This document shows positions 1-60,215 of a stretch of DNA of 60,215 nucleotides, one piece after another (position 1 is the first letter of the stretch; each line of letters begins with the position of its first letter). Under the pieces are notes generated by a model. It was not told the DNA's origin. It saw nothing but the letters and a program-made list of their open reading frames with translations, and ran no database searches. A program made the position numbers and the translations under genes. Origin of the DNA: Bacteroidaceae bacterium (GTDB lineage: Bacteria > Bacteroidota > Bacteroidia > Bacteroidales > Bacteroidaceae); assembly GCA_017535725.1 (NCBI GenBank), contig JAFXTO010000057.1, positions 1 to 60,215 of the forward strand, given 5' to 3'.

Positions 1-18
1 CTCTACGTTCTTACTCAT
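1..18 (-). CDS. 5' end of an unidentified leftward gene (partial)
   Basis: Only the first six codons (MSKNVE) lie in the window; the gene runs off the left edge. The start is inferred because a promoter-like TACCTTTGT on the minus strand (49-57) lies about 30 bases upstream and no other ATG is open in this frame. Nothing can be said about function. A second leftward promoter (300-308) and two putative LytTR operators lie further upstream, so it may belong to the same regulon as the LytTR gene at 545. Confidence 0.4.
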
Positions 19-48
19 GTCATTCGCTCTTTAAGGGGTTATGTGGCG

Positions 49-57
49 ACAAAGGTA
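49..57 (-). promoter_or_regulatory. Candidate promoter -7 box for the leftward edge gene
   Basis: Reads TACCTTTGT on the minus strand, one base from the Bacteroidota -7 consensus TAnnTTTGC. It lies about 30 bases before the start codon at 18. Confidence 0.4.
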
Positions 58-206
58 GCTAAAATCCTGCAACTATGTGCAAGGGGCAACCCTTTTTCAT
101 TCCCTTTGGCGAACGAAGTCGCTCATGTACGTTTCATATCATTCATTATTTAAATCGTTTGCCTTTTTGACGCAATAAAGGCCCATAAAGTTGCGTTTTT
201 ATCTAA

Positions 207-239
207 TTCTGGGATAAATAGCATATCGCTGTGATGAAT
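207..239 (-). promoter_or_regulatory. Putative LytTR operator, copy 3
   Basis: On the minus strand it reads ATTCATCACA, ten bases, then ATTTATCCCAGAA: two similar 10-mers 20 bases apart. It aligns without gaps to the sites at 334-366 and 2677-2709. No clear TTTGC box follows at the 25-base distance seen in the other two copies, so it may be degenerate or an auxiliary site. Confidence 0.45.
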
Positions 240-299
240 GGTTACAGAATTCCAATAATCGTTCTTGTCTTTATACAAAATAAAAAATCGTTTCTGGGT

Positions 300-308
300 G
301 CAAAGGTA
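300..308 (-). promoter_or_regulatory. Leftward promoter -7 box
   Basis: TACCTTTGC on the minus strand, an exact match to the Bacteroidota -7 signature. The conserved TTTATCCCAGAA of the operator at 334-366 ends exactly 25 bases upstream, where an activator would sit. No start codon with a convincing frame lies close downstream; the nearest leftward gene begins at 18. Confidence 0.5.
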
Positions 309-333
309 CGGCATACCGCTTATCCCTCCAAAT

Positions 334-397
334 TTCTGGGATAAACAGCATGGAAATGTGACGGATGGTGTGAGAAATGGCAGAAATGTGAGGAATG
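334..397 (-). promoter_or_regulatory. Putative LytTR operator cluster between divergent promoters
   Basis: The core (334-366, minus strand) reads ATCCGTCACA, ten bases, GTTTATCCCAGAA. Two more half sites, ATTTCTCACA and ATTCCTCACA, continue to 397, giving four related 10-mers. Paired direct repeats about two helical turns apart are the known architecture of LytTR-family binding sites. The cluster lies between the leftward promoter at 300 and the promoter of the LytTR gene at 423, so it could control both. Confidence 0.5.
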
Positions 398-422
398 GTT
401 TGGTTGTTTAAGGGAAATATAC

Positions 423-431
423 TACCTTTGC
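423..431 (+). promoter_or_regulatory. Promoter of the LytTR gene
   Basis: TACCTTTGC, an exact -7 match. It implies a transcript with a leader of roughly 105 bases before the ATG at 545. Confidence 0.6.
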
Positions 432-509
432 GGCGTGAAGCCGCGAACTTGCTCACACTCGGCTAATCATGCGAGCATGTTCTTGGACGAGCCAAGCAGC
501 ATAGCCGAG
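430..509 (+). ncRNA. Possible structured 5' leader of the LytTR gene
   Basis: The leader can fold into a hairpin at its 5' end (GCGGC/GCCGC, 430-444) followed by a three-way junction. The outer stem is CTCGGCTA (458-465) with TAGCCGAG (502-509), enclosing CATG-CGAG-CATG (near 469-480) and TTGG-ACGAG-CCAA (483-495). Each stem is perfectly paired. No known riboswitch class is recognised. It could be an attenuator, a binding site for a protein, or a structured repeat that happens to lie here. Confidence 0.35.
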
Positions 510-544
510 CGGGCACTCACTTAATCGTAGCTTTGTAACACCGT

Positions 545-1513
545 ATGAAACAAGAACATTTAGAAACGATAACGACGAGAATCATCAGCACCATGTTTGT
601 GGTGGTGGCGCTGGCCGTGTTCAAGCCCTTCGGATTGGATGCGTGGCAGTGGCAGGCTTACGTACATTTGGTAGCTTTGGGTGTGATCGGTTTCTCAATT
701 TGCATAATGACGGATGCCATCCTGAAGTATGTCGTCAAGATGCCGAGGTCGTTTAGGAAAGGCGCCGAATACATTATCCGTCGCAACCTATGGTTCCAGC
801 TTATCAATACACCCCTCGTGGCGTTTGGCATTTGTCTCTATCGCCACTTTGTGCTGAGCGATAGGGTGGAGGGTAATCAGTTTTCTGTCATTAATTTCCT
901 TGAAACCTTTGTCATCATTGCCTTCTGCTCCTTCGCCATCGGACTCTATTGGCGCTTCAAGTTCCGCAGCAAGTATCTGGCGATGGAACTGGAAGAAATT
1001 CGGGAATTGAATGAACAGCTAAAAAGCCTCACCCCCAGCCCCTCTCCGATTGGAGAGGGGAGTGATTACCCAAGCAATGAAGATTACGAGGCAAAACTAA
1101 CTACTCCCCTCTCCAATCGGAGAGGGGCTGGGGGTGAGGCTTCTGAGGGTGAGGCTTCTGGGGGTGGGCTCACCCTCACTGGAACGACCAATGAATCGGT
1201 GACGCTCCAGATTTCCAACCTATTATTTATTGAGGCCGTGGGCAACTACGTCAAGGTGAGCCATCTGCGCGATGGACGGGTGCACACCGACATGCTTCGC
1301 GCCACCATGAAACAGATGGAGGATACACTGCACGGCTATCCGATGATAGTCCGCTGCCATCGCGCCTTCCTGGTCAACCTTGGTCATGTAGAACAGATTG
1401 TCTCACATTCCGGAACCACTCAGCTACTCATCAAGCATTGCCACGAATCGCTCCCCGTCTCTCGCAGCAATATGGCGCAGGTTAAGGCTGCAATTAAGAG
1501 AGAAGAGAAATGA
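545..1513 (+). CDS. Membrane-anchored LytTR-family transcriptional regulator
   Basis: The 322-residue protein has four hydrophobic segments in its first 140 residues (about 12-30, 36-60, 78-98, 115-138), a short helical stretch, a variable linker, and a C-terminal LytTR DNA-binding domain from about 218 (FIEAVGNYVKV, VRCHRAFLVNL). There is no receiver domain, so it is a one-component membrane regulator rather than a response regulator. The linker (residues 161-199) consists of a 115-bp inverted-repeat element read in frame, followed by degenerate repeats of its end. It has its own promoter at 423 and putative operators next to it, so autoregulation is likely. The signal it senses is unknown. 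Confidence 0.85.
   Translation: MKQEHLETITTRIISTMFVVVALAVFKPFGLDAWQWQAYVHLVALGVIGFSICIMTDAILKYVVKMPRSFRKGAEYIIRRNLWFQLINTPLVAFGICLYRHFVLSDRVEGNQFSVINFLETFVIIAFCSFAIGLYWRFKFRSKYLAMELEEIRELNEQLKSLTPSPSPIGEGSDYPSNEDYEAKLTTPLSNRRGAGGEASEGEASGGGLTLTGTTNESVTLQISNLLFIEAVGNYVKVSHLRDGRVHTDMLRATMKQMEDTLHGYPMIVRCHRAFLVNLGHVEQIVSHSGTTQLLIKHCHESLPVSRSNMAQVKAAIKREEK
1026..1140. repeat. 115-bp inverted-repeat element, in frame inside the LytTR gene
   Basis: Perfect 38-bp terminal inverted repeats (1026-1063 and 1103-1140) flank a 39-bp centre; each arm itself contains a palindrome around CTCTCCGATTGGAGAG. The element stays open in the gene's frame and encodes the LTPSPSP...GAGGEA linker. A copy of the same family with the same ends lies at 36911-37024. 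A non-autonomous (MITE-like) origin is inferred. Confidence 0.85.
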
Positions 1514-1570
1514 GCTTACTCCCTCCTTTTTCATTGCTTCACAATAATAATTCCTGGGCAGCAACTAACC

Positions 1571-2089
1571 CTAACATTTTCTTAATTTCATTACTTTCAC
1601 AGGGCGGTCTGACCCCATTTGTAATCGACTGCAATAGTTGATTTCGCCAGTATCGTGGAAGCCACACTTCTCCATCACACGACCTGATGCTGGATTGTCC
1701 ACAAAGAAGTCACTCCATATTGTTTGGAACTTCTTTTCGTTGAAGCAGTAATCAATCAGCAGACGCAATGCCTCAGTACAAATACCTTGGTTCCAGTATC
1801 GCTTAGCTATCCAGTAGCCCGCCTCGGCATCGTTCACGCCTATATTGATGTTGCTCTCGCCGTATATGAAATAGCCCATACAACCTATTGCTTCACCTGT
1901 CTCCTTCAGCTCAATGGCCCATGTGCGGTCGTTATGGAAAATGGTGCGGATAATCTCCAAACTCTCCTCCACGCTCTTATGTGGTGGCCATCCAGCACGA
2001 GGCCCAACATCAGGATCGGAAGCCCATTTGTACAGCACTTCCGCATCGCTGTCGCGCCAAGGGCGCAATATGATTCTATTTGTTTCCAT
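1571..2089 (-). CDS. GNAT family N-acetyltransferase, RimJ/RimL type
   Basis: 172 residues with the layout of ribosomal-protein-acetyltransferase-like GNATs: ILRPWRDSDAE at the start, AIGCMGYFI in the middle, GYWIAKRYWNQGICTEAL (acetyl-CoA-binding region) and the NPASGRVMEKCGF motif near the end. It would transfer an acetyl group from acetyl-CoA to an amine; the substrate cannot be told from sequence. It starts 12 bases after the stop of the upstream CDP-alcohol phosphatidyltransferase and is probably transcribed with it from the promoter at 2643. Confidence 0.85.
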   Translation of the reverse strand: METNRIILRPWRDSDAEVLYKWASDPDVGPRAGWPPHKSVEESLEIIRTIFHNDRTWAIELKETGEAIGCMGYFIYGESNINIGVNDAEAGYWIAKRYWNQGICTEALRLLIDYCFNEKKFQTIWSDFFVDNPASGRVMEKCGFHDTGEINYCSRLQMGSDRPVKVMKLRKC

Positions 2090-2101
2090 TGCGATTTGAA
2101 A

Positions 2102-2605
2102 TCAATTTAGGTGCTTTATCTTATTCGTTCTTATGAAGTGACCCTCTTGTATGGCGGCAAACGTGGCGACAGAGGCCACAATAGTGATGGGGATAATTGT
2201 AAAAAATGTCATGGGGACTGCGATGAAGAGCAGGAATCCCGTTGCCTTGTTCGCGAGGGTATGAGGGAAACTACAGCGCCCGTACATCACAAGTGCCGAA
2301 AGCTGATTTATGATTTTAATTGCGACAATGACTCCTGCCCACAACCATAGCCATTGTGGCAGTTCGAGTATCGGCAGGAGCGTCCAGGCACAACATGCTA
2401 CAAAGCAGAGGTCTGCCAAACTATCCAGCAATGCACCTGTCTTGGTGACACACTTCAGCTTCCGAGCCAGCCATCCGTCAACTATATCGCTGATGCCGCA
2501 GAGCCCATAGATTATCCAGTATACCACACCCGTCACATCACAAAGTAGCAAACCTAAAGAGCCTGCCATCCTGAGCAGAGTTATGAAGTTTGGCAACTGA
2601 GTCAT
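2102..2605 (-). CDS. CDP-alcohol phosphatidyltransferase family protein (PgsA-like)
   Basis: 167 residues, several membrane helices, and a complete family motif: DIVDGWLAR, eight residues, then GALLDSLAD, with all four aspartates present. Enzymes of this family displace CMP from a CDP-alcohol to make phospholipids such as phosphatidylglycerophosphate. The length suits a PgsA/CdsA-neighbour type enzyme, but the acceptor is not evident. It is the first gene of a two-gene operon with the acetyltransferase, and its promoter carries the putative LytTR operator at 2677. Confidence 0.85.
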   Translation of the reverse strand: MTQLPNFITLLRMAGSLGLLLCDVTGVVYWIIYGLCGISDIVDGWLARKLKCVTKTGALLDSLADLCFVACCAWTLLPILELPQWLWLWAGVIVAIKIINQLSALVMYGRCSFPHTLANKATGFLLFIAVPMTFFTIIPITIVASVATFAAIQEGHFIRTNKIKHLN

Positions 2606-2642
2606 CTTTCTTCTTTTTTCTTCTGGCTTATCGTTTGACGTT

Positions 2643-2651
2643 GCAAAGATA
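2643..2651 (-). promoter_or_regulatory. Promoter of the phosphatidyltransferase-GNAT operon
   Basis: TATCTTTGC on the minus strand, 38 bases before the start codon at 2605. The operator's TTTATCCCAGAA ends exactly 25 bases upstream, the same spacing as at the promoter at 300. Confidence 0.65.
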
Positions 2652-2676
2652 CAAATAGTTGCGGAGACTACAAAAC

Positions 2677-2709
2677 TTCTGGGATAAACTGCACCGATTT
2701 GTGACGAAC
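2677..2709 (-). promoter_or_regulatory. Putative LytTR operator, copy 2
   Basis: On the minus strand: GTTCGTCACA, ten bases, GTTTATCCCAGAA. The two 10-mers are direct repeats 20 bases apart. It is aligned base for base with the copies near the LytTR gene. Confidence 0.5.
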
Positions 2710-2766
2710 AGCGTTAAAACTTGTAGATTTTTTCGTGCGATAGCATAGAATGTGCGGAAAGTTTTG

Positions 2767-2775
2767 TACCTTTGC
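2767..2775 (+). promoter_or_regulatory. Promoter of the YhcH-like gene
   Basis: TACCTTTGC, exact -7 match, 15 bases before the ATG at 2790. Confidence 0.6.
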
Positions 2776-2789
2776 GCTCAGATTAGGAT

Positions 2790-3431
2790 ATGTACATCAT
2801 GAGAAAGGTAATTACAGCATTGTTTTTCGCGGCGGCGATGATGGCCAGCGCACAAACCTATACAAATGTGTATCCGAAGGAGATGACGAAGCTGGCGCAG
2901 AAGTGGACAAAGAAGGGCACTTGGCGCAACGGCTTCACCAAGGCGGCACCTGCTCCCACGGTGAACCTGGTGGAGTTCTACATCCAGTACCATCGGAACC
3001 CTGCGCAATGGCAGGCGCTGTTCAAGTGGTTGCAGGAAACGGACTTGCTGGCAATTCCTGCTGGACGTACGCCGATTCCTGGCACGACGCTCACGGTGAG
3101 TGTCGAGGACGGCGACAACTGGTGCTCGCAGGATGACTTGCGCCAAGGCAAGGGCAGCGAGAGCCACTACCAGAAGATTGACTTCATGTATGTGGTAAGC
3201 GGAACGGAGGGCTTCTGCCGTCTGGATCACGATACGTCGAAGCCTTTGGCAGACTATAAGCCCGACCGGCTGGAATATTCCTTTGTGTACGACCGTCTGC
3301 AGCAGTTCACCTCAATCCTCGGCACGTTCAATATCATGTTCCCTTGCGACTGGCATGTGGCGAAGGTGAAGACTTCGGCCGCGAGCCAGCGCCTGCGTGT
3401 GTTGGTCATCAAAGTGGATTATAAGATGTGA
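2790..3431 (+). CDS. Secreted YhcH/YjgK/YiaL (DUF386) family protein
   Basis: 213 residues. The N-terminus is a signal peptide (basic start, VITALFFAAAMMASAQ). The body fits the YhcH/EbgC cupin-like family: KIDFMYVVSGTEGF in the middle and GTFNIMFPCDWHVAKV near the end, where the histidine belongs to the metal-binding set. Members are linked to processing of sialic acid or other sugars, usually in the cytoplasm, so export here is unusual. Two in-frame starts are possible (2790 and 2799); the second gives a tidier signal peptide. The next gene starts within a few bases, so the two are likely co-transcribed. Confidence 0.7.
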   Translation: MYIMRKVITALFFAAAMMASAQTYTNVYPKEMTKLAQKWTKKGTWRNGFTKAAPAPTVNLVEFYIQYHRNPAQWQALFKWLQETDLLAIPAGRTPIPGTTLTVSVEDGDNWCSQDDLRQGKGSESHYQKIDFMYVVSGTEGFCRLDHDTSKPLADYKPDRLEYSFVYDRLQQFTSILGTFNIMFPCDWHVAKVKTSAASQRLRVLVIKVDYKM

Positions 3432-3436
3432 TTTTT

Positions 3437-4021
3437 ATGGCAGAACAGCCCTCGTCGGATTTCGTTTTCATCGATGCCCTCCTTCTGGCCTACCGCCACG
3501 GTTGTGTGCGCAGGGATGAGCAAAAGGCATCGCTGTTGGCTGCTACGCGTGCGGCGAAGGATGCGCTGACATTCATGACGGCGATAGAGAAATTCGGTGT
3601 TGGTCGCCATACGGCACTTTATACCTTTATCGGGAAATTTCTGTCATCCCCCTCGTACTATCGTGCCCAATATTCAGTCATGCTTGGATTGCGTCGTGAG
3701 GGTGAACCCGCCGAGTCGTTCCTGCACAATCAGCGCGTCCTGTTTCTGGTGGAACCCGTTCTGACGGCTCGCCAGCAAGACCTTTTTTACAATACCTATT
3801 GGTGGTTTTGCAACAACCACCGTCCCACCTACTTCGATTCGAAGAAGGAATTTCGAAAGGGAATTTACGCGACGGAGCCTCAGGACAACGTTTCCACCCT
3901 CCAGCGTTTCGAGGACTACCTGCTCCGTCTCGTCAATCACTCGAGCCAGCGCATCCGCGAACGTTATGAGGGCTTTCCTGCTGATATCGTCCTTGCCATC
4001 CTCAAGCGGGCATTTACATAA
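3437..4021 (+). CDS. Unassigned cytoplasmic protein
   Basis: 194 residues from the ATG at 3437 (MAEQPSS); an in-frame GTG at 3428 overlaps the stop of the preceding gene and could be used instead. No signal peptide or membrane segment is seen. The sequence is rich in aromatic and basic residues and has an HNQRVLFLVEPV stretch and a helical C-terminus. I do not recognise a family. Its coupling to the YhcH-like gene suggests one transcript, ending at the hairpin at 4142. Confidence 0.7.
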   Translation: MAEQPSSDFVFIDALLLAYRHGCVRRDEQKASLLAATRAAKDALTFMTAIEKFGVGRHTALYTFIGKFLSSPSYYRAQYSVMLGLRREGEPAESFLHNQRVLFLVEPVLTARQQDLFYNTYWWFCNNHRPTYFDSKKEFRKGIYATEPQDNVSTLQRFEDYLLRLVNHSSQRIRERYEGFPADIVLAILKRAFT

Positions 4022-4141
4022 CCCAAAGCGGCCGTTTTGTGTCGTTTTATAGGCAAATAATAGCTTTTTTGTACCGATTTAACCTTTTTTCTCGCCTACG
4101 TTTCCTGTATTTCTACTTTTTTCTTTAATTTTGTCCTCACT

Positions 4142-4166
4142 AAAGGGCATATTATGGCCTTTTTTG
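4142..4166 (+). terminator. Hairpin with T-run
   Basis: AAAGGGCAT (4142-4150), three bases, ATGGCCTTT (4154-4162), then more T. One mismatch in the stem. It ends five bases before the next ATG (4171), so it may act as an attenuator for that gene as well as a terminator for the previous one. Confidence 0.5.
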
Positions 4167-4170
4167 TGCT

Positions 4171-4848
4171 ATGATAAACTGGTCAGACACTGAAATACAT
4201 ACCTGTCCTGAACTGATGGACTTCATTCAGGAAATAGGTTTCCTGCCGCTGCTGGATAGCGGCATACCTGGTTTCTCGGCAGAGGACATCGTAGATGAAG
4301 ACTGCCGCTACGTGGTGTTCCCAGATGGCGGTTGGGACTGGCCTTTGTGGAAATGGAAAGGCCCCATCGTCACCGACGGGCGGTGCGTCTATGGCAAGTT
4401 CTTCGCTGGCAAAGCGGGGTTCGTCAGTCGCCAATGGTGGCCCGACCTCTGTAACTACCGACGCAGCCTCTCCCCCACCCCAGAAGAAGGTTCCATCGAA
4501 GCAATCATCCTACAGACGCTGCAGGAACACGGCAGTATGATTACCCGTGAGCTGCGCGCCGCCTGCGGATTCACCGGATCGAAGATGCGAAGTCGTTTCG
4601 ACAACTACATCACACGCATGCAGATGGCTTGCCGCATCATCACAGAAGATTTCGTCTATCCACGTGACAAACATAATCAGGAATATGGATGGGGCTGGGC
4701 GTTGCTCACCACGCCCGAACAGCTCCTTGGACGCGACCACTGCCACTGCGGACGAACGCCACAAGAATCGTTCCAGATGTTGCAATCTCATCTGCACGTC
4801 CTCCTCCCACAGGCCACGGACAAACAAATCTTCAAACTGATTAAGTAA
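4171..4848 (+). CDS. Unassigned protein with a likely winged-helix segment (AlkZ/YcaQ-related?)
   Basis: 225 residues, cytoplasmic. The first half has a conserved-looking DEDCRYVVFPDGGWDWPLW stretch and a tryptophan-rich region. The middle (about 105-150: ILQTLQEHGSMITRELR, then GSKMRSRFDNYITRM) looks like a helix-turn-helix or winged helix. Proteins of this look are sometimes labelled AlkZ-related, after DNA-glycosylase-like winged-helix proteins. That link is from memory and weak. Cysteine and histidine (DHCHCG, 190-195) could bind metal. No promoter of the standard type is visible between the hairpin at 4142 and the start. Confidence 0.6.
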   Translation: MINWSDTEIHTCPELMDFIQEIGFLPLLDSGIPGFSAEDIVDEDCRYVVFPDGGWDWPLWKWKGPIVTDGRCVYGKFFAGKAGFVSRQWWPDLCNYRRSLSPTPEEGSIEAIILQTLQEHGSMITRELRAACGFTGSKMRSRFDNYITRMQMACRIITEDFVYPRDKHNQEYGWGWALLTTPEQLLGRDHCHCGRTPQESFQMLQSHLHVLLPQATDKQIFKLIK

Positions 4849-4895
4849 AGATGTGTTTTACATGACCAAACTAATAAGGATTTTTCATAACGATT

Positions 4896-6740
4896 ATGAT
4901 ACACATTTGTAAATCAAGCAACAACGGAATTGCCCACTTGGTGGCAATCGCACTATGGATGGCTTTCACAGCCACAGCTTACGCACAATCTTCCACCGTC
5001 TGTAATGACGATGGTACGGTGACTTTCTATTATACCAACCCTGGTGCCAAGGACGTGCAGGTGGATGTGCAGTTTGCCGGGCGCCAGCCCATGACGCGCG
5101 GTGCCGACGGCGTGTGGTCAGCAACCCTCGGCCCTGCCGCCCCCGATATGTATCCCTACTGCTTTGTGGTCGATGGTGTCAGCGTGATGGATCCCCTCTG
5201 CCCGCAGTATTTCCCCAACGAGGGCTTCAAGAACAGCCTGCTGGAAATCCCAGCGAAAACGGGTATGCTGGCCCACGACATCAAGGATGTGCCCCACGGG
5301 CAGGTGGAGTACATCCACTACTATTCCCAGAGTCTCGGCGGAACCAACAACGCCATTGTTTATCTGCCACCTTCTTATTATAAACAAGGCAATGTAGAGC
5401 AGTATCCTGTGTTCTACCTCATCAGCGGAACGACCGACACCGAAGAGGTTTATTACAAGGTGGGGCGCATGAATTATATCCTTGACAACCTGGTGGCCGA
5501 GGGAAAGGCGAAGGAGATGATTATCGTGCTGCCCTACGGCAATCCCACCAAACTACTGCCCACGCCGCCGCAGGGAATGGGCTTTGGAATGGATGTCTTC
5601 GGCAAAGACCTGGTCGGCGACCTCATGCCATATGTGGAGAGTCACTACCGCACCATCAATGACAGCGACCACCGCGCCATCGGCGGTTTCTCGCGTGGCG
5701 GAAACCAAGGGCTGTCTTGCGGGCTCATGAATCTCGACAAGTTCTCTTATCTATGCTCCTACAGTTCCTTCACTTCCACCACACTGCCTGGTGTCTATGA
5801 CAATGCCTCCGAAACGAATAGCAAGATTCATCTCTTCTGGCTGGGGGTGGGCACCGACGACTTCCTCTACGGCACCGCCCGCGATTACATGGAGTTCCTG
5901 GACAAAAAAGGAATCCGCTCCGTGAAGGAATACACCCACGACAAGTTCGGTCACACGTGGATGAACGCCAAGTACTTCCTCGACATCACGCTACGGCTGC
6001 TCTTCAATCCCGAAGCCGCGGAGGAAGCCATGAAGAACGGGCAGCCCGCCCTCGCCGCTACAGGTAACGAACAGGCTTTCACCCCTGGCGTGATGGCGCG
6101 CCTGTTTCCGCGTCCCATCATCTCGCCCGATTTCGGCACCGACGGCATCACCTTCCGCATGAAAGCGCCTGAAGCCAAGGAAGTGCTGTTGCAGACAGAA
6201 CTGCACGACAAGCCCCTTGCCATGCAGAAAGACGAAGACGGCGTGTGGAGTATCACCCTCACAGAGCACACCACCGACGTGTTCAAATATTGTTTCCTGA
6301 TAGATGACACACAGGTAGCCGACCCCAGCAACATGTATCTCTCGCCCGACCGAGGCTTCAAGTACAGCGTCTGCAACAGTCCCGCCAATCCCAATAGCCT
6401 GACAGCTATGGGCGACATCCCCCATGGAAAGGTCTGCTACGACCTCAACCGTCACACAGCCACCTACGTGCCCCCTGTCTTCCAGGAGCACAAGCCTGTC
6501 CTCATCCACCTGATTCCTGGCTCCGACGATACCCTGGAAAGCTGGTTCAAAGTGGGCGGAGCCGATGCCATAGCCGACAAGCTTCTGGCCGAAGGAAAGA
6601 CCAAGCCCTGTATCCTTTCTACATCGGTTGACCTCGAAAGCAAGTGGGATGAAATCTACACCCTCCGCGCCTCCGACTACAAGACATGGCCCGACCGCCG
6701 CAAAGCCCTTGAGCAACTGCTTATCAGCATGAATAAGTAA
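4896..6740 (+). CDS. Secreted tandem esterase (CE1/feruloyl-esterase-like) with a degenerate second half
   Basis: 614 residues with a signal peptide (cleavage after AYAQ, about residue 31). Layout: an E-set domain (about 35-110), an esterase-D-type alpha/beta hydrolase (125-375), a second E-set domain (about 405-495), and a shortened second hydrolase part (about 505-614). The first hydrolase keeps the nucleophile elbow GGFSRGG and a GHTW histidine near its end. The second has the oxyanion-side strand (HLIPGSDDTLESW) but no nucleophile elbow. Such enzymes remove feruloyl or acetyl groups from plant polysaccharides. It stands alone, without neighbouring glycoside hydrolases. The second half probably serves binding or stability, or is decaying. 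Confidence 0.8.
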   Translation: MIHICKSSNNGIAHLVAIALWMAFTATAYAQSSTVCNDDGTVTFYYTNPGAKDVQVDVQFAGRQPMTRGADGVWSATLGPAAPDMYPYCFVVDGVSVMDPLCPQYFPNEGFKNSLLEIPAKTGMLAHDIKDVPHGQVEYIHYYSQSLGGTNNAIVYLPPSYYKQGNVEQYPVFYLISGTTDTEEVYYKVGRMNYILDNLVAEGKAKEMIIVLPYGNPTKLLPTPPQGMGFGMDVFGKDLVGDLMPYVESHYRTINDSDHRAIGGFSRGGNQGLSCGLMNLDKFSYLCSYSSFTSTTLPGVYDNASETNSKIHLFWLGVGTDDFLYGTARDYMEFLDKKGIRSVKEYTHDKFGHTWMNAKYFLDITLRLLFNPEAAEEAMKNGQPALAATGNEQAFTPGVMARLFPRPIISPDFGTDGITFRMKAPEAKEVLLQTELHDKPLAMQKDEDGVWSITLTEHTTDVFKYCFLIDDTQVADPSNMYLSPDRGFKYSVCNSPANPNSLTAMGDIPHGKVCYDLNRHTATYVPPVFQEHKPVLIHLIPGSDDTLESWFKVGGADAIADKLLAEGKTKPCILSTSVDLESKWDEIYTLRASDYKTWPDRRKALEQLLISMNK

Positions 6741-6958
6741 GATTCCTATAAATGAAAAATGAACTTTTGGAGCAGCGAGTGCCATGAAAGCTGACCTTTC
6801 AAATGGCCGAGTCGTGAAAGGCTACGGGTAGGCGAGCAAGCTCGGGAATCAAAAGTCAACGAAGTTAAAAATGAAAAATTATGATACCTCTGAGTCTCCG
6901 TGTCTCTGTGTACTCAAACATGTCATTTATTGTGATTAGATACTAAATTAATTAAGGT
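6741..6958. other. Spacer before the glutathione peroxidase gene
   Basis: No gene is seen. The spacer holds short GC-rich inverted pieces (for example GAGCAAGCTC near 6833) and the phrase CTCTGAGTCTCCGTGTCTCTGTG near 6892. The reverse complement of a similar phrase recurs near 58175. No standard TTTGC promoter was found ahead of 6959. Confidence 0.4.
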
Positions 6959-7504
6959 ATGGCAAAGATTTATGATTTCAAGGCTCTCACGAGCAAAGGA
7001 AAGGAACTGGATTTCGCTCAGTTCCAAGGCAAGGTGCTGCTCATCGTCAACACCGCCAGCAAATGTGGATTCACCCCTCAGTTCGCAGGACTGGAAGAGT
7101 TGAACCAGAAATACAAGGACCGTGGATTAGTCATCATCGGCTTCCCCTGCAACCAATTCAAGGAGCAGGATCCAGGCACCGACGGACAGATTGAGGAGTT
7201 CTGCCAGCTGAACTACGGCGTGACATTCCAGATTATGAAGAAGACCGACGTGAACGGCCCCGCTGCAGAACCCGTCTTCGAGTATCTGAAGACGCAGGCA
7301 CCCACCGAGGAGTATAACGGACTGAAGGCCAAGGCTACCAAGGCGCTCCTGAAGACGCTCAGTAAGAGTGTGCAGAAAGACAGCGATATCCTTTGGAACT
7401 TCACCAAGTTCCTAATCTCAAAGGACGGAGAGACCATCAAGCGCTACGCTCCTACCACAGAGCCGAAGGACTTTGAGAATGATATTGAAGCGATGTTGGC
7501 TTAA
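6959..7504 (+). CDS. Glutathione peroxidase family thiol peroxidase
   Basis: 181 residues, the usual length. Family motifs are complete: VNTASKCGFTPQF with the peroxidatic cysteine at about residue 37, GFPCNQFKEQDPG with glutamine and the second cysteine, and WNFTKFLISKDG near the end. The active site is cysteine, not selenocysteine, as in bacterial thioredoxin-dependent members. It would reduce hydrogen peroxide or lipid peroxides in the cytoplasm. The insert around residues 118-140 is slightly longer than in typical GPx proteins. Confidence 0.92.
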   Translation: MAKIYDFKALTSKGKELDFAQFQGKVLLIVNTASKCGFTPQFAGLEELNQKYKDRGLVIIGFPCNQFKEQDPGTDGQIEEFCQLNYGVTFQIMKKTDVNGPAAEPVFEYLKTQAPTEEYNGLKAKATKALLKTLSKSVQKDSDILWNFTKFLISKDGETIKRYAPTTEPKDFENDIEAMLA

Positions 7505-7525
7505 CCCGACTTTGACTCGATTTTG

Positions 7526-7576
7526 ACCCAACTTTGACTCTTTGACTCTTGGAAGTGTAAAGTGTCAAAGTTGGGT
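7526..7576 (+). terminator. Inverted repeat downstream of the peroxidase gene
   Basis: Perfect 13-bp arms ACCCAACTTTGAC (7526-7538) and GTCAAAGTTGGGT (7564-7576). There is no T-run, so termination is possible but not certain. The left side also contains TTTGACTC words. Confidence 0.4.
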
Positions 7577-7632
7577 TATGTAAACATTTCACTCCCTTTT
7601 AGCGTGCGTTTTCTGCAGAAATAAACAGGCTA

Positions 7633-7943
7633 CGTAACCAGAAGAATTTTCGGAAAAGACCTAATACCTCATAAAAATTCAAATAACTTGTTTATAATAA
7701 GCAAATTAAACAAAAACAAGACCTCATAAAGACCTCATAGAACCTCATAAGACCTCATGGCCATCGAACGTCTTATGTGCAGTTAATAATCAGTTTATGT
7801 TTTGGAAGGCTCAGTATGAGGTCTTATGAGGTTCTATGAGGTCTTCATGAGGTCTCAAATCATTATAACAAGTTTACACATAGATGTTTACGAAGATTTT
7901 TATGAGGTCTTAGGTCTTTTGCGAAAATTCTTCTGGTTCTACG
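7633..7943. repeat. 311-bp imperfect long hairpin
   Basis: The left arm (from 7633) and the reverse complement of the right arm (to 7943) match almost base for base over ACCAGAAGAATTTTCG, AAAAGACCT and ACCTCATAAAAAT. They match again further in, where both arms carry repeated GACCTCATA words. The central loop is roughly 7762-7810. No open frame crosses it. It lies between convergent genes, right beside the 22-bp array at 7953. Confidence 0.8.
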
Positions 7944-7952
7944 AAACATGGA

Positions 7953-8150
7953 TGGACGTAATCACAAACACGTAAGGACGTAACTTCAAACACGTAAGGA
8001 CGTAACTTCAAACACGTATGGACGTAACTTCAAACACGTAAGGACGTAATTGCATACGCTCAAGAAGCTGGCTGCATACGCTTATGAAGCTGGCTGCATA
8101 GGCCAATGCACGTAGCTGCATAGGCGGATGCACGTAGTTGCATCGCAAAG
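7953..8150. repeat. 22-bp-period array A (nine units)
   Basis: Nine contiguous units of exactly 22 bp. The first five are built on GGACGTAA-CTTCAAA-CACGTA; the rest drift stepwise to GCACGTAG-CTGCATAGGC. Neighbouring units differ at a few positions only, but the two ends of the array are quite different. The same period and word parts occur at 32480, 46191 and 59410. It lies between the convergent peroxidase and MetH-activation genes. Confidence 0.85.
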
Positions 8151-8174
8151 AGCCTAAGGGATGATAAGGGTGGG

Positions 8175-9101
8175 TTACGTGTTTGCGGCGAGGAAGGGAC
8201 GGAGTTCTTCGGGGGTGCGCCCTTTGCGGCGGGCGTAGTCGAGGAGCTGGGCTTCGTCGATGTGACCTACGTTGAAATAGCGTGCCTCGGGTAGGGAAAG
8301 CATGAGTCCACTGACGGCGGCATGGGGCTGCATGGCTCCGTTTTCGGTCAGCCGAATGCCGATGGATGCGAAGTCGATAAGACGGTCGAGGTCGAAATTC
8401 AGGCTTTGGTCGGGCAGACAAGGATAGCCCACAGCGGGACGGATGCCCTGGAAATGACCGGCGAGGAGTTCGTTGATGGAGAGGTTCTCGTCGGATGCAT
8501 AGCCCCAATAGTGCCGACGGATTGCCTGATGGGCTCGCTCCGTGGCAGCCTCAGCCAGACGGTCGGCCAAAGTCTGACAGAGCAGATGCTTGTAGTCATC
8601 AGCCTGCTCGGTTCCTGCCTCGAACAGATGCTCTATGGCTTCGTCAGCTGCTGTGCAGAAGACACCGATGCGATCCTTCCGTCCCTCTGGATTCTCGGGA
8701 CGGATGAAATCGGATAGACAGAGAAAAGGGGCGGACTGCTGGCGGAGGAAAGAAAGTTGTGTCATTCGTGATTCATCATCTGCCACACGTGATTCGTCGT
8801 AAATGATGATATCTTCTCCCTTGCTGTTGCAATCGAAGAGTCCGAAGCGGACGTGTACCCTGTAGCCTTGGCTATCCAGGAAAAAGAGCATTCGCGTTAC
8901 CTCCTTGAAGAGTTGCATCGCCTCTGCTGCCCTACCCCGCTCGTCCTCCGGAAAGCGTGCAAGCCACATCGCACGGCAGGAGTCGCAACCATGAATCTGG
9001 GCGATGCCTGCAAAACGTGCAGGGAATCCCCAGGCGTGGAAAAAATAGGACCAGCTGATGTAAGGTTCTATCTCATGGATGGAGTAATGCAAAGAGAGCA
9101 T
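8175..9101 (-). CDS. Stand-alone MetH reactivation (AdoMet-binding) domain protein
   Basis: 308 residues. The C-terminal half matches the activation domain of cobalamin-dependent methionine synthase: GIRPAVGYPCLPDQS at about 215, and the AdoMet-binding region with AVSGLMLSLPEARYFNVG and DYARRKG near the end. In MetH this domain binds S-adenosylmethionine and remethylates oxidised cob(II)alamin. Here it is a separate protein, implying a split methionine synthase whose catalytic part is encoded elsewhere. It is the last gene of the leftward operon; 8-bp word repeats fill the spacer to the upstream dihydroorotase. Confidence 0.8.
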   Translation of the reverse strand: MLSLHYSIHEIEPYISWSYFFHAWGFPARFAGIAQIHGCDSCRAMWLARFPEDERGRAAEAMQLFKEVTRMLFFLDSQGYRVHVRFGLFDCNSKGEDIIIYDESRVADDESRMTQLSFLRQQSAPFLCLSDFIRPENPEGRKDRIGVFCTAADEAIEHLFEAGTEQADDYKHLLCQTLADRLAEAATERAHQAIRRHYWGYASDENLSINELLAGHFQGIRPAVGYPCLPDQSLNFDLDRLIDFASIGIRLTENGAMQPHAAVSGLMLSLPEARYFNVGHIDEAQLLDYARRKGRTPEELRPFLAANT

Positions 9102-9103
9102 TC

Positions 9104-9285
9104 AAAGTTGAAAAATTGAAATGTTGAAACGTTGAAAGGATGACAAGAGGATGAAGAAATGAGGCGGCCTAGTTGTTGTCGTAATAACGTAATAACGGGA
9201 TAACGAAATAACGGAATAACGAAGGCCGCTGAAAAGAATGAAAAATAAAAAGAATGAAAAATGAAAAATAAAAGGATGAAAGAGG
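9104..9285. repeat. 8-bp word arrays in the spacer between two operon genes
   Basis: Three successive word families: AANNTTGA (9104-9142), CGNNATAA (9176-9222) and A/G-rich GAATGAAAAATAAAAA words (about 9236-9285). They fill nearly all of the spacer between the dihydroorotase stop (9299) and the MetH-activation start (9101). No promoter signature is seen in it. Confidence 0.75.
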
Positions 9286-9298
9286 AGGAAATGGAGAA

Positions 9299-10714
9299 TT
9301 AACGATCGAAGCGGAGGGCTTGGGCGTGGTGGTTGCCGTCGGCGAATACACCTTTATTATATATAAGGCGTCCGTTGCAGTAGGTCTGCTCCACCTGCCA
9401 GTGGAAGGTGCGGCCTTCGAGAGGGCTCCAGCCACAGCGGCTGACGATGTCCTTGGCGGTAAGTGTCCAGGGCTGGCGTCGAACGATGACGAAGTCGGCC
9501 TTGCGCCCGAGCCAGATGTAGCCTCGGTCGCGGATGTCAAAGAGGTCGGCGGGGTTGTGGCACATCAGCGCCACGACTTCTGCGAGCGAGAGTACGTCCT
9601 GCTCCATGAGTTCGAGCATGGCGGGTAGTGAGAATTGCACCATGGGCATCCCGGAGGCGGCGCGGCGGCATCCGCCTTCTTTCTCGCTGAGCAGATGCGG
9701 CGCGTGGTCGGTGGCTACGGTGGCGAAGTATCCTTCGGTGAGGGCGCGGCGTAGGGCATCGCGGTCGGCACGTGTCTTCACGGCGGGGTTACACTTGATG
9801 CGTGTGCCGAGTGTGGCGTAGTCCTCGTCGGAGAAGAGGAGGTGCGGCAGACAGACCTCAGCGGTAATGCGTGTGCCGTCGCCCCAAGCTTCCGGGGGCG
9901 GTGGCGACAGGTGGCGCGACGACCAGAGGCTGGGCTGTTCGGGTTCTGCGGGATGAGGCAGCAGAGCCAGCTCGTCGAGGGTGGTGATATGTGCGAGGTG
10001 CAGGTGTTTCTTGTGCTTCTGCGCCAGCTCAATGGCTCGTTTGGTCGAGGCGAGACAGGCTTCACGGCTCCGGATTTCGGGGTGGTGTCGAACGTCGGGG
10101 TCTTCGCCATACTGCTCCTGCGCAGCTCGCATATTGCTGGTGATGAGGTCGGTGTCCTCGCAATGCGTCATGATGGGGAGTGGCGAGAGGCGGAAGACGT
10201 CGTCGAGGGCCTGGCCGCGGTCAACGAGCATTCCTCCTGTGGAGCTGCCCATGAAGAGCTTCACGGCAGGAACGGTCTGGGGGTCGAGTTCGGGAAGCAG
10301 GTGAGCGTTGGCGTTGGTGGCTCCGAAGTAGAAGGAGTAGTTGACGAAAGAGTGCTCTGCGCCGAGAGCCTGACGCTGGGCAAGGGTCTCGAGCGAAGTG
10401 GTCTGCGGAACCACATTCGGCATATCCATGATGGAGGTGACCCCTCCGGCTGCTGCCGCGTGGCTCTCGGTGGCAAGGTCGCCCTTGTGGGTGAGGCCGG
10501 GCTCGCGCGTGTGAACGTGTTCGTCGATTACTCCGGGCAGGAGGAAGCGGTCGCCGATAAATTCCAGCATCTCGCGGCAGTCGTGGGGGTGGAGGTAGCT
10601 CTCTCGGCTGATAATATCGGTGATAATCCCGTTTTCCACCTCGATGCGTCCGCGGTGGATGGTGCCGTCGGTGACGTAGAGGATGTCGTCGAAGATGAGT
10701 TTTTCGGAGTTCAT
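9299..10714 (-). CDS. pyrC: Dihydroorotase
   Basis: 471 residues, amidohydrolase fold. Zinc ligands in DEHVHTREPG, the lysine expected to be carbamylated in VPAVKLFMGSSTGG, and the catalytic aspartate in ATDHAPHL are all present. It cyclises N-carbamoyl-aspartate to dihydroorotate in pyrimidine synthesis. An acidic/proline-rich insert (EPEQPS...SPPPPEAWGD, about 255-285) is unusual. It sits 58 bases after the GT2 gene in the leftward operon, although it has no obvious link to the head-group genes. Confidence 0.9.
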   Translation of the reverse strand: MNSEKLIFDDILYVTDGTIHRGRIEVENGIITDIISRESYLHPHDCREMLEFIGDRFLLPGVIDEHVHTREPGLTHKGDLATESHAAAAGGVTSIMDMPNVVPQTTSLETLAQRQALGAEHSFVNYSFYFGATNANAHLLPELDPQTVPAVKLFMGSSTGGMLVDRGQALDDVFRLSPLPIMTHCEDTDLITSNMRAAQEQYGEDPDVRHHPEIRSREACLASTKRAIELAQKHKKHLHLAHITTLDELALLPHPAEPEQPSLWSSRHLSPPPPEAWGDGTRITAEVCLPHLLFSDEDYATLGTRIKCNPAVKTRADRDALRRALTEGYFATVATDHAPHLLSEKEGGCRRAASGMPMVQFSLPAMLELMEQDVLSLAEVVALMCHNPADLFDIRDRGYIWLGRKADFVIVRRQPWTLTAKDIVSRCGWSPLEGRTFHWQVEQTYCNGRLIYNKGVFADGNHHAQALRFDR

Positions 10715-10772
10715 GGCGTTGGGGTATCGGGTGTTGTGGGAAGTTCTTCGGGGATGATGGGGCAGTGCCTTC

Positions 10773-11522
10773 TCAGCCTTGGTATTTGGGATACTTGCGG
10801 AACCATCCGTCCCAGCGCAGGCGCATCACTCCGAAGGCAGCCTCGGAGAAGATGCCTCCTGACATCTTGCTCGTTCCCAGCTCGCGGTTGACGAAAATGA
10901 CTGGCACTTCCTTGATGCGGAAGCCACACTTGTAGGCGGTAAACTTCATCTCTATCTGGAAGGCGTACCCCTTGAAGCGGATGGCATCGAGGTTGATGGT
11001 TTCGAGCACGCGACGACGGTAACAGACGAAGCCGGCTGTGGTGTCGTGAATCTTCAACCGAGTGATGAACTGCACGTACTTCGAGGCAAAGTAGCTCATC
11101 AGCACACGTCCCATGGGCCAGTTAACCACATTGACACCCGAGACGTAACGCGAACCGATTGACATGTCGTAGCCCTTGTCCTTGCAGGCCTCCAGCAGGC
11201 GCGGCAGGTCGGCAGGTGCATGGCTGAAGTCTGCATCCATCTCGAAGATGTATTCATAGCCGTGCTCCAGCGCCCACTTGAAACCTGCGATGTACGCCGT
11301 TCCCAGTCCCAGCTTACCGCTGCGCTCAACGAGGAACAGACGATCCTGGAATTCATCCTGCATAAGCCGCTTGACGATATCGGCGGTGCCGTCGGGCGAG
11401 CCGTCGTCAATCACCAATATATTAAAGGTGTGCTCCTGTCGTGAGGTGACGGCTCGGATGATGTTCTCGATGTTTTCCTTCTCGTTGTAGGTAGGGATGA
11501 TGACGATGCAGTCTGCTTGCAT
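10773..11522 (-). CDS. GT2 glycosyltransferase, polyprenyl-phosphate mannosyltransferase (Dpm1) type
   Basis: 249 residues with the DPM1 layout: IPTYNEKENIENI, DDGSPDGTAD, EMDADFSH (catalytic metal-binding region), SIGSRYVSG and the QIEMKFTAYKCGF motif. It transfers a sugar from a nucleotide sugar to a polyprenyl phosphate at the membrane's inner face; the sugar is not predictable. No C-terminal membrane helices, so it is the single-domain type. The preceding gene encodes a flippase-like membrane protein 13 bases away, which fits a shared lipid-linked pathway. Confidence 0.88.
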   Translation of the reverse strand: MQADCIVIIPTYNEKENIENIIRAVTSRQEHTFNILVIDDGSPDGTADIVKRLMQDEFQDRLFLVERSGKLGLGTAYIAGFKWALEHGYEYIFEMDADFSHAPADLPRLLEACKDKGYDMSIGSRYVSGVNVVNWPMGRVLMSYFASKYVQFITRLKIHDTTAGFVCYRRRVLETINLDAIRFKGYAFQIEMKFTAYKCGFRIKEVPVIFVNRELGTSKMSGGIFSEAAFGVMRLRWDGWFRKYPKYQG

Positions 11523-11535
11523 GATGGTTGGGTGT

Positions 11536-12579
11536 TTATTGTTTTCCCATTTTCATCAGAATGATGCCAAAGAATATCCAAAGAATCTCACGGACGCGGC
11601 AGATGATGCTGACGAAAATACCGAGGGCTGCCGACAAGCCGAGCGCTGCGATGGAGATGACGAAACCGCCTTCCTGCACGCCCAGCTGCATGGGCAGGAA
11701 ACCAATGATATTGGCAAAAAGGGAGGTAAAGGAGAGTATGAGGATAGAGTGTGCGTAGGTCAGGATGATACCCGAGACGCCTCCGCCACAATCCACTCCG
11801 AAGAGCAAGAGCATGAACAGAATCTCTGAGGCCTGCAGGATGCGCGAGGCATATTCCAGCAGCAGGCTGGTGTAGAAGGCACGGCGGTCTGACTTGTGGA
11901 GAGCTATTATCTGCTCGTCCACGTTGTGCAGAGCCTCGGCATGGCGTTCATAGAACCGTTCGCTCCATCCTCGCAAGCCAGGTATCTTGCCCACCCAGCG
12001 CACGAGGCGCACGGCCACGCCATTGCGGTAGCCCTGCTTCAGCACACGGAAGGCGGCAAGACAGAAAAGGGCAATGGCGATGAAGACAATCTCCAGCGTC
12101 ACGTTCAGCGGCAGGTCGCCAATGGCCACCAACAGCAAATAGAGGAAGATGGAGGTGAACCAGAGCCAGAAGTGAGCCAGGAAGTGCATCATCGCATAGA
12201 AGATGACGGATGACGTAGCGTGCTGCTTGCCGATGTCCTTCGATAGCTCCATGATGCGGTAGGGTTCGCCACCCAGGCCTCCTACGGGTGTGGCATAATT
12301 CAGGGCATAACCCGTGATGGTCAGTCGATAAATACGCCAGAAACTGACGGGCTTCTCCTCCGCGCCACTGTTGCCTCGGATGATACACTGCCAGGCGAGG
12401 GCGTTCAGGGCATAGATGAACAGCCACACGCCCACGATGGGGATGAGCCAGTAGCCGGCGCGGCAGAGGTTGTCCCACAGTTCGATGAAACTGACATCAA
12501 ACGTCAACAGCATCACGACGACCGCCGCGATGCCGATGAAGAAAAAGAGGTTCGTAAGGCGTTTCTTAGTCCACGTCAT
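11536..12579 (-). CDS. Lysylphosphatidylglycerol synthase TM / AglD-type flippase-like membrane protein
   Basis: 347 residues with about eight hydrophobic helices and the UPF0104/LPG-synthase TM signatures: NALAWQCIIRG, GYALNYATPVGGLGGEPYR and, near the end, LGVQEGGFV. Proteins of this type move lipids or lipid-linked sugars across the membrane, alone or fused to transferases; here there is no fused domain. It starts 4 bases after the CDP-alcohol phosphotransferase-like gene and runs into the GT2 gene, so a coupled function is likely. Confidence 0.82.
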   Translation of the reverse strand: MTWTKKRLTNLFFFIGIAAVVVMLLTFDVSFIELWDNLCRAGYWLIPIVGVWLFIYALNALAWQCIIRGNSGAEEKPVSFWRIYRLTITGYALNYATPVGGLGGEPYRIMELSKDIGKQHATSSVIFYAMMHFLAHFWLWFTSIFLYLLLVAIGDLPLNVTLEIVFIAIALFCLAAFRVLKQGYRNGVAVRLVRWVGKIPGLRGWSERFYERHAEALHNVDEQIIALHKSDRRAFYTSLLLEYASRILQASEILFMLLLFGVDCGGGVSGIILTYAHSILILSFTSLFANIIGFLPMQLGVQEGGFVISIAALGLSAALGIFVSIICRVREILWIFFGIILMKMGKQ

Positions 12580-12583
12580 AGTC

Positions 12584-13564
12584 TCAGAGTCTCTCCGCTA
12601 TGCGGCGGCAGAAGGTTTCGTGGCGATGATTGACATACCAGAAGAGCAGTCCCATACCAAAGGCTTCCCACAAGAAGTTCATCGCCGGCACATCGAGCAG
12701 GCAGAAGAGGAAGAGCCAGAAGGAGCGGAAGTTGAAGGTCAACAGACCGTTCCACGTCATCAGCGGCAAGGAATTGGCATGAATTTCCTCGCGAACATCA
12801 GTGGGAATGTTGTCGAGGCTACCGTACTTCCCGCGCAGTTTCTGGAGCAGTTTCTGGAACTGAGGAGTGACACTCTCCTGCTTGCGGGTGTAATCGATAT
12901 AAGATTTCTGGAACAGACGCTCGTAGAAGGGGGCATCCTTCGGCAGTTGGTCGTAAATCTCCTGCTGGCGGGCAGAGTTGTCCAGTTCACTGCCTTTCTC
13001 GCCCTTGAGGAAGAAGAGGTGAACCTGAATGTAGTAGTCTGCCAGGCGCTGCTGTCCGCCGAAACAATAGAATCCGGAGAACAGGGCGAAGACGAAGAGG
13101 ACGGCGGTAGCGATGAGGGCGTTCTGCGGCGTGTCCTCGATACCCAACCAGCCGAACTCGATGGTGTGGTACAGGTAGAAGCGGTAGACGAGGCACACAT
13201 AGATAGGCACGAACCACACGAAGCCAGCCACGCCATCGAGGATGCGACCAATACGGCTCTTCTTGCCTGTCATGCGGGCCAGCTGTCCATCGGTGCAGTC
13301 GAGGATATCGGCCACACAGAGCATCAAAATAGCAATGATGTTGAAGACGAGACCCATGGTACCCTCGTAGAAGAAGCTGCCGTGGACGAAGAAGGCCGCG
13401 CTGGCCACCCCAATGATCATCGAGAGAATGGTCACCGTGTTCGGGTGGATATCAAACCAATTGAAGAAGACCGCCCAGTAATAACTGAAAGGACGTACAA
13501 CGTGGTAGTCCAACCAGTCTTCGGTCTCGGCGGACTTCAACGTGGCAAATATTTTCTCGTTCAT
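12584..13564 (-). CDS. CDP-alcohol phosphatidyltransferase-like membrane protein with an altered motif
   Basis: 326 residues, several membrane helices and a cytoplasmic loop at about 195-270. The family motif begins normally (DCTDGQLAR, eight residues, GRILD) but continues GVAG. The fourth aspartate, usually the catalytic base, is therefore glycine, and the following residue is phenylalanine. It would transfer a phospho-alcohol from a CDP-alcohol, or attach the group made by the two genes upstream. Spacing to both neighbours is 4-10 bases. The altered motif may mean shifted chemistry, a different base, or loss of activity. Confidence 0.78.
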   Translation of the reverse strand: MNEKIFATLKSAETEDWLDYHVVRPFSYYWAVFFNWFDIHPNTVTILSMIIGVASAAFFVHGSFFYEGTMGLVFNIIAILMLCVADILDCTDGQLARMTGKKSRIGRILDGVAGFVWFVPIYVCLVYRFYLYHTIEFGWLGIEDTPQNALIATAVLFVFALFSGFYCFGGQQRLADYYIQVHLFFLKGEKGSELDNSARQQEIYDQLPKDAPFYERLFQKSYIDYTRKQESVTPQFQKLLQKLRGKYGSLDNIPTDVREEIHANSLPLMTWNGLLTFNFRSFWLFLFCLLDVPAMNFLWEAFGMGLLFWYVNHRHETFCRRIAERL

Positions 13565-13573
13565 CTTCTAAGA

Positions 13574-14611
13574 TTATTTGTTGAGGAACACGTTCTTGAT
13601 GGTATCGACGACCACCTGAATCTGCTCCTTGCGACCGAGGGTGATGCGCAGGCAGGACTCCAGACCCTTGTCGCCCATGAACTTGATTTTGTAGTCCTGA
13701 ATGGTCAGAGCCTTCAACAGGGCGTCCTTGATTTCCACGGGGTACTTGATGAGGATGAAGTTGGCCACAGACTTATAGACCTTGAAGCCAGGCAGGTTGC
13801 CGAGTTCGCTCTTGAAGAGCTGGCGGTCCCATTCCATTTCGTCGGCCACGCGGCGATAGTGTTCGTCACTGTCCAGAGCAGCCAGGGCCACAGCTTCAGA
13901 GAAGCGGTTGAAGCCCAGGTACTTGTTGGAGTAGCTGAGGAACTGGTCATGACCCTTGCCGATGAAACCGAAGCCGGTGCGCAGGCCGGGCAGGCCGTAG
14001 AACTTGGAGAGGGTGCGGGAGATAATTAGGTTGTTGTACTTGTTCACCAGAGGAGCAATGTAGTCGGTATCGGAGGTGATGAAGCTGGCATAAGCCTCAT
14101 CCACGAGCACCATCGTGTCTTCGGGGATGTTCTCCATGATGCGGCCAATCTCCTCGGAGGTCAGGCTGTTGCCCGTGGGGTTATTGGGAGAGGCCAGCAG
14201 CAACATGCGCGGATGAATGCGGTTGGTGTATTCGATGATTTCATCGACGTTGTAGGCGAAGGTATCCTCCTGCTCATACAGCGGGTACATCTCGAAATTG
14301 CCGCCGCACTCGCCAGCTACGCGGTTGTAGTACCACCACGAGAACTGCGGGATGAGGATGGTCTTATTGTCATCGAGGGTGAGGAAATAGTGGATGGCGT
14401 TCTTCAGGATTTCCTCGCCGCCGTAGCCCAGCAGCACCTGCTCCTCGGGCACACCGTAGATTTCGCTGACACGTACGCTGATAACACTCTTCTTGCCCTG
14501 GTCATAAATGCGGGTATAGAAGCAGAGGTCTTTCGGATTAAAATTCTTGATGGCTTCGAGCACTTTCTCACTGGGCTCAAAGTTAAATTCGTTTCTGTCG
14601 AGATAATTCAT
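13574..14611 (-). CDS. PLP-dependent aminotransferase/decarboxylase, HisC/CobD-like
   Basis: 345 residues, fold type I. Recognisable motifs are SPNNPTGN, DEAYASF, the PLP-lysine segment SRTLSKFYGLPGLRTGFG, and a C-terminal arginine region (SCLRITLGRKEQ). The family includes histidinol-phosphate aminotransferase and CobD, the threonine-phosphate decarboxylase. No other histidine or cobalamin genes are nearby. Next to a CTP-type nucleotidyltransferase, it more likely makes a small phospho-amine (for example ethanolamine phosphate or serinol phosphate). That role is inferred from neighbours, not shown. Confidence 0.8.
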   Translation of the reverse strand: MNYLDRNEFNFEPSEKVLEAIKNFNPKDLCFYTRIYDQGKKSVISVRVSEIYGVPEEQVLLGYGGEEILKNAIHYFLTLDDNKTILIPQFSWWYYNRVAGECGGNFEMYPLYEQEDTFAYNVDEIIEYTNRIHPRMLLLASPNNPTGNSLTSEEIGRIMENIPEDTMVLVDEAYASFITSDTDYIAPLVNKYNNLIISRTLSKFYGLPGLRTGFGFIGKGHDQFLSYSNKYLGFNRFSEAVALAALDSDEHYRRVADEMEWDRQLFKSELGNLPGFKVYKSVANFILIKYPVEIKDALLKALTIQDYKIKFMGDKGLESCLRITLGRKEQIQVVVDTIKNVFLNK

Positions 14612-14669
14612 TATGATGTTAAATTATGATGTTAAAAATAGTTCGATTGTTCGGGATTCCGGCATTGCA

Positions 14670-15401
14670 TTAATCATAGAGGCTCGCCGGAATGAGCTTC
14701 TTGGCGTTCTCGAAGTCTTCCACGGTGTCAAGCTCAATCGAGAACAGGTTGGTGGTATCCACCACCTTGAAGGTATGCCCTTGCGGGATGAGACGTTCGA
14801 AGGCCCGCTCATAGAAGACATCTATAAGCCCTTCGCCCTCTATCATCTGCACCAGTTCCTGAAAGAGAGCCTTGCTGTAGGAAGCGGTCATCTTCTCAAT
14901 ACCCACGCTCTCACCGATGGCTTCCTGCGGGGAACAGGTCTTGCTGATTTCCAGGACTTGTCCTTCGGCGTCCACAATAACCTTGATTTCCTCGTCGCCC
15001 AGTTCATGACGGTTCAGGGAGAGTGCGCTGCCCTCCGTAGCCAGGAGGGTCGGGATAATCTGCGGGTCGAAAAGGATGTCGCTGTCCAAAAGCAGAAAGT
15101 CCCGGCCTTCTGTAAAAGGACGGGTCAACCACAACGAGAAGATATTGTTGTTGTGGGCGTAGTCGGGATTGTCAATAAAATGAATGGTAAGTGAGGGATA
15201 GTGTTCGGTCAGGAATTCACGAACCATATTGGCGCGATAGCCCGTGACAACCACCAATTCCGTGATGCCGGCAGCCACAAGGCTGTCCACGGTACGCTGG
15301 AGCAATGTGCGCGACCCAACGGTGAGCAGGCATTTGGGGCGGTCATCTGTCAGGGGGCGCAGACGCTTCGCCATTCCAGCTGCTAAAAGTACTCCTATCA
15401 T
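14670..15401 (-). CDS. LicC-like nucleotidyltransferase (putative phospho-aminoalcohol cytidylyltransferase)
   Basis: 243 residues from the ATG at 15401 (MIGVLLAAG); an upstream in-frame ATG lies beyond the promoter at 15459 and is rejected. Motifs: LLAAGMAKRLRPLTDDRPKCL (nucleotide-binding loop with catalytic lysine), VVVTGY, DSDILFD (metal-binding aspartates) and ELDTVEDFENAK near the end. These fit the LicC/PntC branch of sugar-phosphate-type nucleotidyltransferases, which activate phosphocholine or similar phosphates with CTP. First gene of the leftward operon. Confidence 0.83.
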   Translation of the reverse strand: MIGVLLAAGMAKRLRPLTDDRPKCLLTVGSRTLLQRTVDSLVAAGITELVVVTGYRANMVREFLTEHYPSLTIHFIDNPDYAHNNNIFSLWLTRPFTEGRDFLLLDSDILFDPQIIPTLLATEGSALSLNRHELGDEEIKVIVDAEGQVLEISKTCSPQEAIGESVGIEKMTASYSKALFQELVQMIEGEGLIDVFYERAFERLIPQGHTFKVVDTTNLFSIELDTVEDFENAKKLIPASLYD

Positions 15402-15458
15402 GTTGTATTCAGATGCTTTTTCTACCTCCTTAATTAATAGGAAGTGTGTTAAACGGGC

Positions 15459-15467
15459 GCAAAGGTA
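15459..15467 (-). promoter_or_regulatory. Promoter of the head-group operon
   Basis: TACCTTTGC on the minus strand, 58 bases before the start codon at 15401. It lies four bases beyond the last bases of the terminator stem at 15471. Confidence 0.7.
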
Positions 15468-15470
15468 CAA

Positions 15471-15509
15471 AAAAAAGTTGGTTCAGCGGGTATGCTGTCC
15501 AACTTTTTT
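15471..15509 (-). terminator. Terminator of the ybjQ-like gene
   Basis: Perfect 11-bp stem: AAAAAAGTTGG (15471-15481) with CCAACTTTTTT (15499-15509). In the leftward direction a run of eight T follows the stem. It lies about 50 bases after the stop at 15560. The T-run directly precedes the next promoter. Confidence 0.75.
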
Positions 15510-15559
15510 GTTCAGTTAAGGCCTTTTAAGCCTCATTTTGTATGAAATAGCATGAAATA

Positions 15560-15877
15560 TCAGATGACGACAGCCGTGCCGCTGGTCGATACCATGAGCA
15601 TAGAACCTGACTGTCCAACGGTCTCGTAGTCGATATCGATGCCCACGATGGCGTTGGCCCCCATTGCCTGTGCACGTTGCATCATCTCGCGCATGGCGGT
15701 GTCCTTGGCTTCGATGAGCACTTTCTCATATTGGCCGCTGCGGCCGCCGAAGAAGTCGGTCAGGCTCGCCATGAAGTCCTTGATGACGTTGGCACCGATG
15801 ATGGTTTCGCCCGTGACGACACCTTTGTATTCTCTGATAGGATGACCTTCCAAGGTCGGAGTGGTGGTAATAACCAT
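15560..15877 (-). CDS. YbjQ/UPF0145 family protein
   Basis: 105 residues, the full family length. [17 protein letters not shown], the R-Q-E-region ([15 protein letters not shown]) and [20 protein letters not shown] are typical of the YbjQ family, a small pentamer-forming protein of unknown role often called heavy-metal-binding-domain-like. Single gene with its own terminator downstream. Confidence 0.9.
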
Positions 15878-15998
15878 AGTTGTACTGTTTAATTATGTGA
15901 ATTGTTAAGTAGAATTGTTTGCCCTCTATGATTGAAGCTCCTGTTTAGTGACCCTAATAACCCTTAAAAAATAATTCGACCTGTACGGTTGAAAAATA

Positions 15999-18026
<2,028 letters not shown>

Positions 18027-18034
18027 TTACGCCG

Positions 18035-18043
18035 CAAAAATAA
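18035..18043 (-). promoter_or_regulatory. ligA promoter
   Basis: TATTTTTGC on the minus strand, 21 bases before the ligA start codon at 18014. Confidence 0.6.
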
Positions 18044-18117
18044 GCATAAAAAACGACGTGGACGAAAAAAAGGGGAAAAAGTATGCGAAAGGGCTTGCAT
18101 GATTCGAAAAAAAGCTT

Positions 18118-18126
18118 TATTTTTGC
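18118..18126 (+). promoter_or_regulatory. Promoter of the SNF2 helicase gene
   Basis: TATTTTTGC, 26 bases before the ATG at 18152. Its position rules out the upstream in-frame ATG at 18083 as the main start. Confidence 0.6.
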
Positions 18127-18151
18127 ACCCGCAAATGTGAAAACACCCCTT

Positions 18152-21100
18152 ATGTCACCCGTAAAACAATACCTATTGACACAAAAAGAGGCCTTGCAGA
18201 AGTTAGCTTGCCTCTACGCTTATATAGGAGGAAATCTCAGTGATGACGATCGCACGCAGTTGAGCGTTCATGGCTCCTGTCTGCTGGGCGAACTGCCCCT
18301 CCTTTCCGAAGAACTTATCAAGCAGGAACTGGTGGTTCACCATCCCGCCACTCATTTTGGTCCCGCCCAGCAGTCCATCCGTCCCCGGATGTATGGCGAA
18401 ATCATGCTGTTTGCCCTGGAGGAACATCCTGAATGGCTGGAGGAGTTCGATTCCTGGCCCCTGACGCGCAACCGTGACTTCGACGCCCTGCAAAAGACCA
18501 TCCGCCGTCTCTACAACGGCAAGGCTCCTGCCCCCCTAGTACTTGAAAGCACTCTCCCACCCTACCTCATTTCGCTGGTACAGGATCGTCGCTTCGAACC
18601 GTTGGTAACCATGATTCGCGACCACGACTTCCCGTCGTTTATCTGCGCCGTTGTCCGCAAGTGGATGCGAGATGACAACACCGACCCCGAGGAAATGCTG
18701 CGCCGTCAGATTGGACTACGCAAGCTTGACAAGACTGACCCCGAAATCCGCGAAATGAATGCCTTGGTAAATTACCATCGGTTTGTCTGTCAGGGTCAGT
18801 ACACCCCACCAACCAGCATTAGGATGACCTACTCAGACCTGTTGCTCAAGGGCGTTCATGCGATGACTCAGGGCAAGAGCGACCTCGCCTGCAAGGTCTT
18901 CTCCGAAGCCACAACCGCTTTATCACGCGCCTCCAAGGAAAAGAGTGAGGATGAACGTTTCCTCACGGATGGTATTGCGGCCTTTTACTGGGTTATTGCC
19001 ATGTGGACCAGCAAGGAGAATGACAGCAAAGGACGCCTGAGCGCCTTCGTCAGGCAAGCCAAGGAAGGCAAGTCCTCTAATCTACGTCGCGTGGGAGCTG
19101 CCGTCCTGCTGGCAGACACCCTCGCAAACCCCATGCAACGTATGGATATGGAGTTGCTGACCAAGCTCATGAACCCCATAGACCTCAAGGATCGCGACTA
19201 CATCCTCCAGCAGAAAATGGCGACCCTGTTGGCTGCGAACTTCACAGAAATGGTTCTCACGGAAGAAAACTTCCAGCCACGTTCGGCCTTCCTGCGTCAC
19301 GAGGCGGCTCAATACATCACGCTCAGCAAGTTCGAGAAGAAACAGTACACGAACAGTTTCGGGAGCAAACCCGTCAGCCGTTTCGTCAAGACCAAAGACC
19401 CCTGGGAACAAATGTTAGACCGCCTCATCAACTCAGAGAGCAAGAAAACTGTTGCCGACGAAGGGGAACATCGCGTGATGTACATCATCTTGAGCGACGG
19501 CGAGAGTGTGGAGCTGCGCGAACAGAACAGATTGCGCGATGGCCGCTGGGGTGCAGGCAAGCAACTGCCCTGGAACCGCTTCATCAGCGGCACGGAACCT
19601 TTCATGGATCGTACGGACCAAGCCGTGGTGGCAGACATCCGCTTCCTCGGCATGAACCGACTGACCGTGGGAGTCATCTTGCCGCACTTGGTGGGCTCCG
19701 ACCGGGTTTACACGGGCGAACAGACTCCCTACCGCCGTGTGACCATCGAACAGCAGAAGCCTTACGTCATCTTAGGACGAAAGCCAGAGGGCGGATTCCA
19801 CCTGCAATCCAATATTGAATTCAAGGACATGCTCTCGCAGACCAGCGTCTATCACCGCGTGGATTCCATGCAGTATGTTTATTACCCAATGAGCGACCAC
19901 GAACGAGCAGTCCTCACCGAGCTGTTGTCCGTCAGCGACTTCCCAGCCGAAGCAGAGGAAAAGCTGGTACAGCTGCTGCCCCTGCTTGCTCACACCACGG
20001 ACATCCATAGCGACCTCATCCCCAAGGAACAGGAACTTCAATCGCTGGAACCTCAGAGCACCATTCTCATCCGACTGACACCCGACCCGACCATGCAAAC
20101 AATGTTCGATGCTTACGTCATCGTGCGTCCGCTGCTGGGAGGAAAGATGTCCATGACTCCCGCACAAGGCGACCGCATCATCATCGACCAGAGCGAGACC
20201 TCCGGACGAGTTAGGATAGAACGTGATTTCGAGGGCGAAGCACGCAACCTCTCGGTGCTACTGGACTACTGCCAGCAGCACGACATTGAGTTCACCGCGA
20301 ACCTGGGCGCCCACCTGGCAACCCCACAAGTGTTGGATCTGCTCGCCTTCGTCAGTACCCACACAGACATCAGTGGCGTTGAATGGCCCGAGGGCGAGAA
20401 GCTCAGGATGCACTATACCCGCCAGCAGAGCGACTGGAACATCGGGCTGGCTCCACGGGGTCGATGGTTCGAGGTGGAAGGAAATGTGCAACTCGACGAC
20501 AACTCCCTCCTCACCGCCCAGCAACTCTTGCAGGCACTGGGCTCCAGCCACGGAGGCTACGTACAACTCCAGAACGGCGATTATCTATGGCTCAGCGAGA
20601 AACTGCGCCGTCAGCTCGATACGCTGGAAAGCTTGTCCACTACAGAAGGTGGTCGCACAACGATACCGACCTTGCAGGCAGGAATACTCGGACAGATTGT
20701 CGATGGAGAGATAGATATCTATCATGACAACGAGTTCCTTGATATGAAGACGCGTATTGAGGAGGCTGATAAATACAAGCCCGAAACTCCCACCCAGCTC
20801 CAGGCCACACTACGTCCCTATCAGACAGATGGTTTCCAATGGCTCTGCCGACTCGCCCTTTTGGGAGCGGGAGCCTGTCTGGCAGATGATATGGGTCTGG
20901 GAAAGACCGTGCAGACAATCGCCTTCATGCTCTCGCAATCTTCCAAAGGCGCAATGCTCGTGGTCGCTCCGGCCAGTGTGGTTCCCAACTGGCGCAATGA
21001 AATCAATCGTTTCGCACCATCCCTGAACGTCTATGTCCTCAGCGAATACGTCAACCGCACCAATATCATAGAAGAAGCGGCTGCCAATGACGTGGTCATC

Positions 21101-22177
21101 ATCACCTATGGCATGGTCGTCTCGCAGCAGGAATCACTGATCAACAAGCAATGGAACGTTGCGGTACTTGACGAAGCCCACAACATTAAGAACCGAGGCA
21201 CCAAGACCAGTGCCGCCTGCATGAAGCTGAATGCACAAAATCGCCTCATCCTCACAGGTACTCCCGTCCAGAACCACCTCGGCGAACTATGGAATCTCTT
21301 CCAGTTCATCAACCCAGGATTGCTTGGTTCATACGAACAGTTCAATCAGAAATACATCATTCCAATCACCAACCTCCAGGATAGCGAGCGGCAGCAACAG
21401 CTACAAGCGCTCGTGGCACCATTCATGCTGCGCCGCACCAAGCAGGCGGTTGTCAAGGAACTGCCAGAGAAGACGGAAATCACCCTCGATGTCGAACTCA
21501 CCGACGACGAAATGGCATTCTACGAAGTCATCCGTCGCGAGGCCGAGCAGAAGTTCAAGGAAGAAGGCGACCAGCTGACCATCAACGCCCTGGCCGAACT
21601 GACCAAGCTGCGCCGCACGGCTTGCAGCGCCGAGCTGACGGACAACACCTGGATAGCAGGCTCCAGCAAGGTAAATGCCTTCATGGAGCTGGTTCAAGCC
21701 ATTGTCGATGGAGGACACAGCGTGCTCGTATTCAGTCAGTTTACGTCATTCTTACAAATCGTGGAACGTGCCTTGAAGGAAGCTCACCTGCCATTCCTCT
21801 ACCTCGACGGAGGCGTTCCCATCCGACAGCGCGAACAACTCGTCAGCGACTTCCAGAAGGGCAAAAGCCCCATTTTCCTCATAAGCCTGAAGGCTGGAGG
21901 CGTGGGACTGAACCTCACCGCCGCGAACTATGTCATTCACCTCGACCCATGGTGGAATCCAGCTATAGAACAGCAGGCTACGGACCGAGCCTACAGAATC
22001 GGACAGACACAGGCCGTAACCGTCTATCACCTCATCAGCCACCACACCATCGAAGAGAAGATTCTGCGACTGCACGAGAGCAAACGCGCCCTCTCCGACA
22101 GCATTCTTGGTGGGGCAGACCAGAATTACAAACTCACCGCCAAGGACATCCTCGAAATGCTGTCCAATCAATGGTAG
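18152..22177 (+). CDS. SNF2-family DEAD/DEAH helicase-like ATPase
   Basis: 1341 residues from ATG 18152 (MSPVKQYLL), chosen because the promoter lies just before it. The first ~880 residues have no motif I can name. The last third is a complete SNF2 engine: LADDMGLGKTVQT (Walker A), VLDEAHNIKN (DEAH box), LTGTPVQNHLGELWNLF, LISLKAGGVGLNLT and QATDRAYRIGQTQ (motif VI). It would translocate along double-stranded DNA. Bacterial members act in transcription recycling (RapA-like) or remain uncharacterised. No restriction or defence genes flank it; trmD follows after 49 bases. Confidence 0.92.
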   Translation: MSPVKQYLLTQKEALQKLACLYAYIGGNLSDDDRTQLSVHGSCLLGELPLLSEELIKQELVVHHPATHFGPAQQSIRPRMYGEIMLFALEEHPEWLEEFDSWPLTRNRDFDALQKTIRRLYNGKAPAPLVLESTLPPYLISLVQDRRFEPLVTMIRDHDFPSFICAVVRKWMRDDNTDPEEMLRRQIGLRKLDKTDPEIREMNALVNYHRFVCQGQYTPPTSIRMTYSDLLLKGVHAMTQGKSDLACKVFSEATTALSRASKEKSEDERFLTDGIAAFYWVIAMWTSKENDSKGRLSAFVRQAKEGKSSNLRRVGAAVLLADTLANPMQRMDMELLTKLMNPIDLKDRDYILQQKMATLLAANFTEMVLTEENFQPRSAFLRHEAAQYITLSKFEKKQYTNSFGSKPVSRFVKTKDPWEQMLDRLINSESKKTVADEGEHRVMYIILSDGESVELREQNRLRDGRWGAGKQLPWNRFISGTEPFMDRTDQAVVADIRFLGMNRLTVGVILPHLVGSDRVYTGEQTPYRRVTIEQQKPYVILGRKPEGGFHLQSNIEFKDMLSQTSVYHRVDSMQYVYYPMSDHERAVLTELLSVSDFPAEAEEKLVQLLPLLAHTTDIHSDLIPKEQELQSLEPQSTILIRLTPDPTMQTMFDAYVIVRPLLGGKMSMTPAQGDRIIIDQSETSGRVRIERDFEGEARNLSVLLDYCQQHDIEFTANLGAHLATPQVLDLLAFVSTHTDISGVEWPEGEKLRMHYTRQQSDWNIGLAPRGRWFEVEGNVQLDDNSLLTAQQLLQALGSSHGGYVQLQNGDYLWLSEKLRRQLDTLESLSTTEGGRTTIPTLQAGILGQIVDGEIDIYHDNEFLDMKTRIEEADKYKPETPTQLQATLRPYQTDGFQWLCRLALLGAGACLADDMGLGKTVQTIAFMLSQSSKGAMLVVAPASVVPNWRNEINRFAPSLNVYVLSEYVNRTNIIEEAAANDVVIITYGMVVSQQESLINKQWNVAVLDEAHNIKNRGTKTSAACMKLNAQNRLILTGTPVQNHLGELWNLFQFINPGLLGSYEQFNQKYIIPITNLQDSERQQQLQALVAPFMLRRTKQAVVKELPEKTEITLDVELTDDEMAFYEVIRREAEQKFKEEGDQLTINALAELTKLRRTACSAELTDNTWIAGSSKVNAFMELVQAIVDGGHSVLVFSQFTSFLQIVERALKEAHLPFLYLDGGVPIRQREQLVSDFQKGKSPIFLISLKAGGVGLNLTAANYVIHLDPWWNPAIEQQATDRAYRIGQTQAVTVYHLISHHTIEEKILRLHESKRALSDSILGGADQNYKLTAKDILEMLSNQW

Positions 22178-22226
22178 TCTGTTATTCGTTAATCCGTTAA
22201 TTGTCAAACGATAATCCGTCAACTAC

Positions 22227-22907
22227 GTGAGAATTGATATCATCACCGTCATTCCTCAACTCATCGAGGGTTTCCTTCAAGAAAGCATTCTGGGACGTGC
22301 CCAGAAAAAAGGGCTCGTAGAAATCCATTTTCACAACCTTCGAGACTACGCCGTCCGCAAGGATCGTCGCATCGATGACTATCCTTTCGGCGGCTTCGCC
22401 GGTATGGTCATGCAATGCGAACCCATCGACCGCTGTATCAGCGCGCTCACCGCTCAGCGCCCCTACGACCAGATTATCTTCACCACACCCGATGGCGAGC
22501 AGTTTGACCAACCCATGGCAAACGAACTATCGTTGTGCAAGAACATCATCATCCTCTGCGGTCACTACAAGGGTATCGACTACCGCATACGGGAGCACCT
22601 GATAACCAAGGAGGTAAGCATCGGCGATTATGTCCTCACGGGAGGCGAACTGGCAGCGGCCGTGATGACTGATGCCATTGTCCGCATCGTTCCTGGTGTT
22701 ATTGGTGATGAACAGAGCGCCCTGTCCGATTCCTTTCAGGACAACCTGCTGGCAGCACCTGTATACACCCGCCCTTCCGAATACCGAGGGTGGAAAGTGC
22801 CAGAAGTCCTCCTCTCGGGTCACGAGGCTAAAATCAAGGAGTGGGAACTCCAGCAAAGCCTGGAGAGAACACAGCGACTGAGACCGGACTTGCTTAGTAA
22901 CCGTTAA
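22227..22907 (+). CDS. trmD: tRNA (guanine37-N1)-methyltransferase
   Basis: 226 residues, SPOUT fold with the trefoil-knot motifs [24 protein letters not shown] and [15 protein letters not shown]. It methylates G37 of tRNAs from S-adenosylmethionine to keep the reading frame. The start is GTG at 22227 (GTG AGA ATT GAT), matching the family's MRIDIIT N-terminus. The usual ribosomal-gene neighbours (rpsP, rimM, rplS) are absent, which is normal in this phylum. Confidence 0.95.
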
Positions 22908-23244
22908 AAAATAACTTGGTACAATTTGGGTAATATCATAAGAGTATTATGTCTCATCTTTTTGCCTCTTTTCGCACAGTTCATCAGTCACAATGCCAGC
23001 CCTCCGTCGCCATAGGAGTTATGGCTCCCCTCATCGGGTACGGATGGCCCAAGGGCAATCCTCTGTAAGACCCTCTTCGCCTTCTTCACCGCACAAAATA
23101 GGCTAAAAATTTGAGACCAAATCATACCGACTTATTATTAACAGTTACTTAAGAATAAGAAATGAAACAAGAACTGAAATCTTAAAAAATATAAAGAGAA
23201 TCGTTTTGGAAGGGCAGAATTGCTTGTAATTCGAACTTTCTTTG
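22908..23244. other. Spacer of about 420 bases with no recognised gene
   Basis: Runs from the trmD stop to the phosphohexomutase start, with the promoter near its end. A small hairpin GCCATA-GGAGT-TATGGC lies at about 23009-23025, within a GC-richer block (about 22990-23090) that can be read as a 37-codon ORF starting at 22992. The block stands out from the AT-rich flanks. I do not recognise it. Confidence 0.4.
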
Positions 23245-23253
23245 TATCTTTGC
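23245..23253 (+). promoter_or_regulatory. Promoter of the phosphohexomutase gene
   Basis: TATCTTTGC, giving a leader of about 70 bases before the ATG at 23330. Confidence 0.65.
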
Positions 23254-23329
23254 CCCGTCACAGTCAAAAACGAGACAAAATAGCTAAGTAAACTGACTTT
23301 AAAATCATCGAATACAAAACTAAAGAACA

Positions 23330-25075
23330 ATGGACAACGAACTGATCAAGAGTTGTGAGGCCAAGGCCCAGGAGTGGCTTTCCTCACCCGTTTATGATGC
23401 CGAGACAAAGGCTGAAATTCGCCAGATGCTGGAAGCCGAGGACAAGACTCCCCTGGTTGACGCTTTCTACCAGACCCTGGAATTCGGAACCGGCGGACTG
23501 CGCGGCATCATGGGTGCTGGTACCAACCGCATGAACCGCTACATCGTAGGACAGGCCACACAGGGTTTTGCCAACTACATCCTCAAGGCTTTCCCCGGCC
23601 GCACAGATCTCGCTGTGGTCGTAGGTCACGACTGCCGCAACCACGGCCGTGAATACGCCGAGACGGTGGCAAACATTTTCTCTGCCAACGGTATCAAGGT
23701 CTTCCTCTTCGAGAGCCTGCGTCCCACTCCGGAAATTTCCTTTGCCATCCGCCAGCTTGGAGCTCAGGCAGGCGTGAACGTCACCGCCAGCCACAACCCC
23801 AAGGAATACAATGGCTACAAAGCTTACTGGGAAGACGGCGCACAAGTACTTGCTCCCCACGACACGGGTATCATCGACGAGGTGAACAAGGTAAAGATTG
23901 AAGACGTGAAGTTCCAGGGCAACCCCGACCTCATCGAAATCATTGGTGGTGAAATGGACTGGGACTACCTGCAGGCCGTGAAGGAAGCAATGGTAGACCA
24001 GGAAGTAATCCTGCGCCAGAAAGACCTGAACATTGTATATACTCCGCTCCACGGAACAGGCCGCGTCATCATCCCCGAGGCCTTGCGCAGCTGGGGCTTC
24101 CAGAACATACATGTCGTGACCGAACAGATGGTCATCGACGGCAACTTCCCCACCGTCGTAAGCCCGAACCCCGAAAACTCCGAGGCAATGACTCTCGGCA
24201 TGAAGCTGGGAACGAAGCTGAACGCAGACCTCGTGATTGCTTCTGACCCTGACGCCGACCGCCTGGCCATCGTATGCCGCAACTCGCAGGGTGAATGGGA
24301 AATTCTGAATGGCAACCAGACCGCAATGATGTTCGCCTGGTATATCATCGCCAACAAGAAGAAGCTCGGCCAGCTCAAGGGCAACGAGTTCCTCGTGAAG
24401 ACCATCGTGACCACCGAGCTGATTAAGAAGATTGCCGACAAGAACGGCGTGGAGATGATGGACTGTTACACCGGCTTCAAGTGGATTGCCGCTCTCATTC
24501 GCGAGAACGAAGGCATCAAGAAGTACATCGGTGGTGGTGAGGAGAGCTTCGGTTTCCTGCCCTTCGACAAGGTGCGCGACAAGGACAGTCCTGCCTCCAT
24601 CTGTCTCATCTGCGAAATCGCAGCGTGGGCCAAGGATAACGGCAAGACACTCTACGACCTGCTCATGGATATCTACCTCGAATATGGCTTCACCCTGAAC
24701 CACACCGTCAACGTCGTACGTCCTGGCAAGACTGGTGCCGACGAGATCAAGCAGATGATGGTGGACTTCCGCGGTGCCAAGGCTCCCAAGACCCTGGGTG
24801 GAAGCAAAGTCGTCTGCATCAAGGACTATCAGGCTCTGACCGCCACGGACGGCGAAGGCAATGTCACCAAGCTGGAAATGCCTGCTACCTCCAATGTTCT
24901 CCAGTGGTTCACGGAGGACGGCACCAAGGTCAGCGTGCGTCCCTCTGGCACAGAACCCAAAATCAAATTCTATATGGAAGCACCTGCCACCATGCAATGC
25001 CCCAAGTGCTATACAAGCGCATGCGAAGAAGGTATGGCAAAGGTGAAAGCCATCTGCAAAGATTTAGGCATTTAA
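23330..25075 (+). CDS. Phosphoglucomutase/phosphomannomutase
   Basis: 581 residues, alpha-D-phosphohexomutase superfamily. The phosphoserine loop TASHNPKEYNGYK (about 148-160), the metal-binding DPDADR (about 306), the sugar-binding GGGEESFG (about 401) and the phosphate-binding RPSGTEPK (about 540) are all present. It interconverts sugar 1- and 6-phosphates. The length fits the PgcA/PGM2-type branch. Its stop codon overlaps the ATG of the Nudix gene (TAATG), so translation is probably coupled. Confidence 0.94.
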   Translation: MDNELIKSCEAKAQEWLSSPVYDAETKAEIRQMLEAEDKTPLVDAFYQTLEFGTGGLRGIMGAGTNRMNRYIVGQATQGFANYILKAFPGRTDLAVVVGHDCRNHGREYAETVANIFSANGIKVFLFESLRPTPEISFAIRQLGAQAGVNVTASHNPKEYNGYKAYWEDGAQVLAPHDTGIIDEVNKVKIEDVKFQGNPDLIEIIGGEMDWDYLQAVKEAMVDQEVILRQKDLNIVYTPLHGTGRVIIPEALRSWGFQNIHVVTEQMVIDGNFPTVVSPNPENSEAMTLGMKLGTKLNADLVIASDPDADRLAIVCRNSQGEWEILNGNQTAMMFAWYIIANKKKLGQLKGNEFLVKTIVTTELIKKIADKNGVEMMDCYTGFKWIAALIRENEGIKKYIGGGEESFGFLPFDKVRDKDSPASICLICEIAAWAKDNGKTLYDLLMDIYLEYGFTLNHTVNVVRPGKTGADEIKQMMVDFRGAKAPKTLGGSKVVCIKDYQALTATDGEGNVTKLEMPATSNVLQWFTEDGTKVSVRPSGTEPKIKFYMEAPATMQCPKCYTSACEEGMAKVKAICKDLGI

Positions 25076-25929
25076 TGAAGTCTTTATGGGCCTGCTTGTG
25101 CGCAGGCGATATATTACTAAGGAGAGAGGGTGATGCCCTCTCTCTTCCTATTGGTGAGGAACCGCCCGTGGAGTTGCAGCCGTGGAACAAGGTGACCACA
25201 CTTCAGCTTCCCTCTTTGACGGGAGGGGTGTTGAATGTGGTTCGCCTCGATCGTCCGGTAGCCAACCATGAAGGGCTGGAGATGATGAACCTCCGCGCCA
25301 GCTTCGACGTCCTTTCTACAGAGGAATATAACCTCGCGGGCAAGGCGCAGGAACTCATCTACTGGGATCAGAACACGAAGTACTGCGGCTGCTGTGGAGC
25401 ACCGATGAAACTCCACACAGAAATCAGCAAGCGATGCACGGAGTGCGGCAAGGAGGTGTGGCCACAGCTGGCCACGGCTATCATCGTAAGAGTCACCAGA
25501 TTTAAGGATTTAATGATTGACTATTTAATGATTGAGGGCCAAGACCAACAGAAATCCTCTAATCAGAAATCCTCTAATCATCAAATGGAGGAGGTTCTCC
25601 TCGTCCACGCCAACAACTTCCGCCGCCCCTACTACGGCCTCGTGGCTGGCTTCGTAGAGACTGGCGAGTCGCTGGAAGATGCTGTTCGACGCGAAGTTCG
25701 CGAGGAGACAGGACTTGAAATCAGCGACATACATTACTTCGGTTCCCAACCGTGGCCTTTCCCCTGTGGCCTAATGGTCGGCTTCACCGCCACCTACGTC
25801 TCTGGTGATATCCAGCTCCAGCGTTCCGAACTCTCGGCAGGCGGTTGGTTCTCGCGTGACAACATGCCCCCAATCCCTGGCAAGTCATCCATCGCCCGCC
25901 GCCTTATTGACGACTGGCTATACTCATAG
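25075..25929 (+). CDS. NudC-like NAD(H)/NAD-capped RNA pyrophosphatase with an in-frame repeat insert
   Basis: 284 residues, starting at the ATG that overlaps the previous stop. Zinc ribbon CGCCGA...CTECGK (about 102-125), a full Nudix box starting GFVETGESLED and continuing REVREETGLE (about 193-217), and the NudC signature SQPWPFPCG (about 224), in which the last serine of SQPWPFPxS is glycine. Family members split NADH to NMNH and AMP and can remove NAD caps from RNA. Residues about 142-171 are an insertion made of 8-bp-like words (KSSNQKSSNHQ) between two strands that are normally joined by a short turn. Confidence 0.88.
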   Translation: MKSLWACLCAGDILLRREGDALSLPIGEEPPVELQPWNKVTTLQLPSLTGGVLNVVRLDRPVANHEGLEMMNLRASFDVLSTEEYNLAGKAQELIYWDQNTKYCGCCGAPMKLHTEISKRCTECGKEVWPQLATAIIVRVTRFKDLMIDYLMIEGQDQQKSSNQKSSNHQMEEVLLVHANNFRRPYYGLVAGFVETGESLEDAVRREVREETGLEISDIHYFGSQPWPFPCGLMVGFTATYVSGDIQLQRSELSAGGWFSRDNMPPIPGKSSIARRLIDDWLYS

Positions 25930-25982
25930 CGCGAACCAATTCCCCACCTGTGAATTGATGTATCATTAGAACACATTTTGAT

Positions 25983-28184
25983 TCAGAAGGTAAGGGGGAA
26001 AATCACCTTCAGGGTGACGTTGCGTCCAGGATTGAAGATGCCACGTCGCCCTGTTGCGTGATTCAGGTCTGTGTATTTCAGTCGGCTCAGGTGGTTCTGA
26101 TAGGCCGTGTTCAGCAGGTTGTCTCCAATAATATAGACCTCACAGAGCTTGCGCTTACCCTTAATCAGGATATCGGTACCGATGGAGGCGTTGAGGAGAG
26201 TGTAGGCAGGGGTGGCCGTCTCTGTATCGTCGGTCATATAATAGTGGTTCTGCCTGAAATTATGGTCGAAACCGATGCTGACAAAGGCATTGTCGAAAAT
26301 ATGATCAAGCCGGTGGTGGTGTGCGCTCTCGCGAAGGTGGTGACTGCCAGCGTTGTGGTGGTCTCCATTGTGTATGAATTCCCACTTCACCTCGCCCGTC
26401 CATCGGGGTGCAGGCGTCAGGGGTAGCCAGCGCGTTTCTACTGGTTGATTCAATTGACGTGCGTCGACATAGCTGCATGACGAGGCGATATGCAGCTGGT
26501 GGATGGGGTGCAAGTCGAAACCTACTTCGAAGCCTTTCAGGAGTGCATCGCCCTGCGTATAGCTGAAGTGGCGAAGTCCGTCGTCGTCTGCGGAAAGCGT
26601 TATCTGCTCATTCGCCTCCGCAAAGATGTAATTACCGATGCGGTTGAGGAACAACGCCGCCTCTAACGAGAAATAATTGCCGGAGTAATCCAAGCCCAAG
26701 TCTGTCTGCCAGCTGTGTTCTGCCCGCAAGTCCTTGTTGCCGCGTTCGTAGCGCAACGTTCCCTCATGAACACCATTGCTGCCCAGCTCGCTCAGATTCG
26801 GAGCGCGGAAACCGCGAGCGACGTTGGCACGTATATTAATATGCTTATTGGCGTGGAATACAGCCCCCAATGAACCTGTCAGATCTGAGAAGTTGCGGGT
26901 GAAGTCTGAAAAGCGTTCGCTACCGTCCTCGATGAGCTGGAAGCTATGCAGGTGGCGGTTATCGAAGCGCACGCCGCCACTCAGCGTCCAAGCTTTCAGT
27001 TCCTTGCTGCCGGTGGCATAGATGCCGAAATCAAACAGCCTGTAGGCCGGAATCAGGTACTCCTCACCCTCGTTCAACGAGCGCTGGAACATACCTCCCA
27101 CACCACCCGTGAGCCGCCATCCGCTGAGTGACGGAGCCACGTAGCGAGCGTCGTAGGTCAGCGTGTGGAGCAGGAAATCCTGAGCGATTTCGGGCGAGGA
27201 ATCCACGGCGGGAGAACCGTCGGGCACTTCGCCTTCCTCATACTCCTGCCGACGGTTCATCTGGTAGCCCACGATGGCTTTCAGCAAGCCGTTGCCCACG
27301 GCGAAGGAGTTATCCAGCACTGCCTTGTAGTGACGAATCTGCTGGTAGGGCACCGCCTTTTGGTATCTCTTCACATCGCCCTCTGCCAGCAGTTCGCCCG
27401 TAAGCGAGTCGCGTTCGCCTTCTATCATACTGGGCGTCAAGTGGTAATAGCCCAATGTCAGATGCGAGAATCCCCACTCCCTGTTCAATCCCAGCAGACC
27501 GCCTACGGCACGCTCATGGAACTGGGAACCAGGCACGTAGCCGTCGTATTTATTCTTGTAGGCGTGAGCGAACTTCTCGCTATAGCGCCCGTTCCACACG
27601 AAGCCTTTTCGATTTCCCCCGAAACGCAAGGAATAATCAACAAGGCCGCTATTCGTCTGGTATTCAGAGGCGAGACTGGCCGTCATCTGTCCTTCGGGCA
27701 GGATAGCCTCTGGATGGAAGATGACCACACCAGCCATGGCGTCAGAACCGTAGATGAGCGAAGCGGGTCCCTTCAGGATTTCCACCATACCGACTCCTTG
27801 TCCATCCAACTCCAGCCCGTGTTCATCACCCCATTGCTGGCCTTCCTGTCGCACCCCGTCAGCGATGCAGACGATGCGGTTGTAGCCCAGTCCACGGATA
27901 ATGGGCTTGGATATACCGCTGCCCGTAGTGACCTGAGAGACACCCGGTTGACGGGAAATAGCATCAACGATATTTGTGCTGCTGGTTTGTCGCAACGTCT
28001 TCTGGGTTACTACGCTGATAGGTGTCGCCGCCTGCTTGCGTTTCATCTGTCCGGCAGGGGTCGAGACCACGATTTCGTTTAAGTTCAGGTGTTGGAAATA
28101 GATATCGGAAGAATCCTTGTCCGATTGTGCCATGAGAGGCAAGCAAAATGCCCAAAGGGCTATAACGAGTGCTATTTTGTGCAT
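25983..28184 (-). CDS. TonB-dependent receptor with a histidine-rich loop (putative zinc/metal uptake)
   Basis: 733 residues: signal peptide (cleavage after LMAQ), plug domain (about 35-150: ISVVTQKTLRQTSSTNIVDAI, RGLGYNRIVCIADGVRQEGQQWGDEHG) and a 22-strand-type barrel ending in phenylalanine (VIFPLTF). The plug's DGVRQEGQQWGDEHG resembles ZnuD-type receptors. A periplasmic or surface loop at about 609-640 carries around nine histidines (GDHHNAGSHHLRESAHHHRLDH), as in zinc receptors. It would import a metal or metal complex across the outer membrane with TonB energy. There is no N-terminal carboxypeptidase-like domain and no SusD partner. Single gene with its own promoter. Confidence 0.85.
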   Translation of the reverse strand: MHKIALVIALWAFCLPLMAQSDKDSSDIYFQHLNLNEIVVSTPAGQMKRKQAATPISVVTQKTLRQTSSTNIVDAISRQPGVSQVTTGSGISKPIIRGLGYNRIVCIADGVRQEGQQWGDEHGLELDGQGVGMVEILKGPASLIYGSDAMAGVVIFHPEAILPEGQMTASLASEYQTNSGLVDYSLRFGGNRKGFVWNGRYSEKFAHAYKNKYDGYVPGSQFHERAVGGLLGLNREWGFSHLTLGYYHLTPSMIEGERDSLTGELLAEGDVKRYQKAVPYQQIRHYKAVLDNSFAVGNGLLKAIVGYQMNRRQEYEEGEVPDGSPAVDSSPEIAQDFLLHTLTYDARYVAPSLSGWRLTGGVGGMFQRSLNEGEEYLIPAYRLFDFGIYATGSKELKAWTLSGGVRFDNRHLHSFQLIEDGSERFSDFTRNFSDLTGSLGAVFHANKHINIRANVARGFRAPNLSELGSNGVHEGTLRYERGNKDLRAEHSWQTDLGLDYSGNYFSLEAALFLNRIGNYIFAEANEQITLSADDDGLRHFSYTQGDALLKGFEVGFDLHPIHQLHIASSCSYVDARQLNQPVETRWLPLTPAPRWTGEVKWEFIHNGDHHNAGSHHLRESAHHHRLDHIFDNAFVSIGFDHNFRQNHYYMTDDTETATPAYTLLNASIGTDILIKGKRKLCEVYIIGDNLLNTAYQNHLSRLKYTDLNHATGRRGIFNPGRNVTLKVIFPLTF

Positions 28185-28203
28185 AATCTTACTGAAAAAC
28201 GAT

Positions 28204-28212
28204 GCAAAGGTA
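28204..28212 (-). promoter_or_regulatory. Promoter of the TonB receptor gene
   Basis: TACCTTTGC on the minus strand, 20 bases before the start at 28184. No clear Zur- or Fur-like palindrome was recognised around it. Confidence 0.65.
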
Positions 28213-28255
28213 CAAATAATTTATCTACTACACGCGCGAAATGAGAAAAAATGTG

Positions 28256-28264
28256 TACCTTTGC
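28256..28264 (+). promoter_or_regulatory. Riboflavin synthase promoter
   Basis: TACCTTTGC, 35 bases before the GTG start at 28299. The short leader leaves no room for an FMN riboswitch. Confidence 0.65.
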
Positions 28265-28298
28265 ACCATAAAATCAAGAACTATTAATTTACATAGCC

Positions 28299-28916
28299 GT
28301 GTTCTCAGGAATTGTTGAAACCACCGCCACCGTAGTGGCCATAGAACGTGAGCAGGACAATCTGCATTTCACACTCCGCTGTCCTTTCACCAGCGAGCTG
28401 AAGATAGACCAAAGCATCGCCCACAACGGTGTGTGCTTAACCGTGGTACGCATCAAGGACGACACCTACACCGTCACCGCGATGCGCGAGACGCTGGAAC
28501 GATCCAACCTCGGACTGCTGCAGGTCGGCGATGAGGTGAACGTCGAACGTTCCATGCAGATGGGAGGCCGACTGGACGGACACATCGTGCAGGGACACGT
28601 AGATCAGACAGCACGCTGCATCCGCGTAGAGGATCAGGAGGGCAGTCATGAGTTCACCTTCGAATACGACGTGGAAAAGGAGATGGTTGCACGCGGCTAC
28701 TTCACCGTGGACAAGGGTTCTGTATGCGTCAACGGCGTTTCGCTGACCGTTTGCCGTCCCACGCGCAACACGTTCGCCGTCTGTATCATCCCCTACACTT
28801 TCGACAACACCAACTTCCACAATATCAAAGAGGGAACGGTGGTGAACCTCGAATTCGACATCCTCGGCAAGTATATCGCCCAGTACCAGGCAAGGATGAA
28901 GGAATTAAACATTTGA
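28299..28916 (+). CDS. ribE: Riboflavin synthase, alpha subunit
   Basis: 205 residues, start GTG (family N-terminus MFSGIVE). Two lumazine-binding repeats, with LRCPF...SIAHNGVCLTVV in the first and KGSVCVNGVSLTVC in the second. It dismutates two molecules of 6,7-dimethyl-8-ribityllumazine to riboflavin. The glnS gene follows after 70 bases. Confidence 0.95.
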   Translation: MFSGIVETTATVVAIEREQDNLHFTLRCPFTSELKIDQSIAHNGVCLTVVRIKDDTYTVTAMRETLERSNLGLLQVGDEVNVERSMQMGGRLDGHIVQGHVDQTARCIRVEDQEGSHEFTFEYDVEKEMVARGYFTVDKGSVCVNGVSLTVCRPTRNTFAVCIIPYTFDNTNFHNIKEGTVVNLEFDILGKYIAQYQARMKELNI

Positions 28917-28986
28917 TGCCGAAGAAAGCGATTAAAAAAGATAATCAACGTTACAAACCAAACAAGACTATAGATTCTATCAGAAT

Positions 28987-30789
28987 ATGAACGCCAACGA
29001 ATCATCAAAAGTAACCGCTCCCTCCCTAACAGGGAGGGCGGGGGGAGAGTCCGAGTCGGCTCGTGGTCTCTCTTTCATCGAACAGAAAGTCATCAATGAC
29101 CTCGCCGAAGGCAAGAACGGCGGACGCATGCAGACGCGCTTCCCACCCGAACCCAATGGATACCTACATATCGGCCACGCCAAGGCCATTGCCCTGGACT
29201 TCGGTCTGGCCAAGAAATATGGCGGCTCGTGCAATCTCCGCTTCGACGACACCAACCCGCAGAAGGAAGACACGGAATACATCGAGGCCATTGAGAAGGA
29301 TATCAAGTGGTTAGGATTCGAGTGGGCAAATGTCTTCTACGCCTCCGACTACTTCCAGCAGCTCTGGGATTTCGCCGTTTGGCTCATCAAGCAAGGACGT
29401 GCCTACGTGGATGAGCAGTCCAGCGAGGAAATCGCAAAGCAGAAAGGCACCACCACCTCGCCGGGCACCAATAGCCCCTTCCGCGACCGACCCGTGGAGG
29501 AGAACCTGCGACTCTTTGAATTCATGAATAGCGGCAAGTGTGAGCCTGGAACGCTCGTACTTCGCGCCAAAATAGATATGGCGCACCCCAATATGCTCTT
29601 CCGCGACCCACTCATCTATCGCGTGCTGAACATCCCGCACCTAAAGACGGGCGACAAATGGAACGCCTACCCGATGTACGACTTCACCCACGGACAGAGC
29701 GACTACCTCGAAGGTGTCACCCACTCGTGGTGCACGCTGGAATTTGTGGAGCACCGTCCTCTCTACGACCTCTTCGTCACTTGGATGAAAGAATGGCGCG
29801 GCGAAACTGACAACATCGAGGATAACCGTCCCCGCCAGACCGAGTTCAACAAGCTGAACCTCAACTACACGCTGATGTCCAAGCGCAACCTGCTCGCACT
29901 CGTGCAGAACGGCTTTGTCAGCGGATGGGACGACCCCCGCATGCCCACTATCTGCGCCTTCCGACGTCGTGGCTATTCACCAGAGAGCATCGTCAACTTC
30001 ATCCAGAAGATCGGCTACACCACTTACGATGCCCTCAACGACTTCGCCCTCCTCGAGAGTGCCGTGCGCGAAGACCTTAACCAACGCGCCACGCGCGTGG
30101 CCGCCGTCATCAATCCCGTCAAGCTCGTCATCACGAACTACCCCGAAGGACAAGTCGAGCAACTCACCGCCGTGAACAATCCCGAACGGCCCGAGGACGG
30201 CACACACATCGTGGAGTTCTCGCGTGAGCTATGGATAGAACGCGATGATTTCCAACCCGTTGCCGAGAAGAAATTCATGCGACTGGCGCCCGGCAAGGAA
30301 GTGCGACTGAAGAACGCCTACATCATCAAGTGCAACGAGGAAGGAGACCATCCTTACGACGTCGATGACGAAGGAAATGTCACCACCATCTATGCCACCT
30401 ACGACCCCGAAACACGTAGCGGACTCCCCGGCTCCGACCGCAAAATCAAGGGTAAGACCCTGCACTGGCTCAGCTGCGCCCATTGCCTGCCCGCCGAGGT
30501 TCGCATGTACGAACGCCTCTGGCAGGTGGAGAATCCCCGCGACGAGCTGGCACGCTTGCAGGGCGAAGGACTCTCGAACGTCGAAGCCATGAAGCAGATG
30601 ATGAATCCCGATTCCCTGCACATCCTCCAGAACTGCTACATCGAGAAGTTCGTGCAGGACATGCCCGCACTGACCTACCTCCAGTTCCAGCGCATCGGAT
30701 ATTTCAACATCGACACCGATTCCACTCCCGACCACCTCGTCTTCAACAAGACCGTAGGCCTCAAGGACACCTTCAAGCCGAAAGGCTAA
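28987..30789 (+). CDS. glnS: Glutaminyl-tRNA synthetase
   Basis: 600 residues, class I synthetase. PEPNGYLHIGHAKAI (HIGH signature, about 55-69) and LMSKRNL (KMSKS equivalent, about 297) are present, followed by the usual C-terminal anticodon-binding barrels. It charges tRNA-Gln. Residues 9-25 (APSLTGRAGGESESARG) come from a short palindromic repeat (CCCTCCCT-AAC-AGGGAGGG) and extend the N-terminus beyond the usual start of the domain. Confidence 0.96.
   Translation: MNANESSKVTAPSLTGRAGGESESARGLSFIEQKVINDLAEGKNGGRMQTRFPPEPNGYLHIGHAKAIALDFGLAKKYGGSCNLRFDDTNPQKEDTEYIEAIEKDIKWLGFEWANVFYASDYFQQLWDFAVWLIKQGRAYVDEQSSEEIAKQKGTTTSPGTNSPFRDRPVEENLRLFEFMNSGKCEPGTLVLRAKIDMAHPNMLFRDPLIYRVLNIPHLKTGDKWNAYPMYDFTHGQSDYLEGVTHSWCTLEFVEHRPLYDLFVTWMKEWRGETDNIEDNRPRQTEFNKLNLNYTLMSKRNLLALVQNGFVSGWDDPRMPTICAFRRRGYSPESIVNFIQKIGYTTYDALNDFALLESAVREDLNQRATRVAAVINPVKLVITNYPEGQVEQLTAVNNPERPEDGTHIVEFSRELWIERDDFQPVAEKKFMRLAPGKEVRLKNAYIIKCNEEGDHPYDVDDEGNVTTIYATYDPETRSGLPGSDRKIKGKTLHWLSCAHCLPAEVRMYERLWQVENPRDELARLQGEGLSNVEAMKQMMNPDSLHILQNCYIEKFVQDMPALTYLQFQRIGYFNIDTDSTPDHLVFNKTVGLKDTFKPKG
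29019..29055. repeat. Short palindromic repeat inside the 5' end of glnS
   Basis: CTCCCTCCCT-AACA-GGGAGGG followed by CGGGGGGAGAG. It is read in frame as SLTGRAGGES and resembles the GC-rich ends of the 115-bp elements in the LytTR and synthetase genes, but without long terminal repeats. Confidence 0.55.
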
Positions 30790-30917
30790 TATACAAGCCG
30801 GAGGGCAAATATACAAAGGCATCCTCATCCCGAAAGGCTAACATACAAGCCAGCTAATATTCATCCCAGAAGGCAAAACGTAGGGTCTGTTGCTGTACCA
30901 CAGCAACCCAATGAACA
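30790..30917 (+). repeat. Spacer with direct repeats and a perfect hairpin
   Basis: Two copies of AAAGGCTAAnATACAAGCC (30781 and 30834). Then a perfect 8-bp hairpin GTTGCTGT-ACC-ACAGCAAC at 30889-30907, ending 10 bases before the ATG of the TPR gene. No T-run follows, so it is more likely a leader structure than a terminator. Confidence 0.55.
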
Positions 30918-32408
30918 ATGCGCTTAGACGACGACCTGAAATATTTCGAATCGCCTGAATTCAAGAAGATTCTGGAATCATACGAATCAGCTATGGCGGA
31001 GGGTTCGTCCATCTACATGGATGCCGACGAACTCACCGACTTGGCTGAGTACTACACCATGGTCGTTCACGACGATAATCAGGCCACAGATGCCATCAAC
31101 CTGGCCCTGCAGCTACATCCCGATGCGGTAGACCCTCAGATTTTCCTCGCACGCAACGCAATGCTTAAGGAAGACCACAAGCGCGCCCTCAAGCTCTGCA
31201 ACGCCATCCCCGACCAGTCGCACCGCGAGGTCTTCTTCCTGCGAGCCGAACTGATGGTGCGCGAAGGCAAGAACAAGCGCGCCCGCTCATACCTCCTTGA
31301 ATGCGCCGAACAGGTGACCGAAGACCTCGACTACTTCCTCTTCGACTCCGCCTACATCTTCATCGACTACAACGACTACCTCTCTGCTCGTTCCTTTGCC
31401 GAGGAACTTGAACGGATGGCACCTAATTGGTTCAAGACGTGGGAACTATGGGCAGACGTCTCGCTTGGAATGGAGGACAACAACAAGGCGCTGGAATGCA
31501 TCGAGAAGATGCTGGATAAAGACCCCTTCTACATCAGCGCCTGGAACTGGCGGACGGAAGCTTACTGCGGCCTCTACGATTACACGCGTGCCTTCGAGAG
31601 CACGGAGTTTGCGTTGGCCGTAGACCCCAACAACGAACGCGCGCTGGAACTCAAGGCCTGGGTGCTCATGCGGCAGGAGAACTTCGAGCAAGCCCATGAG
31701 TACTACACCCAGCTGCAGACCCTCAACCCTGACTCCGAAATCCATTGCCTCTACGACTCCTACTGCCTCTTCGACCTCCAGCGCATCGATGACTCCCTGC
31801 TGCTCATCCAGCGTGCTGAGGAACTCGCCGAGGGACTCAGCCCCGAACAGGCAGCCATCTATGAACACCACGCCCACATCCTCTCCGAGCAAGGCCACAT
31901 CAAGGAGGCACTCCACTACATAGACCTCGCAGAACAGGCCTACGTGCAGGACGATGACTACGCCAACCTGGATGAAACCAAGAAGCAAGACTTCGACTAT
32001 TACCGAGCCCGCATTCACGCCGATAATGGAGATAGCGAAGCTGCCATCAACTTCATCGAACGGATAGCACAGAAGGGACGAGAGCCCCTCCCCACTGTTA
32101 TCTTCCAAGGGGCAGAAATCCTCTTCGAGGCAGGCGACTATGCCACCGCACTGGACATCTTCCAGATACTCAACCAGTACGAGGTCGAACAGCAGCTACT
32201 CGTGCGCACCTACCCTTACCTCGCCGCCTGCTACCACGAATGCGACGACCACGAACGCTGCCTGGACAATATCCGCCTGGCCATCGACAACAACTCACCC
32301 CAAATGTTCGAAATCCTTGGCTACCTCTTTGCAGACGGCGTGCAACCTGCTGAATACTACGACTATTACCACTACCGCATTTACGGCTGCTGGCCACAAC
32401 ACCAATGA
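30918..32408 (+). CDS. Tetratricopeptide-repeat protein
   Basis: 496 residues, strongly acidic, no signal peptide. Helical pairs of about 34 residues run through most of the length (for example ALECIEKMLDKDPFYISAWNWRTEAY, then YTRAFESTEFALAVDPNNERALELKAWVLM). Such solenoids bind other proteins; the partner is unknown. The C-terminus is rich in tyrosine and histidine (YYDYYHYRIYGCW). The gene follows glnS by 128 bases without a standard promoter. Confidence 0.85.
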   Translation: MRLDDDLKYFESPEFKKILESYESAMAEGSSIYMDADELTDLAEYYTMVVHDDNQATDAINLALQLHPDAVDPQIFLARNAMLKEDHKRALKLCNAIPDQSHREVFFLRAELMVREGKNKRARSYLLECAEQVTEDLDYFLFDSAYIFIDYNDYLSARSFAEELERMAPNWFKTWELWADVSLGMEDNNKALECIEKMLDKDPFYISAWNWRTEAYCGLYDYTRAFESTEFALAVDPNNERALELKAWVLMRQENFEQAHEYYTQLQTLNPDSEIHCLYDSYCLFDLQRIDDSLLLIQRAEELAEGLSPEQAAIYEHHAHILSEQGHIKEALHYIDLAEQAYVQDDDYANLDETKKQDFDYYRARIHADNGDSEAAINFIERIAQKGREPLPTVIFQGAEILFEAGDYATALDIFQILNQYEVEQQLLVRTYPYLAACYHECDDHERCLDNIRLAIDNNSPQMFEILGYLFADGVQPAEYYDYYHYRIYGCWPQHQ

Positions 32409-32479
32409 GCTATCAGGTGAACCTCTGATAAAGGAGCCACCTTCTCGCCATCATCCCCCGATGAATCTATATTCATAAG

Positions 32480-32567
32480 CACATAAACCTACGTGCATCC
32501 GCCAATACACGTAGGTTCATGTGCTTATGCAGGTAGGTTCATGAGCTTATGCACGTAGCTTCAGTTT
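32480..32567. repeat. 22-bp-period array B (four units)
   Basis: Four 22-bp units in the spacer between the convergent TPR and synthetase genes. The array changes orientation inside: AACCTACGTGCAT (32486-32498) faces ATACACGTAGGTT (32505-32517) across six bases. The resulting hairpin has one mismatch and could terminate both genes. Confidence 0.8.
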
Positions 32568-32597
32568 CATATATTCATTTATTCGAACTTATGATGA

Positions 32598-35500
32598 TCA
32601 TACCGTAAAGTAATCGAAGCCAACGATCGTATCGACAAAGCGATGGACGTAGTCGGCGGCAGTGGGCGGCCACTGGAAGCCAAGACGATAGAGCACCTGT
32701 GTGGTATAATCGTTGGTCGATTCTATCCAGCGAGTCTTGTGGGCGCCACTCATATTGTAAGCCATCAACGGGCGCAACAGGGTGACCAAATCCGGATTTT
32801 CCATCATCTTATCCAACGCCTGTTGGAACTCCTCATTTTCTACACGTTTCAGCGTAATGCCTGCCTTGGCAAAGCCTATCAGGATATCGCTAAGGAACTG
32901 TCGGTGGGTGTTACATGGATGGAACACCATGCACTCCTTCGGCGTCTGGGAGAGTTGCATAATGGCATGAGCCACCTCATCGATGGGTGAAAACTCGAAA
33001 CGCTGGTCGAGCGCTTCGTAAGGCACCATTCCGATAGCCACATAGGCACGCAGCGTAGCCAGGAAGTTGTTGGTATTGAAGTTGATTTGGAACTCACCAT
33101 CTTTCTGACGTGCCGACAGGTTGCCCACACGCATAATCTTCGCATTCAACCCATGGTGAGCTATGGCATCGAGCACCAACTCCTCGGCCTTGAACTTCGA
33201 ATAGACATATTTGTTGGCATCGATGTTCTGGCCGATGTAGAGGTCCTGCTCCGACAGCTTGACCTCTGGGCCAGGCACATTGTCCACGCTGATGCCGGCA
33301 ATACTGTTCGTCGAAATATGAATGAGCTTTGACCCCGTACGCAGACAGAAACTAATCAGATGGCGCACCGACTCGATATTTACCATCTCGATGTCGTTGC
33401 CAGCAGAAAAGTGCTTCACGTTAGCGACACAGTTGATAACGGTCAAATTGTCCGATTGTGAAATGGTTAAATTGTCAAGCGCATCGGGCTTCGTTACCTC
33501 AGCAACAAATGCAGTCACACGCTCTTCGAAATGACTGAAAGCCTCTGTGCGACCAAAGTAATAGAAGTACAGGGTTTTAATACGGCTCATTGCCTCGTCG
33601 TTGCCCTTTGCACGGATAGGACAGAGGATCTTGCCGTGATAATTGGTCAGCAATTCATTGAGTATATGAATTCCGAGATAACCTGTGGCTCCCGTCAGCA
33701 ACACATCGCCAATAGCTTGCCGCTGTCCGTTGCGGAAGGCGGAGAGGGTGTTGGCGCATAAGAGGGCGTTGAGCGGTGCATAGTGTTCTGCTTCGGGGGA
33801 GGAAATGCTAGTCTTACTAGTCTCACTAGAAGGTCTAGAAGAACTAGAAGTACTAGAAGAACTAGAGGAACTAGATTCTACGAAGGCAGCGAGGGCCCGT
33901 GGTGTCTTCAGACTGAATAGGTCGTTGAAGACAATCTGCACACCGTGTTTGCTGGCCTCGACGATGACCTTAATGGCATTGATACTGGTGCCGCCAATCT
34001 CGAAGAAGTTGTCGGTAGCGCCCACTTCCTTGATTTTCAAGATATCAGAGAAGATACTGCAGAAGAGTTCTTCCTTCTCGCCTTTTGGAGCCTCGTATTC
34101 GGTGGCACGTTTCATCTCTGGAGCGGGCAATGCCTTACGATTAATCTTGCCGTTAGGGGTCATTGGCATACTGTCCATTTGCATATAGGCATCGGGCACC
34201 ATGTAATCAGCCAGCGAGGAGGCGGCGAGAGCCTGACGGATGGCTTCATCGTCGATGCTAAGGCCATCGACCACCGTGTAGTAGAGCACTAAGTGCTCGT
34301 TACCCATTACCTTGCGCACCTCTGCAGCAGCTTGACGGACGCCCTCGATGTTCAAGGCTTTGCTCTCAATCTCGCCGAGCTCGATACGGAAGCCGCGCAG
34401 CTTCACCTGGGTATCGATACGTCCCATATACTCTATCTGACCATCTTCGTTCCAACGACAAAGGTCGCCTGTATGGTACATACGAACAGGACGTCCCCAA
34501 CGGTCTTCCTTGACAAACGGACAGTCAACGAATGACTTCGCTGTACGCTCGGGTAGTCGCCAATAGCCGCGACCGACCTGCACACCGGCAAAGCACAACT
34601 CACCAGCCACACCCTGCGGAACAAGGTTTCCAGCGGAGTCCACGATGAAGTTCCAGTTGTTGGCAACACTCTGGCCGATAGGAATATTCTCTACACGACG
34701 ACCTGGGGCAATGCTATAATAAGAGGTATCATCAGTACACTCCGTTGGACCATAGACATTGATAATTTCGATATGGTCGCTATAAACGCCATCCATCTTC
34801 TCGCCGCCACCCGTGGTAAAACGGATGGGCAGGTCGTCGAAGGCGTTGAGCAACAGACAAGTCATCGCTGTCGAATAGCCACCACCGGTAATCTGATGAT
34901 CAAACAGGAATTGACGGATAGCTGCGAGGTCTTTGCGAATTTCTGTAGGCATGATATGGAACGAGCCACCCAGCGTTAGCACAGGATACATGTCCTCAAT
35001 GTGTGCATCGAAGGAGAAGGAGCGATGTCCGCTGATTCTGTCAGCAGAAGTCAACTTCTCCATGTCGATGACAACGGAAATGAAGTTACGCAGGCCTGCC
35101 TGATGAAGCATAGCGCCCTTTGGTTTACCCGTAGAGCCGGAGGTGTAAATCATATAGGCGAGACCGTCGGGAGTTGAGAGGTCGATGGGAGCGGCGATAC
35201 CATCGCCACACACAGAACAAATTTCCGCCATGAAATCATCGATGAAGAAGGTCTTGGCGGCTGCGGTGCTGAAGTCGCCTTCTGCCTGCTTGGCGGCAAG
35301 GACGTCGTGGGTGGTAATCAACACCTTTGACTCCGAGTTCTCGAGCATGTAGCTCAGACGCTCGTTTGGATACTCGAAATCGAGTGGAGTATAGGCGGCA
35401 CCAGCCTTGTGGATAGACAGTACTGCCAACGGGAATTCCTTGAAACGGTCGAGCATGACACATACGAAGTCATTGGGCTGCACGCCGAAGTCAATCAACT

Positions 35501-38500
35501 GACGGGCCAAAGCATTTGAATAGCGATCCATCTCGCCGTAAGTCAGTTGACTGTCCCGATCCACCACAGCAGGTGCATCAGGTGTGCGCTGAGCCTGCTC
35601 GGTGAAGAGGTTGGCAAAGGTCTTACTCAGATCAACGTCGATTTCCTTGCCCGTACCTATCATAATAATTCGCTCGGCCTCCTCGTCGCTGACGATGCTG
35701 ATGGTGTTGATGGCAGCATCAGGCTTTGCCATCATTCGCTCAACGGTCACCTTCACAGCGTCGGCCAGACTCTGCATCAGACGGGCGGAATATTTACCAT
35801 TGTCGTATTCCACACAAATGCTGGGCTGGCCCTGCACTTCGCTGATAAAGAACGTGATGGGGAACTTGGGCACTTGGAGTTCCATATTATCCAATTCCAA
35901 CGGAGTGCCCTGACAGATGTATTGGCTAATCATTCCCAATTGATAAACAAACTGTATCTCTGCCGTCAATCCGTAGTCAGCGGCAATCTGTGCAAAGGGA
36001 TAATTCTCGTGACTCAGGGTCTCGTCGAAGTTTTCGCTCACCTCCTGCAAGAACTCCTTCACCGTCTGTTTTCCAATCGTTGCACTCAGGGCCAGCGTAT
36101 TCACAAACATACCCACGGTGTTGCGGATATTCAGGTTGGAGCGACCACTTGAGACGGTGGTGATGCATACCTGCTCGCTATTGGCAAAGCGGGACAATGA
36201 ATAATAGATGGCCGAAAGAATCAGATGGGCTGGGGTGATGTTGTTGCTGCGGCAGAAGGTTTCAACAGCCTCAAGGTCAAGGGCGGAGATTGCTTTGCCG
36301 ATAGTTCCCTTGACAGGATTCGGCAGGTCGGGACGAACTTCCGTAGCGGTCTCGACAGCAGAAAGGCGCTCTTTGAAGAAATCCTTGGCAGCGAGATAGT
36401 CCTCACCTCCCTCTGAGGCCTTTTCGGCTGTCACGTAGGCTGCATAGCTTTGTTCTTCTTCCTCAATGGGGAAGCCATTGAGCACACTGCACAATTGTTG
36501 CAGGAAGATGTCAACAGAGCCACCGTCGAACACCAGGTGATGCACATCCATCAACAGATAGGTCTGCTGTTCGGTTGTCACTATCTCAAAACGATAGAGC
36601 GGACCCGTACTGAGGTCGAAAGGCTTCACGAAGTCCTGTTTATACGGCTTCAGTTCGTCCTCGTTCATCTGTTTTACGGGTACTTCTACGACCTGCTCCA
36701 AATCAACGGTCTGCACGATGCCCTCATCGCCATTGCCGAAGTGAACGGTCAACTGTGGATGCATCTTGACCAGTTTCTTTACGGCCTCGGCAAGTGCTGT
36801 TGTATTTATATCTTTCTGGAACTGAATGCAATATGGTACATTGTACAGCGTTGAGGTGGGATTCTTCAGGCAGTCGAAATAGACGCCAGTCTGGGCGTAA
36901 GAAAGTGGAAGCCTCACCCCCGCCCCCTCTCCCAAAGAGAGGGGAGTAGATACTTCTTTCACCTCTTTTCCGTCTGAGGAGTGACCACTCCCCTCGGCCT
37001 CTGGAGAGGGGCTGGGGGTGAGGCTTCTCCAAATCTCATTCTCAATGCTTTGCAGCGTGCCATTCTTTACCAATGACTTCGCATTAAGGGTAACTCCGTA
37101 ACGCTTGTTCACCTGGATAGCCAACTTGATAGCAGAGATAGAGGTCAGGCCGGCAACTCCCAGAACGGTGGTAATGCCGAAATCGGTGTTATTAATGATG
37201 CCGGCAATCATCTCGTGCAACTCCTGCTCCAAGAGGTTGAGTGGGGCCTGCTCCGTTTGTTGCGTTGGCAACGCAACAGACTTAACGGGTTTCGGCAGTG
37301 CCTTCTTGTTCACCTTCTGGTTCTGGTTCAATGGAATCTTCTCTATCTGCATCGTCACGGCAGGCACCATATAAGGCGGTTTCTGGTCGAGGATAAAGTT
37401 GTTCATGGCCTCAACGTCCACCTGCTCATCGCTGACGATGTAAGCAGCAATGAACTTGCCGCCGTTCTCATCATCGAAGGCCTGCACGGTAGCGTCCTTG
37501 ATTCCAGGGAACTCGCGAATGACAGCCTCCACCTCCTTCAGTTCGATGCGGAAACCGCGAATCTTTACCTGTCCGTCCCTGCGACCCACAAACTGGATGT
37601 CGCCCGATGGCAGGTAGCGCACTATATCGCCGGTGCGATAGGCACGGGAATATTTGCTAGAAGCACTAGTCGAACTAGAAGGACTAGTCGTACTAGAAGC
37701 ACTAGTCAAACTAGAATTACTAGAAGTACTAGAAGTACAAGTGACGAATGGATTCTGAATAAATACCTCTGCGTTTTTGTCGGGTCGGTTCAGGTAGCCG
37801 AGTGCCACTTGCGGTCCAGCTGCCAACAATTCACCCATTGCTCCCACAGGCAGACGGTGTCCCTGCGGATCAACGACATAAAGCCACACATTGTCCATAG
37901 GCTTACCGATGGGAACGTCCGTTTCTTTCTTTTTTATGGGATATATGGTGATAAGGATGGTGGCTTCTGTCGGGCCATAGCCGTTGTGCAGCTGATAGCC
38001 CTGAGGCGGGGCGATACTGGCCAGCTTCTCGCCAGCCACAGAGAGATGTATCAAGGAGTGGTTCTCGATGTTCGATGCAAACTGATAGCCCACCTGTGTC
38101 GTCATGAACGTATGAGTGATGTGTTCGCGCTCCAGGTATTCATTGAGCGAAACGAGGTCCAGGCGCAGTTCTTCGGGGATGATGAATACGGTGGCACCGC
38201 CCGTCAGTGGCGGATAGATTCCCTCTTGATGTACATCGAAACCATAGCTGGCATATTCAGCCACGTTGTGCTCAGGCTTCAGGTCGTAGTATTTCCAATA
38301 CCAGTTGCAGTAGCAGACCAAGTTACCATGCGTCAGCTGGCAGCCTTTGGGAACACCTGTCGAACCGCTGGTATAGAGCAGGATGAAACGGTCGGAGGGG
38401 GACAATTGAGAATTGATAATTGATAATTGAGAATTGACCTCTGCCGTGAGGGCTGGCAGCGACAACAGTTCCTTCGTCAGCAGTACATCCCCCTGATATT

Positions 38501-40133
38501 CATCCACCAACTCACGCAGCGACTCGTCGGCAATGAGCAACTTGGCAGCAGCATCCTGCACCATGAAGTTCAGACGCTCCTTCGGGTAGCTGGGATCCAG
38601 CGGCTGATAGGCACAGCCCGCTTTCAGGATTCCGAGCGAGGCTATAGCCATCCACTCGCAGCGGGGAATGATGATAGAAACGGCATCGCCCACGCCCAGT
38701 CCTTTCGAGATGAGATAGGCTGCTATGCGGTCACTGATGTCATCAACTTGTGCATAGGTGTAACGATGATCCTTGAAAACGACGGCCTCGGCAGCGGGTG
38801 TGGCCTTCGCCTGACGACGGAACAGCGATACCACCGTCTGCGTGTCGTCGTACGGACGGTCTGTGTCGTTGAACGAGTCGAGCAACGCCATCTGTGCGGC
38901 GGTGGTCATGCTGATATCGCACAGTCTTTCCTGCGTAAGGAAACCCTCTAAGACCGCCTCGTAGCTCTCCATGAACTGACTCATCAGTGCCTCGCTGTAT
39001 TCGTTGCCATTATACTCTGCTTCCAACACGAATCGTCCTTCCTTGATAACGACTTTCAGATAGAGCGACACCTCGCGGCTGTTGTTGCAAAGAAGAATAT
39101 ACTTCATGGGCTTGCCACAGAACGGATTGTTTTCCAGGGTGTTGCCGTGCCAGATAAACAGCGTGGCGGGTTGCAGTCCCAAGTCATTGACGACGTCACT
39201 ATAATTGTACGACCCGTGCTGACGGCAACCTTTCATCTGCTCCTCTCCGGCCTTGATGAAGTCGAGCACATGGGTGTCGGCATCGAACTTGGCATACACA
39301 GGTACCGTTTTCACCAGCATGCCCACCATACGGCTGCTGCGCTTGTCGGCACGTCCATTGTGTACCGTGTTGAACAGTACCTGCTGCTCGTTGTTGAATT
39401 TGGCCAACAGATAAGCGTAGGCTGCTGTAAAGACGGAGCTTCGGAAGACACCGTTCGTCTTGCAGAAAGCATCCACCTGAGCTTTGTCCACAGCCATTGT
39501 CCGTGTCAGAAGGGCATCCACAAACTGCTTGTCGTCGCGGTCGGGCAGCAGCGGAGAGTAGCAGTCGCCGCAATCGAAGTTTTCCGCATACCATTTCTTG
39601 TCCTCCTCAAACGCTGGTGTCCGGCGCTGCTCCTCTTCTGCGATAGCCAGCTGGGCCATCGTCAGCTGCTCCGCCTCCAAGGGCTCACCGTTGTAGGCTT
39701 TCTCGATGTCTGCCAGCATAATGCCCTGCGAGCCACCGTCGAACAATGTATGATGAACATCCTGGAAATAATAGAAGTGTTCTTTGTCGCGCAGCAGGCG
39801 GATGCGGAACAGGCGGTCGCCCACGATGTTGAACGGCTGAACCATCGTCTGCTTGACAGCTTCGATGTCGTCAACATGTTCTACCTGCAAGGAGAATGTC
39901 TCCGTGTCGTCAATCGTCTGCACGGGGTCGCCCTGCTCTGTCAGTTCGATGCGCGTAAACAGCGTCGGGTGGGCAGCCACTACGGTCTCAACAGCCCGCC
40001 GGAGCCGCTCTTCGTCCAGACTGCCATCGAGGATATAGAAACAAGGTACGTTATAACAAGGCTCTCCCGAGTGGTTCACACTTTCCACGTAGAGTCCGTA
40101 TTGCGTTTTAGTTAATGGTGCGGAAGTTTTCAT
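32598..40133 (-). CDS. Two-module nonribosomal peptide synthetase with terminal reductase (C-A-T-C-A-T-R)
   Basis: 2511 residues. C1 (1-430, active site HHTLFDG at about 126), A1 (445-970, LLYTSGSTG at about 588), T1 (serine in GLTSISAIKL, about 1001), C2 (1080-1480, HHLVFDG at about 1197), A2 (1540-2010, MIYTSGSTG at about 1664), T2 (GGTSINAIKV, about 2049) and a reductase (from 2143, LLTGATGYLG for NADPH, YSKFK for catalysis). Catalytic motifs look intact, so it should release an N-capped or free dipeptide as an aldehyde. A C domain at the start suggests an acylated or otherwise loaded first residue. A2 pocket positions read roughly D-A-E-G-T-G-V-D-D, acidic enough to suggest a basic residue; A1 is not assignable. 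Five in-frame repeat inserts sit in linkers or loops. No phosphopantetheinyl transferase lies in the window. Last gene of the operon. Confidence 0.93.
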   Translation of the reverse strand: MKTSAPLTKTQYGLYVESVNHSGEPCYNVPCFYILDGSLDEERLRRAVETVVAAHPTLFTRIELTEQGDPVQTIDDTETFSLQVEHVDDIEAVKQTMVQPFNIVGDRLFRIRLLRDKEHFYYFQDVHHTLFDGGSQGIMLADIEKAYNGEPLEAEQLTMAQLAIAEEEQRRTPAFEEDKKWYAENFDCGDCYSPLLPDRDDKQFVDALLTRTMAVDKAQVDAFCKTNGVFRSSVFTAAYAYLLAKFNNEQQVLFNTVHNGRADKRSSRMVGMLVKTVPVYAKFDADTHVLDFIKAGEEQMKGCRQHGSYNYSDVVNDLGLQPATLFIWHGNTLENNPFCGKPMKYILLCNNSREVSLYLKVVIKEGRFVLEAEYNGNEYSEALMSQFMESYEAVLEGFLTQERLCDISMTTAAQMALLDSFNDTDRPYDDTQTVVSLFRRQAKATPAAEAVVFKDHRYTYAQVDDISDRIAAYLISKGLGVGDAVSIIIPRCEWMAIASLGILKAGCAYQPLDPSYPKERLNFMVQDAAAKLLIADESLRELVDEYQGDVLLTKELLSLPALTAEVNSQLSIINSQLSPSDRFILLYTSGSTGVPKGCQLTHGNLVCYCNWYWKYYDLKPEHNVAEYASYGFDVHQEGIYPPLTGGATVFIIPEELRLDLVSLNEYLEREHITHTFMTTQVGYQFASNIENHSLIHLSVAGEKLASIAPPQGYQLHNGYGPTEATILITIYPIKKKETDVPIGKPMDNVWLYVVDPQGHRLPVGAMGELLAAGPQVALGYLNRPDKNAEVFIQNPFVTCTSSTSSNSSLTSASSTTSPSSSTSASSKYSRAYRTGDIVRYLPSGDIQFVGRRDGQVKIRGFRIELKEVEAVIREFPGIKDATVQAFDDENGGKFIAAYIVSDEQVDVEAMNNFILDQKPPYMVPAVTMQIEKIPLNQNQKVNKKALPKPVKSVALPTQQTEQAPLNLLEQELHEMIAGIINNTDFGITTVLGVAGLTSISAIKLAIQVNKRYGVTLNAKSLVKNGTLQSIENEIWRSLTPSPSPEAEGSGHSSDGKEVKEVSTPLSLGEGAGVRLPLSYAQTGVYFDCLKNPTSTLYNVPYCIQFQKDINTTALAEAVKKLVKMHPQLTVHFGNGDEGIVQTVDLEQVVEVPVKQMNEDELKPYKQDFVKPFDLSTGPLYRFEIVTTEQQTYLLMDVHHLVFDGGSVDIFLQQLCSVLNGFPIEEEEQSYAAYVTAEKASEGGEDYLAAKDFFKERLSAVETATEVRPDLPNPVKGTIGKAISALDLEAVETFCRSNNITPAHLILSAIYYSLSRFANSEQVCITTVSSGRSNLNIRNTVGMFVNTLALSATIGKQTVKEFLQEVSENFDETLSHENYPFAQIAADYGLTAEIQFVYQLGMISQYICQGTPLELDNMELQVPKFPITFFISEVQGQPSICVEYDNGKYSARLMQSLADAVKVTVERMMAKPDAAINTISIVSDEEAERIIMIGTGKEIDVDLSKTFANLFTEQAQRTPDAPAVVDRDSQLTYGEMDRYSNALARQLIDFGVQPNDFVCVMLDRFKEFPLAVLSIHKAGAAYTPLDFEYPNERLSYMLENSESKVLITTHDVLAAKQAEGDFSTAAAKTFFIDDFMAEICSVCGDGIAAPIDLSTPDGLAYMIYTSGSTGKPKGAMLHQAGLRNFISVVIDMEKLTSADRISGHRSFSFDAHIEDMYPVLTLGGSFHIMPTEIRKDLAAIRQFLFDHQITGGGYSTAMTCLLLNAFDDLPIRFTTGGGEKMDGVYSDHIEIINVYGPTECTDDTSYYSIAPGRRVENIPIGQSVANNWNFIVDSAGNLVPQGVAGELCFAGVQVGRGYWRLPERTAKSFVDCPFVKEDRWGRPVRMYHTGDLCRWNEDGQIEYMGRIDTQVKLRGFRIELGEIESKALNIEGVRQAAAEVRKVMGNEHLVLYYTVVDGLSIDDEAIRQALAASSLADYMVPDAYMQMDSMPMTPNGKINRKALPAPEMKRATEYEAPKGEKEELFCSIFSDILKIKEVGATDNFFEIGGTSINAIKVIVEASKHGVQIVFNDLFSLKTPRALAAFVESSSSSSSSTSSSSRPSSETSKTSISSPEAEHYAPLNALLCANTLSAFRNGQRQAIGDVLLTGATGYLGIHILNELLTNYHGKILCPIRAKGNDEAMSRIKTLYFYYFGRTEAFSHFEERVTAFVAEVTKPDALDNLTISQSDNLTVINCVANVKHFSAGNDIEMVNIESVRHLISFCLRTGSKLIHISTNSIAGISVDNVPGPEVKLSEQDLYIGQNIDANKYVYSKFKAEELVLDAIAHHGLNAKIMRVGNLSARQKDGEFQINFNTNNFLATLRAYVAIGMVPYEALDQRFEFSPIDEVAHAIMQLSQTPKECMVFHPCNTHRQFLSDILIGFAKAGITLKRVENEEFQQALDKMMENPDLVTLLRPLMAYNMSGAHKTRWIESTNDYTTQVLYRLGFQWPPTAADYVHRFVDTIVGFDYFTV
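33790..33875 (-). repeat. 9-bp CTAG word array in the synthetase, T2-R linker
   Basis: Words of nine bases each holding ACTAG or TCTAG (for example AGAACTAGA, AGTACTAGA). They encode the serine/threonine-rich linker between T2 and the reductase at about residues 2088-2115. Confidence 0.8.
36911..37024. repeat. 114-bp inverted-repeat element, in frame inside the synthetase
   Basis: Ends GCCTCACCCCC...and...GGGGGTGAGGC, same family as the element at 1026-1140, but with more diverged arms. 114 bases is 38 codons; it encodes the LTPSPSPEAEG...EGAGVRL linker between T1 and C2 (about residues 1037-1074). Confidence 0.85.
37660..37740 (-). repeat. 9-bp CTAG word array in the A1 domain
   Basis: Nine words of nine bases such as ACTAGAAGC, ACTAGTCGA, ACTAGAAGG. 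They encode about 27 serine/threonine-rich residues before AYRTGDIVRY in A1, where related domains have a short loop. Confidence 0.85.
38402..38440 (-). repeat. 7-bp word array in the A1 domain
   Basis: Five TTGA words spaced by seven bases (AATTGAGAATTGATAA...). It reads VNSQLSIINSQLS on the protein, just before the LLYTSGSTG core motif. Confidence 0.75.
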
Positions 40134-40148
40134 ATTATCAGTTTTTCA

Positions 40149-40326
40149 ATCTAAAATCTTTAAATCTTTAAATCTTTAAATCTTTCAACTCGTCAACTCG
40201 TCAACTTGTCAACTTGTCAACTCGTCAACTCGTCAACTCATCAACTTGTCAACTCATCAACTCATCAACTTGTCAACTCGTCAACTCGTCAACTCATCAA
40301 CTTGTCAACTCGTCAACTTTTCAACT
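40149..40326. repeat. 8-bp word arrays between the synthetase and MATE genes
   Basis: About four AAATCTTT words followed by about 17 copies of TCAACTNN (NN is CG, TG or CA). They fill the whole spacer and run into the last codons of the MATE gene, whose TGA stop is made by a word. No promoter signature is present. Confidence 0.9.
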
Positions 40327-41632
40327 CAAACCTCACGTGTGTCATCTTGTGAAGCGCGAAGATGGCAACCATCTCGATGATATAGGCAACAAGCCAACCA
40401 TACCAGATCCACTCCTTCATATATGTCGAAAACAGCCATAGCACGGGGATGACCGTCAGCGACAGGGCGAAGGAAATAAAGAGAGCCATGTGGTGATAGT
40501 TGTAGAGCTTATAGACAATCATGATGGTGTAGATGTAGCAGAAGGGGATGAGACAGACGGCAAAGACACGCAACGCCTTGCAGCTCTCAATAATCATGTC
40601 GCTCTCGTTGGTACCAAAGAGCATCACAATGCTTTCGGGCCATATCCACACATAGATACAGGTGATGACCATTGCCACGGTGATGAAGTTAAACGACTTG
40701 CGCAGCACCAGCGTGAAAGCCTCGTTGTCGCCTCTGCCCACCTGGATGGAGCCCAGCGACTGGATGGTGCGGCATACGCCTCCCAAGAACAGGTTGTAAA
40801 TCAGCAACAGGTTCATACAGAGGGCAAAAGCATAAATACCCGTACGTCCCAGCGACGACAAGATGATTTTGTTTGACGCAAACATCAGCAACGTCAGACA
40901 GATGGAGGCAATGGCCAGCGGTGCGCCCTGCGAGATGATAGCGCCAAACACTGGTTTCTGGCGTCCACAAGTCAGTCGCAGATGATTCTCCTTCGAAAGG
41001 AAATGGATGCCCATCAAGGCAATGCCCACCACATGACCAATAACAGCAGCCCAGGCGCTACCTTCGATGCCCCAGCCGAAGTACTTGATGAATACCACGT
41101 CGAGCAGCAGGTGAACAAGATTATCCACCAAAATGGATACAGACACCAAACGAGGACTGCCATCAACGCTGACCATCGTATCAGCACCCCACATCAACAA
41201 ATAGACCGGAGCGCCTATCAGCGTCACTCTGAGGTATTCGTAAGTAGGCTGGTAAAGTTGCTCGTTGTCACACAGCAGCCGTGTCACGACATCAGGCGTC
41301 AGAACACCACATGCCGTCAACAGGAGACCAGTCAGCAAACAGGCCAACATCGAAACAATGAAGATGTACGATGCCCGCCGATTGTCCTTTTTGCCTAATT
41401 CCATACCTACCAACATACCAGCGCCTGTAGCCAGCAGCATGTTGACGGTGTACATAAACTGAAGCAATGGCAGCGACAGGTTGATAGCACTCACCGAGTC
41501 TTCGTCAATCAGGTTGCCCACGATCATCGCATCAACCACATTTCCCAAGCAGGCAGACAATCCAATGAGGATCGATGCCCACAAGAAACGCCAGAACTGG
41601 ACGTTAAACACTTTTTTTTCTTCTGTTTTCAT
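40313..41632 (-). CDS. MATE family efflux transporter
   Basis: 439 residues, 12 hydrophobic helices, typical MATE length. DAMIVGNLIDEDSVSAINLSLPL near the start and GSAWAAVIGHVVGIALMGIHFL in the middle fit the DinF/NorM-type superfamily. It exports small organic molecules in exchange for sodium or protons. Its place directly before the synthetase suggests export of the peptide product or self-protection. The last codons and stop fall inside the TCAACTNN array. Confidence 0.9.
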   Translation of the reverse strand: MKTEEKKVFNVQFWRFLWASILIGLSACLGNVVDAMIVGNLIDEDSVSAINLSLPLLQFMYTVNMLLATGAGMLVGMELGKKDNRRASYIFIVSMLACLLTGLLLTACGVLTPDVVTRLLCDNEQLYQPTYEYLRVTLIGAPVYLLMWGADTMVSVDGSPRLVSVSILVDNLVHLLLDVVFIKYFGWGIEGSAWAAVIGHVVGIALMGIHFLSKENHLRLTCGRQKPVFGAIISQGAPLAIASICLTLLMFASNKIILSSLGRTGIYAFALCMNLLLIYNLFLGGVCRTIQSLGSIQVGRGDNEAFTLVLRKSFNFITVAMVITCIYVWIWPESIVMLFGTNESDMIIESCKALRVFAVCLIPFCYIYTIMIVYKLYNYHHMALFISFALSLTVIPVLWLFSTYMKEWIWYGWLVAYIIEMVAIFALHKMTHVRFELKS

Positions 41633-41688
41633 CTTGTTTCAAGGTGGATTAGTTAGTTATCAGATGATTGTTGTTATCAATTCGGAAT

Positions 41689-41897
41689 CGAGAAATCGGT
41701 TAATCGAGGAATCGAAATGTCGTTTAATCGTTTATTCGAGGAATCGTTTAATCGTTAAAACGAGATAACGAAATAACGTTATAACGAGATAACGAAATAA
41801 CGTTATAACGAGATAACGAAATAACGAAAAATCCTTAAATCCTAAAATCCTTAATTCCTAAAATCTTTAAATCTTTAAATCCTTAAATCGTAAAATC
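41689..41897. repeat. 8-bp word arrays between the MATE and porin genes
   Basis: Three families in a row: words with AATCG (41689-41757), CGNNATAA (41758-41829) and NTTAAATC/CTAAAATC (41830-41897). The last begins directly at the porin's TGA stop. No TTTGC promoter is present. Confidence 0.9.
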
Positions 41898-43259
41898 TCA
41901 GAACTTCGTTGTAAACAGTCTTGGCGAGATCACGAGCGAGGCCCAGCCCCAGCGGGCAGTCTTGCTGCTATTGCCTTGTTTCAGGGCGTCCATCGTCTCT
42001 GTCCCGAACATCATCGTGTAGCCTGCCGCGAGGGAGATGTCCTTTGTGAAGGTGTATTGAGCCATGATGTCGATGCTATGTCCCAGCGTTTTATTCATCT
42101 TGGTCAGTTCTGTCGCCACAGCTAAGTAGTGATAGGTGGCACTGCACTCGAACTTGGCGAAGGGACGACCGAAAGCTCCTACGTAGGCATTCTGCAGACC
42201 GGGAGTGAAACCATTGATGTAGGCTTGCTCATAGAAATAATCCATCATACCATAGAACTTGGTACGTGAACCATAAAGAGGTGTGAAGCCCCTTGCAACA
42301 TCATGCAGCACCATACCAAACTGACCTGGTTTAGTGACGGGCACATAGTCATCGCCGCTCAGGTAGTCATAACCTGCCGTGAAGCCGTAGTAGTCAGAGG
42401 GTTTGACGGTGGCTTTCGCGCTGGCCATCCAAGCTGTGATTTTCCCATCCGTCTTCATCAAGGGGTCTACAAACCGACCCCCCTGCCGATAATATGCAGC
42501 CTCCAGCGTCAGATACTTGGGATGATAGTTCACGTAACCGCCATACAACTGCTGGTACACTGTCGAAGGCTCTTTTTTCTGGTTCCCTTGCTCACCTGAC
42601 TGCAATCCTACATTCATAAAAAGCAAGGACACTCCTAATGGGAACTTGGGTAAATCGTAGTGATACCATGCGGTCAGCATCGTCTTATAAGGTTGCGACC
42701 CGCCTGCATAGTAGGTGCTCTTATACACGTTTTCGGCATTCTGGTTGTAGGCAAAAAAGGCGTGTGCCTTATGGCCATAACCTTCATAACCCACCCGAAA
42801 CACGTCGTGCGACAGAGAAGCCATCGCAAAGTCATTGGTGCCGATGATACGCTCATCGTCGTAGGACAGGGCGATACGGCCGACCTGTGCGAAGAGGCCG
42901 TTCTTGGCCGTCATCTTCACCCAACCTTCATAGAGGTTGAGAGCCATGTCACCGCTCATGCCCCACACGGCCTTGTTCTCGATGACCGCATGCGCTTGCA
43001 AATAGGGCCGCTCATAGTCCGCAATCAGTCGGGTACGCCCAAGCAGGAAGTTTGATTTATCATCCAATACGACATCACCTTCCTTGGGCAGACCGCCTCT
43101 CACGATTTCACCGTGTGTCAGAAAGTTCAGACCGAAACTCAGGTTGTTTACCTTGGTCGAATCAGTCTGTGCACAAACACTGAGCCGTGGCAAAAGCAAG
43201 GAGACAACAAGAATCGTCAGCGTCTTTAATTTTTTCATTCTTTCATTTTTCAATTTCAA
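41898..43259 (-). CDS. Outer-membrane porin-like beta-barrel protein
   Basis: 453 residues with a signal peptide (LLPRLSVCAQ) and alternating aromatic strands up to a C-terminal RLFTTKF, as in 16- to 18-strand porins (OprO/P or alginate-export-like). Pore substrate not predictable. Starts at 43259 or 43238 are possible. The first overlaps the STAS stop by 17 bases; the second (MKKLKT) gives a shorter, more usual signal peptide. It lies between the STAS and MATE genes in the operon and could pass the peptide product or its precursors. Confidence 0.75.
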   Translation of the reverse strand: MKLKNERMKKLKTLTILVVSLLLPRLSVCAQTDSTKVNNLSFGLNFLTHGEIVRGGLPKEGDVVLDDKSNFLLGRTRLIADYERPYLQAHAVIENKAVWGMSGDMALNLYEGWVKMTAKNGLFAQVGRIALSYDDERIIGTNDFAMASLSHDVFRVGYEGYGHKAHAFFAYNQNAENVYKSTYYAGGSQPYKTMLTAWYHYDLPKFPLGVSLLFMNVGLQSGEQGNQKKEPSTVYQQLYGGYVNYHPKYLTLEAAYYRQGGRFVDPLMKTDGKITAWMASAKATVKPSDYYGFTAGYDYLSGDDYVPVTKPGQFGMVLHDVARGFTPLYGSRTKFYGMMDYFYEQAYINGFTPGLQNAYVGAFGRPFAKFECSATYHYLAVATELTKMNKTLGHSIDIMAQYTFTKDISLAAGYTMMFGTETMDALKQGNSSKTARWGWASLVISPRLFTTKF

Positions 43260-43551
43260 AGATATTCTGAAAACCGCTCATGCTAAAGATTTCTGCGACA
43301 CTCTCGTTCAGATGAGCAATGCGGATGGAACCACCCTTCGCCTGACTTTCTTTCTTGAGCTTCATAAAGAACCGCAGACCCACTGAAGAAATATACTCCA
43401 GCCCGCTGCAATCGATTAGCAGCGCCTTGTCAGCGAGGTTCAACACTTCCTGTAACTCATCTGCCTGATTGCTGGTTGCTACGACATCCAGTTCGCCGGA
43501 CAACTGTACACAGATAACATCCGACATCGTTTGAATACTAATTTGTACCAT
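43243..43551 (-). CDS. STAS-domain anti-sigma-factor-antagonist-like protein
   Basis: 102 residues, single STAS domain. ALLIDCSGLEYISSVGLRFF holds the serine that is phosphorylated in SpoIIAA/RsbV relatives. Such proteins bind a switch kinase or another partner when dephosphorylated. The PP2C-type phosphatase gene lies directly upstream in the operon, so it is the likely activator. No RsbW-like kinase gene is in the window. Confidence 0.9.
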   Translation of the reverse strand: MVQISIQTMSDVICVQLSGELDVVATSNQADELQEVLNLADKALLIDCSGLEYISSVGLRFFMKLKKESQAKGGSIRIAHLNESVAEIFSMSGFQNIFEIEK

Positions 43552-43560
43552 AATAATTTA

Positions 43561-43917
43561 TATTTATTTCTTTATTTCTTAATTTCTTAATTCTTTTTTC
43601 GGCCTCGTTATTACGTTTTTCCGTTTTTCCGTTATCACGTTATTACGTTATATCGTTATTTCGTTATTTCGACAACTTATCGGCCACCCCATTTCAACTA
43701 GTCAACTTCTCAACTCGTCAACTTCTCAACTCGTCAACTTCTCAACTTGTCAACTCATCAACTCGTCAACTTCTCAACTCGTCAACTTCTCAACTCGTCA
43801 ACTTCTCAACTCGTCAACTCGTCAACTTCTCAACTTCTCAACTCGTCAACTTCTCAACTCGTCAACTCGTCAACTTCTCAACTTCTCAACTCGTCAACTT
43901 CTCAACTTGTCAACTTT
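43561..43917. repeat. 8-bp word arrays between the STAS and phosphatase genes
   Basis: TTTATTTC-type words (43561-43595), CGTTATNN-type words (43606-43672) and about 27 TCAACTNN words (43695-43917). The last family reaches into the phosphatase gene and makes its stop codon. The 350-base spacer contains nothing else recognisable. Confidence 0.9.
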
Positions 43918-45587
43918 ATCCTCATCAGCGTAATATCATCCGTCTGTTCCGCGTTCCCGACAAATGTCTTCACCGCGTCCAGCAGGCTTTCGATTTGCAA
44001 ACTCCCCTCCCCTCGCCCGCTGGTCGCTTCGACGCTCCGCACAGCTTGGTGCTCTGCACGCTCGATGATTTTACTCCATCGCTTCAATCCTAACATCTCG
44101 CGTTCTTCATTACGCGCCTCGGTGATGCCGTCCGTGTACAGCACGATCGAGTCGCCTTGTCCTAATTGCACACGCTGTTCCACGAATTGGTACTTTGCCC
44201 AAAACCCCACCGGTATATTTGGCTCGACCTCTAAACTTTCAACTTTAAAACTGCTCTCAACTCTACACTCTACACTCTCAACTATCAGAGGATTACAATG
44301 CCCTGCATTGCAGCATAATAACTCGCCTGTAGGAACATGCAACCGACCGATGAAGGCCGTTACAAACATCTGGCTCGGGTTATTCTCGCTCAGCACCTTG
44401 TTCATGTCTTCCATGATGTCCTTGGGCGATTGCAAGCGTTGAACGGCCGAACGGAACAGGTTCACCGTTGCACTCATGAACAGCGCCGCCGATACACCCT
44501 TATCGCTCACGTCACCGATGATAAAGAACAGATCATCCCCCTTGCGGCAATAGTCATACAGGTCGCCTCCCACTTCACGCATCGGAATCAACGTCGCCTC
44601 CACCTGTACATCTTCCTTTTCACCTTCCACCTGTAATCGTTCCCCTTTCTTCGGAAGCATCCCCAGCTGTATCCCGCTGGCAATCTGCATCTCTTTCTCC
44701 ATCACCTTGTTCGCCGTCTCCACGCGCACGAACGCATCGTGTTCCTTCTTGATATGGCGCAGCAGCAGACCGACCATCAACAGGCCGCTCAGCAGCACCA
44801 AGAACGTTATCAAGCTGATGCCGGCGATGCCCGCGCCTATATGACGCTTAGGCACCCCTATAAGCAACGACATATTCGTAGGAGAAAGCTGTTTCTTGCG
44901 CACAATCATATCACTGATATGCTCCACATTACCGCAAGCCACTATCAGCGTTCCGTCCTTATTGAGAAGCTGGCAGACCGCATCATCGTACGGCATGATA
45001 TCATCCAACAACTGTTTCGTCCATTCCAGAGTGCAGTCCGCGCCTGCCACACCGACCAACTTGCCGTCCTCGTCAAACACCTTCTGCGAATGCGTGAAGA
45101 TAAGCTCCTTATAGTCGCTGTCGTTGTACGGCAAGCTCCAATAATCATCATCCTCACTCTCCAACGCCCCTTTGTACCAATCGCGCTCTAAATAAGGGAC
45201 ATGCTTACCGAAATCATACGTCAGAAGCGTATCTTTTCCCTTGCGAAAGGCACAGGGTGCATACAACTGACCCGCCTTGGGCGCATACTCAGGCACGTAA
45301 GCCATATAGCAGCTGTACAATTCCGGGAAATGCGAAATCACCGTCTCTACCAAGGCGAATGAATCCTCTGGATTGTCCTCAAAATCCGGGAAGAATCGCA
45401 CAATATTTTCCGTCGCCTCCACCATATCGTACACCTGAAAGATAAAGTCCTTGTGCGCCAGCTCCATCTTGTACTCAATCTGACCCACCAGATCTCTCTT
45501 CTCACGGCTGTACGACACGATGAACTGAATCGTCATCGCCGCAACGATAAACGCTGCACAAACTATCGGAAGAAACTTCTTATTCAT
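43902..45587 (-). CDS. Membrane sensor with SpoIIE/RsbU-type PP2C phosphatase domain
   Basis: 561 residues from the ATG at 45587 (MNKKFLPIV); the longer frame starts upstream of the promoter at 45632. One membrane helix (about 5-25), an extracytoplasmic Cache-like sensor (about 30-265: ERDWYKGALESEDDDYWSLPY, GVAGADCTLEW), a second helix (about 280-302), a coiled linker, and a PP2C/SpoIIE domain (about 345-560) with GGDLYDYC, GDVSDKGVSAALFMS and TDDITLM metal-binding motifs. It would dephosphorylate the STAS protein when a ligand binds. An in-frame repeat insert (VECRVESSFKVESLEVE, about 434-455) sits in the phosphatase domain. Confidence 0.88.
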   Translation of the reverse strand: MNKKFLPIVCAAFIVAAMTIQFIVSYSREKRDLVGQIEYKMELAHKDFIFQVYDMVEATENIVRFFPDFEDNPEDSFALVETVISHFPELYSCYMAYVPEYAPKAGQLYAPCAFRKGKDTLLTYDFGKHVPYLERDWYKGALESEDDDYWSLPYNDSDYKELIFTHSQKVFDEDGKLVGVAGADCTLEWTKQLLDDIMPYDDAVCQLLNKDGTLIVACGNVEHISDMIVRKKQLSPTNMSLLIGVPKRHIGAGIAGISLITFLVLLSGLLMVGLLLRHIKKEHDAFVRVETANKVMEKEMQIASGIQLGMLPKKGERLQVEGEKEDVQVEATLIPMREVGGDLYDYCRKGDDLFFIIGDVSDKGVSAALFMSATVNLFRSAVQRLQSPKDIMEDMNKVLSENNPSQMFVTAFIGRLHVPTGELLCCNAGHCNPLIVESVECRVESSFKVESLEVEPNIPVGFWAKYQFVEQRVQLGQGDSIVLYTDGITEARNEEREMLGLKRWSKIIERAEHQAVRSVEATSGRGEGSLQIESLLDAVKTFVGNAEQTDDITLMRIKLTS

Positions 45588-45631
45588 TGTTATAATCCCC
45601 TTTTCGGCGTGCATTTCGCCCACTTTCAGCC

Positions 45632-45640
45632 GCAAAGGTA
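45632..45640 (-). promoter_or_regulatory. Promoter of the phosphatase-STAS-porin-MATE-synthetase operon
   Basis: TACCTTTGC on the minus strand, about 45 bases before the start at 45587. It is the only standard promoter seen between here and the end of the synthetase gene. Confidence 0.65.
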
Positions 45641-45760
45641 CACACTTTCTCCGATTCACCAAAATTTTCCCCTCTTTTTTTCCTGATTCATCCCCTTCAC
45701 ACCTTTATTTATAAGTGCACACAAGTCCGCTGCTAAGGTTGTTTTTCCTTCAGCCGTCAT

Positions 45761-45914
45761 TGGTCACAATGGTCATGGTCAAAATGGTCAAAATCGATTT
45801 TCAGGTTGTCAAAATCCGTCACTATATATAAATAATTTATTATTTATATATAGTGAGCAAAATGACCGAATCCGAAAATGAAAATGACCATTTTGACCTT
45901 GACCACTTTGACCA
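45761..45914. repeat. 154-bp hairpin element
   Basis: Perfect core: CACTATATATAAATAA (45820-45835), TTTA, TTATTTATATATAGTG (45840-45855). Outside the core the two flanks are imperfect inverted repeats rich in TGGTCA (left) and TGACCA (right), extending to 45761 and 45914. No open frame explains it. A MITE-like origin is likely. Confidence 0.8.
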
Positions 45915-45972
45915 AGGCGAGTCTGCTCTCATTCGGCAATTGATGCAAAACACCCACTTATACATGGGAGAA

Positions 45973-46004
45973 GGTATCACGGCTGAAATTTCAGCCATGA
46001 TACC
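45973..46004. repeat. 32-bp near-perfect palindrome
   Basis: GGTATCA-C-GGCTGAAA and its complement, with the perfect 16-base centre GGCTGAAATTTCAGCC and one mismatch pair. It ends where the surface-protein fragment (46002) begins, so it may mark a junction. Confidence 0.65.
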
Positions 46005-46181
46005 GAGAAGTAAGAATTGTTCTGCATTCGTTTCGCTCTTGTTCTCTGCGGTGTAGGCGTGGGTGCTGTAGGTGCCCTGGAAGATGAAAGAGCCGTCGGG
46101 ACTCACCACATCAGTAAATGTGTTGCTGACGGTGACATTGCTGAACACGGGACTCACGATGTTGCTGCCGCTTGCCCATTT
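46002..46181 (-). pseudogene. Fragment of a Prevotella-type surface protein
   Basis: Minus-strand reading gives about 60 residues: NIVSPVFSNVTVSN, then VSPDGSFIFQGTYSTHAY, ending FLLLG. The pattern of a VSPDG strand followed by F-x-GTY and then LFLG is common in repeated domains of Bacteroidota surface proteins. There is no start, signal peptide or remaining domain on either side. Flanked by the palindrome at 45973 and the array at 46191. Confidence 0.5.
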
Positions 46182-46190
46182 ATATATATA

Positions 46191-46312
46191 GATGAACCTA
46201 TGTGCATGAGCCGATGAACCCTGATTCATGAGCCAATGAATCAAGCTCCATGAGCCGATGAACGTAGATTCATGAGGAGATGGAGGTAGGTTCACGAGGC
46301 GATGGAGGGGGA
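46191..46312. repeat. 22-bp-period array C (five and a half units)
   Basis: Five complete 22-bp units starting GATGAACC/GATGAACG or AATGAATC and ending CATGAGCC or a variant, followed by a partial unit. Related to arrays A, B and D by period and by the words ACGTAG, TTCATGAG and GATG. Confidence 0.85.
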
Positions 46313-46381
46313 TAATTCAGGATATTTGCTTATTTTTTTATTTTTTTCGATGCAAATGCAGGGGATTTGGAAATAAATGTT

Positions 46382-46390
46382 TATCTTTGC
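46382..46390 (+). promoter_or_regulatory. Promoter of the giant surface protein
   Basis: TATCTTTGC, 182 bases before the ATG. The leader is mostly the repeat at 46416. Confidence 0.65.
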
Positions 46391-46415
46391 ACTCAAATTG
46401 AGACACAAAGAGCCA

Positions 46416-46560
46416 AAATTCACTATACCGAAACAGAAATATACAAAGGGCTCAAATCCACTGTACCAAACTGAAATATACAAAGGGCTCAAATTCACTA
46501 TACCGAAACAGAAATATACAAAGGGCTCAAATTCACTGTACCAAACTGAAATAACTCAAA
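46416..46560 (+). repeat. Alternating tandem repeat in the 5' leader of the giant gene
   Basis: Two slightly different units alternate (about 38 and 37 bases, A-B-A-B). Each has TTCACT(A/G)TACC, then AAACAGAAATA or AAACTGAAATA, and ends ACAAAGGGCTC. The last copy is cut short 13 bases before the start codon. The leader would be transcribed from the promoter at 46382. Confidence 0.85.
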
Positions 46561-46572
46561 TTTTTTATAATT

Positions 46573-49500
46573 ATGAACCAAATGAGAACGACTCGCGTTG
46601 GCTGGATGGTTTGGCTGTTGCTCCTCCAGCTCGCCCTGTTGCTGCCTAACGATGCTCGTGCTGCAGGTTACGGAACGTTTGAATCGCCCAATCAGGCGTT
46701 TTCCTGGTACTCGAAAGGGCAAGGATGTATGCATCTCACGCTCCAAAACAGCGTGCATATCGACGACACCTATTGGCGGAACCTGAAAGATGCCACGTTC
46801 TACCTGAAGGACAAGGACGGCAACAAGACTGAAATTTTCTTCATCTGCGAGCAGAACACCAACAACGGCTATGGCGTCGCGCTGATAGAGAACCTGCTGT
46901 CTGACAAGTCACATGCCTTCCTGACGAACGACCGCACGGAAACGAAGTATTACATCAGCGGCAAGAGCAATGGAATAAAGTACAATTTCAAGAACAACGG
47001 CGGCTTTGAACGTCCCGACGGTGCCATAGAAATCGACTGGTACTTCCCCGTGGATTTCGTGGGCAAGAGCTTTACCTTCGGTGTCAAAGGACGGCTGTGG
47101 TTAGGCGGCGAAAATAAATACGCTGAATACGAGCAGGACAACATCGGCACGATGGAATTTGAAGACATCAACTTCGAGACCTACGATGCGGTGCCGGGCA
47201 CCGATGCAGGCGATGAAGCCACGGTGCGCATTCCATTCTACTGCGAACGACCCATCAACTACGTTGATGCCACCTATACCGATCGTGACGGCCAAGTGCA
47301 GACTTTACCCTGGGTGACGATGGAGAAGAACAGCTATTTCGGTTTCATATCTCTGCCTGCCACGGAGAAGGTGACGAACCTGACCATCACAGCCAACCTG
47401 AAATTGGCTTCGTGGACCGACAACCCCACCAAGTTCTCCACTTGGCCCAAACAGCTGGACGGCGACATTCAGAAGACCATTGCCACCCTGCCCATCATCC
47501 ACAATCCGCGGTTCCTGAAGGCTACCGTGGACAGCGTGGGTGCTGTCAGGCTGGAGTGGAAGGTGATGGACCGCGACGCGGAAGACTTGCTGGAGGGCGA
47601 CGTCTTCCAGGTGCAACGGTCGCTGACGGGCAAGACAGAGGATTTCACGAACCTGGAATCTGATTTGCTCTATGACAGCGAGACGGAGGAATACCTCTTC
47701 CGCGACTCCACGCTGATGTCCTCCCTCTCGGCGGAACAGATAGACAAAACGCTGGGCATTCCGCTGGTGCGCTACCGCGTGTTCCGCGCCACGACGGGCG
47801 AGCTCTGGGGGCTGGAGAAGAACCCCACGGTGAGCTACGTACAGCCACAGTTTGCCACCTTGGCACTCCTGCAGCCGAAGGATGCCACCGTGATGTGGAG
47901 CAACCAGGAGGAGCGCAAGGTGAAGGTGGCGTGGCAGTGGATGGAAAACGATGACTCTCACAATTATGTTTGGGACGAACGTGCCGTGATGAAAGTGAAG
48001 GTGATGATGTACAACAGGAACCAGAAGCTGGTGGACAGCCTCGTGACCACGCTGACCAATGAGCAGTTCAGGAAGCGGGAAGTGGAGCTGACACTGAGCC
48101 GCTCGTGCGTGACCTACGAGATGCGCCTCATCGTGGATGGCAGCAAGTCACCCATCGGACAGGGCAAGGGTATCATCTTTGCGACCATCGGCTCCAAGGC
48201 GGATTTCGAGAAATATGCCAACAATATCTACGAAAGAAAGTCGAACACGGCACCTCATGCCATAATGACCGCCGACGTAACCATCAACAGCAACGTTGCC
48301 AATTACTGGCTCGGCTATAATGAGGACAAGTATTACACGGGCAACTTCAACGGCAATGGCCACACGCTGACCATCAGCTATCCCGATTTAGGTCTGCGGA
48401 ATGACGAATACGTGGCGCCCGTTCGTTTTGCAGGAAGCGGAGCCGTGTTCTGCAACCTCACCACTGCGGGCACCCTGAAAGTGGAGAAGCGTTTTGCCTC
48501 CGGCTTGGTGGGCAAGATAGCCACGGGCCAACTGCACATTGAGAACTGTATCTCGAAGATGGTTTTCCAGCCACAATTCAGCGGCGACGCCTCCATTGGC
48601 GGGTTCGTCGCACTCGTGGATTTGAATGACGGTACCGACAACAGCAAGAACCTGCACATCACCCACAGTCTGTTCAGCGGAAGTTTTATACTCAGTTATA
48701 CTACCACCAACTGTGGCGGTTTTGTAGGTTGGCGGCGCAAGAACACCTTTGCCATGTTATCCAATTGCCGCTTTGCACCTGTGAAGTTGCCATTAAGACC
48801 TTACGGCTGGCAGAACTTCATGCGCGACCTCAGCCAAGACCCGCAGTTCGGCATCCTGGAGGACTGCACACACAGTGTTGGCATTGCCGGGTCGACGCAA
48901 GGCAAGAAGACCGACTTGGCACCCGACAACTGGTGCTGGAAGGATGGATCCCCCCTTGTGAAGCCGGTGGCGTTCTCAACGCCCGTATCCGGCAGCGTGA
49001 CGGAACTGACGCTGCCCGAGGATAAGTTCTATTTTGAGAATATCGGTCATATCAACAAGAACTCCTTAGAGACGGATACGCAGCAGAGCTCTGTGGTACT
49101 GACGTGGAAGAACGTGGACGACAACCCCGTGGACTACTACGAGGTGTGGCGCCGCGACGTGAAGACGCCCAACGACTCCGTGTGCATTGCCACCCAGCTG
49201 ATAGAAATGCAGTACGAGGACAAGACCACCTCGCCGGTTCACACTTACGAATACAGCGTCCGCGGCGTGAACGACTGCGAGGGTCTGAAGTACGAAGCCA
49301 CCAAGTGGGTCACCGGCCACTGCGTACAGACGGGACGTGTCTCGGGCTACGTACGCTTCCCCGACGGCACGGGAATCCCCAACGTGACGGTCATCATCAG
49401 CGACGGTACCTCGACGGTGGAAGTGGTGACGGACGAGAGCGGCTACTTCATGAAAGACGAGCTGCCCTACTGGAACAACGGCGGCGAGAGCGCCTACGAC

Positions 49501-52500
49501 ATCATGCCGAAGGTGGCGGGCTACGACCAAGGCCTGCGCACCATCACCTTCGGCACCGTGCCGGGCAGCAACCAGGTGAGCAACGTAGAATTCCGCATCG
49601 AGCAGAGCGTGAAGTTCTCGGGCTATGTCCGCTACTTTGGCACCAGCATTCCGGCACAGGGCGTCTCGTTCCTCGTCGATGGCAAGGAGGTACGCAATGC
49701 CGATGGCAAAGTGACGAGCGACTTCGAGGGTCGCTTCTCCTTCCGCATGCTGCCCAATATGCAGCACAGCATTCAGGCCGTGAAGGAGGGTCACACCTTC
49801 TACCAGAACGGCTACTACCATGCGGATGAGAACGACACCACGACCATCAAGTACGACTTCAACACCGACAAGGCCGGTATCTATTTCTACGACAACACAC
49901 GCGTGACGCTCATCGGCCGTGTGGCCGGCGGCAAGGACCAGGCAGCCATTCCTCTGGGCAACTCGCTCTCGAAGAACAACCTGGGCAACGACCTGAAGAT
50001 GGTGTTCGTGCTGGAGGGTGACAACGCGTCGCAGCTGGTCTTCGATGTCACCGACCGCACCAAGAAGGAGCGCCAGGAAGTGTTCGTCCATCCGGCACAC
50101 GACAACAAATACACCTATCAGACCAGCGTTCACACGACCTCGCACCGCGTGGAGGTAACGCCTGATATCCACACGGGAGAATACATGGTCAAGCTGCCGC
50201 CCGTGAAGTGGAAGATACAGCAAATCACCGCTCAGGGCTACCCCACCCTTTTCCAGGACGGACAGACCGGTGATGTCATCGACCTGACGGACTCCATCAC
50301 ACTGCACACCGACCACGTGACAGGCGCCTGGGCCAATGCCAACAACGACACCATCCGCAGCGTGGACGTGAAATACCATGCACAGTACAACCGCATCTAC
50401 CGCACACCCGTGCTGCTGGAACGCAAGCAGGTGGGCTTCGACAAGTTCGACTACTTCGGCGACCGCTTCTACACGGCACAGTCACTCGTAGGCGACAAGG
50501 TCAAGGTGCCCTTGGTCTATCAGGTCCAGAAACCCGAGTACCTGAAGGACAAGAAGAACTGGGTGGGCAAGGACTCGTTGGAGGTAAAATACACCTTTGA
50601 CTATCCCGTCTTCAACACCGACCGCGGCTATCCCTTCCTCATCTCTGCGGTGGAACGGTACTATTATAATAATAATGAAAAGAGCGACACCGTCGATGTC
50701 GTGAAACTGAGCGGTGGCCTCGTCACCATCCGCAACGGACTCATCAGCGGTACGCACCGCGACACGCTGCGCCTGGACGAACACGGCGAGGGCTCCTACG
50801 TGCTGCGCGCTGCCCAGCGGCCGTATCTGATGACGGGCAAGGACGCACTCTGCACCGTGAACTTCTCCATGGAACGCGACGGCGTGACCTGCGAGGGCGA
50901 ACCCATCAAGGCATACACCTTCAGCCAATACGCTATTCCCGGAGCCAAGGACTACATGAGCGTCTCGACACCTATCCTGGTGGACGTGCTGCGCGACCCG
51001 CCCGGCGGCGGCTCCTCGGCCAAGCTGAGCAAGGGCTCCACGCTGAAGCTGGCCTACCAGATGGATATGTCCTGGAAGGCTGGAATCACCCTGGGCATTG
51101 CCACCGGTGCCAAGCTTCAGAGTTATGCGGGTCTCGGATTGATAGTAGGCGCGCACATGGGTCTCGTCAATGGTGCTGGCAGCAAATACAATACCAGTAT
51201 TGACATTATCTTCTCGGGTTCCGGACAGCGTGCGTTCTCCTACACGATGACGACCACGGAAGACATCAGCACCGATGCAGGAAGCACGATGGTGGGTGCC
51301 GATGCAGACATTTACATGGGATTTGTGAACAACATCTATCTGAAGCCTTCGATAGCCCTGCGCGCCATTCCGGACAGCACGTTCCAGCACAAGAGCGGCG
51401 AACTGGTGTCGGGTCGCATGGTGGAGATTGCCCGCGGCTACGACGGGGACGGTGGACTGTTCCACCTGGTGCGCGACGAAATCGTGGGGATGGGGCAGAC
51501 CGTGACGTCGAACTTTGCACACTCACAGCAGTACATCGTCAAGCAACTCATTCCCAATATCGCAGAGGAAAGCATGTCCAAGATTTATGTAGGCTCCAGG
51601 GCGGAAGCACAGACCCTGGCCAACAGCACAGGCAAGCGCGTCTATCTCTCGCTGCGGGACAAGGACGACCCGAACTTCGGCGTGCTGAACACCGACTCCG
51701 TGACGGGCGAATACATCTACAATTCCACCAAGAATGAATACAAAGGCAAACAGAAGCTGAACTATATCATCGTCGTGCCCAACGGTGATGATGACAGCAG
51801 CAAGACCGACGAAATCTACAACTACGCATCGCTGATACAGGGCTGGGCCTCACTGATACAGCAGAACGAACAGCAGAAGCTGGAAGCCTCGGAACTCGTG
51901 AATCACTTCGATGTCGATGGCGGCGCCACCATTTCCTACGGCGAGGACTTCGCCTCGGACTACACCAACAGCCACAGCTTCGTCAATCCTATCACCAGCT
52001 TCACGCACAACTACTTTGAATGGGACGACGTGAATGACCACACGGCCTTCTGGACCACGACGGCAGACATTTTTGCCGGTGCCGCAGGCATCATTGGCCC
52101 CGTCGCCGCCAAGCTCCTGACACCGTTGCTGAAGATGAAGCCCAACGTGGTTGGAACGGAATCCAAGAACGTGGGTGACAAAGACCATCCGTTCTTCGTC
52201 ATCCAATACACCTTTGGCGGCCACGACTTGTACCTGTCGCTCACGCCCGTGCTCTCATTCTCGGTCACGCCGAAACAGACCCTCGACAACAAATACAATC
52301 GCAAGGAGAGCTTCACCATCAAGATGGATAAGAAGTCTCACATGGCTATTGACGTCTATCGCGTGAAGACCATCGATACTTCCGAGGACGAGGCCATCGT
52401 GGCACAGCGGACGGATGACCGCAACGTGTTCGTGGAAACCAACTTCCTGCGCAACGTGGACTATGTGAAGAACTTCATCGACCGTGACTTGGGCGTTTAC

Positions 52501-55500
52501 GACCACGGCGACTTCGTCTATCCGAAGAGCTTTGTCTATCGCACTCGCGGAGGAGCCACCGTGCGCCCGTGGGAGAATGAGCGCAAGACCCTCTTCTACC
52601 ACAAGGGCACCGTGCTGGACGAGCGCACCAAGAAGATTGAGAACCCCATCATCAAGATGGATAAACAGAGCATTAGCGGTGTGCCCATTACCGAACCGGC
52701 CCGCTTCAAGTTGTATATGACCAACGACAGCGAGCAGCCCGAAGCCGTCGGCGGAGCACTGCAGTACTTCACCCTGTATCTGGACGAGACAACGAACCCG
52801 AAGGGTGCCCGACTGCTGGTGGATGGCACGCCACTCTCCCGCTCCGGTATCACGGTCATGGCCGTGCCAGGGCAGTCAACCGAGAAGACCCTGGAAGTGT
52901 GGGCTGGCGAGGACTTCGACTATGAGAACCTGAAGATTGGTATTATCTCGCAGAGCGACGTGCAGTGCGTGCAGGAAGTTGCGTTCTCTGTTCATTACCT
53001 GCGCGAGGCCGGTTCCGTGGATATCGCAATGCCAGGCAACAAGTGGATTATGAACACCGATGCGCCCTACGACAGCATCCGCGGATGGTATATGCCTATC
53101 ATCATCAACAACTTCAACAAGAACCAGGCGAACTTCGACCACATCGAGTTCCAATATAAGGAATCTACACGCGGCGACGACTACTGGACCAACCTCTGTG
53201 GGTTCTACAAGGACTCCACCTTGTACGCTGCCGCCAGCGGCACCAAGGAGATGATTCCTGAGAACGGTTACATCCAGACCAAGTTCTACGGCGAAGGCCA
53301 GGTGATGGAGAAGGCCTACGACCTGAGAGCCAGGCTCTTCTGCCGCAACGGCAACAGCTTCGTCACCAGCGACTCCAAGGTCCTCACGGGCGTGAAAGAC
53401 ACACGCCGCCCGCAACTCTTCGGCACGGTGGAACCCAAGGACGGAATCTTAGGGGCGGGAGAAAACATCATCTTCAATTTCTCGGAGAACATCGAGCACA
53501 ACTACCTGCAGACCGACAACTTTGAGGTGATGGGCGAGACCAACGAGACCGCCATCCAGGAGGAACCCGCCCTGCTCTTCACCGGAAAGGGCTATGCACA
53601 GAGCGAGGCCCGCAGGAACTTCTCCAACAAGAACATGACCGTGGAGGTGCTCATCAAGCCCGACGACACGGGCAAGGCTATGCCCATTTTCTCCCACGGC
53701 ACCGACGGCAAGCAGCTGCAACTGTGGCTGACGGCGGACAAGCGACTCAAGGCGGTGGTGGATGGACACTCACTCGTCAGCGATTCCACCATCAATATTG
53801 ACGGCTACCGACAAGTGGCACTCGTGGTGAACAACGACAGCAACCGTGTCACCATCATCGGCGAGAACTTCGAGAAGAGTATGAACAACGTGACCTACAA
53901 CGGCTACGGACCTGTCATCTTTGGTTCCACCAACCAGACCGATGTCAGCCAACGCGACTTCTACTCAGGACGAATGTTGCAGGGACGAATCTGGAACCGA
54001 GCCATGAACAGTCTCACCCTCAACCTCTACGCCAAGAAACTCCTCACGGGTTATGAGATGGGACTCACGGACTACTACCCGATGAACGAGGGCGATGGCG
54101 ATTATGCCAAGGACCAGGCACAGGGCGCTCATCTGACGCTCAAAGGAGCCACCTGGGCACAACCCCGAGGCATGTCACTGAAGCTGGACCGCGGGGAAGC
54201 AGGACGCGAGGTGAAGGGCATGAGGCTGCGCTCCGAACGCTTCAGCCGAACCGACGAACAGGACTACACCCTGATGTTCTGGTTCAAGACCGACAACAAC
54301 GGCCGCGGAGCCCTGATTAGCAACGGTTCCGGCCAAGCCAGCGACACCGACGCACGCAACAAGTTCTTCATCGGATTCGAGGGCAAGACCCTGAAATACC
54401 GCACCAACGGACGCGAATACACGCTGGGAGACAACTTCAGTGACGACAGATGGCACCACTACGCCATGACCGTCAACCGCTCGCGCCAGATTGCCAGCGT
54501 CTATGTGGACAACGCCCTGAAGGTGCAGTTTGCCACAGACACCCTCGGCGGCATGAAGGGTGAGAACTTCTACTTAGGAAATATGGTGTGGTACGAGGCT
54601 GGAGTGCACGACGACGTGCGGCATCAGAACTACGCCCTGACGGGCTGGATAGACGGCATCTGCCTCTTCGAGCAAGCACTGCCTCCAACACTCATCCGCC
54701 GATACAGCGAGAAGTCCGTGGGCGGCGGCGAGCGAGGACTCATCACCTTCATAGGATTCGACCGTCAAGAACGCCAGCTGAACAACGACTACACGCTGCA
54801 TCCTTATCCGCTCAGCCAGAAAATCTATTACGACGAAGGCAAAGAGCAACAGCGGCGCGACACCGTGTTCTGCGACTCCCTCGACTACGTCATCAAACAC
54901 ATAGACCAGAACTTCGGCGCTCCGATGCAGGCCTATCAGGAGCTGCGCAACCTGAACTTCAGCTTCGTGGGACGCAACAACCAGCTGCTGGTCAACATCG
55001 ACGAGCAGGATGCACGTATCAACAAGCGGCAGGTCTTCGTCACCATCTATGACATCCCAGACCTCAACGGTAACTACATGGCTTCACCGGCCATGAGCGA
55101 GGTATTCATTGATCGCAATCCACTGCGATGGTCACAGCGCATCCACAAGGAGACCATTCAGCAGTCCTATTACAACGACGTGACTTTTGACGTCAATGTC
55201 ATCAACGATAGCGGCGCACCTCACACCTACAAGGTGGAGAACCTGCCCAAGTGGCTCAGCGTCAACGAGCTGACTGATATCATCGAGGCCAAGACTGAAC
55301 AAACCCTGACCTTCACCATCAGCAAGGACGCCAATGTGGGAGCCTACGATAACATCATCTACCTGACCGATGAGGACGGCCTCTCCGAACCACTCATGCT
55401 CAACATTATCATCGAGGCCGATGAACCACTGTGGTACGTTGAAGATGCCATGAAGCAGTTCTCCATGAGCATTATCGGACGTGTAAAGATTGGCAACGAC

Positions 55501-56805
55501 ATCGTGACAGACTCCCACGATATAGTCGGTGTCTTTGATGCCATGGGACGCTGTATGGGAGTCGGTAATGTCAACTACAACCCCGAATCGGCCGAGAGCC
55601 TGGTCTATCTCACCGTCTATGACAGCATGACAGTGGAACGGCCGTTGGGCTTCAAGCTGTGGCACTACGAGACGGGCAAAATGATGGTGCTGACGCCCAC
55701 TGATACCATCAAGTTCAAACCTGAGTCATTCGTAGGAACAACCAAGGAGCCTGTTATCCTGAAGGCTGGAAGCAAGTTCGTCCAGAACATCCATCTCTAT
55801 CCCGGATGGAACTGGATATCGCTGAATGTGACGACCAATGACTATCGAGATGTCGAGACCCTGCTCAGCTGGTTCCTCTGGCAGGAAGGCGACATGCTGA
55901 CCGATGAAAACGACAACCTCTCGCTGCTTTACCACAACAACAAGTGGATATCGAACCGAGGTAGCAAGGGGCTCTCTGACATCATGCTCAGTGTGGAAAA
56001 GAGCTACCGAGTCAAGGTATCCAACAACGTGGATGTACAACTGATCGGCGACGCACCAAAGACCGTGGGTGAACGAACCATCTTCGTGAAGAACGGATGG
56101 AACAGCATTGGTTATACGCCGATGGTGAACCTGCCCGTCTCAACGGCACTGGCCGACTATCTGGAAGAGGCAGAGGACGGAGACTTGATTAAGAGCAAGA
56201 CGGAGTTCGCTATGTTTACCACTGGAGACCACGGCGCACGCGATTGGAAGGGCAACCTGAAATACATGAAGCCGGGCGAGGGCTATATGCTCTACCGACA
56301 GAAGCAGGGCAACGCCAAGTTCACCTACCCGTACAACGAACCCAACGCCACTCTCCTCGATATGTCCGGCAACAACCGACGCGCTCCGAGCCATATTGCA
56401 CGCAATATGTCGCTGACCGCCATCGCCGATGGCATCGAACTGCAGGACGGTGACCGCATTATCGCCTTTGCTGAGGGCGAGCGGCGCGGCGAGGCAGTAG
56501 TTAATTCAGAATTCACAATTAATAATTCACAACTACTGTTCCTCAGCATCGATGGCGATAGCGCCGTGCCCGTCTCCTTCGTTATCGAGCGCGACGGAGA
56601 AATCATCGCCGCCACCGGCGAGGTGCTCTACTATCAGCCCGACGCCATCAGCGGGACACCCGACCAGCCCACGAAGATTCACTTCACCAACGCCGACAAG
56701 CTCCCGCAGGGCGATTGGTACAGCGTGCAGGGCTACAAGCTCAGCAAGCGTCCCGCACAGAAAGGCGTGTATATCAACAACGGAAAGAAACAGATTATTC
56801 GTTAA
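46573..56805 (+). CDS. Giant secreted multidomain surface protein with LamG domains
   Basis: 3410 residues: signal peptide (cleavage after ARA, residue 31), FN3-like (about 309-430), beta-helix/GLUG-like (about 590-720: FNGNGHTLTISY), FN3 (about 832-915), two carboxypeptidase-regulatory-like domains (about 921-1010 and 1016-1090: VSGYVRFPDGTGIPNVTV), a long unassigned middle, two LamG-like jellyrolls (about 2329-2500 and 2542-2706: WHHYAMTVNRSRQIASVYVDN), a cadherin/Ig-like piece (2862-2953), a domain with DIVGVFDAMGRCMG (2962-3050), and a C-terminus WYSVQGYKLSKRPAQKGVYI like those of secreted Prevotella proteins. A glycan- or protein-binding surface role is likely. VNSEFTINNSQL (about 3310) is an in-frame word repeat. 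Confidence 0.85.
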   Translation: MNQMRTTRVGWMVWLLLLQLALLLPNDARAAGYGTFESPNQAFSWYSKGQGCMHLTLQNSVHIDDTYWRNLKDATFYLKDKDGNKTEIFFICEQNTNNGYGVALIENLLSDKSHAFLTNDRTETKYYISGKSNGIKYNFKNNGGFERPDGAIEIDWYFPVDFVGKSFTFGVKGRLWLGGENKYAEYEQDNIGTMEFEDINFETYDAVPGTDAGDEATVRIPFYCERPINYVDATYTDRDGQVQTLPWVTMEKNSYFGFISLPATEKVTNLTITANLKLASWTDNPTKFSTWPKQLDGDIQKTIATLPIIHNPRFLKATVDSVGAVRLEWKVMDRDAEDLLEGDVFQVQRSLTGKTEDFTNLESDLLYDSETEEYLFRDSTLMSSLSAEQIDKTLGIPLVRYRVFRATTGELWGLEKNPTVSYVQPQFATLALLQPKDATVMWSNQEERKVKVAWQWMENDDSHNYVWDERAVMKVKVMMYNRNQKLVDSLVTTLTNEQFRKREVELTLSRSCVTYEMRLIVDGSKSPIGQGKGIIFATIGSKADFEKYANNIYERKSNTAPHAIMTADVTINSNVANYWLGYNEDKYYTGNFNGNGHTLTISYPDLGLRNDEYVAPVRFAGSGAVFCNLTTAGTLKVEKRFASGLVGKIATGQLHIENCISKMVFQPQFSGDASIGGFVALVDLNDGTDNSKNLHITHSLFSGSFILSYTTTNCGGFVGWRRKNTFAMLSNCRFAPVKLPLRPYGWQNFMRDLSQDPQFGILEDCTHSVGIAGSTQGKKTDLAPDNWCWKDGSPLVKPVAFSTPVSGSVTELTLPEDKFYFENIGHINKNSLETDTQQSSVVLTWKNVDDNPVDYYEVWRRDVKTPNDSVCIATQLIEMQYEDKTTSPVHTYEYSVRGVNDCEGLKYEATKWVTGHCVQTGRVSGYVRFPDGTGIPNVTVIISDGTSTVEVVTDESGYFMKDELPYWNNGGESAYDIMPKVAGYDQGLRTITFGTVPGSNQVSNVEFRIEQSVKFSGYVRYFGTSIPAQGVSFLVDGKEVRNADGKVTSDFEGRFSFRMLPNMQHSIQAVKEGHTFYQNGYYHADENDTTTIKYDFNTDKAGIYFYDNTRVTLIGRVAGGKDQAAIPLGNSLSKNNLGNDLKMVFVLEGDNASQLVFDVTDRTKKERQEVFVHPAHDNKYTYQTSVHTTSHRVEVTPDIHTGEYMVKLPPVKWKIQQITAQGYPTLFQDGQTGDVIDLTDSITLHTDHVTGAWANANNDTIRSVDVKYHAQYNRIYRTPVLLERKQVGFDKFDYFGDRFYTAQSLVGDKVKVPLVYQVQKPEYLKDKKNWVGKDSLEVKYTFDYPVFNTDRGYPFLISAVERYYYNNNEKSDTVDVVKLSGGLVTIRNGLISGTHRDTLRLDEHGEGSYVLRAAQRPYLMTGKDALCTVNFSMERDGVTCEGEPIKAYTFSQYAIPGAKDYMSVSTPILVDVLRDPPGGGSSAKLSKGSTLKLAYQMDMSWKAGITLGIATGAKLQSYAGLGLIVGAHMGLVNGAGSKYNTSIDIIFSGSGQRAFSYTMTTTEDISTDAGSTMVGADADIYMGFVNNIYLKPSIALRAIPDSTFQHKSGELVSGRMVEIARGYDGDGGLFHLVRDEIVGMGQTVTSNFAHSQQYIVKQLIPNIAEESMSKIYVGSRAEAQTLANSTGKRVYLSLRDKDDPNFGVLNTDSVTGEYIYNSTKNEYKGKQKLNYIIVVPNGDDDSSKTDEIYNYASLIQGWASLIQQNEQQKLEASELVNHFDVDGGATISYGEDFASDYTNSHSFVNPITSFTHNYFEWDDVNDHTAFWTTTADIFAGAAGIIGPVAAKLLTPLLKMKPNVVGTESKNVGDKDHPFFVIQYTFGGHDLYLSLTPVLSFSVTPKQTLDNKYNRKESFTIKMDKKSHMAIDVYRVKTIDTSEDEAIVAQRTDDRNVFVETNFLRNVDYVKNFIDRDLGVYDHGDFVYPKSFVYRTRGGATVRPWENERKTLFYHKGTVLDERTKKIENPIIKMDKQSISGVPITEPARFKLYMTNDSEQPEAVGGALQYFTLYLDETTNPKGARLLVDGTPLSRSGITVMAVPGQSTEKTLEVWAGEDFDYENLKIGIISQSDVQCVQEVAFSVHYLREAGSVDIAMPGNKWIMNTDAPYDSIRGWYMPIIINNFNKNQANFDHIEFQYKESTRGDDYWTNLCGFYKDSTLYAAASGTKEMIPENGYIQTKFYGEGQVMEKAYDLRARLFCRNGNSFVTSDSKVLTGVKDTRRPQLFGTVEPKDGILGAGENIIFNFSENIEHNYLQTDNFEVMGETNETAIQEEPALLFTGKGYAQSEARRNFSNKNMTVEVLIKPDDTGKAMPIFSHGTDGKQLQLWLTADKRLKAVVDGHSLVSDSTINIDGYRQVALVVNNDSNRVTIIGENFEKSMNNVTYNGYGPVIFGSTNQTDVSQRDFYSGRMLQGRIWNRAMNSLTLNLYAKKLLTGYEMGLTDYYPMNEGDGDYAKDQAQGAHLTLKGATWAQPRGMSLKLDRGEAGREVKGMRLRSERFSRTDEQDYTLMFWFKTDNNGRGALISNGSGQASDTDARNKFFIGFEGKTLKYRTNGREYTLGDNFSDDRWHHYAMTVNRSRQIASVYVDNALKVQFATDTLGGMKGENFYLGNMVWYEAGVHDDVRHQNYALTGWIDGICLFEQALPPTLIRRYSEKSVGGGERGLITFIGFDRQERQLNNDYTLHPYPLSQKIYYDEGKEQQRRDTVFCDSLDYVIKHIDQNFGAPMQAYQELRNLNFSFVGRNNQLLVNIDEQDARINKRQVFVTIYDIPDLNGNYMASPAMSEVFIDRNPLRWSQRIHKETIQQSYYNDVTFDVNVINDSGAPHTYKVENLPKWLSVNELTDIIEAKTEQTLTFTISKDANVGAYDNIIYLTDEDGLSEPLMLNIIIEADEPLWYVEDAMKQFSMSIIGRVKIGNDIVTDSHDIVGVFDAMGRCMGVGNVNYNPESAESLVYLTVYDSMTVERPLGFKLWHYETGKMMVLTPTDTIKFKPESFVGTTKEPVILKAGSKFVQNIHLYPGWNWISLNVTTNDYRDVETLLSWFLWQEGDMLTDENDNLSLLYHNNKWISNRGSKGLSDIMLSVEKSYRVKVSNNVDVQLIGDAPKTVGERTIFVKNGWNSIGYTPMVNLPVSTALADYLEEAEDGDLIKSKTEFAMFTTGDHGARDWKGNLKYMKPGEGYMLYRQKQGNAKFTYPYNEPNATLLDMSGNNRRAPSHIARNMSLTAIADGIELQDGDRIIAFAEGERRGEAVVNSEFTINNSQLLFLSIDGDSAVPVSFVIERDGEIIAATGEVLYYQPDAISGTPDQPTKIHFTNADKLPQGDWYSVQGYKLSKRPAQKGVYINNGKKQIIR

Positions 56806-56811
56806 TTCATA

Positions 56812-57600
56812 ATGACTATGAAAACATTAAAAATCATGCTGTGGATGGCAACCCTCACCTTGGTGTGGGGGTGCTCATCCTCTGATGACGATTCCAACAG
56901 CCAATCCACTTTCACCACCTCCGCCAAGCCTCTGTGGGCCATCGACTGGACGTGGAACGACCCCGCCCCCAACTGGCAAGAACCGCCTGCCACCCAATAT
57001 GAATGCAGTATGAACATACTCGTAGAACTGGGAATAGAGTTCCTGCCCTACTCCACCGACGACGACCAGATGGCCATATTCATAGACGGAACGTGCCGAA
57101 GTGTCAGCAAACCCAACGTCTATCCCGGTGCCACTGTGGTGTTCCTGCTCCACATCAAGGGAACCAGCCAGGAGGCAGGACACGAGATGGAACTGCACTA
57201 CTATAGTGCCGGTGCCAAGCAACTCTTTGTGGATGGGGACATGCCACCATTCACACCCAACAACCTCATGGACGAGTCTTTCCAGCTCATATTTACGCCC
57301 GAAGGGAAAAGTTCCAAGTTCCCCTTGTTCACAGTTCTGACCGTCAACCTGCCCGAAACCACACCCTTCGACATCACCAGCGACGACCTCATGGCAATCT
57401 TCGTGGGCGACGAGTGCCGAGGACTCTGCTGGAGAGACGAATATGATTTATACCCCAGCTGGAGGGGCTGCATCCAAAGGCGGCAGTCAGAAGAGACAGC
57501 CACCGTCCGCTACTACAGCGCCGACAAGGGTGGCATCTACACCTTCACTCCCCCCTTCAAACTCAATGACAACCTCCAAGAAATCAATGTCAAATTCTAA
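56812..57600 (+). CDS. Lipoprotein with two domains like the C-terminal domain of the giant protein
   Basis: 262 residues. Lipoprotein signal (LTLVWGCSSS). Two related segments (about 80-150 and 195-255), each built as DDQMAIFIDGTCRS or DDLMAIFVGDECRG followed by strands. The same pattern, DIVGVFDAMGRCMG, occurs at about 2980 of the preceding giant protein. It starts 6 bases after that gene's stop, so the two are co-transcribed and may associate on the outer membrane. Starts at 56812 and 56818 are both possible. Confidence 0.75.
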   Translation: MTMKTLKIMLWMATLTLVWGCSSSDDDSNSQSTFTTSAKPLWAIDWTWNDPAPNWQEPPATQYECSMNILVELGIEFLPYSTDDDQMAIFIDGTCRSVSKPNVYPGATVVFLLHIKGTSQEAGHEMELHYYSAGAKQLFVDGDMPPFTPNNLMDESFQLIFTPEGKSSKFPLFTVLTVNLPETTPFDITSDDLMAIFVGDECRGLCWRDEYDLYPSWRGCIQRRQSEETATVRYYSADKGGIYTFTPPFKLNDNLQEINVKF

Positions 57601-57612
57601 TTAATAATTAAT

Positions 57613-57786
57613 CATCCACCCCCTCCTCTGGCCCCGCTAAGAGGTTAATGTCAAATTAAATTCCAATTTAACCATCCACCCCTCCTCTGGCCCCGCTAAG
57701 AGGTTAATGCCAAATTAAATTCCAATTTAACCATCCACCCCTCCTCTGGCCCCGCTAAGAGGTTAATGTCAAATTCTAATTAATAA
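57613..57786. repeat. 60-bp tandem repeat, first block (three units)
   Basis: Units begin at 57613, 57673 and 57732 with CATCCACCCC and contain CCTCTGGCCCCGCTAAGAGG, which can form a CCTCT/AGAGG hairpin, then TTAATGTCAAATT. The block continues after the inserted structured element, at 57998. Confidence 0.85.
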
Positions 57787-57799
57787 TTATTTCAGTTTC

Positions 57800-57965
57800 G
57801 GAAGTTATGCTACAGCAGTATATAAGCGGCCTGAAAGGCCATCAAGCACTTAGCCCAGGGCATCGCCCTGGGGATAAATGCAGCGGTATATGCACCCTGA
57901 AAGGGCAAAAGCTTTCTGTTGTCAGCGCTTTTGCCCTTACAGGGCGAGGTTTCCATGACGTCCAT
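57800..57965. repeat. Structured element splitting the 60-bp repeat
   Basis: Three hairpins in a row: GGCCT-GAA-AGGCC (57828-57840), CCCAGGGC-ATC-GCCCTGGG (57854-57872), and an 18-bp stem CCCTGAAAGGGCAAAAGC (57895-57912) with its partner at 57927-57944 (one mismatch). GC-rich compared with the flanks. Similar CCAGGGC/AAAGGGCAAAAGC elements are, from memory, dispersed in related genomes. Confidence 0.75.
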
Positions 57966-57997
57966 AAGACTAATATCAAATTAAATTCCAATTTAAC

Positions 57998-58140
57998 CAT
58001 CCACCCCCTCCTCTGGCCCCGCTAAGAGGTTAATGTCAAATTAAATTCCAATTTAACCATCCACCCCTCCTCTGACCCGCTAAGAGGTTAATGTCAAATT
58101 AAATTCCAATTTAACCATCCACCCCCTCCTCTGGCCCCGT
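57998..58140. repeat. 60-bp tandem repeat, second block (three units)
   Basis: Units begin at 57998, 58058 and 58116, with the same CATCCACCCC start and CTAAGAGGTTAATG core as the block at 57613. The third is cut short at GGCCCCG, where an unrelated GGCGG-rich stretch begins. Confidence 0.8.
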
Positions 58141-58279
58141 TTGCGGCGGTCCGTCCGCCGCAGACAGCTGGCAGACCCGGAGACACAGAGAGACATGTAT
58201 AATTTTCATTCTTTAATTATTCATTTGTTGCTCTCTCTGTACTTAAATTGCTATTTTGAATACAACTTAATTCATAACA

Positions 58280-59200
58280 ATGAAAAAAACAATTCTCCTT
58301 TCCCTCCTGGCGGCAGCGTTCCTTACAGCCTGCTCGTCAGATGACCCAGAACCCCAAGCACCCAAACAAGAAGAGCAACCTTCCCAACAAGAGCCCCGCC
58401 TCCTGACCGTGGAAGTGTCAGAGACCCCGCTGGCAGACGCCAACGGCACTCCCAATCAAATCAAGACACGAACCGCCGAGGCAACCACGACAGCATCACT
58501 TAAGGAATTCTATTTGGACTTCAAGAATAGTTCAAATGAAGAGCCGTATAAATTTGAGAAGGATGACAAAAATGTATGGAACTCTATTTCTTGGCCAACG
58601 AAGACAAGTACAGGTGCCACCATTTACAATTCGGACAAGCTTGATTTCTATGCCTACAACGACGGCACTCTCAATTGGACATCCACGAATCCATATAGCG
58701 ACCCCTATGTAAGTTTTACGGTAGATCCACACCCTACAAGCCATTTAGACCTCTTGGTGGCCACAAACACGGTATCCTACAACGACCACAACGGCAAAGT
58801 ACCCCTCACCTTTGACCACGCCTGCGCTGCCGTCAAGTTCAATGTCATCAAGACAAGTGGTGCTGGAAGCCACACGATTGTCATCAAAAGTGTGACATTA
58901 TCTGGAGTCCAGAACCAAGGGCAATACCATTACGATTCCACACCCAAATGGAAATCACTCTCAGGTTCTGCTGACTATACCCTCACCGACGGCGATATAA
59001 CCCTCTCCGACAACGATACACATCCGCTCCCCTGCGGCTATCTCTTCCTGATTCCACAGACCAAGTCAGGCAAAACACTGACCGTCAACTACACCCTCGA
59101 CAATACAGCTAAGACTCGTGATTTCTCCCTCACCGGCACATGGGAAGCAGGACTTGAATACACCATAAATATTTACATAGGCGAATCCTTCATTAAATAA
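58280..59200 (+). CDS. Fimbrillin-family lipoprotein
   Basis: 306 residues, lipoprotein signal LLAAAFLTACSS with the lipobox cysteine at about 18. The body is beta-rich; DHACAAVKFNV and LPCGYLFLIPQTKSG are typical of fimbrillin-like (FimA/Mfa-type) proteins. The first 60 residues after the cysteine are an acidic, proline/glutamine-rich spacer. It may be a pilus subunit or accessory adhesin. It is separated from the giant-protein operon by the 680-base repeat region, and the next gene follows after 5 bases. Confidence 0.82.
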   Translation: MKKTILLSLLAAAFLTACSSDDPEPQAPKQEEQPSQQEPRLLTVEVSETPLADANGTPNQIKTRTAEATTTASLKEFYLDFKNSSNEEPYKFEKDDKNVWNSISWPTKTSTGATIYNSDKLDFYAYNDGTLNWTSTNPYSDPYVSFTVDPHPTSHLDLLVATNTVSYNDHNGKVPLTFDHACAAVKFNVIKTSGAGSHTIVIKSVTLSGVQNQGQYHYDSTPKWKSLSGSADYTLTDGDITLSDNDTHPLPCGYLFLIPQTKSGKTLTVNYTLDNTAKTRDFSLTGTWEAGLEYTINIYIGESFIK

Positions 59201-59205
59201 TAATC

Positions 59206-59394
59206 ATGAAAAAGATATATCAACACCCCTCATGCACCATCGTCCGCATACAAAGCCATCAGCTCCTGGCGGACAGCACCTATAAAGTCGCAAACTATGA
59301 ATCAGGAGGCACAGAAAACCTGGGCGACGCACCTTCATCTTCCGCCAAAGCGAATACCAACTCTGTCAACTGGGATGACGATTGGAATAAGTAA
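59206..59394 (+). CDS. Small protein with an acidic-tryptophan tail
   Basis: 62 residues with no clear signal peptide. It begins MKKIYQHPSCTIVRIQSHQLLADS and ends VNWDDDWNK. Short proteins with a basic start, a serine/glycine-rich middle and a WDDDW-type tail are, from memory, common beside surface-protein genes in Prevotella and relatives; no function is known to me. It starts 5 bases after the fimbrillin-like gene, so translation is probably coupled. Confidence 0.65.
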   Translation: MKKIYQHPSCTIVRIQSHQLLADSTYKVANYESGGTENLGDAPSSSAKANTNSVNWDDDWNK

Positions 59395-59409
59395 CTGCAT
59401 CCCTTCATA

Positions 59410-59497
59410 AACCTACATTTATCCCCTCATGAACCTACGTGCATCCCCCCATGCACGTAGGTTCATCCGCCTATGGATATAGCTGCATTGGAGAATG
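59410..59497. repeat. 22-bp-period array D (four units) with a perfect palindrome
   Basis: Four units after the small gene. Units 2 and 3 are in opposite orientation: AACCTACGTGCAT (59432-59444), six C, ATGCACGTAGGTT (59451-59463), a perfect 13-bp hairpin. It could act as the operon's terminator. Confidence 0.85.
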
Positions 59498-59905
59498 AAT
59501 CTGGAAAAATCAGCGGTTTGCCGTCAATGTTTTTTTTAGCTTTCACCCTCTGAAGTCCTTTGAAATGTCTCCTTCGTTTATTGGTTCGACGTTTCATATA
59601 ATAGACTTCGCCGCCCAGCTGCTCATCGAGATTGTCTTGCCGGACGAAGATGACAAAATGATTGCATCTTCGCCCGCTTTTTGCATATTTTCTCGGGGAG
59701 AACGAACAGCTTCAAAGGTTAGCAAAATGATGAGGATTTCGGCATTTCAAGTAGTCTAAAACGTGAGATTTTCGGCATATTTAAGGAAAAAGATTTTGAG
59801 ATTTTCGGCAAATAGATTACAATGTTTTTATAAGTAGGTGTGCTAAAAGACATCCTATTCTCCCTAAATTCCGCAACACCTGAATTTAACTTTATTTATA
59901 AGTTC

Positions 59906-59928
59906 CTGAGCAACAAAAAGTTGCTCAG
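59906..59928 (+). terminator. Perfect hairpin with following T-run
   Basis: CTGAGCAAC-AAAAA-GTTGCTCAG, then AATTTTT. A 9-bp stem without mismatch. Confidence 0.6.
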
Positions 59929-60012
59929 AATTTTTCCATGTCAGATTTTCGTATGAGAGCGCTTTTTCTTCCGTTTTATGGATCCACAAGGCCTTATCGA
60001 TACTGCCCATAT

Positions 60013-60045
60013 AAAGAGTCATCTTAGGATGGCTCTTTTATTTTT
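60013..60045 (+). terminator. Hairpin terminator
   Basis: AAAGAGTCAT, six bases, ATGGCTCTTT (one G-T pair), then TATTTTT. A second terminator about 85 bases after the first. Confidence 0.65.
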
Positions 60046-60160
60046 GTACTTGCTGATAAAAATTTTGAAGAATGTGGGCGCAGGTGTGATTTTCCGTGGA
60101 TAGCCCCATAGCCTAACCAAAAAATCTTCCCACAACGGAACAAATGTCGTTTAAAAGTGT

Positions 60161-60169
60161 TACCTTTGC
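60161..60169 (+). promoter_or_regulatory. Promoter of the gene at the right edge
   Basis: TACCTTTGC, four bases before the ATG at 60173, so the transcript would have a very short leader. Confidence 0.65.
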
Positions 60170-60172
60170 ACC

Positions 60173-60215
60173 ATGGCAAAGAAACATTCATCATTCGACT
60201 ACGAGATGCTGGTCC
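60173..60215 (+). CDS. 5' end of a gene cut by the right edge
   Basis: Fourteen codons are visible: MAKKHSSFDYEMLV. The start is supported by the promoter just upstream. Too short to identify. Confidence 0.6.
   Translation, partial: MAKKHSSFDYEMLV

Follow-up and report, generated by a model that had tools for sequence, protein, structure and literature searches.

The 22-bp-period arrays described here are, at a probability of roughly 55%, genome-wide cis elements: lattices for putative dimeric DNA-binding proteins arranged on one face of the DNA. The arrays keep one period, have dyad symmetry in general, conserve their boxes and not their spacers between two sister species, avoid divergent gaps and fill the same gap with different words in related species. 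The window that we analysed is the entire contig C65 (60,215 bp) of a genome assembly, G000, of 2.9 Mb in 72 contigs with an estimated completeness of 76%. All four window arrays (A–D) were recovered at period 22, as the original prediction had stated, both by Tandem Repeats Finder and by lag scanning; A has about 8.6 units, B four, C five and D four. The word stock that the prediction had listed (ACGTAG, TTCATG and TGCAT) was found to consist of pieces of a box that B, C and D have in common with A's second half.

Array A (7954–8143, minus strand, delimited by the repeat finder and the lag scan) changes its word midway and keeps its register: the first half (7954–8055) belongs to a second type of word (minus-strand form TTACGTGTTTGAAGTTACGTCC) at period 22, and the second half (8056–8143, minus strand) carries four boxes of the form ATGCA-N6-TKCAT, the last of which is degenerate. 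The array ends 31 bp short of the stop codon of a gene on the minus strand (8175–9101) with a B12-dependent methionine synthase activation domain (PF02965), which is convergent with a glutathione peroxidase gene (6959–7504, plus strand, PF00255). Just upstream of the array, short AAGACCTCATA rows (7718–7758) stand face to face with reverse-complement rows (7815–7855). Array B (32483–32570, plus strand) has four boxes at a 22-bp step between the stops, at 32408 and 32598, of a TPR protein gene (30918–32408, plus strand) and a convergent gene (32598–40133, minus strand) for a 2511-aa non-ribosomal peptide synthetase, in which adenylation, condensation and carrier domains are each present in two stretches, along with a reductase-like end domain. 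Array C (46192–46301, plus strand), with five boxes at a 22-bp step, occupies the gap of two divergent genes (45662 and 46573). The second of these is a 3410-aa open reading frame (46573–56805) with Laminin_G_3 and CarboxypepD_reg domains, and a repeat of about 75 bp lies ahead of it at 46405–46553. Array D (59401–59488, minus strand) has four boxes at a 22-bp step right behind a short called open reading frame (59206–59394), close to the contig end. Nearby, two blocks of 58–59-bp repeats (57586–57775 and 57971–58137) adjoin a fimbrillin-like gene (58280–59200, PF13149). No tRNA or tmRNA was found in the window.

These four arrays were confirmed as members of a genome-wide 22-bp family. A lag scan of 414 kb of G000 (the window, contigs C33 and C10, and parts of C67) found 20 arrays at period 22, four at 21, one at 20 and none at 19, 23, 25 or 26. 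Five 3-mer-block shuffles gave no array at 19–23, 25 or 26 and one stricter shuffle none at 7–79, so that the chance similarity named as a possible refutation did not apply. Two or three of the 20 arrays (C33 93744, C10 90172 and C67b 22066) were low-complexity or AT-rich and had no dyad. Array A as a query gave 41 matches at E≤0.1, some of them overlapping, on 22 contigs of its own genome. The predicted sequence drift was also seen: in arrays of at least five units, unit identity was 0.76 at lag 1 and had dropped to 0.52 by lag 7. The remaining common periods in G000 fell into two groups: 8 with its multiples, and periods divisible by three (such as 18, 15 and 27), which resemble repeats in coding sequence. 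Strict 8-bp arrays, such as TCAACTCG and TTGAAACG, were abundant, with 26 scored in the 414 kb; tandem gaps held 21 of these, and one lay inside a called gene. They occur in the window at 40154–40327, 41684–41897, 43605–43916 and 9104–9223, and also in C10 and C67. The stretches of congeners contained chiefly 7-bp arrays in place of the 8-bp ones, and the unit length of these microsatellites may therefore be a species property. In addition, a palindrome, GTTTGACN2-6GTCAAAC, adjoined 22-bp rows of the second word in all four of its copies in the 414-kb sample (G000:C33:125939, C33:146053, C10:43740 and C67:8582); the window has no copy.

To describe the unit, we aligned 56 window-word units from 12 G000 array stretches chosen as being of the window-word type. 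The consensus, ATG(C/A)A-N6-T(T/G)CAT, revealed a near-palindromic 16-bp box with two inverted half-sites (ATGMA-N6-TKCAT) followed by a 6-bp spacer. Information peaked at both half-sites and averaged 1.07 bits over positions 1–16 versus 0.52 over positions 17–22, where the spacer still prefers GC. For the window word, the distance from one half-site centre to the next is 11 bp, both within the box and across the spacer, so that half-site orientation flips with every turn of the helix. Among 96 boxes in the 414 kb (one mismatch allowed), 30 of the 35 successive boxes less than 150 bp apart stepped by exactly 22 bp, while one shuffled control contained 45 boxes and no pair within 150 bp. The arrays have the inverted half-sites at phased spacing expected of an operator array for a dimeric protein. 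In a set of 121 arrays, in which same-species and sister-pair arrays are not independent and a few coding arrays are included, the best dyad axis beat a 22-column permutation at p<0.05 for 75 arrays and, at the stricter p<0.01, for 45. The other 46 showed no significant dyad, among them a sister-pair row that had changed in concert.

Sequence constraint was examined in two sister congeners, G012 and G024, which are about 95% identical across a 10-kb stretch. Neighbouring GGTTAACC boxes less than 200 bp apart were separated by 22, 44 or 66 bp in 31/31 cases in G012 and 17/17 in G024, and rows had exactly four boxes in 16/21 cases in G012 and 12/23 in G024. In the shared stretch, 14 of the 16 G012 arrays aligned with both flanks and had a G024 array in place; for the remaining two, the alignment of one flank was lost. 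The sisters showed no clean empty site, and one G024 array (64520) had an unalignable left flank and could not be judged. In 13 pairs of TTAA-word arrays (two skipped, boxes located in G012), changes affected 27/700 box positions (3.9%), 60/296 spacer positions (20.3%) and 208/1326 flank positions (15.7%), with p=2e-15 for box versus spacer. Inside the box, the two W positions varied in 8/50 each and the remaining twelve positions in 11/600. Since the boxes diverge less than the spacers and flanks, purifying selection appears to act on the box sequence. Indels were not significantly rarer in the arrays (3 per 996 bp) than in the flanks (16 per 2886 bp; p=0.43), and the case for a fixed spacing therefore rests on the 31/31 and 17/17 counts. 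In one pair (G012:C1:13015-13162 and G024:C4:18092-18234) the units of an array without a significant dyad had changed together, which looks like concerted evolution.

We then considered how the family extends beyond these genomes. A sample of 361 kb from 20 congeners (at most 20 kb each) contained 12 arrays at period 22, nine runs at 21 and none at 19, 20, 23, 25 or 26. Most of the listed 21-bp runs were 7-bp repeats, and the dyad-like ones were in G013 and G021; palindromic rows with period 21 rather than 22 stand at loci L189 and L065 (G013), one of these at the ruvB gap described below. At a stricter threshold, 8/20 congener stretches had a 22-bp array. The period was kept, and the words were unrelated, mostly palindromic and different between species, with related words in some congeners; each of G000, G012 and G024 has at least two words. 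The number of 22-bp arrays per 120 kb was 17 in G012, nine in G024, three in G021 and one in G011; the single array of G011, one of G012's and one of G024's lie inside called genes. A search of genomes and relatives for the period, as originally proposed, thus found 22 recurring and yet not universal, with similarly built 21-bp arrays in one congener and a better fit to 21 in another. In 251 kb of other families there was no array at 22; when this outgroup set was enlarged to 585 kb by adding 334 kb, half of it from same-family genera, five 22-bp arrays were found, four in same-family genera (G396, G465 and G526) and one in G167. In G465, of the same family and assembled as a single 3.29-Mb contig, a lower threshold gave three arrays in 100 kb. 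Furthermore, five records from the Bacteroidales MAGs Cf509_bin1, Gsp477_bin149 and Gx485_bin121 had boxes of the AAAAGGGTTAACCCTTTT type arranged in rows with a 22-bp step, some steps in Gx485_bin121 being 21 and 23; a Desulfosarcina match was no row. Exact-pattern scans with a word of array A gave no hit in a genome-contig or a viral-contig collection. The G012 word gave none in the viral contigs and 112 stretches in the genome contigs, two MAGs supplying 74 of the 80 listed. Across 393 Bacteroidales genomes, GGTTAACC pairs occurred in seven, with none at 22-bp spacing among the matches listed.

Rows with unrelated words were found at one orthologous gap, upstream of ruvB, whose flanks we take from reading the sequence to be the end of an OmpA-like gene and ruvB. 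It was picked since G012 has a row there, and the 30 best matches among 138 congener genomes were compared. A 22-bp row was present in 18 of these 30 and a 21-bp row only in one (G013); 11 had none, of which one locus was without upstream DNA and one had only 120 bp of it. In G049 period 21 scored above 22, and in G139 other periods likewise scored above it. By eye, the rows use about ten unrelated words, including GTTAAC, CACGTG, CCTATAGG, AAGTACGTGTACTT, ACTAGT, GCGTGC and CTGCAG. Both flanking genes were alignable in G052, G120, G068, G087 and G008. Just past the gene ending at G012 44616, rows were also found in G052, G120 and G087, where the far-side gene was unaligned; eight loci of 5.8–7.4 kb contained no further arrays. 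Either rows persist at the ruvB gap as their words are replaced, or such gaps are repeatedly invaded. Words common to several species (for example G087, G105 and G129) would suit persistence. Downstream of the ortholog of the gene flanking array A, on the other hand, an array was present in 0/29 other congeners (best 30 of 70 matching genomes, own included; one locus had merely 187 bp downstream), which argues against long persistence.

The position of the arrays relative to genes bears on a rather unlikely alternative, namely that they work at the RNA level as tandem hairpins near gene 3′ ends, either as bidirectional terminators or in mRNA 3′-end protection. Gene context was computed for periods 22, 8 and 7 with our own gene caller, and control gaps of at least 100 bp were counted without weighting by length. 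The 55 arrays comprised 15 in convergent gaps, 28 in tandem gaps, five in divergent gaps, three in coding sequence and four at contig edges. Gaps of at least 100 bp numbered 52 convergent, 204 tandem and 79 divergent in total. In G012 and G024, where the stretches are partly orthologous, 42/111 such gaps held a row (convergent 11/25, tandem 26/60, divergent 5/26), and 18/26 tandem rows were closer to the stop codon than to the start codon. The arrays are biased away from divergent (promoter) gaps, and this lean towards convergent gaps and stop codons is what RNA elements would show. Their folding energy was also low, with a mean z of −2.71 against shuffles (120 folds of 60 arrays) compared to −1.31 for 80 intergenic controls, and many G012 rows had an A-run on the left (15/21) or a T-run on the right (9/21) with the reverse arrangement in none, an arrangement that a terminator might have, though seen in windows that include the box ends, which favours the pattern. 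However, the two halves of one unit did not complement each other better than they complemented halves taken from other units (0.404 versus 0.412; 375 column pairs in 75 arrays with dyad p≤0.05). Boxes with mixed halves were favoured in two unrelated words, with units not independent in either: 41/60 for the G012 word (Fisher p=0.007) and 25/36 for the G000 word (p=0.014; 21/29 distinct boxes, p=0.022). Half-sites are drawn from a short list and do not follow the identity of their partner. A dyad without covariation and with a preference for mixed halves is more suggestive of dimer half-sites than of stems, and suggests an avoidance of perfect palindromes. Moreover, what is conserved between the sisters is sequence and not pairing, hairpins require no 22-bp step, no terminator-like site was present at 7500–8250, and Rfam at gathering thresholds had no match anywhere in the window.

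It is unlikely, too, that the arrays are a mobile minisatellite or MITE, similar to BrickBuilt, with its own word in each lineage and a period fixed by the founding element. Dispersed copies, the fall of unit identity with distance, the sister pair in which a row differs in length by 22 bp, the palindrome next to second-word rows and the related words of some congeners would all fit such an element. In contrast, the G012 rows listed mostly have the box motif alone in common, except for one near-duplicate pair. The stability of positions between the sisters, the conservation of boxes and the occupation of one gap by arrays with unrelated words also speak against mobility, as does the lack of a Y1 transposase domain in the array-bearing G012, G024, G052, G087 and G021. 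We regard as very improbable a neutral tandem repeat produced, irrespective of sequence, by replication or repair machinery that moves in fixed steps of 22 bp. Such a machine could explain a period that stays constant over unrelated words within one genus, and the neighbour-graded drift, but it would not be expected to let spacers drift while boxes are conserved, to produce rows of exactly four boxes so often, or to give a general dyad symmetry. The 21-bp arrays of a congener also indicate that two turns of DNA fit better than a one-length replication ruler. The suggestion that the repeat is copied from a template found no support, since the graded drift and the 22-bp sister difference fit ordinary local duplication. 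The arrays are unlike an ordinary minisatellite insofar as their boxes look selectively constrained. Retrons and template copying were dropped, with no linked genes or template in the data looked at. A CRISPR array was rejected because the units drift and are contiguous without CRISPR-length spacers, rather than near-identical repeats with unique spacers.

Several known systems share part of this organization. REP/BIME elements and REPINs are clustered extragenic palindromes, many per genome and outside promoter regions. The present arrays are likewise extragenic palindromes in large number, but they differ in their fixed 22-bp lattice and in words that change between congeners. A REP transposase was not supported as a general driver: Y1_Tnp (PF01797) was found in G000 (two matches) and G120 (three) but not in G012, G024, G052, G087, G011 or G021, that is, in six of the eight genomes searched (72–90% complete), five of the six being array-bearing. 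Plasmid iterons and the partition sites parC/ParR, sopC and tubC are tandem protein-binding boxes on one helix face, some near 22 bp. The arrays resemble them in these respects, with protein binding presumed here, and differ in being dispersed in many copies per genome with near-palindromic boxes. Pfam scans showed no Rep gene either in the scanned neighbours of arrays A, B and C or in the 23 distinct window proteins scanned (34 genes called), and no Par gene in the scanned neighbours of the window arrays. In nucleoid-associated systems (Noc NBS, SlmA SBS, MatP matS and parS), a dimeric protein recognizes palindromic boxes that are dispersed, mostly single and conserved in sequence. Dispersed palindromic boxes with a putative dimeric reader are common to both, whereas here they form phased rows whose words differ between congeners. 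Cyanobacterial STRR are heptamer repeats whose numerous intergenic arrays all have the same fixed unit length. The TAACTGA heptamer repeats of Beggiatoaceae are organized likewise (PMC4679880). Both resemble the present family in that respect, but as far as these accounts go their 7-bp units are non-palindromic and comparable to the 8-bp arrays of G000, not to the 22-bp ones.

Within the literature searched, the nearest published element that we found is BrickBuilt of Porphyromonas gingivalis, described as 23-bp imperfect tandem units in a MITE that is intergenic and dispersed, with 19 sites per genome whose locations are fairly stable between strains (PMC4596501). Bidirectional promoter activity and stem-loops were reported for it, along with a leader, a tail and IS5-like terminal inverted repeats, and 22-nt tandem repeats in strain W83 are mentioned without locations (PMC4596501). 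Judged by that description, BrickBuilt resembles the present arrays in occurring in Bacteroidales and in being intergenic, dispersed and built of imperfect tandem units of similar length. Its unit is 23 bp, whereas ours is 22 bp with none at 23 in the 414 kb. The leader, the tail and the terminal inverted repeats of BrickBuilt as described were not seen in those array contexts and sister alignments that were inspected. The main text of PMC4596501 does not use the term ‘palindrom’, and the arrays here are near-palindromic. Because the period differs and terminal repeats were not seen there, we did not file the arrays as BrickBuilt.

Collectively, these data argue for the binding-lattice reading, and the earlier idea of repeated binding sites on one DNA face was the better supported of the two originally offered: half-sites of the window word recur every 11 bp with alternating orientation, boxes and not spacers are conserved between the sister species, and a spacing of 22 or 21 bp is kept under changing words, all of which makes the boxes candidate sites. 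In the proposed mechanism, homodimeric DNA-binding proteins, or heterodimers of close relatives, would recognize the arrays as double-stranded DNA, with one near-palindromic box of two inverted half-sites in each unit. Dimers would load side by side along one helix face, forming rows of about three to 12 boxes. We infer the putative protein, its dimeric, cooperative binding and its job from the arrays. Since one genome has several words, one protein would be insufficient and more than one specificity is implied. The likeliest job may be that of a boundary close to where genes end, which would stop read-through or the spread of supercoils or anchor the nucleoid, in keeping with a REP/BIME-like distribution. 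The specificity of the protein would shift between species and the sites would follow, while the geometry of 21–22 bp stays.

A broader possibility, which we put forward tentatively, is co-evolution of a protein's specificity with the sites of its chromosome: a family of DNA-binding proteins fixed in geometry, with dimers every 21–22 bp on one face and often in rows of four, whose recognition word changes per species, so that many gene-end sites are rewritten in step as their positions persist. Under the RNA-level reading, the arrays would instead be a gene-end element of an unusual kind in Bacteroidales. Under the protein reading, they would represent an abundant chromosomal binding lattice in gut bacteria and a natural experiment, in which relatives have the same gap and the same geometry with different words, and which would let one ask how a specificity and its many sites change together and what a phased row at a gene end does.
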